Source of the DNA: Bacteroidales bacterium
Lineage (GTDB): Bacteria; Bacteroidota; Bacteroidia; Bacteroidales; M50B96
Direction of reading: 5' to 3'
Length of the DNA stretch: 36,283 nt
Assembly: GCA_021740905.1 (NCBI GenBank)
Contig: JAIOYV010000069.1
Coordinates: 1 to 36,283, forward strand
Under the pieces are notes generated by a model that was not told where the DNA came from, searched no databases, and was given only the letters and a program-made list of their open reading frames with translations. The first letter of the stretch is position 1. Each line of letters begins with the position of its first letter. A program made the position numbers and the translations under genes. Shown piece by piece: positions 1 through 36,283 of this stretch.

Positions 1-133
1 AACCAAATAAACCAAAAAGGAGGCAACATGTAAACCAAACATAAACGAATCTTGACAGTAGCGTAAGCCACTGAATAGGGAATTTATGCGCTTATCCCAA
101 ATGGGTTTCTAATATTACTCAGATTAGGAATAG

Positions 134-904
134 CTGATCCTAATAAACCTGATTGGAAATTCGCTTAAGTTTACCGATATAGGAGAGGTAAAATTGGTTG
201 TAGACCGAACGTTACATAACGACACAACCTGTACCCTTTACCTTACCGTAAAAGATACCGGCATAGGAATCCCTTCCGATAAACTTGAAAGTATTTTTGA
301 AAGCTTTGCCCAATCCGATATCAATACAACCCGGAAATATGGTGGTACAGGCCTGGGATTGACCATAACCAAAAAGCTGATTGAGCTTCAGGGAGGAAAA
401 ATTAAGGTGGAAAGCGAACCTGGGAAAGGATCTGCCTTTAGGGTGGAGATCCCCTTTAAAATAGATCGCGAACCCCTCAATCCAATCAAAGAAGAACCTT
501 TTGAATTTACTCCTTTTAATAATGATCTGAAAATCCTACTTGTTGAAGACAATGCTATTAATCAATTTGTAGCTTTGAAGTTGTTGAAAAACTGGGATGT
601 TTCAGCCGATGTGGCTAACAATGGAAAAGAGGCTCTCGAATATCTTCAGAATTATAAATACAACCTTGTGTTAATGGATTTACAAATGCCGGTTATGGAT
701 GGATTAGAAGCCACTCTCGCTATCCGAAGCCTCAATGGAAAAACCCTGAATTCTAAAATCCCAATAATTGGCCTATCGGCTAATGCATTTACCGAAACAA
801 AGGAAAAAGTAATAAAAGCCGGTATGGACGATTTCACTACAAAGCCCATCCAGCAAAAACAGTTGTATCAGATTATCAAGAAATATGCATTATCCAAAAC
901 CTAA
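134..904 (+). pseudogene. hybrid histidine kinase remnant (HATPase_c + receiver), N-terminus lost
   Basis: The readable part from TTG 194 has a kinase ATP-binding domain (residues about 10-90, with DTGIGIP at 21-27 and GGTGLGLT at 50-57). A receiver domain follows (about 112-232), with acidic E118/D119, phosphoacceptor D162 in VLMDLQMP and K217 in TKP. Coding similarity continues in the same frame upstream of the TTG: codons from 134 read LILINLIGNSLKFTDIGEVK, which is the kinase N-box. That stretch is preceded by in-frame TAG codons at 131 and 125, and no ATG precedes it. The dimerisation/phosphoacceptor domain and any sensor domain are absent, and bases 1-130 show no convincing coding frame. 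What remains could not autophosphorylate as a normal hybrid kinase, so I call it a decayed or 5'-truncated gene. The receiver half looks intact and could still fold if translated from the TTG. Confidence 0.75.
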
Positions 905-915
905 TAACAATTCCG

Positions 916-1389
916 ATGGAGGTAAATTCTAATTCTGCTTTTTTCATCGAACTATTCGATCAATTTCCATTTGCAGTGATAGTGAGCGATGAGAATCAGC
1001 ACATAATCTATGTGAACCAAAGCTATTCCAAAATCTTCCAGACCGATTTGAAAATAGACAAAGAATTATCCTGCTATGATATATTTGCCTGTATGAAGCC
1101 ATCGCCAGCCAAATATGGTGATGAGCTCATTAAATGTAAAAACTGCATTTTCAAGGTAAGTCTAAACCATGCTCTTGAAAAAGGGAGTACAACTAAAAGA
1201 AAGCAGTGGATTATTCAACATAATAGTAGTCTGGAAGAAAGTATCCGCCTTGTAGAGATAACCGTTTCACCCTTTACATTTCAAAAGAAAACTTATACGA
1301 TTACCATTCTTGAGGACATTAGCAAAAATGCAGAAATGAGCCTCAACGATGGTGAGCTTTTATCCGATTTTGTGAACAAAAACAGGTAA
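916..1389 (+). CDS. small PAS-domain protein with four cysteines
   Basis: A 157-residue cytoplasmic protein with no signal peptide or membrane segment. Residues about 8-135 form one PAS-type sensor fold, with the start FDQFPFAVIVSDENQHIIYVN typical of the family and a closing strand ending in TITILEDISK. Cysteines at 53, 59, 74 and 77 (CYDIFAC...CKNC) match the Cys-rich insert found in some PAS domains. No output domain follows, so it would have to act through a partner. It starts 11 bases after the stop of the upstream kinase remnant, suggesting it was once co-transcribed with it as a sensory input. It ends 4 bases before the stop codon of the convergent barrel gene. Ligand and partner are unknown. 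Confidence 0.75.
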   Translation: MEVNSNSAFFIELFDQFPFAVIVSDENQHIIYVNQSYSKIFQTDLKIDKELSCYDIFACMKPSPAKYGDELIKCKNCIFKVSLNHALEKGSTTKRKQWIIQHNSSLEESIRLVEITVSPFTFQKKTYTITILEDISKNAEMSLNDGELLSDFVNKNR

Positions 1390-1393
1390 GCGC

Positions 1394-2110
1394 CTAAAAA
1401 ATGCTTATCTCAACACCTATCCGCAAAGCAGGTAATTCAGGTAACTTTACAGGGTAATTAGCTGTGGTCTTAAACAAGTCGCTTAACCGGTACTTGCCAA
1501 AAATCACCCACTGTCCATGACCCGCGCGAACAGAAATACCATATTCAGTGTTCTCCATATAATCAAGCCCTGTTTCTGTGATTTCAAGCTTTTTGAGATC
1601 CTCAGTTGGATTTTTGTCCATTGTATAATGCCGGGTAGCGAAAAAATAAGTCCCATACGCTCCAATATCCAGATAATCACCAACATGGTTGCCGCGCTTG
1701 CCAAAATTAAAACGCTGGTAAATCTCGAATTTCATACCCGGTGCAAGAATTGATTCCTTGTCATGTTCGATGCTATCAGGTAATATTTTGGTCTTTGCAT
1801 CTTGTTTTAACCGATACGCATTGGTAGAAAAATTCAGGTCAGCCCCCAATGCATACCAGTTACAGAGCTTAAGCTTATAGCGATAACCTACATCGAAACT
1901 CAGTGAATTTCCATGCATTATTTCTGAGCCTTTTTCAGCTGGATTGGACGGGATACTCAAACCAAAGTAAAAATGTCCATAATGCCGGAGGTTTTGCCCC
2001 CACTTGACTTCGCTAGTATCGTTTGCAAGATTTTCTTCCAGTAATACCCGTTGCGAATAGGTGATGACTGATGCTAATAGGAAAATGGATAAAAGGATTG
2101 TCTTCTTCAT
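1394..2110 (-). CDS. outer-membrane beta-barrel-like protein, function unknown
   Basis: 238 residues with a clear signal peptide (MKKTILLSIFLLASVITYSQ). The mature part alternates polar and aromatic strands (GHFYFGLSIP, LSFDVGYRYKL, KFEIYQRFNFG, LDIGAYGTYFFA, WVIFGKYRLSDLF) and ends in a terminal phenylalanine (RIGVEISIF), the usual signature of a barrel inserted by the BAM machinery. I recognise no named family. The gene lies 9 bases downstream of the subtilase gene on the same strand, so the two are probably one transcript. The pairing suggests a cell-surface role but does not define it. Confidence 0.6.
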   Translation of the reverse strand: MKKTILLSIFLLASVITYSQRVLLEENLANDTSEVKWGQNLRHYGHFYFGLSIPSNPAEKGSEIMHGNSLSFDVGYRYKLKLCNWYALGADLNFSTNAYRLKQDAKTKILPDSIEHDKESILAPGMKFEIYQRFNFGKRGNHVGDYLDIGAYGTYFFATRHYTMDKNPTEDLKKLEITETGLDYMENTEYGISVRAGHGQWVIFGKYRLSDLFKTTANYPVKLPELPALRIGVEISIF

Positions 2111-2119
2111 AATTATATC

Positions 2120-3688
2120 TTAAAAGGTTTTTTCAATAGTCTGTCCCTTTACATGTACCCTTAACTTTTGGCCATGCCTGAAACTGTCTTTCTGAAATGT
2201 CAATACTTCTTTTTGTTGAATCCCGATCACAGCATACTTCACTAATACCCCGTTTGATCCTTCAATGTGATAATATAAAATGGCAGGTTTCTCCGAATCT
2301 ACCACCGACTGTTCAACTTCAACGACAATCGTACTATCCGTAATACCAAACCGGACCTGCTGATTTTCGTCCTTTTGGTTTGAAAAAAAATACGATGCCT
2401 GTGGAACTCCGTAGCCATGAGCATAGTCATAATAGGGATATAAGCTGCCCGATTTTTCTATTTCATCGAATAATTGCATGTTCTTATAATTTGGATTGGC
2501 ACTCAGCACACAAGCTGCAAAACCAGCCACAAGTGGACTTGAAAAGGAAGTACCCTGGGTTTGCGTCATGCCCGATGAGGCAGCCGCCATCACATGCCCG
2601 AAAGCAGAAACATTGGGCTTACGGCTATGATCGGAACTCGGACCAAAGGAACTAAAACTGGTGTGATAGCCTGTGTTCGGGTTGATACCGCCAATGGAAA
2701 GCACACTATCCACATCGGCAGGGGTAACAACAACTTTCCAATCACCCGCACCTTCGTTGCCCATGGAATTCACAACCAGGATGCCTTTCCGGATGGCCAT
2801 GCGTGCAGCCCTTGAAACCAGACTGGTATGCCCGTCCATTTCTTTGGGGAAGTAGCGTTGGTGTGTATAACCCAACGAGGAGTTGATAATCTGTGCCCCG
2901 TTTTTATCGGCCCATTCGGCAGCAGCCAACCAGTATTCTTCTTCTACAAAAGGCTCTTTTGATTTATATTCGGTACGGGCCAGCAGAAATTCAGCTTCAG
3001 TGGCCAGACCTATTTTCTTATCCTCGTGAATCCCGGCAATGCACGAAAGCACCATGCGACCGTGAGTGCCATCAGTATACACATCTTCATTCTTCTCGAT
3101 GAAATCCCAGGTTTTGATAATCCGGCCCTCATCCCTGATATTTTGGAAAGCGCTATGTTTGTCCACCTGATTAAAGCCAATATCGAACACAGCCACACGA
3201 ACCCCTTTGCCACGGATGCCCGCCTCCTCGAACAAACTGCCTTGCATGCTTTCGGTTTGAGCAACTAGCATTTCTTCGCTGTTCATGGCCTGTTCTTCCG
3301 CTTCATCAATCAAAGAAACTACTACCGAAGATTGCAAAGGTTCAACCCCTTTAACAAAAGAGAGTTGTTTCACCAAGGCGATTTGCTCCGGGTAAGCTTT
3401 AACCACCAAGGCATTGAACCAGCGCGAGGCAAATCCGGCATCTTCAACCATGGATCCAACTGTGAAAACATAGTCCTCGCGAACCGGTTTGTCGGTAAAA
3501 TCGCTTAGGGTAATCTGGTTTACCACCCGCCGTTCAATGGCCTTGGCATCGAAATACTCCATAGGGTCGAAACTCACACCATCCTTGTCGGTAAATTCTA
3601 CAAAATATTTTTCCTGCGAAAAAACCTGTGTGGCAATAATGGCAAACAAAACCAGCAACGCCGGCAATTTGATCAATCGTTGTGTCAT
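2120..3688 (-). CDS. exported S8 (subtilisin-type) serine protease
   Basis: 522 residues. A signal peptide (1-24, ending VFSQ) and a pro-region to about residue 155 are followed by a peptidase S8 domain with the complete catalytic set: Asp169 in VAVFDIGFN, His209 in DGTHGRMV, oxyanion Asn311 in NSMGNEG and Ser381 in GTSFSSPL. A beta-rich tail of about 90 residues follows. There is no PNP-type T9SS sorting domain, so it probably reaches the periplasm or surface by Sec and another anchor. It is the first gene of a likely two-gene operon with the downstream barrel protein. A TATTTTTG box lies about 25 bases upstream of the start. The substrate is unknown. Confidence 0.9.
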   Translation of the reverse strand: MTQRLIKLPALLVLFAIIATQVFSQEKYFVEFTDKDGVSFDPMEYFDAKAIERRVVNQITLSDFTDKPVREDYVFTVGSMVEDAGFASRWFNALVVKAYPEQIALVKQLSFVKGVEPLQSSVVVSLIDEAEEQAMNSEEMLVAQTESMQGSLFEEAGIRGKGVRVAVFDIGFNQVDKHSAFQNIRDEGRIIKTWDFIEKNEDVYTDGTHGRMVLSCIAGIHEDKKIGLATEAEFLLARTEYKSKEPFVEEEYWLAAAEWADKNGAQIINSSLGYTHQRYFPKEMDGHTSLVSRAARMAIRKGILVVNSMGNEGAGDWKVVVTPADVDSVLSIGGINPNTGYHTSFSSFGPSSDHSRKPNVSAFGHVMAAASSGMTQTQGTSFSSPLVAGFAACVLSANPNYKNMQLFDEIEKSGSLYPYYDYAHGYGVPQASYFFSNQKDENQQVRFGITDSTIVVEVEQSVVDSEKPAILYYHIEGSNGVLVKYAVIGIQQKEVLTFQKDSFRHGQKLRVHVKGQTIEKTF

Positions 3689-3711
3689 CTGATTGTAATT
3701 TTAAACATCAG

Positions 3712-3719
3712 CAAAAATA
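3712..3719 (-). promoter_or_regulatory. candidate -7 box for the subtilase operon
   Basis: Read on the minus strand the bases are TATTTTTG, an exact match to the Bacteroidota -7 consensus TAnnTTTG, about 25 bases before the subtilase start codon. No clear TTTG -33 box sits at the expected distance, so the call rests on one element. Confidence 0.35.
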
Positions 3720-3776
3720 ACCAAACAAACAGAAAAGTATTTGGTTCTGGATGGGAATTTTAATAAAGCGATTTTA

Positions 3777-3838
3777 AGCGAAGGTTTCGCTCAAAGCGAA
3801 GCCTTCGCTGGTAGGAGCGGCAAGTCGCAGTGCGACTT
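3777..3838. repeat. two adjacent palindromes, REP-like element
   Basis: Palindrome 1: AGCGAAGGTTTCGCT (3777-3791), loop CAA, AGCGAAGCCTTCGCT (3795-3809), 15-base arms with one mismatch; each arm is itself nearly palindromic. Palindrome 2: AAGTCGC (3822-3828), loop AGT, GCGACTT (3832-3838), perfect. Between them is GTAGGAGCGGCAAGTCGC, which resembles the GTAGGAGCG head of REP sequences known in Pseudomonas. The block is GC-rich against AT-rich flanks. It lies between the stop of the T9SS cargo gene (3935) and the promoter region of the subtilase, so it could also form 3'-end hairpins. A diverged copy of palindrome 1 is at 14662-14694. Confidence 0.65.
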
Positions 3839-3934
3839 AATGTCGCGCCCCGAGTTGGCACAGCCCCGCCTCATCAGACGTGTATTTAACTTGACTGTTA
3901 TGTCCTGGCTTGGCTAAAGAATACCGAATAATGG

Positions 3935-5368
3935 CTATTGCCCTTTCACAAACTTCCCAACGAAAACATCCTTTTCGGAATACGCATTTATAATATAGAT
4001 CCCTGGAGCAAATTCAGATGTGTTTAACCTGAAACACCCATCGGCGTTGCTGATGACAGATTCTATAAGCCGGGCACCAAAGGCATTGTACACAGCAATG
4101 GTGGCTAATGAAGATTTACCTCCAGAAAACCAGATGTTGACAAAATCGCTTGCCGGGTTAGGGCTAATCAACAATTTTCCGGCTGACTGGCTTCCTATTT
4201 CATCAATTGAAATTGTGGGCACTAGTTCCACTTTATCTACATACATAACACTGCCAAGGCTTATCTCTCCACCAGTTTCTTCGATATGGCTCGCTGAAAA
4301 GGCAATGTTCAAGGTGTCGGGAATTTCCGGGCCTGTGTAAGTGAATGGTACTTCGAAATAGGTCCAGTCAGTTGCCGGAGGAAGTGTGACAAATATTTCT
4401 TCCAGCGTAATCACAGAATCGAGGCCAGGATCGTAATAAAACAACCACGCTCCTGCCACGGAAGAATCGGCACCTATCGGAGTACTTTTATAATAGAAGG
4501 TGAATTTGTCCGGCACATCCGATATCGGAATCCCACCAGCCGGACCGCTTTCACCGATATGGCCATTGGTTATAAATGATATGCTATCGTCCCAGGCTGT
4601 GAGGGTGGTTTCGAGTTTTAGCGAAAAAGAACCATGATAATGATCTGAAGATTTTGAAACGGATACTCCCCCTCCTGAAATGGATATAAAATTAGACGAC
4701 ATCCAATACTCAGGATCCTCATAAGCAAGGTTTGCCCAATTCTCAAAACCATTGTTAGGCAGTTGCTGTGGTGTTCCTGTTAGTGCAATATCATCCAGAA
4801 ATAAAACACTTCCGGCACCGGTGCTATTATCGGGCGATGAACTAAAGGCAACCATCGAGACTGAGTCGGGGATTCCCCAGGTAAACCAGGTTACGGGACT
4901 CCTTTCCAGGGCATACGAGTTTTGATCCCCAATAAATTGAAGAAACGAGATGGCAATAACATCACTGTTCGATTTGAAAAATACGGCCATCATTGCAGTA
5001 TCCCCAGTTGAAATAGAATACTTTGCCCATACATGAACCGAATCGGGGACACCAGAATAGGGAATTCCGCCCCCTATCCCACCCTCTCCAGGCATCCCAA
5101 TAAAAACTCCGCCGGGAATTACATCCTGGCCTGCTTGCATGGTTTCGAGCCGGATAGCATAATTCCCACCATGACAATCAGTCGTTTTTGATACGTTATG
5201 AACTCCAAATGTGAAGTAAGCCTGCATATTGGTCGTCATAAAACTATCGGGTTCGTCAAACATAGTTTGCGTTGTCCAATCTTCGAAGCTTCCGTTTGGA
5301 ACAAGTTGGGCGTTGAGAAAAGCCGTAATTCCAGTGCATAAAGCCAGTAGTAAAAATATCTTTTTCAT
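3935..5368 (-). CDS. T9SS cargo with duplicated beta-sandwich-like module (type A sorting domain)
   Basis: 477 residues. A signal peptide (1-20, ending LNAQ) is followed by two copies of one module. The first (about 21-195) opens NGSFEDWTT and the second (about 205-385) opens NGFENWANL; each contains a VSKS/VSKT...HG...LE segment, a GIP..(G/D)VPD segment and a closing (S)VLFLDDIAL / SVMYVDKVEL strand. These resemble the putative carbohydrate-binding modules of Bacteroidota surface proteins, but I cannot assign a ligand. Residues about 395-477 are a type A T9SS sorting domain (SPNPASDFVNIWF ... GIYIINAYSEKDVFVGKFVK), expected to direct export and removal of the C-terminus at the surface. It is a monocistronic gene with its own candidate promoter upstream. 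Confidence 0.85.
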   Translation of the reverse strand: MKKIFLLLALCTGITAFLNAQLVPNGSFEDWTTQTMFDEPDSFMTTNMQAYFTFGVHNVSKTTDCHGGNYAIRLETMQAGQDVIPGGVFIGMPGEGGIGGGIPYSGVPDSVHVWAKYSISTGDTAMMAVFFKSNSDVIAISFLQFIGDQNSYALERSPVTWFTWGIPDSVSMVAFSSSPDNSTGAGSVLFLDDIALTGTPQQLPNNGFENWANLAYEDPEYWMSSNFISISGGGVSVSKSSDHYHGSFSLKLETTLTAWDDSISFITNGHIGESGPAGGIPISDVPDKFTFYYKSTPIGADSSVAGAWLFYYDPGLDSVITLEEIFVTLPPATDWTYFEVPFTYTGPEIPDTLNIAFSASHIEETGGEISLGSVMYVDKVELVPTISIDEIGSQSAGKLLISPNPASDFVNIWFSGGKSSLATIAVYNAFGARLIESVISNADGCFRLNTSEFAPGIYIINAYSEKDVFVGKFVKGQ

Positions 5369-5391
5369 GATTTCAGAATTTAAAAATTGAT

Positions 5392-5424
5392 TAAAGATAC
5401 GACTAATTCCAGGTGTAAGTCAAT
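5392..5424 (-). promoter_or_regulatory. candidate promoter for the T9SS cargo gene
   Basis: On the minus strand ATTG (5424-5421) is followed after 21 bases by TATCTTTA (5399-5392), close to the Bacteroidota TTTG / TAnnTTTG promoter. The -7 box ends 24 bases before the start codon at 5368. Confidence 0.35.
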
Positions 5425-5740
5425 AGTCCAAACCCTAATAATGAATAAAGCGTTTAAAGCTATCCTCCGAAATTTCAATTTAAAAAATCTAAAATTCAAT
5501 TTCCAAATGACAGATAATAAGCAATATTAGAAATTACAAATTCGATACAGGTTGAAATTTTGATTCTTGAGGATTGTCATTTGTTGATTGTCATTTTCAA
5601 ATTGAAATTACTATTGATATTACATTGAATAAGCATAAAAATCTGGTTTTCCACTTATTTTTTTAGTTGCCTATAAACATATCTACATGTATCTTGTTGT
5701 AGGGACTAATTTTACTAATCATCTTAAAAAATAAGATAGA
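5425..5740. other. gene-free divergent intergenic region with repeated AT-rich words
   Basis: No ORF of interest. It holds AATTTCAATTT (5471-5481) and its exact reverse complement AAATTGAAATT (5599-5609). A 14-base direct repeat unit GATTGTCATTTGTT starts at 5572, with GATTGTCATTT again at 5586. CAAATGACA near 5504 is complementary to those repeats. Such words recur in Bacteroidota intergenic DNA and may be a degenerate dispersed repeat. The right end carries the probable promoter of the pyrophosphatase gene. Confidence 0.5.
5667..5696 (+). promoter_or_regulatory. weak candidate promoter for the pyrophosphatase-YceI gene
   Basis: TTG at 5667-5669 and TATCTTG at 5690-5696 with a 20-base spacer approximate the Bacteroidota -33/-7 pair. 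Transcription would start about 38 bases before the ATG at 5741. Both boxes deviate from consensus. Confidence 0.25.
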
Positions 5741-8446
5741 ATGGATTTGATTATTTACGTATTGCCCCTGACCGGGGTTGTTGCTTTACTTTTTACGCTT
5801 TGGCGATCAGCATGGGTAAGGAGACAAGATGAGGGTACGCCTAAAATGAAAATCATCGCCAAACACATTGCCGATGGTGCCATGGCTTTCCTGAAAGCCG
5901 AGTATAAGATATTGGCTGTATTTGTCTTTTTCGTGGCAATTCTTCTCATGTTCAAAGCCCGGGGCGAGTCGAACTCGAACTGGATGGTAGCTATATCCTT
6001 TGTGGTTGGGGCTGTTTCGTCGGCCCTGGCAGGTTTGATCGGGATGCGCGTGGCGACCAAAGCCAATGTGCGTACAGCCAATGCTGCCCGCAAATCGCTG
6101 GCTTCTGCACTCCAAATTGCCTTCAATGGTGGCTCCGTAATGGGGCTTGGAGTAGTTGGACTTGGAGTTCTCGGACTCGGAGGTTTATTTCTTTTCTACA
6201 ACGAAGTATATGGCGATATCTGGGGTCTTGATGTGGTTTTGCATGTCATTTCCGGATTTAGCCTGGGGGCTTCGTCCATTGCCCTTTTTGCCCGGGTAGG
6301 TGGTGGTATCTACACCAAAGCTGCCGATGTAGGAGCCGACCTGGTTGGAAAAGTGGAAGCGGGAATCCCTGAAGATCATCCCTTGAACCCGGCCACCATA
6401 GCCGATAATGTGGGTGACAATGTGGGTGATGTTGCCGGGATGGGTGCCGACCTGTTTGAATCTTTCGTCGGTTCTATCCTCGCAACCATGGTTTTGGGGG
6501 CTGCTTTCGTGGCATTAAACCCTTTTCAGGAAGGATTTGCTTTAGGCCCTGTTTTATTGCCCCTTGCCCTTGCTGGGGTTGGTATTATTGTTAGCATAAT
6601 AGGAACTTTCTTTGTACGGATCAAAGAAGACGGAAACCCACAGGCCGGCCTTAACAAAGGCGAGTTTGGTTCTGCCATTCTTATGATCATTGCATCGTAT
6701 TTCCTGATCCGGCATTTTTTACCTTCGGAATGGGAATTCAACCAAAAAACTTATACCTCGCTCAATGTATTCCTGGCCACCATCGTAGGACTTGTTTCCG
6801 GATTGTTGGTTGGGAAAATTACCGAATATTACACTGCTACAGGCAAACGACCTGTAATGAATATCGTGAAGCAATCGGTGACTGGCAGTGCCACAAATAT
6901 TATTTCGGGTCTCGGTGTGGGGATGATGTCAACAGCCTGGCCAATCCTGATCATCGCGGCAGCTATTCTTTTTTCTTTTGAATTGGCCGGATTGTACGGA
7001 ATTGCCATTGCCGCCGTTGGGATGCTTGCAAATACAGGGATCCAATTGGCAGTTGATGCGTATGGGCCAATTTCGGACAACGCAGGCGGGATTGCTGAAA
7101 TGTCGAACCTGCCGAAAGAAGTACGCCAACGTACCGATAAATTGGATGCTGTTGGAAATACAACAGCTGCAATCGGAAAAGGCTTTGCCATTGTTTCGGC
7201 AGCCTTGACCGCACTCTCCCTTTTTGCAGCATACATGCAACAAACCGGCATTGCCGATATTGGCATCGACATTGCCAAACCCCTCGTAATGGCAGGATTG
7301 TTTATTGGCGCCATGCTGCCCTTCGTTTTCTCTGCACTGTTGATGAATGCTGTTGGGCGCGCTGCCATGGCCATGATCGAAGAAGTACGGCGGCAGTTCC
7401 ACGAAATCCCGAAACTAACCAGTGCATTGAAAATAATGCGCAAGTATGATTCGAACCTCGAAAATGCCACCGATGCCGAACGGCAAGAAATTGAAGATGC
7501 CGGCGATGCTGCCCAATACGAAAAGTGTGTGGAAATTTCGACCAATGCTTCAATCCGTGAAATGATTATCCCTGGCTTATTGGCCATTGCTGTCCCGGTT
7601 ATTATCGGATTGGTTTTCGGGGCCGAAATGCTGGGAGGTGTACTGGCAGGTGTAACTGTATCGGGCGTACTACTGGCCATTTTCCAATCGAACGCCGGTG
7701 GGGCCTGGGACAATGCCAAAAAAATGATCGAAGAAGGCGTAACCATCAACGGGGTGAAACACGGTAAAGGCTCGGAAGCCCACAAAGCTGCCGTAGTGGG
7801 TGATACCGTTGGAGACCCCTTCAAAGACACCTCGGGCCCATCGCTGAATATTTTGCTAAAATTAATGGCCGTTGTGGCTCTGATTATTGCCCCCAGCATT
7901 TTGCGCGTTTTGCCCATTTCAGAAGCCAAAGGGGCGTGGGCTGTCGATTCGAAAGTCTCATACGTGAATTTCAAGGTAAACCACCTGTTGACTTCTGTTA
8001 CCGGACGCTTCGACCAGATTTATGGAAACGTTTCGTTTGGCGACGAAATGGAGGATGCCAACATCGAAATCGTGATCAGCACAAATTCCATCAAAACAGG
8101 TTTTGAATACCGCGACGAATATTTGAAATCGGCAACACTGTTCAATACTTTCGATTACCCCGAAATTACATTCAAATCGAACGAGATCAACAAAACCGAT
8201 AAGGGATATGAAACGCCAGGCAAGTTAACCATTAAAGGGGTTACACTGGATGTCACGCTTCCGTTTACCTACCTCGGGTTAGGAACCTCGCGCGATGGCC
8301 ACAAAGTAGCTAATTTTGAAGGCGAGATTATTGTTAAACGCTCACAATTTGGGGTTGGTCCCGAACCGAAGCAAAATGCACAAGGCTTATTCGAAATTGG
8401 CGATAACGTGATCATCACCTTCTCGTTGCAGGTGGAAAGAAAATAA
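5741..8446 (+). CDS. hppA: membrane cation-pumping pyrophosphatase fused to a YceI domain
   Basis: 901 residues. Residues 1-722 are a full membrane pyrophosphatase, which couples PPi hydrolysis to H+ and/or Na+ export. Visible motifs are [11 protein letters not shown] (196-206, the DX7KXE substrate motif), [11 protein letters not shown] (223-233), DNAGG (446-450) and [14 protein letters not shown] (687-700). Ala476 in GNTTAA is the residue typical of K+-dependent enzymes; Glu240 lies where Na+-pumping members carry a Glu, but ion choice is not certain. After the last membrane span (about 704-722) the frame continues without interruption into about 170 residues of YceI-like lipocalin fold: [62 protein letters not shown]. 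YceI proteins bind polyisoprenoids and are normally periplasmic. The C-terminus of this pump family is on the outer face, so the YceI part should sit in the periplasm. Ordinary homologues end near residue 730. Confidence 0.93.
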
Positions 8447-8461
8447 ATAAATTCGATTTTT

Positions 8462-8542
8462 GATTGAAGATTAACGATTTTTGAAATAAGATTTGTGTCA
8501 CAAACCACAAGATCAAAAATCAAAAATCGTTAATCATCAATC
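8462..8542. terminator. long inverted repeat between convergent genes, probable bidirectional terminator
   Basis: Arms of 23 bases (8462-8484 and 8520-8542) pair with one mismatch. The core is TTAACGATTTTTGA with complement TCAAAAATCGTTAA. The loop holds a smaller perfect dyad TTTGTG-T-CACAAA (8492-8504). It starts 16 bases after the pyrophosphatase stop and ends 20 bases before the stop of the convergent gene, a position that suits termination from both sides. The TTGATTTTTGATT word also recurs at 17140-17163. Confidence 0.55.
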
Positions 8543-8561
8543 TCACGCCTTTTCATTGTTT

Positions 8562-9677
8562 TTATTCTTTCCTCAACTTTGGTTTTTGGGCAATGTTGAA
8601 CCCCACCGTAACACCCACAATGTTGCCTTCTTTGCGTGGCGAGAAATAAAGGTTGACGGGCATGTTCAGATACCCCGACCGGAAAGTTTTCCCTACTGCA
8701 ATAATCAGCCCTGTCGAAACGCCATATTCGCCCCGGTTGTCCATAGCATGTTCGAGGGTGTAGTTCGATCCTTCGGGCAAATCCTCTGCAAGATGCCATT
8801 TATCGGTTTCATCATAATACCCTTCGGCAGTCTGGACAACTCGGATAACCGGGCCAAGACCAAATTCAAGGCCATATTTGTTAAAACGGAAGCCGTTCAT
8901 AAAGGTGATGGAAGGCACGACATACCCCGACTCCAGTCCGTTCAGGGCCGGGATCAACTCGACCAGAGCTTGAAAATCGCCCGAACTTAAATACTGCAAC
9001 TCGAACTGGTAACCAAACATCGACGAGATAGGGTACATGCCAAACCCCCCTTCGTTTTTATCGGCTTCCATCCGTTTGGCCGTTTTCCCTGTAGTGTAGG
9101 TTGCTCCCATCCGGGGGCCGTTCAGTCTTACTGTTGTTTTTGGGCTTGTGATGGGCCGGTCGTAATTAACGAGCAAGTCGACCAATATCTCATCGTTGGG
9201 GATCTCCAATAGGTTTTTTATGGAAATCTCCACCATCACCTGTATTTCCGATTGCTGGTCCAAGTATTCCATCACATTGGTTTTCTCGATTTTCTCGGTT
9301 TTTACATCGATCATCCGAAGGATAATGATGATTTTCTCGCCAAACTTTTCGGCACTCCCCGAAAGCATTTTGTCGGCTTTGAGCAACTTCCCCACCTTCA
9401 CCAATTGGGTTTTTCCAAAACATTTTGCCGGGTCGATACCGTTCTGTTTCATTATATCGGCCACATCGTATTTGTCGAGCACCTCGTAAGTATCGGTCTT
9501 TTCGAGTTCGAGACGCACCAGGCTGCCCATCGACACATTGTCGAGGTTCAAATCTTTCGTGTCAATGCTCACAATCGCAATGCTGGGCTTATCCTGTGCA
9601 AAAAGAACATTTATCGGAGCTATCAGGAAAAATACATAACTTAAAAATAGGGTCGAAATTTTCATGCATGTCTTCAT
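8562..9677 (-). CDS. CsgG/LpoB-like N-domain with outer-membrane barrel-like C-domain
   Basis: 371 residues with a signal peptide (about 1-28, ending VLFAQ); the start may instead be Met5. Residues about 30-165 match the fold of CsgG/LpoB/TolB-N type periplasmic domains: SIAIVSIDT, SLVRLELEKTDTYEVLDKYDVADIMKQ, VGKLLKADKMLSGSAEKFG, IILRMIDVKTEKIEKT. From about 180 on, the protein becomes beta-rich with GLEFGLGPVIRVV, YGVSTGLIIAVGKTF, YLNMPVNLYFSP and VGVTVGFNIAQ, as in a small outer-membrane barrel. Proteins of this layout occur in Bacteroidota without an assigned function. It has a TAGTTTTG -7 box upstream and is divergent from the HTH regulator at 9904, which may control it. Confidence 0.7.
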   Translation of the reverse strand: MKTCMKISTLFLSYVFFLIAPINVLFAQDKPSIAIVSIDTKDLNLDNVSMGSLVRLELEKTDTYEVLDKYDVADIMKQNGIDPAKCFGKTQLVKVGKLLKADKMLSGSAEKFGEKIIIILRMIDVKTEKIEKTNVMEYLDQQSEIQVMVEISIKNLLEIPNDEILVDLLVNYDRPITSPKTTVRLNGPRMGATYTTGKTAKRMEADKNEGGFGMYPISSMFGYQFELQYLSSGDFQALVELIPALNGLESGYVVPSITFMNGFRFNKYGLEFGLGPVIRVVQTAEGYYDETDKWHLAEDLPEGSNYTLEHAMDNRGEYGVSTGLIIAVGKTFRSGYLNMPVNLYFSPRKEGNIVGVTVGFNIAQKPKLRKE

Positions 9678-9705
9678 CGCTTTTCAATTTTAATTTATAC
9701 TGATA

Positions 9706-9713
9706 CAAAACTA
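9706..9713 (-). promoter_or_regulatory. candidate -7 box for the CsgG-like gene
   Basis: On the minus strand the bases read TAGTTTTG, an exact TAnnTTTG match about 28 bases before the ATG at 9677. Upstream at the -33 distance there is TTTTC rather than TTTG. Confidence 0.4.
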
Positions 9714-9826
9714 CAAGCTGTGCCCAGCCCTTGAAAACGGCATTTCACGACAAGGCTATTCGATTCGGATAAATCAATAAAAACAGGGGGAGAAAAAACC
9801 ATGGTGAAAAGTATTTTGTGAAAAAT

Positions 9827-9858
9827 GCAAATTAATCCGGATAATTATCATAATTTGC
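9827..9858. promoter_or_regulatory. nested dyad, candidate operator of the HTH regulator
   Basis: GCAAATTA (9827-9834) and TAATTTGC (9851-9858) are perfect inverted arms 16 bases apart. The spacer contains a perfect 10-base palindrome GATAATTATC (9840-9849). The element ends 45 bases before the regulator start at 9904, within the divergent promoter region, so autoregulation is a natural guess. Confidence 0.45.
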
Positions 9859-9903
9859 AGATAATATGAGGCAGCTCCACGGTTGCTTCCAAAACTTTTT
9901 AGG

Positions 9904-10917
9904 ATGGCTGAGAAAGAGAAAATATCGAAACAAAAACAGTTCTTCAAGAAGATTGAAGACATTATCCCGGCAACCACTTCCATGGTCAACGAGTTGGTCG
10001 ATTTGCTGGGCGTTAGCATGGACAGTGCTTACCGGAGATTACGGGGCGAAACTTCGCTGACTTTGGACGAAGTGGTGATCCTTTGCAATCATTATAAAAT
10101 TTCATTCGATTCCTTTATCAACCTCGAATCTGGGAATGTTTCCTTCAACTACACCCTTATGGACGAGGGCTTGCTTAGCTTTGCCAAGTACCACGACTCC
10201 TTGCTAAAAGATTTAAAGATTATCAGTACGGCAAAAGAAAAACGGATTACGTATGCCTGCGAAGACATCCCCGTTTTCCATAATATCAGCCTGGGCCCAA
10301 TTGCCAAATTCAAAATGTTCTATTGGATGAAATCGATTTTGAACTCACCCGAGTTTGAGGGCAAGCAATTCGACCCGGCATTGATCCCCGAAGAGTTTAT
10401 CGATCGGGCTAGGCAGATTTACGATTTATATTGCCTTATTCCATCCGTGGAAATTTGGACCGATACGACCATCCAAAGCACGGTAAAACAAATTGAATTT
10501 TACTGGGAGTCGGGTATGTTTAAATCGAAGGAAGATGCTTTGGAAGTTTGCGAATCACTGAAAGAAGAGATGGACATAGTACAAAAACAGGCCGAAAGAA
10601 GCACCAAATACCCAAAGCCCGGTGTACCCCCCGAATACGAAAACAACTACGAACTTTATTTTAGCGAGATTGAAATAACCAACAACTGTGTATTCGTAAA
10701 CCTGGGCGAAACCCGGGCAGTCTATCTCGGGCACTTGTCGTTCAACACCATGTCGACCTCCAACATTGGCTATTGCATGGAAACCGAACAATGGCTCGAA
10801 AACCTGAAACGCAAATCGACCCTCATCTCCGGCGTTGCCGTAAAGCACCGCTACCAGTTTTTCCGCAGCTCGTTGAAGTTTGTGGACGATTTGGTGGAGC
10901 GGATTAAGGGGTCGTAG
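9904..10917 (+). CDS. helix-turn-helix transcriptional regulator with a large unassigned C-domain
   Basis: 337 residues from ATG 9904. An upstream TTG (9883) would add 7 residues but is less plausible. An XRE/BetR-like helix-turn-helix lies at about residues 23-70 (MVNELVDLLGVSMDSAYRRLRGETSLTLDEVVILCNHY), where the recognition helix and the RLRGE segment fit this class. The remaining 260 residues are alpha-helical to mixed, contain no receiver, kinase or periplasmic-binding domain that I recognise, and carry no membrane span. Similar HTH proteins with long unknown C-domains are common in Bacteroidota. It is divergent from the CsgG-like gene, with a nested dyad between the two, suggesting local control. 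Confidence 0.75.
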   Translation: MAEKEKISKQKQFFKKIEDIIPATTSMVNELVDLLGVSMDSAYRRLRGETSLTLDEVVILCNHYKISFDSFINLESGNVSFNYTLMDEGLLSFAKYHDSLLKDLKIISTAKEKRITYACEDIPVFHNISLGPIAKFKMFYWMKSILNSPEFEGKQFDPALIPEEFIDRARQIYDLYCLIPSVEIWTDTTIQSTVKQIEFYWESGMFKSKEDALEVCESLKEEMDIVQKQAERSTKYPKPGVPPEYENNYELYFSEIEITNNCVFVNLGETRAVYLGHLSFNTMSTSNIGYCMETEQWLENLKRKSTLISGVAVKHRYQFFRSSLKFVDDLVERIKGS

Positions 10918-10968
10918 GTTTACTTTCCTTTTCTTAAATTTGCAATAAATCAATAAGTTATTAACAAT

Positions 10969-11178
10969 ATCAAAGAAACAGATGAAATATTAACTATTAG
11001 GGTGAAGAAGTCAAAGGCAAGAGCTTTTCGTTCTATGCTTTAGCTGTTTGATTTTGTTGAATTGGAAACAGCCGGAGAAAAGCTGAACCGATATATCCTT
11101 TCTTAACCTAAAAATATTCCAATTACTGACGATGAAATAATGAACATCATAAAATCCGATCATAGCAATAAAGCATAA
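10969..11178 (+). pseudogene. antitoxin remnant of a PIN-domain toxin-antitoxin module
   Basis: One continuous frame reads ATC (where ATG would be expected), then KETDEILTIRVKKSKARAFRSML, a TAG stop (11041-11043), LFDFVELETAGEKLNRYILS, a TAA stop (11104-11106), then PKNIPITDDEIMNIIKSDHSNKA and TAA at 11176. About 70 codons of coherent protein are broken by two nonsense codons, and the start codon seems mutated. It ends three bases before the toxin remnant, the usual antitoxin-then-toxin order. It cannot produce a full-length antitoxin. The antitoxin family is not identified beyond its position and size. Confidence 0.65.
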
Positions 11179-11181
11179 ATT

Positions 11182-11332
11182 ATGCGTGAAACAAAATCTC
11201 TTTTTATTTCATTCGATACAAATATTTGGATTGGACTTCCTTTTTACCGGGGATAAGGACCTACTTATTCTAAAACAATATTATGACACAAAAATTCTGA
11301 GTTTTAGTGAATTCATTTCTGAAATGTATTAA
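11182..11332 (+). pseudogene. PIN-domain (VapC-like) toxin remnant with internal deletion
   Basis: ATG 11182 opens MRETKSLFISFDTNIWIGL, the N-terminal strand of PIN ribonucleases with the first catalytic Asp in the DTN motif. A short run later the frame shifts by one base at about 11240. The sequence then reads LFTGDKDLLILKQYYDTKIL followed by SFSEFISEMY and TAA (11330-11332), which is the PIN C-terminus including the GDKDLL motif. The middle of the domain, some 60-80 residues by comparison with usual PIN toxins of about 130-140 residues, is missing. The product would be inactive, consistent with the loss of its antitoxin just upstream. Confidence 0.75.
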
Positions 11333-11347
11333 TGAAGTAATTTTCAA

Positions 11348-14300
11348 CTACTCCCCCACCCCTTTCATCAATTCCTTCACCGCAGCTTCTAATTGTTGAT
11401 CTTGCCCCTGGCATACTTTGCCGGGTTCGTTGGGCACTTTTATGTCGGGTTCGAGTTGGGTGTTTTCGAGGTATTTGCCATTGTTGGAAACCATCCCTAC
11501 TTGCGGGATCCCGAATGTGACACCATTTTGCAGGCGTTCCCACCAAACCGCAGTTCCTGTTCCCGGTACCGGCATTCCAATCAGTTTGCCAATGCCCAGT
11601 GCTCTGTAAGTGAACGGAAACATGTGGGCATCTGAATAATTGCTTTCGCTCATCACCACACACGATGGCTTGGCCCATTTGAATTGGGGTTCTGTGCCCA
11701 GGTCTTGTCCTCGGGGTGAAATGCTGATGTAGAGCTTCCCGCCAAGGAACGTGGCCAGATCGTCGTGCAACCAGCCACCACCATTGAAACGGGTATCGAC
11801 AACCAGGGCTTCTTTGTCGTGGTTTTTGCCCAGCACCTCTTCGTAAACCACACGGTAGCTCCTGTCGTTCATGCCCCGCACATGGACATAGCCGATTTTT
11901 CCATCAGAGGCTTTCTCGACAATGGCCCGGCAGTTTTCTACCCATCGTTTGTACTGCAATTCGTTTTCTTCTCCTCTGGAAATGGGCCTGACGACTTCAT
12001 CCCATCGCTTTCTCTTATCTGGATCGTAAAGCGAAAGGAGAACATTCTCATGGGCAATTCTATTCAGCAAAGTATAGTAGTTCATATCGGCTGTGATTTC
12101 TTCACCACCAATTTTTTCAATAATTACCCCTGCCTTTATTTTCGAATCCTTTTTGATGACCGGGCTTTTGTCCATCACTTCGATGATTTTCAGGCCATCT
12201 CCCGTGTAGCTTTCATCATAAAACAAGCCCAAAGAGGCTGTTTCGTCCCCCATTGATGTTTGTGGCCAATATGAAGCACCTGTATGCGAGGCGTTCAATT
12301 CGCCCAGCAATTCGCTTAACATTTCAGCAAAATCGTAATTGTTATTGATGGATGGCAGGACCAGGGCATATTCCTTCTTATAGCCTTCCCAGTCAACATT
12401 ATGCAGATCATCTACATAGAATTTCTTTTTCACTTGCCGCCAGATGTGCTCGTACAAATAGGCCCGTTCGTCGGCTTCGTTCAAATTCATTTCTGCCTTT
12501 ATTGCCACCTCTGTTTTCTTCGACTTCTCCAATTCAATCTTCGATATTTTTCCCCCTGAAAGCACAAAAAGGTTTTTCCAATCCTTGTCGTGATGTAGGC
12601 TTCCGCTACTTTTGCTAACCCCTTTGAGGATGATTTTTGTCTCTTTCGATTTTAACTCAGTCTGCCACAAATCAAAACCTTTATCGGTGCTCGACAAATA
12701 GTACAATTTTTCACCATCGCCCGAAAGCAAGGCATCCGACAAACGGCTCGAATGAATGGTAAGCCGGGTTTTCCTATCTTCAATATTGGTTAGATCGAAC
12801 TTTAGAGGCTCTATTTTTTCGTCTTTCTTTTCATCTTCCTCATCCTCTTTTTTCTTGTTTTTCTTTTTGTCTTTCTTCTTTTCATCTTCTTTCAGAAGTT
12901 CGTATTCCTCTTTGGGCAAGGTGAATTTGTCCCAAGCATCCTGTGTTAGGAACATCCCATAAATATCTTGTTCCGAACCCCAACCGCCACGGTTTTTCAT
13001 TCCATCGCGGTCGGAAAACCAATACATCAGTTCGCCTTTCATGCCCCACTTTGGACTATAATCGCCAAAGCCACTTTGTGTTAAATTGATGATTTCTATA
13101 CCACCCTCAGCACTCACCAGGCCAACTTCATCTTTCCAACTTTTTGCAGGAAGGAAATTCACCAGAAACCACTTGCTATCGGGCGACCAGGCATAATATT
13201 GATCGCCATCGGTATAAGAATAATTTTTATCGCCACTGACAATTTCCCGTACCTTTTTGCTTTTCAGATTGATCACTTTCAACGTAGTTCGTTCTTCCAG
13301 AAAGGCCACCTCTTTGCCATCGGGCGAATAGGATGGCTGAAACGTTTCTTTGTCAGTCTCCAGCAAAACCTCTTCGTTCAACAAAGTTGAATTGAAAAAG
13401 TATTTTTCTTCTTCGCGGCCCAGCGATGTTTGGTACAAATTCCAACTGTTGTTGCGCTCGCTGGCATACAAAACCGAACGGCCATCAGGGCTAAACTGCA
13501 CATTTCGTTCTTGTTCTGGAGTACTGGTAATCCGCTTGCTTGTGCCCTCACTGATGCTCGACACAAATACTTCGCCCCTGATTACCATCGCTATCTCTTT
13601 GCCATTGGGCGATACAGCCATATCCGACACGCCCCCGCTCTGGTGGATATTCTTTTCTGCGTTGTGCCGATCTTCGGTTGAAATTGAAATATTGATTTTT
13701 TGAGGAGTTCCGCTGGGTGTTTTTGTATAAATATTACCATGATGACCAAAACACAAAACATCCACATTGCTAATAGAAAGAAAACGGATGGGATGTTTTG
13801 AGAAAGTCGTGATTTGCTCCTTTTGTGCAGGGTTCGTCAGGTTTGTTTTGAAGATATTGAAATCGCCCATTTCCTCGCTCAGATAATATACATCCTGATT
13901 GTTGGAGGCAAAAACCGGGTCTTGGTCTTCTCCTTCAAAAGAGCTTAGTTGCTTGTACTCCTTGCTCGAAATATCGTACATCCAAACATCGCGGGTAACC
14001 GATGAGGTGTGATGCTTGCGCCAGGCATTTTCGTAGCCTTTCCTATCGTGAAAAATGAGTTTTGATCCATCGGAACTCATCCTGCATTTTTCGGCAGGGG
14101 TCGTAAGGATTTGCTTTACCCGGCCACCCTCAACCGGAACCTGATAAAGTTCGGGCAGTGCCCCTGTTGGAAATTGCCTGTTGCTCGAAGCATCGAGACG
14201 GGCAGAGGTGAAAATTACGTGCTTGTTATCAGATGTGAAATCGGAAGGATAATCGGAGGAACTGTGAAAAGTGAGGCGCGTGGTTTTACCTCCTTCCGCA

Positions 14301-14584
14301 GAGATCACAAACACATCGAAGTTCCCAAACCGGTCTGAAGCAAAAGCAATATTTTTTCCATCTCTCGACCAAACTGGCCTAAAATCGTAGGCTTCGTGGA
14401 TGGTCAGGATTTTAGCCTCGCCCCCCGAAGAGGGAACTGTGTACAAGTCGCCTCCAAAGCTAAACACAATGGTTTTCCCATCGGGAGAGATGGCAGGATA
14501 GCGCATCCATAGAGGGGAATCTTGAGAAAAGATTGAACTATAAGAAATTAAAATATATAAAAAAGGAAGATAGTATTTTGTCAT
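11348..14584 (-). CDS. Tricorn protease homologue (S41 family)
   Basis: 1078 residues with a signal peptide (1-20, ending SIFS). A beta-propeller region with repeated SPDG blades covers about 25-540 (AISPDGKTIVF, FSPDGRSVLYASE, SYSPDGKEVAFLE). A Lys/Glu-rich linker (about 560-590) follows, then further blades. After about 700 come the helical core, a PDZ domain (about 785-870) and the C-terminal peptidase domain. Catalytic residues can be placed by analogy with archaeal Tricorn: Ser766-His767 in NASHTG, nucleophile Ser984 in SNYSDAHMFP and Glu1040 in LENTQLEPDI. In archaea Tricorn degrades peptides in the cytoplasm; this form carries a signal peptide and so should work in the periplasm. It is the last gene of a probable three-gene minus-strand group with the LolA-like and PQQ-propeller genes. 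Confidence 0.92.
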   Translation of the reverse strand: MTKYYLPFLYILISYSSIFSQDSPLWMRYPAISPDGKTIVFSFGGDLYTVPSSGGEAKILTIHEAYDFRPVWSRDGKNIAFASDRFGNFDVFVISAEGGKTTRLTFHSSSDYPSDFTSDNKHVIFTSARLDASSNRQFPTGALPELYQVPVEGGRVKQILTTPAEKCRMSSDGSKLIFHDRKGYENAWRKHHTSSVTRDVWMYDISSKEYKQLSSFEGEDQDPVFASNNQDVYYLSEEMGDFNIFKTNLTNPAQKEQITTFSKHPIRFLSISNVDVLCFGHHGNIYTKTPSGTPQKINISISTEDRHNAEKNIHQSGGVSDMAVSPNGKEIAMVIRGEVFVSSISEGTSKRITSTPEQERNVQFSPDGRSVLYASERNNSWNLYQTSLGREEEKYFFNSTLLNEEVLLETDKETFQPSYSPDGKEVAFLEERTTLKVINLKSKKVREIVSGDKNYSYTDGDQYYAWSPDSKWFLVNFLPAKSWKDEVGLVSAEGGIEIINLTQSGFGDYSPKWGMKGELMYWFSDRDGMKNRGGWGSEQDIYGMFLTQDAWDKFTLPKEEYELLKEDEKKKDKKKNKKKEDEEDEKKDEKIEPLKFDLTNIEDRKTRLTIHSSRLSDALLSGDGEKLYYLSSTDKGFDLWQTELKSKETKIILKGVSKSSGSLHHDKDWKNLFVLSGGKISKIELEKSKKTEVAIKAEMNLNEADERAYLYEHIWRQVKKKFYVDDLHNVDWEGYKKEYALVLPSINNNYDFAEMLSELLGELNASHTGASYWPQTSMGDETASLGLFYDESYTGDGLKIIEVMDKSPVIKKDSKIKAGVIIEKIGGEEITADMNYYTLLNRIAHENVLLSLYDPDKRKRWDEVVRPISRGEENELQYKRWVENCRAIVEKASDGKIGYVHVRGMNDRSYRVVYEEVLGKNHDKEALVVDTRFNGGGWLHDDLATFLGGKLYISISPRGQDLGTEPQFKWAKPSCVVMSESNYSDAHMFPFTYRALGIGKLIGMPVPGTGTAVWWERLQNGVTFGIPQVGMVSNNGKYLENTQLEPDIKVPNEPGKVCQGQDQQLEAAVKELMKGVGE

Positions 14585-14661
14585 GTTGTTTGATTTAGTT
14601 CATTGTAAAGGTTGATTTATAAAAAATGTTCATAAAGAGAATAAATACGAAGAGAACCAGC

Positions 14662-14694
14662 ACCGAAGGCTTCACTGAGAACAAAACCCTCGGT
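14662..14694 (-). repeat. diverged second copy of the REP-like palindrome
   Basis: A 33-base block that aligns without gaps to palindrome 1 of 3777-3809 at 25 of 33 positions by my hand count, both containing the core GAAGGCTTC. Its own dyad is degenerate; the outer stem ACCGA/TCGGT is kept. Like the first copy it lies just downstream of a minus-strand gene (stop at 14714) and before the next start (14584). Confidence 0.4.
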
Positions 14695-14713
14695 TGGAGA
14701 AGCTTCAACTGCC

Positions 14714-15901
14714 TTAGTCTATCCTCCGAGAATATGTAAACTTCTGGCTTACCCGCCAATTCTCACCTCCATCGTTGGAGTCGGCCACTTCAAGTAAAAA
14801 ACCCTTAGGGCTTATGTTTGAATAAATGTATTTCCTGGCTGACTTTTTTTCATTCTCTTGACCATAGCTTATTTGGGTGTTTTCAAAAATAAGACTATCT
14901 CCTGAAAAAGTTCCCTGGTAAACATCGGTATTTGAATAAAAGTCGTTGAACATAACCATTCTGTAATTACCGGTTTCAGAATTAAAGGTCCAGGAAGTAA
15001 GCTTTTCAATGGAAAAATAATTGGTGTATGAAATGGTTTCTTGCAGCATATTTTTGTTTTCGACATACTTAACAACAGAAGTTGTTGAATCGACATTTTG
15101 CCAGGATCCTCGCCGGTTCAACACATCGAAGACCACATTCCATTCTCCTTCGAAGGCATTTAGCTTTTTCATTTCATCACTAAGGGGTAGTCTAAAAATA
15201 CCGGGGTCAATCTTACCATTTAGCTCCACCTTTTCGATTTCGGTTACCCGGTAGCGAATACTAAATACCCTTTCGATATGGAAAGGAGTAAGCACTTCAC
15301 CCACTTTCCTGAAATCTTCGTAAATGGATTCTGCCGGGGCTGGCTCTGCAAAATCAGACCACATCGATTTGCTCATGTATTCGAGATAGGTTTTTGTGTT
15401 GAGAAACCAGGTTTCCTGTTGGCCGTTGTCACGGGTCAGTTCGAGTTTGAAACATTCGATGCCATCCACTACCTCCTTGCCCTTTAATTCAACTTTAAAG
15501 CCTCTTTCCTTATAATTGAGAAATGGAGTGCAGAACTCGGCCTTTTGGATGATAACATTGGCCTCAACCTCAGTTGCTTTTCGTGGGAACGACATATCGA
15601 ACCAGGGATCGATTTTCCAGATCAGGTCGCCTATTTTTCCATCCACCACTTTGTGTTGTCCCAGATGGTAGCTGGCATAGTAGTTTCCTGGCCTGGACTT
15701 AATCTCGGTGAAGGGATTGGTTTCGCTAAAGCTGGTAAAATTTCCGGTGATCTTCATCGATTGTACGGCATCCCAATTTTTCATGCCCCCGTGTGCCTCG
15801 ATGTGTTTTTTAATAATCTCGTCGACGGTTTGGCCATTCAACATTAACCCAGATAAACTAAAAGTAAGTATCAATCCAATTATTTTTGCTATTGCTTTCA
15901 T
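14714..15901 (-). CDS. exported protein: LolA-like N-domain plus DUF1579-like C-domain
   Basis: 395 residues with a signal peptide (about 1-24, ending LNGQ). Residues about 25-240 look like the outer-membrane lipoprotein-sorting (LolA/LolB-type) fold of Bacteroidota: VDEIIKKHIEAHGGMKNWDAVQSMKITG, then strands GIECFKLELTRDNG and TWFLNTKTYLEYMSKS. Residues about 248-395 start LNAFEGEWNVVFDVLN and end NWRVSQKFTYSR, resembling the DUF1579-type beta-barrel, a domain of unknown function. The fusion suggests a periplasmic lipid- or ligand-binding role rather than an enzyme. It lies 8 bases downstream of the PQQ-propeller gene and so is almost certainly co-transcribed with it. Confidence 0.65.
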   Translation of the reverse strand: MKAIAKIIGLILTFSLSGLMLNGQTVDEIIKKHIEAHGGMKNWDAVQSMKITGNFTSFSETNPFTEIKSRPGNYYASYHLGQHKVVDGKIGDLIWKIDPWFDMSFPRKATEVEANVIIQKAEFCTPFLNYKERGFKVELKGKEVVDGIECFKLELTRDNGQQETWFLNTKTYLEYMSKSMWSDFAEPAPAESIYEDFRKVGEVLTPFHIERVFSIRYRVTEIEKVELNGKIDPGIFRLPLSDEMKKLNAFEGEWNVVFDVLNRRGSWQNVDSTTSVVKYVENKNMLQETISYTNYFSIEKLTSWTFNSETGNYRMVMFNDFYSNTDVYQGTFSGDSLIFENTQISYGQENEKKSARKYIYSNISPKGFLLEVADSNDGGENWRVSQKFTYSRRID

Positions 15902-15909
15902 GGTAATTC

Positions 15910-17175
15910 TTATTTAGATAATTGATAACATGCCATTTGAGTAAGATTCCTGACATATAGTATTCCATCAGCAAACGAAGGGGCTGTCCACGATTTCCCT
16001 GTCATGGTCTGGAACGATCCCAGTTCTTTGTATTTCTCGTGGCTTGGATCGACCACTATTACTTTTCCCTGATCAGACAATACGATCAATTTATTATCGA
16101 CCAGAATCAGGCTGCCCTTTCCAAACCCACGCTGCGACCATTTTAATTCGCCGGTTTCAGCCGAAACACATTGCAAACGGGCACGGGTAAAACCGTAGAG
16201 GTATCCATCGTGATAAATGGAGGAACTCCAGTTATTCTGCATGGTTTTGCTGGCAAGGACTTCGGTTGGTTTATTGTTATCGACCTGGATAACAAAACCA
16301 CCCGCCTTGCTAACAGACGACACAAATATTTTATTCGGAGGAATGAAAACCGGCATAGCAGTAGGATACCTCATGGGCATTTTGTACGACCACAACAAAT
16401 CGCCTTTTACATTGTATGCGTGTAGCATGGTATCGGCTGCAAACACTATATGCACATGGTTTTCGATGGTGGCAATGGCCGGAGAATTATAACCTGAGCC
16501 TCCAACGCCCTTGCTCCAAATTGCTTTTCCTGATTTTTTATCAAAAGCCGTATACGCTTTTTCTTCCTTGCCTCCTGTTTCAAGGATAAGAATATCGTCG
16601 ATTAGCAAAGGCGAAGAGGTATAACCCCAACGCGGCTGTGTGCTACCAAAATCAATCGGCAAATCGACCAACCAAAGAATATCTCCAGTTTTAACGGATA
16701 AGGCCATCAGTTTCCCAAATCCGCTTAGGCAATAGATATTTTCTGAATCCAAAGCAGGAGTTGAGCGTGGCCCATGCCCCCATCCATCCACTTCGATATA
16801 CAACGAGTCGATCTTTGTTTTCCAGATTTCTTTTCCGGTATTAGCATCGAAAGCCTCCACGTATTCGTAGCCCGTGTCTACGGTGTCGCCAGCCAATATG
16901 TATGCTTTGCTATCGTCCACAACCACCTCTGGGAAACCCGACCCGATGTTTTTGGCCCAAAGGAGTTGAGGGCCTGATTCAGGCCATTCCAGCAGCAATC
17001 CAGTCTCATTTGAAATCCCATTTCTACTGTTGCCTCGAAATTGTTTCCAATTGGTTTGAGAAAACAGGTCGGGCGATACAGTCCACAGAAACATGAATAA
17101 TACGCACAGTGCAAATATCCTTCTCGGTGTAATTATTCGTTGATTTTTGATTTTTGATTTTTTAAAATTTGTCAT
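15910..17175 (-). CDS. exported PQQ-type beta-propeller protein
   Basis: 421 residues from ATG 17175; the open frame extends to 17268, but that extra part reads through non-protein-like sequence. After a basic N-region a hydrophobic segment (RRIFALCVLFMFLW) and SPDLFSQ act as signal peptide. The mature protein opens NWKQFRGNSRNGISNETG, the typical start of this family, and has repeated W-motif blades: AFDANTGKEIWKTKI, ALSVKTGDILWLVDL, AFDKKSGKAIWSKGV, CVSAETGELKWSQRG. This is an eight-bladed-type propeller seen both in BamB and in quinoprotein-like scaffolds; I see no proof that it binds PQQ. The first codons carry a TTGATTTTTGATT-type repeat (17140-17163 on the plus strand), which makes the N-region Lys-rich. 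Confidence 0.8.
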   Translation of the reverse strand: MTNFKKSKIKNQRIITPRRIFALCVLFMFLWTVSPDLFSQTNWKQFRGNSRNGISNETGLLLEWPESGPQLLWAKNIGSGFPEVVVDDSKAYILAGDTVDTGYEYVEAFDANTGKEIWKTKIDSLYIEVDGWGHGPRSTPALDSENIYCLSGFGKLMALSVKTGDILWLVDLPIDFGSTQPRWGYTSSPLLIDDILILETGGKEEKAYTAFDKKSGKAIWSKGVGGSGYNSPAIATIENHVHIVFAADTMLHAYNVKGDLLWSYKMPMRYPTAMPVFIPPNKIFVSSVSKAGGFVIQVDNNKPTEVLASKTMQNNWSSSIYHDGYLYGFTRARLQCVSAETGELKWSQRGFGKGSLILVDNKLIVLSDQGKVIVVDPSHEKYKELGSFQTMTGKSWTAPSFADGILYVRNLTQMACYQLSK

Positions 17176-17482
17176 ATCAATTATGTTAATAGTTACAAAA
17201 TAGATGCTTTGTCGACTTTGAAAAAATGTTGAACACAATAAACAAAATGAACGGGTAAGGAGAAACATTGCCGGATACCAGGTTTTTGTATCATCGCAAC
17301 TGAAAGATATAATTCACTTAAAAAACTTTTTGTTGGTAGCATCCGCCTTTGTCTTATCCCATTTTGTTTAGCTATCTACCCTGTTTCTGGCAGTAAAAGT
17401 AAACAAAATATAATAATAAGCAAGTTCGTTTTATGAAGAAATATCAGTCGTGTGACACTGTTTTACGGGATGAAGTTCGATA

Positions 17483-17494
17483 GAAAACGTTTGC
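17483..17494. promoter_or_regulatory. candidate LacI-type operator, copy A
   Basis: GAAAACGTTTGC, whose reverse complement contains CAAACGTTTTC, identical over 11 bases to copy B upstream of the alpha-amylase. The centre AAACGTTT is a perfect palindrome around CG, as is usual for LacI-family sites. It lies 81 bases before the likely start of the T9SS cargo at 17576. Confidence 0.4.
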
Positions 17495-17575
17495 GGGGTT
17501 CAGGTAAAAATAATGAACAAAATCCTTTGTACTGTGCTGCATTTCAATTATATTAGTGGCAAAAAATTGATGATT

Positions 17576-20407
17576 ATGAAGAAAATACCTTTACTACTAG
17601 TTTTATGCTATTGGGGCGTTTTATCTATAAGTGCTCAAACAACTTTTTCATGGAGAAGTGAAGCCTCTGATGGAGACTGGCAACAATCAGGTAATTGGTG
17701 GGATGGAACTTCCTCTACAAATATTCCATTAGGATCAGAAGTTTTAACCTTTGCCAATGATGCTTATACTTCAATGACAAATGATTTGAGCTCTACGAAT
17801 AGGTACCGATTGTATTTTAATAGCGGTTGCACACAATCCCGAACAATTACAGGGTCTACAGAAAATACCTTCTATGAGTATAACTTTAACATCCCTAAAA
17901 TTGAGAACAATTCTTATGTCAGTCATACTATAAGCTTTCCAATAAAAAATGGGTATGTTGGTGGAATGGAAATTAATCCAATAAATGGTGATTTAACAAT
18001 TTTAGGTACATACAATACGAATGGGAATAGCACTATAATTTATGGGGCTGGCTCAAAGTTATTGACTTTTGGAGGAGTAGTTTCAGGATCAGGAAGTTTT
18101 GTTATTATACAATATAGCAAAGTAATGATTTCAGCGAATTCTACGGTATCTGGGAGCTTTGCAATTGACGAAGGAGAACTTTGGTTTAATGAAAATGGAG
18201 CACTTGGTGGTGGAACCATTTTTGTTGGAAATGGAGGTATGACAACTATTACTGCCAAAGTTTGGTTATACGATCAAGACGGCGGCACAACGTGTGATGA
18301 GCCGATTGTAATAAACAATGCAAATAGTTCAATTAAAAGGGTAATTGGCGGATTACATACTTCAAACACAAATACCTTTAGTGGTTCTATAACACTTAAT
18401 GGGCCTTTGACAATTGAAACACAATCTTCATCCGCCATTACTGAATTTAGTGGAGTAATCTCAAATAATCAGCTAATTGTTTCAAAAGGACCCGGCACAA
18501 ATTTACTAAGCGCAGAGAATACCTGGACAGGTAATTTGTATGTAGTTTCGGGAGCTTTGGAGCTAACCAATACTACCGATCCTCTTGACTGCCCTAATGT
18601 TTATCTTGGTGAAACTTTTGGGTCGGATGATGCTACTTTACAAATTGGTGCAAGTAGCGTTACTGTCGATAACAACATAGAAGTTAGAAGCGGAAGCTCA
18701 GGCACAAAATATTTGAAATATACTCCCACAAATGGAAGTGGCGAATTTAGTGGAACATTGGCATTGAGTAGTGATGTAACAGTCGAGGTGGCCGGTTCGA
18801 GTATCCTAACACAAAGTGGAATTATTTCAGGTGGCAATTCATTGACAAAAACCGGAACCGGAACTTTAGTGCTTACAGCAGATAATACCTATACCGGAAC
18901 AACAACAGTCTCAGCGGGTATATTAGAATTACAAGGAGATGTTAATTCAGGTACGATTATCGTTCAGAGTGGTGCAACATTAAGGATAAATGCCGAGGAT
19001 GTGAGTATTTTTACACTTACAATTAATAGTGGCGGAGTCGTTGAGATTTTACCAGGGAAGTCGCTTACATCCGCCAGTCTTGTAACAAATAACGCGGGAA
19101 ATTCAGGTATTATCATTAGGTCGGATGCATCTGGAAATGGGTCTCTGATATACAGCGATAGTGAAGTACCCGGTACAATTGAACGCTATATTCCCGGCTA
19201 CACTGGCAGTAATGATGGCTGGCACTTACTCTCATCTCCGGTTAGCATTTTTGAAATTGCAAATTCTGATTTTGAGCCTGACACTAATGATGACTTATAT
19301 GTTTTTGATGAAAGTTCAAATCAGTGGCTAAACTATAAAGTCCCCGGAAACAGTATAGACGATTTCATTCAAGGAGAAGGCTATTTAGTTGCATACGAAA
19401 CAACAACAACAAAGGAATTTACCGGAACAATGAATTATAGCAGTATAACTTTTGACGACCTTTCAGTTGGATCCGGAAGTGGCTGGCAATTGCTTGGCAA
19501 TCCTTTCCCTTGTGCCATTCAATGGAATACTCCATCGGTTGATTGGGCTATAACCGATTTTGGTGGAGTAGCAAAAGTATTAAACGTATCAAATGGTAAC
19601 TATCTGGATATTAATGCTGGTAACATTATCCCGTCAACCAATGGCTTTTTTGTGCAGGCCGCTAATAGCACAAATACTATAACTATTCCAAGCAGTGCCC
19701 GAACTCATAGCACAACGAACAATTACAAAACAACTACACCTAATAAACTTACAGTTTCAGTAACCAACAATGCAAACAGTTACGCCGATATCACTAATAT
19801 AGGCATAAAGCAAGATGCCTCAATGGATTTCGATTGGGCATTCGATTCTCACAAGCTTTTTGGATGGGAAACAGCCCCACAACTCTGGACAGCTATGGGC
19901 AACGAGATTTATTCCACAAACTATCTTGCACCCTTGCAGACTAGCTATTCCCTGCCCCTGAACTTCCATGCCGGGGTAAACAGCACATACCATCTGGCAT
20001 TTGAGGGAATTTCTTCGTTCGATGCCAACCTAAATATTGTTCTTGAAGATGTGTTAACTAATACACTGATTGACCTGACATCGCAGAACAACTATTCGTT
20101 CCAGGCCAGCACTGCCGATATTGACGAACGCTTTGTTTTACATTTCAATATGGTAAACGAAAATAACGAGCTGCAAATAGATGAAAAGATTCAAATTTTT
20201 GCATCCGAAGATCAGGTGCAAGTATTGAACAAAACGGGTGAAACTGGAAAGTTTTCTATTCTTAATACAAATGGACAACTCGTGTTCAATAAGCATTTAA
20301 CCTCACAAACCAGTCAGGTGTTTTCGATACAACTCGCCTCCGGCATTTATTTAATCCAGGCCACTGCCGGATCGGAAAATAAAAACAACAAACTATTTAT
20401 TCGCTAA
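17576..20407 (+). CDS. large T9SS cargo with autotransporter-type beta-strand repeats
   Basis: 943 residues from ATG 17576 (MKKIPLLLVL, signal peptide ending SISAQ). The frame opens at 17513, but the extra 21 residues have no function as a leader. In the longer numbering, residues about 45-545 are a beta-helix-like region with two autotransporter-associated strand repeats: GPGTNLLSAENTWTGNLYVV (about 326) and TGTGTLVLTADNTYTGTTTV (447). Residues 568-720 hold a module GWHLLSSPV ... GEGYLVAY ... GWQLLGNPFPCAIQW ... GFFVQA that is also present in the amylase at 20949. A beta domain ending DERFVLHFN and a type A T9SS sorting domain (FSILNTNGQLVFNK ... GIYLIQATAGS) complete it. Exported to the surface or medium; the substrate, if any, is unknown. 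A tiny membrane protein follows 18 bases downstream. Confidence 0.85.
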   Translation: MKKIPLLLVLCYWGVLSISAQTTFSWRSEASDGDWQQSGNWWDGTSSTNIPLGSEVLTFANDAYTSMTNDLSSTNRYRLYFNSGCTQSRTITGSTENTFYEYNFNIPKIENNSYVSHTISFPIKNGYVGGMEINPINGDLTILGTYNTNGNSTIIYGAGSKLLTFGGVVSGSGSFVIIQYSKVMISANSTVSGSFAIDEGELWFNENGALGGGTIFVGNGGMTTITAKVWLYDQDGGTTCDEPIVINNANSSIKRVIGGLHTSNTNTFSGSITLNGPLTIETQSSSAITEFSGVISNNQLIVSKGPGTNLLSAENTWTGNLYVVSGALELTNTTDPLDCPNVYLGETFGSDDATLQIGASSVTVDNNIEVRSGSSGTKYLKYTPTNGSGEFSGTLALSSDVTVEVAGSSILTQSGIISGGNSLTKTGTGTLVLTADNTYTGTTTVSAGILELQGDVNSGTIIVQSGATLRINAEDVSIFTLTINSGGVVEILPGKSLTSASLVTNNAGNSGIIIRSDASGNGSLIYSDSEVPGTIERYIPGYTGSNDGWHLLSSPVSIFEIANSDFEPDTNDDLYVFDESSNQWLNYKVPGNSIDDFIQGEGYLVAYETTTTKEFTGTMNYSSITFDDLSVGSGSGWQLLGNPFPCAIQWNTPSVDWAITDFGGVAKVLNVSNGNYLDINAGNIIPSTNGFFVQAANSTNTITIPSSARTHSTTNNYKTTTPNKLTVSVTNNANSYADITNIGIKQDASMDFDWAFDSHKLFGWETAPQLWTAMGNEIYSTNYLAPLQTSYSLPLNFHAGVNSTYHLAFEGISSFDANLNIVLEDVLTNTLIDLTSQNNYSFQASTADIDERFVLHFNMVNENNELQIDEKIQIFASEDQVQVLNKTGETGKFSILNTNGQLVFNKHLTSQTSQVFSIQLASGIYLIQATAGSENKNNKLFIR

Positions 20408-20425
20408 TCAAAAAACTATATAAGC

Positions 20426-20644
20426 ATGAAATTAAAAATTATAATTTTCTTGATCACTTTGATGTTTTGTTTGTCAATTGACAGTGTTATTGCGCAACCG
20501 CCTCCGCCTTCATCGGGACATGGAAATACAGGAGACGTTCCAGCAGGCGGCGGTGCTCCTATTGCCGGAGGTATTGGGATTCTTGTTTCTTTAGGTGTAG
20601 CTTATGGTGCAAGGAAATGGTATTTATCGAAAAAAGAGCAATAG
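20426..20644 (+). CDS. 72-residue secreted single-span protein with GGGAPI sorting-like tail
   Basis: A signal peptide (1-23, ending VIAQ) leads to a short Pro/Gly-rich linker (PPPPSSGHGNTGDVP), then GGGAPIAGG, a hydrophobic span (IGILVSLGVAYGA) and a basic tail RKWYLSKKEQ. The tripartite motif-span-basic tail is the architecture of C-terminal sorting signals such as the PEP-CTERM class and resembles a Bacteroidota variant annotated PID-CTERM, with Ala/Gly in place of Asp. It could equally be a simple membrane-anchored small protein. It lies 18 bases after the T9SS cargo gene. A second copy of this arrangement follows the amylase at 24655. Confidence 0.75.
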   Translation: MKLKIIIFLITLMFCLSIDSVIAQPPPPSSGHGNTGDVPAGGGAPIAGGIGILVSLGVAYGARKWYLSKKEQ

Positions 20645-20841
20645 AACAAAAGATTATTGTTGATTGACTTCGTCTAAGCTGAGGTAGATTGATTGATTAA
20701 TCTGTGGCATTTTTCACAAACGGAATAGCCATGGATTCACAGATTTCTCAAATTCAATTATGCTGAATTTTTGGAATAAATTGGCAATATTGTATTTCTG
20801 TCGACTTTCAATATGTATATCACCTCCCTTAAAACATTAAC

Positions 20842-20853
20842 ACAAACGTTTTC
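20842..20853. promoter_or_regulatory. candidate LacI-type operator, copy B
   Basis: ACAAACGTTTTC, followed directly by GGAAAAC so that GTTTTC-G-GAAAAC forms a second perfect dyad. It shares 11 bases with copy A (17483-17494) and lies about 70 bases upstream of the candidate -7 box of the amylase gene. Malto-oligosaccharide genes in other bacteria are often under LacI-family control. Confidence 0.4.
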
Positions 20854-20920
20854 GGAAAACATACCTGATTAAATGTCGTAATTTACTGATCAAATATACT
20901 TTACACATTTCAAAAAACAG

Positions 20921-20928
20921 TATATTTA
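20921..20928 (+). promoter_or_regulatory. candidate -7 box for the amylase gene
   Basis: TATATTTA matches TAnnTTTG except for the last base and lies 20 bases before the ATG at 20949. A TTTAC at 20900-20904 is a poor -33 candidate with a short 16-base spacer. Confidence 0.3.
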
Positions 20929-20948
20929 CCTACTTAAAAGGAAAGTGT

Positions 20949-23900
20949 ATGGCTATGAAGAAAAGGTGTTTTATTTCGTTTGTCCTGATTTTTACAATCA
21001 GCTTTTTTCTTACAAATAATCCGCTTTTTGGGCAAAGTACCGAGAAAAAGGTGGTGCTACAAGGTTTCTGGTGGGATTACTGGAACAACAACTTTCCAAA
21101 CTCCTGGGCCGATTATTTAGCGGAACTTGCCCCCCGCTTAAAAGCTCTGGATATTGATGCCGTCTGGATTCCTCCAAGCTATAAAAATGCAGGCACTGGC
21201 AATGTGGGCTATACGCCATTCGATCATTACGATTTGGGGGATAAATACCAGAAGGGAACTACCACGACTCGTTTTGGCGACAAGGATGCATTTCTGAGAA
21301 TGGTAGCTATTTTTCATGCAAACGGTATTGAAGTAATCCAGGATGTGGTACTTAACCATGTGGCGGATGCCGGGGCTGTCAACGGACAAGGAGGCCAAGA
21401 CCCTGAATTAACTTTTTCCATGGCAACCAACAATGGCTATAAAAATTTCCGCTATGTTTGCTACGATACCCCTGTTCCTGAATTGGGTGAAAACGCTACA
21501 GAATATCTTTCCAGAACAGGCCGCTGGCCAAAGAACTACCCCAATTTTCATCCACACTTGGGGCATAACGATTCAAGTGGCGATTGGGCAAGTCCTTATT
21601 GGGGTCCCGATTTTTGCTACGGTACAGCACAGGATGGAACCGCGAATGGCTATGGACAAAGCTCAAATGCCACCTATAACCCAATTCAGGCCTACGACTA
21701 TAACCGCGACCAGGCCCGAAATTGGATCAAATGGTTCGTGAAGCAAACCGATGTTGATGGGTTTCGTTGGGATGCAGTGAAACATTTTCCCTATTTTGTT
21801 TTGCAGGATTTAAGCTGGAACGTGAAATATGCAAATGATTGGGCGGGGCGAGGCGAAAGTATGTACAATGTTGGCGAATATGTCGGTGGAGCATCCGAAT
21901 TGGACACCTGGGTCAATAATGTGAAGAATTCAAACAACGGAAACGATGAGTTAGCAGGTACCTTCGATTTTTCGTTGCGCGGTGCAGTATATAATATGGT
22001 GACAGGGAATGGAACTTATGACATCGGGAGTATCCCCAGTGCCCAACAAAGCAGCCGGGTCACTTATTATTCGGGAAGTAACACGTATGTTCACCGAACT
22101 GTCCCCTTTGTGAACAACCACGATACTTTTCGGCCTACGGTGGATAGCTATGGAAACTATACCGGTTGGGATACCGGCAATGAGTTGGCTGCCCATGTTC
22201 ATCCCGAAGATGGACGCTTGTCGGCCGCTTATGCGATAATATTTGCTGTGGATGGAAACCCAATGGTGTTTTTCGAAGACCTGTTTAATATTGGAAGCAC
22301 CAGTAAAAGATGGTCGCACGAACCAACAAACACCACAGATTTGCCAGTAAATGAAGACTTGTTGAACATCATCTGGTGCCACCAGAATTTGGATTTCAAA
22401 TCGGGTGAATATTTGGTGAGATGGCAAGCAGGCGATTTATTAATAATTGAGAGATCAGGAAAAGCACTGATTGTGATCACCGACAATTGGGATACATGGC
22501 AGGGAGCAACCGTTCAAACCAACTTTGCCAACGGTACAGAATTAATCGATTACTCCGGTGCAAACACAGGATCGAAATGGGTAAATGCAAGTGGGCAGGT
22601 TGAAATTTATGCACCTCCATGCAATGGTACAGCAAACTTTGGAAGAAGGGGTTATGCCATTTATGCACCTGCCGGGATTACTGGAACCTATCAACCCTCG
22701 CGAAATAATGTAACCACACAGGAATGGGAAATGGAAAACGACCTGGGTGATATTCACTGTAGTTCACTCAGGCAGGGTGGCAAACTGCCTGATAATTCAA
22801 CAGAAAAAAGAATTGCCGGAAAAATATTTGTTGAGTCGGGTCAGGATGTGGATTACATACTCTATCCAGAGAATTCATCCAATTCATTAACCGTTGGCTT
22901 GTTTAATCTGGAGGGCACTTTACTCGATAGTGAATCGGGGACCGGAACCTTAACTGGAAATTTCACAACCTCTTCAACCGGATGGATAGTGATAAAGGCC
23001 AACAATACTTCTGCGACCTATTTAGGGCAGAAATGCTGGATAAAGGTTTCGTACCAAGCCCCACAAGTAGTCGATACTGATACATACCCTGCCCACCCGG
23101 GCACAGCCACTTGGACAGGGAATGTTGATACAGATGCTTCCGATTGTCATAACTGGCAGGAAGAATTCACACCTCGCTACGACATGAATGTGCTGATCCC
23201 CACAGGAGCACCCAATATGCCTGTTTTTGCATCGAACTTAGAATGTCAAGAACTCGACATTGAAAGCAACGCAAGCCTAACCGTGAATGCCGGTACACAA
23301 ATTACTGTGAATGGCGATTTTACATTGAATGGTACGCTCCTCTTGCGAACTTATGGAGGCTCGCAAGCTACATTGTTAGACAATGGAACAATTACAGGAA
23401 CCGGAAATTTGCAGGTGGAACAGTATCTAATCGAAGATCAGTGGCACTACATTTCTTCACCAGTTTCTGCCCAAACAGCTCAATTCCTAAATGGCGCCTA
23501 CATGAAAACCTTCGATGAAAGCAACAATAATTGGGGCCCATACATTAGTAGTCTTAGTACTGTCTTAACACCCCAACAAGGATATGCGGTTTGGCTTACA
23601 ACATCGGTGGTGGCTACTTACGATGGATTTCCAAATACCCAGGCCGTAGGTTCTTACATGGTTCAGAATACCACAAAAATTACAGACGGCTATAATTTTA
23701 TAGGAAACCCATTTCCCTCTGCCATCGACTGGGATGCCACCAACGGTTGGAATAATCAAAACCTGGGTAGCCAGATTTGGATGTGGAATCCTACCTTTGG
23801 GCAATACGGTAGTTATGTAGCTGGAAACAATGGAGTAGGCACCAACGATGCAAGCAACATTATCCCTGTTGGGCAAGGATTTTTTGTTCAAGCAACAGCT

Positions 23901-24641
23901 GCCGGAAGTGTACAAATGGACAACCGGATCCGGCAACATAACAACGCATCGACATTCAAAAGCACAACAGTAGAAGATATTTTAAAATTGAAAGTAAGCT
24001 CTGCCAGTGGAGGCGATGAGTGTCTCGTTTCTTTCCGTCCTTATGCCAACCATTTGTACGATGAAACTTACGATGCCGAAAAATGGATGACTTCCGATAC
24101 GACCAAACCATCGCTTTATACAATTGCCGGGGGGATTCAACTTTCAAACAATACCATGGGGAGCTTACAAGGTAGCATTGACATCCCTCTTTCATTTGTA
24201 CCTGGTAGTGAAAATTATTATCAGCTATTTTCATTTTATGATGAAAGTTTCGATGCTACTATTTCAATTTTTCTAGAAGACTTATTTACGACTCAATTTA
24301 TTGACTTACGGACTTTCTCGAATTATTCCTTTGCTGTAACGAGCAATCCTTCTACCGATAGGTTTGTGTTACATTTTAATTCATTGATAACTGAAATGCA
24401 GGAATGCGAGTTGTTCGACTTTAGCTGCTATGTGGGGACGAACTATATTCATATTGAATTCAATAAAGAGATTACTGATGCGATTTCTATCTCCTTATTT
24501 GATTTACAAGGCAGATTGTTAACTCAGATGACGGCGGGTAATAAAAGTCAAATCCTCCCAAAACCTTTGGCAAGTGGCATTTATTTAATCCATATTACTG
24601 AAAGTAAAAATACGCTTTCAAAGAAAGTTTTCATTGATTAG
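20949..24641 (+). CDS. secreted GH13 alpha-amylase with T9SS type A sorting domain
   Basis: 1230 residues with a signal peptide (about 1-29, ending LFGQ). Residues about 33-480 are a GH13 catalytic domain that hydrolyses alpha-1,4-glucan (starch, glycogen). The family motifs are present: DVVLNH (132-137), GFRWDAVKH with nucleophile Asp275, NVGE with acid/base Glu310, and VNNHD with Asp392. A C-terminal beta domain of the amylase ends near GYAIYAPAG (about 578). Then come accessory beta modules, including a pre-peptidase-like region (about 615-700), TATWTGNVDTDASDCHNWQ, and the WHYISSPV ... GFNFIGNPFPSAIDW-type module shared with the cargo at 17576 (here read as YNFIGNPFPSAIDW). The type A sorting domain (ISISLFDLQGRLL ... 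GIYLIHITESK) ends the protein. It is far longer than free alpha-amylases (about 450-500 residues), which fits a surface enzyme. The downstream small protein begins within about 15-45 bases. Confidence 0.95.
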   Translation: MAMKKRCFISFVLIFTISFFLTNNPLFGQSTEKKVVLQGFWWDYWNNNFPNSWADYLAELAPRLKALDIDAVWIPPSYKNAGTGNVGYTPFDHYDLGDKYQKGTTTTRFGDKDAFLRMVAIFHANGIEVIQDVVLNHVADAGAVNGQGGQDPELTFSMATNNGYKNFRYVCYDTPVPELGENATEYLSRTGRWPKNYPNFHPHLGHNDSSGDWASPYWGPDFCYGTAQDGTANGYGQSSNATYNPIQAYDYNRDQARNWIKWFVKQTDVDGFRWDAVKHFPYFVLQDLSWNVKYANDWAGRGESMYNVGEYVGGASELDTWVNNVKNSNNGNDELAGTFDFSLRGAVYNMVTGNGTYDIGSIPSAQQSSRVTYYSGSNTYVHRTVPFVNNHDTFRPTVDSYGNYTGWDTGNELAAHVHPEDGRLSAAYAIIFAVDGNPMVFFEDLFNIGSTSKRWSHEPTNTTDLPVNEDLLNIIWCHQNLDFKSGEYLVRWQAGDLLIIERSGKALIVITDNWDTWQGATVQTNFANGTELIDYSGANTGSKWVNASGQVEIYAPPCNGTANFGRRGYAIYAPAGITGTYQPSRNNVTTQEWEMENDLGDIHCSSLRQGGKLPDNSTEKRIAGKIFVESGQDVDYILYPENSSNSLTVGLFNLEGTLLDSESGTGTLTGNFTTSSTGWIVIKANNTSATYLGQKCWIKVSYQAPQVVDTDTYPAHPGTATWTGNVDTDASDCHNWQEEFTPRYDMNVLIPTGAPNMPVFASNLECQELDIESNASLTVNAGTQITVNGDFTLNGTLLLRTYGGSQATLLDNGTITGTGNLQVEQYLIEDQWHYISSPVSAQTAQFLNGAYMKTFDESNNNWGPYISSLSTVLTPQQGYAVWLTTSVVATYDGFPNTQAVGSYMVQNTTKITDGYNFIGNPFPSAIDWDATNGWNNQNLGSQIWMWNPTFGQYGSYVAGNNGVGTNDASNIIPVGQGFFVQATAAGSVQMDNRIRQHNNASTFKSTTVEDILKLKVSSASGGDECLVSFRPYANHLYDETYDAEKWMTSDTTKPSLYTIAGGIQLSNNTMGSLQGSIDIPLSFVPGSENYYQLFSFYDESFDATISIFLEDLFTTQFIDLRTFSNYSFAVTSNPSTDRFVLHFNSLITEMQECELFDFSCYVGTNYIHIEFNKEITDAISISLFDLQGRLLTQMTAGNKSQILPKPLASGIYLIHITESKNTLSKKVFID

Positions 24642-24654
24642 AAAAGAAAGAGCC

Positions 24655-24924
24655 ATGGGAAAAGAAAAAAAGCTAAGCTCAACGATGAAATCCATAAAAA
24701 AACAAATTGCAATCCTTCTCTCCTTCACTCTATTTATTGGCAGGGCAGCTTATGCTTTCGACCCACCAGGACCAGGAGGTGACCCTAGCACAAATCCGAG
24801 TAACGAACCTCTGGGAGGTGGCGCACCAATAGGTGATGGATTGGTTTTTCTACTATTAATTGGAATTATCTATGCAGGTTTAAAAATATACCAAAATCAT
24901 AAATCAAAACATTTATTATCGTAG
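24655..24924 (+). CDS. small secreted single-span protein with GGGAPI tail, paralogue of 20426
   Basis: 89 residues from ATG 24655, or 79 from ATG 24685 (MKSIKKQIAILLSFTLFIG), which gives a more usual signal-peptide N-region; the open frame begins with a TTG inside the amylase stop region and is not credible there. The signal peptide ends RAAYA. The mature part is FDPPGPGGDPSTNPSNEP, then LGGGAPIGDG, a hydrophobic span (LVFLLLIGIIYAGL) and a basic tail KIYQNHKSKH. Motif, span and tail occur in the same order and spacing as in the protein at 20426, and both directly follow a T9SS cargo gene. Function unknown; a membrane-anchored partner or a sorting-signal substrate are the two readings. Confidence 0.75.
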   Translation: MGKEKKLSSTMKSIKKQIAILLSFTLFIGRAAYAFDPPGPGGDPSTNPSNEPLGGGAPIGDGLVFLLLIGIIYAGLKIYQNHKSKHLLS

Positions 24925-25229
24925 AAGGGATTTGTACAATAATACCGATTACTATTTGAAATGCGCCTTTAGTTCGTTTCCCTCCTAAAGCCCCTTCAAA
25001 TATGTATCGACATTTTCCCTTGAACTTTTTTCTCCAGGAAGCTACTTTATCCATTCTAGTTGAGAAAGTGGCAAAAAACACGACAATTCGTATGCATTGT
25101 TGACTATACAGCTGTCTATTTGTGCTTTAGGTGGGATGGAGACCTCCTGATTCGGTCACTCCAAATAATGCCTTTTTTGAGGAAATTTCAAACTTTTTGA
25201 CATTAGTGCTTGCCAAAATAAAAAGATAC
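24925..25229. other. gene-free convergent intergenic region
   Basis: No intact gene. It separates the small-protein gene from the terminator of the PorP/SprF gene. It contains a possible transposase fragment on the minus strand (24956-25081, listed separately); otherwise I see nothing definite. Confidence 0.5.
24956..25081 (-). pseudogene. possible transposase OrfA fragment
   Basis: A minus-strand frame reads STRMDKVASWRKKFKGKC then RYIFEGALGGKRTKGAFQ, reminiscent of the end of the helix-turn-helix OrfA of IS3-type elements, where a tryptophan-lysine-lysine segment precedes an IFEG-like stretch. The upstream part has no consistent frame and no inverted ends were found. The similarity is from memory and short, so this is a weak call. 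Confidence 0.25.
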
Positions 25230-25262
25230 AAAAAAAGCCCCCTAATAAAACGTAGGGGGCTT
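25230..25262 (-). terminator. intrinsic terminator of the PorP/SprF operon
   Basis: A perfect 10-base stem AAGCCCCCTA (25235-25244) / TAGGGGGCTT (25253-25262) with an 8-base loop. On the minus strand it is followed by a run of seven T residues. It starts 21 bases after the PorP/SprF stop codon at 25283, a textbook factor-independent terminator. Confidence 0.9.
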
Positions 25263-25282
25263 CATCCTTTTTCAACCTAATT

Positions 25283-26815
25283 TTACTTCTTATAAATATG
25301 AACCCATGCGTCATCGTACTCGCCTTCACGGACTTTGCGCATATCCAGCAGGGCTGGTTGAAGTTCATCGTACTTGGCTGTATAGATATAATACCACTTT
25401 CTGGTTTCGTTGTAAAGTATGTTAGCAGTATAGCCTTTGCTGTTTGCAATTCCAACACCACGCCTTGCATTTTCCAAATGTCTGAAAGAATAAACAATCA
25501 CGTAACAGCCATCTTCTACAGATTTCTTATCGAAACTTACATTCTTACCGGTTCCTTGAATTTTATTAAGCTCGTAAACTTTTTCGCCTTTTATTTCAAG
25601 CACATTTTGCTTTAGCTCCTGCAATTCTTTATTCAGCCTATCTAGTTCACCTTGGTCTGTCGAATTCTTTGGAATTATCGTTTTGGTACCATCGTCCGAT
25701 TTAAAATTATCCAACTGATTTCGCAGACTATCAATTTCGGCCTGAAGTTTTTCTTCGAGTGCTTTAATATCGTTGTTATTGCTTCCTGCTGGACGATTAT
25801 TTAATCCCTCAACATCAGAATTAATCTTATCAACCTGCGATTTCATCAAAAGCTGACGGTCATTCATTTCCTTTATCTTCTCATCCAGTTTTCTGTCTTC
25901 CTTCGCCTGGCTGCTAAACTTATAAGTAAGCATTAGTTCATGGGTGCCATTTGAATATTCAGTGGGCAAGGTATTGGCAATTTGGTATGCATAAGCTATT
26001 CCCAGATTGTTTACCTGAATACCGCCCGATACAACCATGCTTTTGTTTGTTGGCCTGTAGGTAAATCCCAACCAATGATTTTTACTCGTCCCGGCAATCA
26101 GATTTATATCTAATTGCTCTGGTCCGGTTGGCGCCATCTTATAAAGCACCGAAGGCTTGAGAAAGAATTTCTCTTCAGCTTCCTTTTTAATACTAATCCG
26201 ATATCCAGAATGGATAAGATAATGGCGTTTCAATTCAAAAGCATAATCTTTCTGGTTGTTTCCTTGATAGCTTATATCGTTGTCAATAACCTGGGGGATG
26301 GCAACCCCCAATTCAAATCCTCTAAAATTATAAAGTATCCCAAATCGTGCATCGAAGGCAAATCCATCATTGTCGTTATAAAGGAGCGGGTCGAAATCCT
26401 GTGTCCGTCCTTCTGAGGAATTTATTTTATTCTCGATAAAGCCGACGCCCATGCCAAAAGTCAGGTTGTGCTTTTTCTCTCTCGAAAAATGAATTTTATA
26501 AGAGTAATTTAAACTTCCTGAAAGCCGTTCGATCATACCTGCTTTGTCTCCGGTTATTAAAACGCCGAGACCCATCTTATCGTTATACGAATCGTGTATA
26601 CCAAAGGAACCAGTACGTGGGGCCATTTCAAATCCTGACCATTGTTTACGTGCATCGACAAAAGCCTGCAAATAATCCTGATTGCCCGTAGCTGCAGGAT
26701 TAATTAGGAATAATTGCTGGTGATAGAGACTGAACAATGGTTCTTGTTGTGCCATTCCGCTTTTAACTATTAAAAACAAAAATATGATGGCAGATATTGT
26801 AAGTATTTTTTTCAT
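25283..26815 (-). CDS. PorP/SprF-family T9SS protein extended by coiled coil and SPOR-like domain
   Basis: 510 residues with a signal peptide (1-22, ending GMAQ). Residues 23-300 match PorP/SprF: the opening QQEPLFSLYHQQLFLINPAATG is diagnostic, followed by barrel strands to LMLTYKF. PorP/SprF proteins are outer-membrane partners of the T9SS and usually stop near 310-340 residues. Here a charged coiled coil follows (about 303-410, with LEEKLQAEIDSLRNQL and LDRLNKELQELKQNV) and then a C-terminal domain (about 434-510: GCYVIVYSFRHLENARRGV, GYTANILYNETRKWYYIYT). Its pattern fits the SPOR fold, which binds denuded peptidoglycan. The combination would tie the outer-membrane barrel to the cell wall. 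The gene lies 20 bases downstream of a type B cargo gene, as is usual for such pairs. Confidence 0.85.
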   Translation of the reverse strand: MKKILTISAIIFLFLIVKSGMAQQEPLFSLYHQQLFLINPAATGNQDYLQAFVDARKQWSGFEMAPRTGSFGIHDSYNDKMGLGVLITGDKAGMIERLSGSLNYSYKIHFSREKKHNLTFGMGVGFIENKINSSEGRTQDFDPLLYNDNDGFAFDARFGILYNFRGFELGVAIPQVIDNDISYQGNNQKDYAFELKRHYLIHSGYRISIKKEAEEKFFLKPSVLYKMAPTGPEQLDINLIAGTSKNHWLGFTYRPTNKSMVVSGGIQVNNLGIAYAYQIANTLPTEYSNGTHELMLTYKFSSQAKEDRKLDEKIKEMNDRQLLMKSQVDKINSDVEGLNNRPAGSNNNDIKALEEKLQAEIDSLRNQLDNFKSDDGTKTIIPKNSTDQGELDRLNKELQELKQNVLEIKGEKVYELNKIQGTGKNVSFDKKSVEDGCYVIVYSFRHLENARRGVGIANSKGYTANILYNETRKWYYIYTAKYDELQPALLDMRKVREGEYDDAWVHIYKK

Positions 26816-26835
26816 CTTCTTTCTATTTTTAGAGT

Positions 26836-28182
26836 TTAACGTAAAAGAGTTATAGCACCTGTGTAGGTGGCATCGCCTTGCTTGATCACATAATAATAAG
26901 CACCTTCGGGAAGTTCATCGCCATTGCTTGTTCCGTCCCAGTCGTTGCTGTAACCTTTCTGGTTCAGTACTTCCTCGCCCCAACGGTTAAATATTACCAA
27001 TTCGTAATCATCGCTTAAACCTCCCGTCCTTGCAAACCATGTATCATTGTGCCCATCGCCGTTCGGGCTAACAAAATTGTCGGCTTGCAAATCGACATCG
27101 ATAAATATGCTGCCGCTGTTTTTGCAACCATTCTCGTCGGTAATAGCCACATAATAAGTTGTTGGTTTATCAACTACTACAGAAGTATTGGCAGAAAATG
27201 GATTATACATGTTGATGACAGGGCTCCATAAATATTCAACAATAGTGTTGCTGCTGCTTGCCGATAGATTAACACCGCCCCCTGGTAAAACCATTGTTTC
27301 ATCGCTTGAAACAGTAATATCGGGTTTTGGGTTTACCTTGATTATGGTTGATGCAGAATTTTGACAAATAGTTTGGGTTGAATAATGTGTCTCGTAAACT
27401 GTAACATCTATCTCGATTTGAGCCATACCAATTGGACATAGAAATCGCAAGGTATCATTGGTCACTTGATCGATGGTCAATGGTAAACTTGCACCCCAGG
27501 CAACCCCCTCATAATTGTCAACAAATATTTCGACTAACTCGCCTTCGCAAACTTTTTCGAGTGTTCCGCCTATTATCGCCATTGGAAGTGGATATACTGA
27601 TATTTGATTCAGCATAGTATCTTTACATCCCCTAACCGATGTAACAATCAATGAAACATTATAAGTGCCATCCCCTGCAAAGTGATGGGATGGATTAAGA
27701 ATGTCGTTAAACTCTCCTGAACCATCTCCAAAATCCCATTGCCATATCTCTACATCGTTGTTTGGATCCTCATCACTCATGGGAATAAACTCAAAATATG
27801 CCGCCTCTCCAAGACAGTTATTCTCAAATAAAAAGTCGGCTACGGGAGGCTCATAAATTACTACATTCTTGCTCTTGCTATCAACAAGGATGCTTCCAAT
27901 ATAGGCTTCAAGTGTGACCAGATAAGCATCTGGGTTCATAAAGCTATATTCCATTTCAGCATTATTACTAATGGTAGTTGTATCACCACCAATAAACCAT
28001 CTGTAGCGAGTGATACTGGATGGACTGGTGGTGGTACTCACGAAATGTGTACTAGAGCCAGCACAGGCATCATAGTATACGAAATCGACTACTTGCGCAT
28101 CCCCAATTTTTAAAATTGCCAAAAGCGCAAGTGCCAGACCAATTTTCCTAATTAAACTTTTCATAAACTTAAGTATTTTCAT
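26836..28182 (-). CDS. PKD-domain protein with T9SS type B (gliding-associated) sorting domain
   Basis: 448 residues; signal peptide about 1-29, ending IGDAQ. Residues about 30-110 and 119-195 are PKD/Ig-like domains, the second with the motif WQWDFGDGSGEF. A further Ig-like region lies at about 290-355. The C-terminal 85 residues form a type B T9SS sorting domain: NFVSPNGDGHNDTWF, FNRWGEEVLNQKGY, WDGTSNGDELPEGAYYYVI, and a final YTGAITLLR. It is an exported surface protein, probably adhesive or structural. In Flavobacterium, type B cargo needs a cognate SprF-like protein; the gene 20 bases downstream encodes exactly that family. Preceded by the giant SprB-repeat gene on the same strand. Confidence 0.88.
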   Translation of the reverse strand: MKILKFMKSLIRKIGLALALLAILKIGDAQVVDFVYYDACAGSSTHFVSTTTSPSSITRYRWFIGGDTTTISNNAEMEYSFMNPDAYLVTLEAYIGSILVDSKSKNVVIYEPPVADFLFENNCLGEAAYFEFIPMSDEDPNNDVEIWQWDFGDGSGEFNDILNPSHHFAGDGTYNVSLIVTSVRGCKDTMLNQISVYPLPMAIIGGTLEKVCEGELVEIFVDNYEGVAWGASLPLTIDQVTNDTLRFLCPIGMAQIEIDVTVYETHYSTQTICQNSASTIIKVNPKPDITVSSDETMVLPGGGVNLSASSSNTIVEYLWSPVINMYNPFSANTSVVVDKPTTYYVAITDENGCKNSGSIFIDVDLQADNFVSPNGDGHNDTWFARTGGLSDDYELVIFNRWGEEVLNQKGYSNDWDGTSNGDELPEGAYYYVIKQGDATYTGAITLLR

Positions 28183-28210
28183 CCGTAACTAATTTATTTT
28201 CATTGTGAAG

Positions 28211-28250
28211 GATGAACCTATCCCCCAGCATGGCAGGGGGATAGGTTTCA
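28211..28250 (-). other. strong stem-loop between giant adhesin and type B cargo genes
   Basis: AACCTATCCCCC (28215-28226) and GGGGGATAGGTT (28236-28247) form a perfect 12-base stem with a 9-base loop. Past a one-base bulge a further GATG/CATC pairing extends it to about 16 pairs. No T-run follows on the minus strand, so it may be an mRNA processing or stability hairpin, or an attenuator that lowers expression of the two downstream genes, rather than a full terminator. Confidence 0.6.
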
Positions 28251-28277
28251 TCGTAAATAATTTTAGTTCTTTAATGT

Positions 28278-31200
28278 TTAACGCCTATTCAGTATAATAG
28301 GTTTAACCTTCACTCCATCCTTCGTAATAAATTGAACCATATAGGTTCCATAATTGTATGACGACAAATCGTATTGCCTATTCATCGACATCCTATCGAT
28401 AAAGAACATCTCTTCTTCAACGACCCTGCCAACGGCATCGAATATCCGTACTGTCACGTCGCCGACAAAATGATCGGTTTCGTACGAAATGGTAAATATG
28501 CCATCGGTTGGGTTCGGGAACATGTTAATCAAGACCGAAGCTTCGAATTCTTCAATATCGGTAACCTGAACATAAATTGTAAGAGTATCCATATCGGATC
28601 CACAGTCATTTTTAACAGTAAGAATTACTGTATAATAACCAGTTGAGGTGTACTGATGGGTAACATTATTAGTTGTGTAAACAGTATCTGTTGTGCCATC
28701 GCCAAAGTCCCAAATATAGGTATTACCATTCGACGAGAAGTTTACAAATATAACTGTACCACCAGCATTTACATTGGTGAAATTAGCAACCGGGAAGTCC
28801 CCGGTAAATGGAACAAATATAGATTCTTCCACAGTACATCCGTGGCTGTCGGTCACTGTCACATCATAAGTGCCAGAAGCTAGCCCGGTGAGATTCTCAG
28901 TAGTAGCACCGGTTGACCAGGCAAAAGTATAAGGTGCCGTTCCTCCGGTTGGTGCAAGATTGATAGATCCTTCCAAATTATCCCCACATTCATCAGGAGT
29001 CACTGAGTATGGAACCAAAAGTTCAGTAGGTTCAATAACAGCAGCACTGCTAGTCACAGTACATCCATTCATGTCGGTTAGGGTGAAGCCATACGTACCA
29101 GCATACAAACCAACAATGTAATCAACTGCAGTTACTGCATTCGACCACAAATAAGTATACGGCATAACTCCACCGGTAATGGTGGCATGTACTGCTCCAT
29201 CATGCTCGCCATAACAACTGATAGCAGTAGCATTTAAAGAAACTGCAAGTTGATCAGGCTCGGTCAATGTAAGAGTTTCGATCGAAATACATCCATTCAG
29301 ATCAGTAACAGTTACGGTGTATGTACCAGCTCCAATGTTTGTAAGATCCTCATTTGTTCCAGCAGCACCCCAATCAATTGCATAAGGACTTAAGCCACCA
29401 GAAACGGTCAGATCAATACCACCATCGGTTTCGCCATTACAACTGATCGAATATCCATTATAATCGGTAGTGATAAGCGCCGAGGTAATCAAGGCAGGTG
29501 GTTCAGTCAAGGCCAAAGTAGAAGTGATTACACATCCATTGACATCCGTTACGGCTAATGTGTAAACACCAGCCCCAAAATTTGTCAAATTTTGTGTATT
29601 TGCTACCACTGCCCCCGAAGCATCGGTCCATTCAAACAAGTATGGTGGTAATCCACCCATCAGGTTGTTCACATTAATGTTTCCATCGCTAGCACCATTA
29701 CAGCTAATGGAATAGCCATTGTACATAGCCAGGCCAGGATCAGAAAGTGTAAACGAAATCAACATAGGTTCAGTAATGGTAATAAACTGTACGCCGAAGC
29801 ATCCATTGGCATCGGTAACTGTAACAGAATAAAATCCGGCACAAAGTGAACTAATATGATCAGTTATTGCACCCGTATTCCAGATATAACTATATGGTGC
29901 AACTCCACCCGTTGGAGTAATAAGAATATCGCCATCACATTCACCATTACAACTAACACCGAATCCATTGTAGTTGGATACAGTTACCAAAAGATCAAGA
30001 TCTACCGGTTCTGTCAAGGTGTAACTTAATTCAGCCGCACAACCATTTGCATCGATCACTATCAGCGCGTAATTTCCTACAACCAAGTTGTTAAGATCCT
30101 GTGTTGAAGCACTTGGAGTCCAACTATAGGTATAAGGAGAGACACCTCCTGTTACGGTAACATCAATCCAACCATCGGATAAGCCATGACAACTAATATT
30201 GTATCCATTGTAATCGCTAAGTATAGCGGTAACAACCAATTCCGTTGGCTGTGTAATTTCGATCGTATTCAATTCTTCACAACCATTGGCATCGCTTACT
30301 GTATAGCTGTAGAAACCGGCGGCTAGACCTGAATTAGTAGAAGTTGTAGCTCCATCGCTCCATGCGTAACTATATGGAGAAACACCACCATTCACATTCA
30401 GTGCAATTACCCCTGTTGAGTCGCCATAGCAACTTACATTTGATATGGTTTCTGATACAGCTAAACCACTTGGCTGGCTAACTACAAAACTACTTTCTAT
30501 TGTACAATTGTTGGCATCGATCACACTTACTGTGTAAGTACCTGCCAATAGTCCATAAATATCCTGACTAGCCCATCCGTTCGACCATGAATAGAAATAT
30601 GGCGAAACGCCACCAGTAACAGTAATATCTACCGCACCACTTGCATTACCATTGCACAACACATTAGTTACAACAGCAGTAATCGAAAGTGCAGCAGGTT
30701 CTGTTATCACATAAGAAGCGGTGAAGACACAGCTATTGGCATCGGTAACAGTAACATCATAAGTACCCGCTCCAATAGCAGATAAATCTTGCGTTGTCAC
30801 ATTTCCGGTCCAACTATAAGTGTAAGGCATAACCCCTCCAGAAACTGTCAGATCAATTGCACCAGTTAACAGTCCATTACAAAGAACATGTGTAAGCGAA
30901 CTAGTTACTGCAAGTGTCAATGGTTCTGAAATTGTATATGTTGCAACAAAAGTACAACCATTAGCATCGGTTACAGTTACTGTATATGAACCAGCAAGTA
31001 CACCGGCCATGTCTTCTGATGTTGAACCATTTAACCAGGCAAAGGTATATGGTGAAACACCACCAGAGACACTTAGGTCGATTGCTCCTGTTGCATTACC
31101 GGCACACAGTACATCAGTAATCGCTCCGGTTACAACAAGTGGAGTAGGTTCAGTAATCGTAAAGGTTTCAATGTGTGTACATCCATTTGCATCAGTAACA

Positions 31201-34200
31201 GTAACAGTGTAGCTGCCACCTGATAATCCATTAAGATCTTGTAAAGGGAATCCATTTGACCAGATCACGGCATAAGGCATTACGCCACCTGATACTGTAA
31301 GATCAATTGCACCCGTAGCATCACCTGCGCAAAGCACGTTGGTAGCTAATGCAGATACGGTAAGCAATGGAGGCTCAGAAACCAGAAAATCAAGACCAAC
31401 TGAACAACCGCTGGCATCGGTTACAACAACACTGTGGGTTCCAGCAGGTAGACCATCAATATCCTGTGTTGTTACGCCATTATATGTCCAAAGGTAAGAA
31501 TAAGGGACAACACCACCAGTTACAGTAATATCTATTTCCCCATTTGATTCACCATAACAAGCAACTGGTGTAATAACATTAGCAATGTTAATTGCAGGTG
31601 GCTCGGTAACTACATAAGAAGTAGTATATAGACAGCCGTTTGCATCGGTTACCATTACCTCATAAGTACCCGCTACAAGGGTATCAAGGTCTTCGGATGT
31701 AATACCTCCAGTCCAATTGAAAGAATATGGTGCAATACCACCTGTTACCGTAATATCAATGGCTCCTGTTGAAGCACTAGCGCAGTCAACATTTGTTATG
31801 ACGCCAGCTACCGAAACAGCAGTAGGCTGAGTTATTGTTACAAACTGCACTAATGTACAAGCATTTGCATCTGTAATGGTAAGCCAGTATACACCCACAC
31901 CGAGATTAGCTATCGTACCAGAGGTTTCCGTATTGCTCCATTGGTATGTAAATGGCGCAACACCACCTGTCACGTTGGCTTGGATCTGACCATCGTTTCC
32001 ACCGAAGCAACTTACATTGGTCACTGTAAAAGAATTTGCAAGTTGTGCTGGTTGGTCAATGAAAATTGAATCTGAAGACATACAACCATTGACATCTACC
32101 ACATCAACAAAATACCATCCTGAAACAAGGTTGTTCAGATTGTTGATTGTTGTTCCTAATGAATTTGTCCAAACTAAAGTATAAGCAGGAGTACCTCCTG
32201 TTATATTCGCGGAAATCGATCCATTTGCATTACCAAAACAACTTACATCAGTTCCCGACAAGGATATTGCCAATGGGGCAGCCTGACCTACAGAAATTGC
32301 ATAAGTTGCTTCACATCCATGATAATCGGTAACCACAATGGTATAAATACCAGCAACCAGATTTGTAATGTCTGCGGTAGTGGCATAAGGATTCCCGCCA
32401 AAAGTCCATACATACTGATAAGGATTGATCCCACCCACAGCAGTTATGTTGATAAATCCATCATTGCCACCATTACAACTTACATCACTAACTGAATCAA
32501 TCACAAGACTTAATACCTGAGAAGGTTGTTGTAAGTAGAAATCATCGAATTGTGTACAACCATTAACATCGGTAACAGTTAAACTGTACATACCTTCAAC
32601 CAAACCTGAAATACTATCGGTGGTAGGTACAACACCAACACCAAATGGTCCTGCCCATGAATATGTGTAAGGACTTGTTCCTCCAATAACATTGGCTACT
32701 AGCGAACCATTTCCACCTACGGTACAATCAACATAGTGGTCAAAGGTAATTTCAATCGAATCAGGCTCAACGATAGATTCACTTTCCACAACGGTACAAC
32801 CATTTGCATCAGTCACGGTCACTTCATAGTTGCCAGCTAACAAACTTGTAATTGTTTGCGTAGTTTCAGAGTTGGACCAGAGATAAGTGTAGGCGTAGGC
32901 TGTAACACCACCACTGACATTAACTGTAATTGATCCATCATTGTATCCGAAACAGCTAGCATCGCTTATGTTAAACGAATCTATTGTCAAAGGTGTTGGT
33001 TCTGTAATTGTGAAGTCTTCCACAAATTCGCATAAATGATCATCGGTAATCGTAAGGGTATAAACCCCTGCCGATAATCCTGAAATCGAGGTTGTAGTTT
33101 CAGAGTTCGACCATGCATACAGATATGGGGCAATTCCTCCGGTTGCAACTGCACTTAAATCACCGTCCGAACCTCCATAGCAACTAACATTAAAGTTGTT
33201 GTAATCTGAAGCCGTAAAAACAATACCTAAGGTATCGGGTTCTGTAATTTCAATACTGTCGATCAACACACAAGCATTGGCATCGGTAATCGTAACAAAA
33301 TACCATCCTGCAAATAAATTTGCCATGTCTTCAGTGGTTTCACTATTCGACCATGCAAAAGCATAAGGCATAGTACCATCAGAAACTGACAGGTCGATGG
33401 TTCCATTCGATTCTCCATTACAAATCACATTGGTTCCTGAAATTGTTGACACTAATGGGTCGGGTTGTGTTATTGTGAAATATTCAATTAAACTACAACC
33501 GTTCGCATCGGTAACCTGAACACCATAAGTCCCAATAGGAATACCTACTAGGTTTTGGGTAGTTTGCCCTGTTGCCCATAAATATGAATAAGGGGCAGTA
33601 CCACCATTAATGGTCAAATTAATAGCACCATCCGAGAAACCATAGCAAGTAACATGGCTGATAGTTTCAACGATTTCAATTGCATCAGGCTGAACCAGAG
33701 TGTAAGTTTCAATCAGTTCACAATTATTAAAATCAGTAATTGTTATTTCATACACCCCTGCTACAAGACCATTCACAAAGTCAACACTGCTACCCGTGCT
33801 CCAGGTATATGTATAAGGAGCAATGCCTCCGGTAGCTTGAAGAACTATCGAGCCATTGGCTGCGCCATAACAACTAATATTCATTCCATTGTAATTGGAA
33901 AGAACTGCATTTGCCACGATTGGCATTGGTTCGGTAATAACAACAGAAACAGTTGGATTAGTCACAACAGCAGTTGTTCCGGTTAAACTTACTAATCCGC
34001 TTAGGCCATCAACTACCCAGTTACCTGCATCGGTAAACGCAGGATCGGTAGAATAAACAGGCTCAACTTCAATAGCGCTTCCGCCGGTTAATACCATCCA
34101 GGTAAATTCTTCCATGGAGGTAAAGCCATTTGTTTGGCCTGCATCGGCACCCCAAACTGCTATAATCTCAGTACCTCCGGTCCACTGGACATATCCGGCA

Positions 34201-36283
34201 CAAGCCATAGCTCCAAGAGAGTCATAGAAGGCGCCAACAAGGTCGTTCACTGCTAATGGATTCCCATCAATAGTAATACTTCCTGCAGGGATCATAACAA
34301 GATGGCTATTGCCTGTTATTGAATAATTCCAATTAACAGCATTTACTCCTCCTGAAATAACCGAAACGGCCACACAGTTATTGGCATCAGTAACAGTAAC
34401 ACTATAGGTTCCTGCTGATAAACCTGAGACCGCACTAGTAGTTTCACTGTTCGACCAAAGATAAGTATAGGGAGATACTCCACCAGTAGCTACCACTGAA
34501 GCTTCGCCATCTGAATTTCCAAAACAACTGACACCATATCCGTTAAAATCGGTAAGAACTTGTGCTGTAGCTTCTAATAAACTTGGCTCATTAACAATTA
34601 CAGAAACAATATACGTACAAGCATTGCCATCGGTAACTGTAACCTCATAGTTTCCAGCAGTCACAGCGGGAAGATCTTGGCTTGTTTCGCCATTCGACCA
34701 AAGATATGTATAAGGCATTGTACCACCTGACACAGTTGAAACAATGCTACCATCGTTACCACCATTGCATGTTACATCGCTAGCAACGAGACTTGCAGAA
34801 AGAACTACAGGTTCTGTAACTGTATAGTATTGAATGATTGAACAACCATTTACATCAACCACTTGCACGCCGTAAGTTCCAATAGAAAGTCCAGAGATAG
34901 AATTTGTAGTTGCATTTGTGGTCCAAAGGTATGAGTAGGGTGCTGTTCCACCAGTAGGCGTAATTAAAATGACTCCATCGAAACCGCCGAAACAACTGAC
35001 ATTTGTTATAGTGCCAGCAAGTGAAATTGGCGTGGGTTCTGTAAGTGTATAGTTTTCGACTAAAGAACAACCATTAGCATCCATTATAGTAACAGTATAC
35101 GTACCAGCAATCAATCCATTGATAAATGAAGCAGAACTACCATTACTCCAACTATATGTATAAGGTGCAACACCTCCATTTAGCTGTAAAACAATTGATC
35201 CGTTTGATCCACCAAAGCAGCTTACATTTACTCCATTGAAATTGGAAATAATTGAATTAGATACTATTTGAGTTGGTTCTGTAATTACAGCAGTAATTGA
35301 ACTACCACCAGCAGAAACGCTCGAACCGGTAAGAGTAACAATTCCACTTAAACCATCTACTACCCAATTTCCAGCATCGGTAAAAGCAGGATCGGTTAAA
35401 TAAACAACACTCAATTCAAGAACATTTCCTCCTGTTAATGCTAACCAGGTGATTTCTTCCATGGAAGCAAAACCATTAGCTTGACCAAAGTCTGCGCCCC
35501 AAACTGCCATGATTTCAGTATTGCCCATCCACTGAACATATCCGGCACATGCAAGAGTACCCAGTGAATCGTAGAATGCTCCAACCAAATCATTTACTGC
35601 AAGAGCATTTCCATCAACGGTTATACTTCCTGCCGGGATCACAAATAAGTGACTATTTGCTGTAATTGAATAATTCCAATTTGTAACAGAAGATGTCGTA
35701 ATTCCTTCAACAGCAACACATCCGTTTGCATCGGTTATGGTCACCGAATAAATACCTGCAGACAAGTTCATAAGATCCTCGGTGGTTTCACTATTTGACC
35801 ATAAGTATTGATATGGCATAGTTCCACCTGAAACGGTCACGTCAATTGATCCATCAGCGTTTCCAAAGCAAGTAACATCAGTTGTTGCCGTTGTTGCGGT
35901 TACTGCGTTCACATTCAAAGTAAGAACTACTGTCGAATCACAGCCGTCAACGGTGGTGAATACTTCAGTGAATGTGCCAGCTGCGGTCAATGTTTGAGTA
36001 CCGAACTGATAAGTATCGCCATCGCAAATGGTAGCAACATCGGTCGTGTTATAAACCGGGTTCACATTCAAAGTAAGGACTACTGTTGAATCACAGCCGT
36101 CAACGGTGGTGAATACTTCGGTGAATGTGCCAGCTACAGCCAAAGTTTGAGTGCCGAACTGATAAGTATCGCCATCGCATATAGTGGCCACATCGGTCGT
36201 GTTATAAACCGGGTTCACATTCAAAGTAAGAACTACTGTCGAATCACAGCCATCAACGGTGGTAAATACCTCTGTGAATGTTC
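28278..36283 (-). CDS. giant SprB-repeat surface adhesin, type A T9SS domain; 5' end outside window
   Basis: At least 2668 residues; the frame is open to the right edge, so the real N-terminus is missing and the TTG at 36224 is not a start. In order from the edge: tandem 51-residue repeats (VYNTTDVATICDGDTYQFG ... CDSTVVLTLNVN); 27 SprB repeats by my count, each about 70-85 residues with the pattern V(S/T)C.G..DG.I...GG..PY.Y.WS ... GTY.VT(V/I)TD.NGC; two copies of a 119-residue domain opening NWNYSIT among the first nine SprB repeats; a PKD domain (WDFGDGTTDTVY); and a type A sorting domain (MFPNPTDGIFTISY ... GTYMVQF). SprB itself is the mobile gliding adhesin of Flavobacterium and carries a type B domain, so this type A protein is a relative in repeat content only. 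It probably serves adhesion at the cell surface. Confidence 0.9.
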   Translation of the reverse strand, partial: TFTEVFTTVDGCDSTVVLTLNVNPVYNTTDVATICDGDTYQFGTQTLAVAGTFTEVFTTVDGCDSTVVLTLNVNPVYNTTDVATICDGDTYQFGTQTLTAAGTFTEVFTTVDGCDSTVVLTLNVNAVTATTATTDVTCFGNADGSIDVTVSGGTMPYQYLWSNSETTEDLMNLSAGIYSVTITDANGCVAVEGITTSSVTNWNYSITANSHLFVIPAGSITVDGNALAVNDLVGAFYDSLGTLACAGYVQWMGNTEIMAVWGADFGQANGFASMEEITWLALTGGNVLELSVVYLTDPAFTDAGNWVVDGLSGIVTLTGSSVSAGGSSITAVITEPTQIVSNSIISNFNGVNVSCFGGSNGSIVLQLNGGVAPYTYSWSNGSSASFINGLIAGTYTVTIMDANGCSLVENYTLTEPTPISLAGTITNVSCFGGFDGVILITPTGGTAPYSYLWTTNATTNSISGLSIGTYGVQVVDVNGCSIIQYYTVTEPVVLSASLVASDVTCNGGNDGSIVSTVSGGTMPYTYLWSNGETSQDLPAVTAGNYEVTVTDGNACTYIVSVIVNEPSLLEATAQVLTDFNGYGVSCFGNSDGEASVVATGGVSPYTYLWSNSETTSAVSGLSAGTYSVTVTDANNCVAVSVISGGVNAVNWNYSITGNSHLVMIPAGSITIDGNPLAVNDLVGAFYDSLGAMACAGYVQWTGGTEIIAVWGADAGQTNGFTSMEEFTWMVLTGGSAIEVEPVYSTDPAFTDAGNWVVDGLSGLVSLTGTTAVVTNPTVSVVITEPMPIVANAVLSNYNGMNISCYGAANGSIVLQATGGIAPYTYTWSTGSSVDFVNGLVAGVYEITITDFNNCELIETYTLVQPDAIEIVETISHVTCYGFSDGAINLTINGGTAPYSYLWATGQTTQNLVGIPIGTYGVQVTDANGCSLIEYFTITQPDPLVSTISGTNVICNGESNGTIDLSVSDGTMPYAFAWSNSETTEDMANLFAGWYFVTITDANACVLIDSIEITEPDTLGIVFTASDYNNFNVSCYGGSDGDLSAVATGGIAPYLYAWSNSETTTSISGLSAGVYTLTITDDHLCEFVEDFTITEPTPLTIDSFNISDASCFGYNDGSITVNVSGGVTAYAYTYLWSNSETTQTITSLLAGNYEVTVTDANGCTVVESESIVEPDSIEITFDHYVDCTVGGNGSLVANVIGGTSPYTYSWAGPFGVGVVPTTDSISGLVEGMYSLTVTDVNGCTQFDDFYLQQPSQVLSLVIDSVSDVSCNGGNDGFINITAVGGINPYQYVWTFGGNPYATTADITNLVAGIYTIVVTDYHGCEATYAISVGQAAPLAISLSGTDVSCFGNANGSISANITGGTPAYTLVWTNSLGTTINNLNNLVSGWYFVDVVDVNGCMSSDSIFIDQPAQLANSFTVTNVSCFGGNDGQIQANVTGGVAPFTYQWSNTETSGTIANLGVGVYWLTITDANACTLVQFVTITQPTAVSVAGVITNVDCASASTGAIDITVTGGIAPYSFNWTGGITSEDLDTLVAGTYEVMVTDANGCLYTTSYVVTEPPAINIANVITPVACYGESNGEIDITVTGGVVPYSYLWTYNGVTTQDIDGLPAGTHSVVVTDASGCSVGLDFLVSEPPLLTVSALATNVLCAGDATGAIDLTVSGGVMPYAVIWSNGFPLQDLNGLSGGSYTVTVTDANGCTHIETFTITEPTPLVVTGAITDVLCAGNATGAIDLSVSGGVSPYTFAWLNGSTSEDMAGVLAGSYTVTVTDANGCTFVATYTISEPLTLAVTSSLTHVLCNGLLTGAIDLTVSGGVMPYTYSWTGNVTTQDLSAIGAGTYDVTVTDANSCVFTASYVITEPAALSITAVVTNVLCNGNASGAVDITVTGGVSPYFYSWSNGWASQDIYGLLAGTYTVSVIDANNCTIESSFVVSQPSGLAVSETISNVSCYGDSTGVIALNVNGGVSPYSYAWSDGATTSTNSGLAAGFYSYTVSDANGCEELNTIEITQPTELVVTAILSDYNGYNISCHGLSDGWIDVTVTGGVSPYTYSWTPSASTQDLNNLVVGNYALIVIDANGCAAELSYTLTEPVDLDLLVTVSNYNGFGVSCNGECDGDILITPTGGVAPYSYIWNTGAITDHISSLCAGFYSVTVTDANGCFGVQFITITEPMLISFTLSDPGLAMYNGYSISCNGASDGNINVNNLMGGLPPYLFEWTDASGAVVANTQNLTNFGAGVYTLAVTDVNGCVITSTLALTEPPALITSALITTDYNGYSISCNGETDGGIDLTVSGGLSPYAIDWGAAGTNEDLTNIGAGTYTVTVTDLNGCISIETLTLTEPDQLAVSLNATAISCYGEHDGAVHATITGGVMPYTYLWSNAVTAVDYIVGLYAGTYGFTLTDMNGCTVTSSAAVIEPTELLVPYSVTPDECGDNLEGSINLAPTGGTAPYTFAWSTGATTENLTGLASGTYDVTVTDSHGCTVEESIFVPFTGDFPVANFTNVNAGGTVIFVNFSSNGNTYIWDFGDGTTDTVYTTNNVTHQYTSTGYYTVILTVKNDCGSDMDTLTIYVQVTDIEEFEASVLINMFPNPTDGIFTISYETDHFVGDVTVRIFDAVGRVVEEEMFFIDRMSMNRQYDLSSYNYGTYMVQFITKDGVKVKPIILNRR
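28806..35907 (-). repeat. array of about 27 SprB protein repeats
   Basis: Coding repeat array within the giant adhesin. Units are about 210-250 bp and diverged at the base level but constant in the GG..PY and TDANGC landmarks. Each usually has one Cys near its start and one near its end. Confidence 0.9.
32988..35681 (-). repeat. higher-order duplication, two 1347-bp blocks in the adhesin
   Basis: Block one (35681 to 34335) and block two (34334 to 32988) each contain the 119-residue NWNYSIT domain (35325-35681 and 33978-34334) followed by four SprB repeats. Repeats in matching positions resemble each other more than their neighbours: for example GTYGVQV.D.NGCS in the second repeat of both, GTMPY in the third, and VATGG plus WSNSETT in the fourth. 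The start-to-start distance is exactly 1347 bp (449 codons). Confidence 0.8.
35908..36283 (-). repeat. 153-bp tandem repeat at the window edge
   Basis: Units start at 35908, 36061 and 36214, exactly 153 bp (51 codons) apart; the third is cut by the edge. The two full units differ at roughly a dozen positions by my hand count, so they are far more alike than the SprB repeats next to them and may be recently expanded. Confidence 0.9.

Follow-up and report, generated by a model that had tools for sequence, protein, structure and literature searches.

A giant SprB-repeat gene at the contig edge

The window analyzed here is the whole of contig JAIOYV010000069.1 of a Bacteroidales bacterium (assembly GCA_021740905.1; 36,283 nucleotides). 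Its right-hand end is occupied by a minus-strand gene for a giant SprB-repeat protein with a type IX secretion system (T9SS) tail, of which 2667 residues are readable; the 5' end of the gene is missing because the end of the contig is reached (Table 1). From the N- to the C-terminus the protein consists of two and a half copies of a 51-residue repeat, a SprB repeat (S00), a 119-residue domain with the motif NWNYSIT (N1), repeats S01 to S04, a second such domain (N2), repeats S05 to S26, a PKD domain and a type A sorting domain. SprB repeats (PF13573) are recognized in 27 stretches with 883 bits against a cut-off of 28, and the C-terminal domain exceeds the cut-offs of both PF18962 (74.3 bits) and TIGR04183 (45.1 bits). 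A stretch 74% similar to the 153-bp repeats opens another contig of the same genome (G000:C134:3-169); with such repeats at two contig ends, assembly breaks may coincide with them.

Immediately downstream lies the gene for P0003, a PKD protein whose sorting domain is of type B, followed by a PorP/SprF gene (25283-26815, minus strand). The PorP/SprF protein has a long additional C-terminal half, by eye a probable coiled coil, and a SPOR-like end that scores below the cut-off (E 0.099) and might reach the peptidoglycan. Elsewhere on the plus strand, a 901-residue frame (5741-8446) joins a membrane H+-pyrophosphatase (residues 13-716) to a YceI domain (residues 733-897), a second frame (17513-20407) carries autotransporter-type PATR repeats together with a type A sorting domain of the T9SS that passes the NCBIfam cut-off and falls just below that of Pfam, and a third (20949-24641) encodes an alpha-amylase-like protein of 1230 residues with a type A T9SS sorting domain.

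Table 1. Features of the SprB-repeat gene, in window coordinates.
Feature	Position	Strand	Remarks
SprB-repeat gene	28278..36281	-	5' end past contig edge
153-bp (51-residue) tandem repeat, 2.5 copies, ~91% alike	35902..36281	-	at contig edge
Block 1: S00 (probable host of N1)-S01-S02-S03, 448 codons	34536..35879	-
Block 2: S04 (probable host of N2)-S05-S06-S07, 448 codons	33192..34535	-
S00 head, SprB repeat without last strand	35682..35879	-
N1, 119-residue NWNYSIT domain, probably nested in S00	35325..35681	-
Probable displaced last strand of S00, SSITAVITEPTQI	35265..35303	-
S04 head, SprB repeat without last strand	34335..34535	-
N2, NWNYSIT domain, probably nested in S04	33978..34334	-	AlphaFold pLDDT 95.6
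Probable displaced last strand of S04, TVSVVITEPMPI	33918..33953	-
S01	35004..35228	-	reciprocal best with S05 by protein
S02	34779..35003	-	reciprocal best with S06
S03	34536..34778	-	counterpart of S07, not its nearest neighbor by protein
S05	33657..33881	-
S06	33432..33656	-
S07	33192..33431	-
S08	32964..33191	-	aligns with S04, without nested N; right edge of block homology
S09-S26, remaining SprB repeats	28797..32963	-	right end approximate
PKD domain	28563..28775	-
Type A T9SS C-terminal sorting domain (PF18962 / TIGR04183)	28293..28523	-

Homology between two blocks of the array

A preliminary description of the locus reported an exact 1347-bp repeat, one N domain followed by four SprB repeats, duplicated without net length change. 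The distance from N1 to N2 is indeed exactly 1347 nt, but the copies are only 59.6% identical in protein and 62% in DNA; they align over 500 residues (residues 136-636 against 584-1084), and this alignment carries two 1-residue gaps. Homology runs from residue 136 (position 35876) to about position 33030. Four SprB repeats follow each N as described, but the alignment begins with S00 and S04, so that the block starts one SprB head further upstream.

It had also been proposed that repeats at equal positions within the blocks match best, and that a distance matrix in which they did not would refute the duplication. The matrix is mixed, with two of four SprB pairs in agreement by protein. S01/S05 (63% identity) and S02/S06 (60%) are reciprocal nearest neighbors among the 27 repeats; S03/S07 (51%, ranks 4 and 5) are not, and S04/S08 (54%, ranks 3 and 2) are only loosely paired. 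The heads S00 and S04 are 58% identical (ranks 2 and 1), the repeats nearest to S04 being, in order, S00, S09 and S08. In DNA, with identities taken from codon alignments since freely gapped pairwise values were inflated, the ranks are 2/1 for S01/S05 (S17 being nearer to S01 than S05 is), 1/1 for S02/S06, 1/4 for S03/S07, 2/1 for S04/S08 and 11/7 for S00/S04. When the comparison is widened to 457 SprB copies from the searched stretches of this genome and the contig itself (547 found, less 90 that were too short), S01/S05 and S02/S06 stay reciprocal best, and S03 and S07 find better partners elsewhere. Taken as runs, the offset-four series from S00 and S01 rank first and second by protein, and second and first by DNA, of 209 run-of-four diagonals. 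With the run fixed at S01, the observed protein similarity was attained in none of 20,000 shuffles of repeat order and the DNA similarity in 0.02% of them. Between the two N domains themselves, identity is 79% in protein and 75% in DNA.

Such similarity could in principle be positional, arising if N constrained the repeats beside it without any duplication of the block. Between proteins, repeats close to N resemble each other a little more than other repeats do (0.40-0.44 against 0.38), but equal positions (+1/+1, 0.427) are scarcely closer than unequal ones (+1/+2, 0.414). Both values stay far below the 0.63 of S01/S05 and the 0.60 of S02/S06, and we regard a positional origin as very improbable. 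We read the block similarity, from the sequence comparisons above, as a single duplication of the block, after which the copies diverged for a long time.

Across the genome, pairs of N within one frame that are at least 0.60 identical are followed by first repeats with a mean identity of 0.55 (n=6), against 0.42 for N pairs below 0.50 (n=39), and the identity of N pairs correlates with that of the following repeats (Spearman 0.44, n=60, p 0.0004). Two other stretches of this genome, L048 (286 residues) and L054 (281 and 1090), look from their sequence like further doubled N-bearing blocks, whereas in L053 an N pair 0.62 identical has flanks at only 0.41-0.51. The alignment, the repeat ranks and this genome-wide comparison together support the original proposal that the array grew in part by duplication of multi-repeat blocks. 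A crossover inside S04 is only suggestive: its footprint there has p 0.03 in protein, 0.39 in DNA and 0.07 at third positions, and in a DNA control of 19 repeats S05 gave a lower p (0.014) than S04.

Age of the duplication and constraint on N

Of 134 four-fold codons that blocks 1 and 2 share, the third base agrees in 50, where base composition predicts a fraction of about 0.33. The NG86 method gives dN 0.35 and dS 1.92 for the whole block and dN 0.15 and dS 1.44 for N1/N2; for S00/S04 it yielded no dS. Synonymous sites are thus near saturation and the duplication is old. The 153-bp repeats of this gene at the contig edge, with their similarity of about 91%, could suggest a recent, length-variable duplication of the Periscope type or an assembly artefact for the blocks too. 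With 38% of their bases different and synonymous sites almost saturated, however, the blocks stem neither from a recent event nor from mis-assembly, and we find such an origin scarcely credible. In the three genomes of the same family, no N is nearer than 47% to N2, so that there is no orthologue with which to date the old doubling more closely.

The N domains have diverged less than their surroundings, with 94 of 119 residues identical, compared with 204 of 381 in the rest of the block (p 6e-7). Four-fold sites are alike in 19 of 42 codons in N and 31 of 92 elsewhere, which is not a significant excess (p 0.25); gene conversion as the source of the higher N1/N2 identity is therefore not supported, and the pattern points to selection.

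N is a large family of confidently predicted fold

Searches with 70 N members against Pfam and NCBIfam returned single-member weak matches only (best E 0.0071 and 0.0055), and the N profile found nothing with E below 0.31 among PDB sequences, bearing out for these three collections the earlier statement that N belongs to no named family. The motif strings of N and of the cassette described below had no match in the literature searched, and the portions of the SprB-repeat literature that were covered do not describe the domain.

One N sequence gave 104 matches in its own genome at E up to 1, and a search with a hidden Markov model identified 140 copies in 66 open frames from 60 stretches of this genome and the present contig, some of these frames being gene fragments truncated where a stretch ends. 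N-bearing frames cover about 5.6% of the genome. Incomplete copies were dropped from some of the comparisons; the N alignment holds 70 of the 140 copies, and the alignment of spans with an SprB repeat on either side of N (S-N-S) holds 34 of 36. The abridged consensus is W.Y.NTG.NH.ILIP..I.G.P..GDYIGVFYDS.G.L.CGGY..W.G..AWG.D.G.DGF..GE.F.WK.W. Exactly one cysteine is present in 65 of the 84 copies scoring at least 100 bits. The conserved cysteine of the C-G-G-Y motif is unusual in a secreted domain.

AlphaFold predicts N2 as an eight-strand all-beta domain (pLDDT 95.6, pTM 0.88). Fold matches are weak: the best is to residues 40-164 of lipoxygenase 5ek8 (Z 7.3), transthyretin-like structures score lower (Z 4.2-5.6, rmsd about 4), and no known family stands clear of the rest in the fold lists.

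Support for nesting of N within SprB repeats

Many SprB repeats end in a strand resembling FTITEPxxL, about 12 residues past the second cysteine. SprB repeats directly before an N within an array are without this terminal strand, and the strand reappears after N. A simple 'x[EQ]P' pattern captured this in the genome of the contig (1/35 S-to-N tails, 11/16 N-to-S linkers after an SprB repeat); in the three related genomes it gave 4/17 against 0/40, and a relaxed form gave 10/17 but also 17/35 in controls. Given this weakness in the relatives, the pattern was replaced by a 14-column profile of the terminal strand, built from 154 S-to-S junctions of the contig's own genome and applied at a threshold of 8 bits; stretches of fewer than 14 residues were dropped, rows after N exclude N copies under 80 bits, and the relatives took no part in building the profile. 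The junction profile alone left the owner of the strand open, and contexts were accordingly split by the presence of an SprB repeat before or after N.

The strand reaches at least 8 bits in 259 of 414 S-to-S junctions of the contig's own genome, a count that includes the source junctions of the profile, and in 147 of 248 in the relatives. Where an SprB repeat follows N, S-to-N tails lack it throughout (0/34 own, 0/12 relatives). It is found in N-to-S linkers when an SprB repeat precedes N (28/36 own, 9/16 relatives; 37/52 pooled), and rarely when none does (1/7 in each; 2/14 pooled); stretches upstream of the first SprB repeat of an array have it in 1/76 and 1/46 cases. The strand tracks the presence of a repeat before N, not after it, and hence belongs with the preceding repeat.

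A different partition would make N an in-line domain between complete SprB repeats, with the ITEP strand as the first strand of the next one. Domain boundaries in repeat arrays do depend on phase, and three counts fit an in-line placement. After the last SprB repeat of an array, where nesting predicts the strand, it reaches the threshold in just 5/58 own and 5/30 related cases; and where an SprB repeat precedes N and none follows, it is detected neither behind N (0/24, 0/18) nor, save once, in front of it (1/19, 0/17), several of these front tails ending by eye in a variant such as ITINSP. Set against this are its near absence before the first repeat and the pooled 2/14 against 37/52, which an in-line N would not lead one to expect, and the alignment of single Ig/Fn3 domains across the insertion. 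In an AlphaFold model of S04, N2 and the tail (pLDDT 87.5, pTM 0.64; N2 at model residues 71-189), such domains align through both flanks of N. Residues 4264-4338 of GhpA (9flx), for example, align over 65 residues within the model span 1..207 (Z 6.8, rmsd 1.9), where the output gives span ends without residue pairs and a Z under 8 can mean a common arrangement. We judge the in-line partition improbable.

Taken together, the strand counts and the model support a position of N inside the first SprB repeat of each block, before its last strand. With N nested in S00 and S04, the doubled block consists of four SprB repeats, 448 codons in all, with the first as host; the doubling in the preliminary description stands, and its unit of N plus four repeats in a row is replaced by this one.

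A nested N should lengthen the shaft little or not at all. It could nonetheless serve the shaft purely as a spacer or stiffening element and bind nothing: the domain is confidently predicted as all-beta and turns up in many settings, among them a row of five consecutive N in this genome, and neither a binding site nor a ligand of N was found. On the other side, N1 and N2 show stronger conservation than the repeats bearing them, and tandem N stands close to the beginning in some frames and close to the sorting end in others. A purely structural role is possible, if doubtful.

Distribution and history of N

Three genomes of the same family hold 38, 54 and 25 copies of N, and two of 27 other genomes of the order hold 6 and 2. 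In a sample of the class, with at most 11 candidates scored per genome and the three family relatives not among the rows, the contig's own genome alone matched (1/396). A scan across named organisms yielded 64 N loci, 40 of which were tabulated, 16 from a LacPavin MAG and 24 from more distant organisms. A layout of N, about 190 residues, a second N-like domain and a sorting end of about 95 residues recurs among these 40, in hosts from the Flavobacteriales, Cytophagales, Chitinophagales, Ignavibacteria and others. Among them, only LacPavin loci show S-N-S layouts, which makes the nested form look like a special use, within one lineage, of a more widespread domain.

In the genome of the contig a C-terminal cassette is likewise recurrent, with N, about 188 residues, a shorter N-like domain and a T9SS sorting domain (L056, 6592-12084, plus strand; L049, 312-16316, minus strand); it is also present in several MAGs. 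Its middle part consists of two repeats of about 90 residues with the motif 'GWS.FSTYI ... VKDGNG.VYWPQYG', and the one example scanned had no Pfam match there.

N1 and N2 are sisters with an SH-aLRT of 100 in a 77-row tree of this genome, which left out the 60 rows of the relatives and a random 17 of 62 non-nested own rows. Its topology implies 8 changes of the nested label against a shuffled mean of 24.8, supported branches forcing just 2; a 154-row FastTree that includes the relatives, and leaves out incomplete copies and five cassette N rows, implies 15 against 39. The sequence nearest to the N1/N2 pair is a nested N (L047) in the 77-row tree and a non-nested N in the FastTree.

Discussion

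It is probable, in our assessment, that this gene encodes a T9SS-dependent Ig-like shaft in which N is nested in two repeats and whose four-repeat block was doubled long ago by unequal recombination. The SprB repeats would form a surface shaft, displayed through the T9SS as the sorting domain suggests, with N inserted before the last strand of S00 and S04; from that position, N should project to the side while the shaft itself continues without a break. The N pair arose through a doubling of four successive repeats (host with N and three further SprB repeats; 448 codons), for which unequal homologous recombination among like SprB repeats is the most likely route, each such event adding a head together with shaft length. 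Purifying selection would have preserved N far better than the repeats. N may serve as a binding, adhesive module, with the SprB repeats supplying length. More speculatively, N may be a new family of adhesive domains that moved, in one Bacteroidota lineage, from the C-terminal cassette into a fixed loop of the SprB repeat, block duplication setting the number and spacing of sideways heads as on a barbed grappling line; we offer this as a tentative picture.

Block duplication is common in repeat arrays. What is uncommon is an unlabelled domain of confidently predicted fold, present in 140 copies, that appears to be inserted at one defined site of a shaft repeat. An understanding of this one 119-residue domain would help to annotate dozens of large surface proteins, and side-mounted heads on T9SS shafts would be relevant to gliding, attachment and predation in Bacteroidota.

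SprB proper is a gliding adhesin that is propelled along the cell surface with SprF and GldK. The protein described here resembles SprB of Flavobacterium johnsoniae in its PF13573 repeats, its giant size with a T9SS tail and a PorP/SprF gene two genes downstream. It differs in that N is probably nested in two of its repeats, that its own sorting domain is type A while the type B domain (TIGR04131/PF13585) sits on its neighbor P0003, and that the PorP/SprF gene comes directly after P0003. The sorting domain of SprB is type B (PMC9143113), and SprF has a twin-cysteine motif (PMC12635249); the nearby PorP/SprF protein has a single cysteine and so lacks such a motif. Its likelier partner is the adjacent type B protein (PMC9143113), and this, with the type A domain, makes the name SprB unsuitable for the present protein.

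A second comparison is with GhpA of Aureispira sp. CCB-QB1 (5898 residues; 9flx, 9flp and others), whose Ig-like domains match the SprB repeats. By profile the match has a whole-chain E of 5.9e-14, a value summed from many weak stretches none of which passes alone, and by fold it has Z 6.4-6.8; on both counts GhpA is the closest relative of the shaft among the solved structures that this analysis turned up. N has no match to GhpA among the sequence or fold matches listed. The likeness is one of fold and profile of the Ig-like repeats alone, whereas the GhpA hook is multimeric and prey-binding; grappling hooks are reported to consist of a T9SS-secreted protein (PMC11205867).

Periscope Proteins are rod-like surface proteins whose repeat number varies by proposed homologous recombination (PMC9704523). 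Their tandem repeats are highly identical and differ in number between strains, whereas the blocks described here are old and about 60% alike, with a four-repeat block and its probably nested domain as the unit; among the 153-bp repeats at the contig edge the similarity is about 91%. For the nesting itself, a counterpart is offered by pilus adhesins such as RrgA, in which a second domain is inserted in an Ig-like fold on a surface shaft, the insert there being of the von Willebrand A type and the pili those of Gram-positive bacteria.
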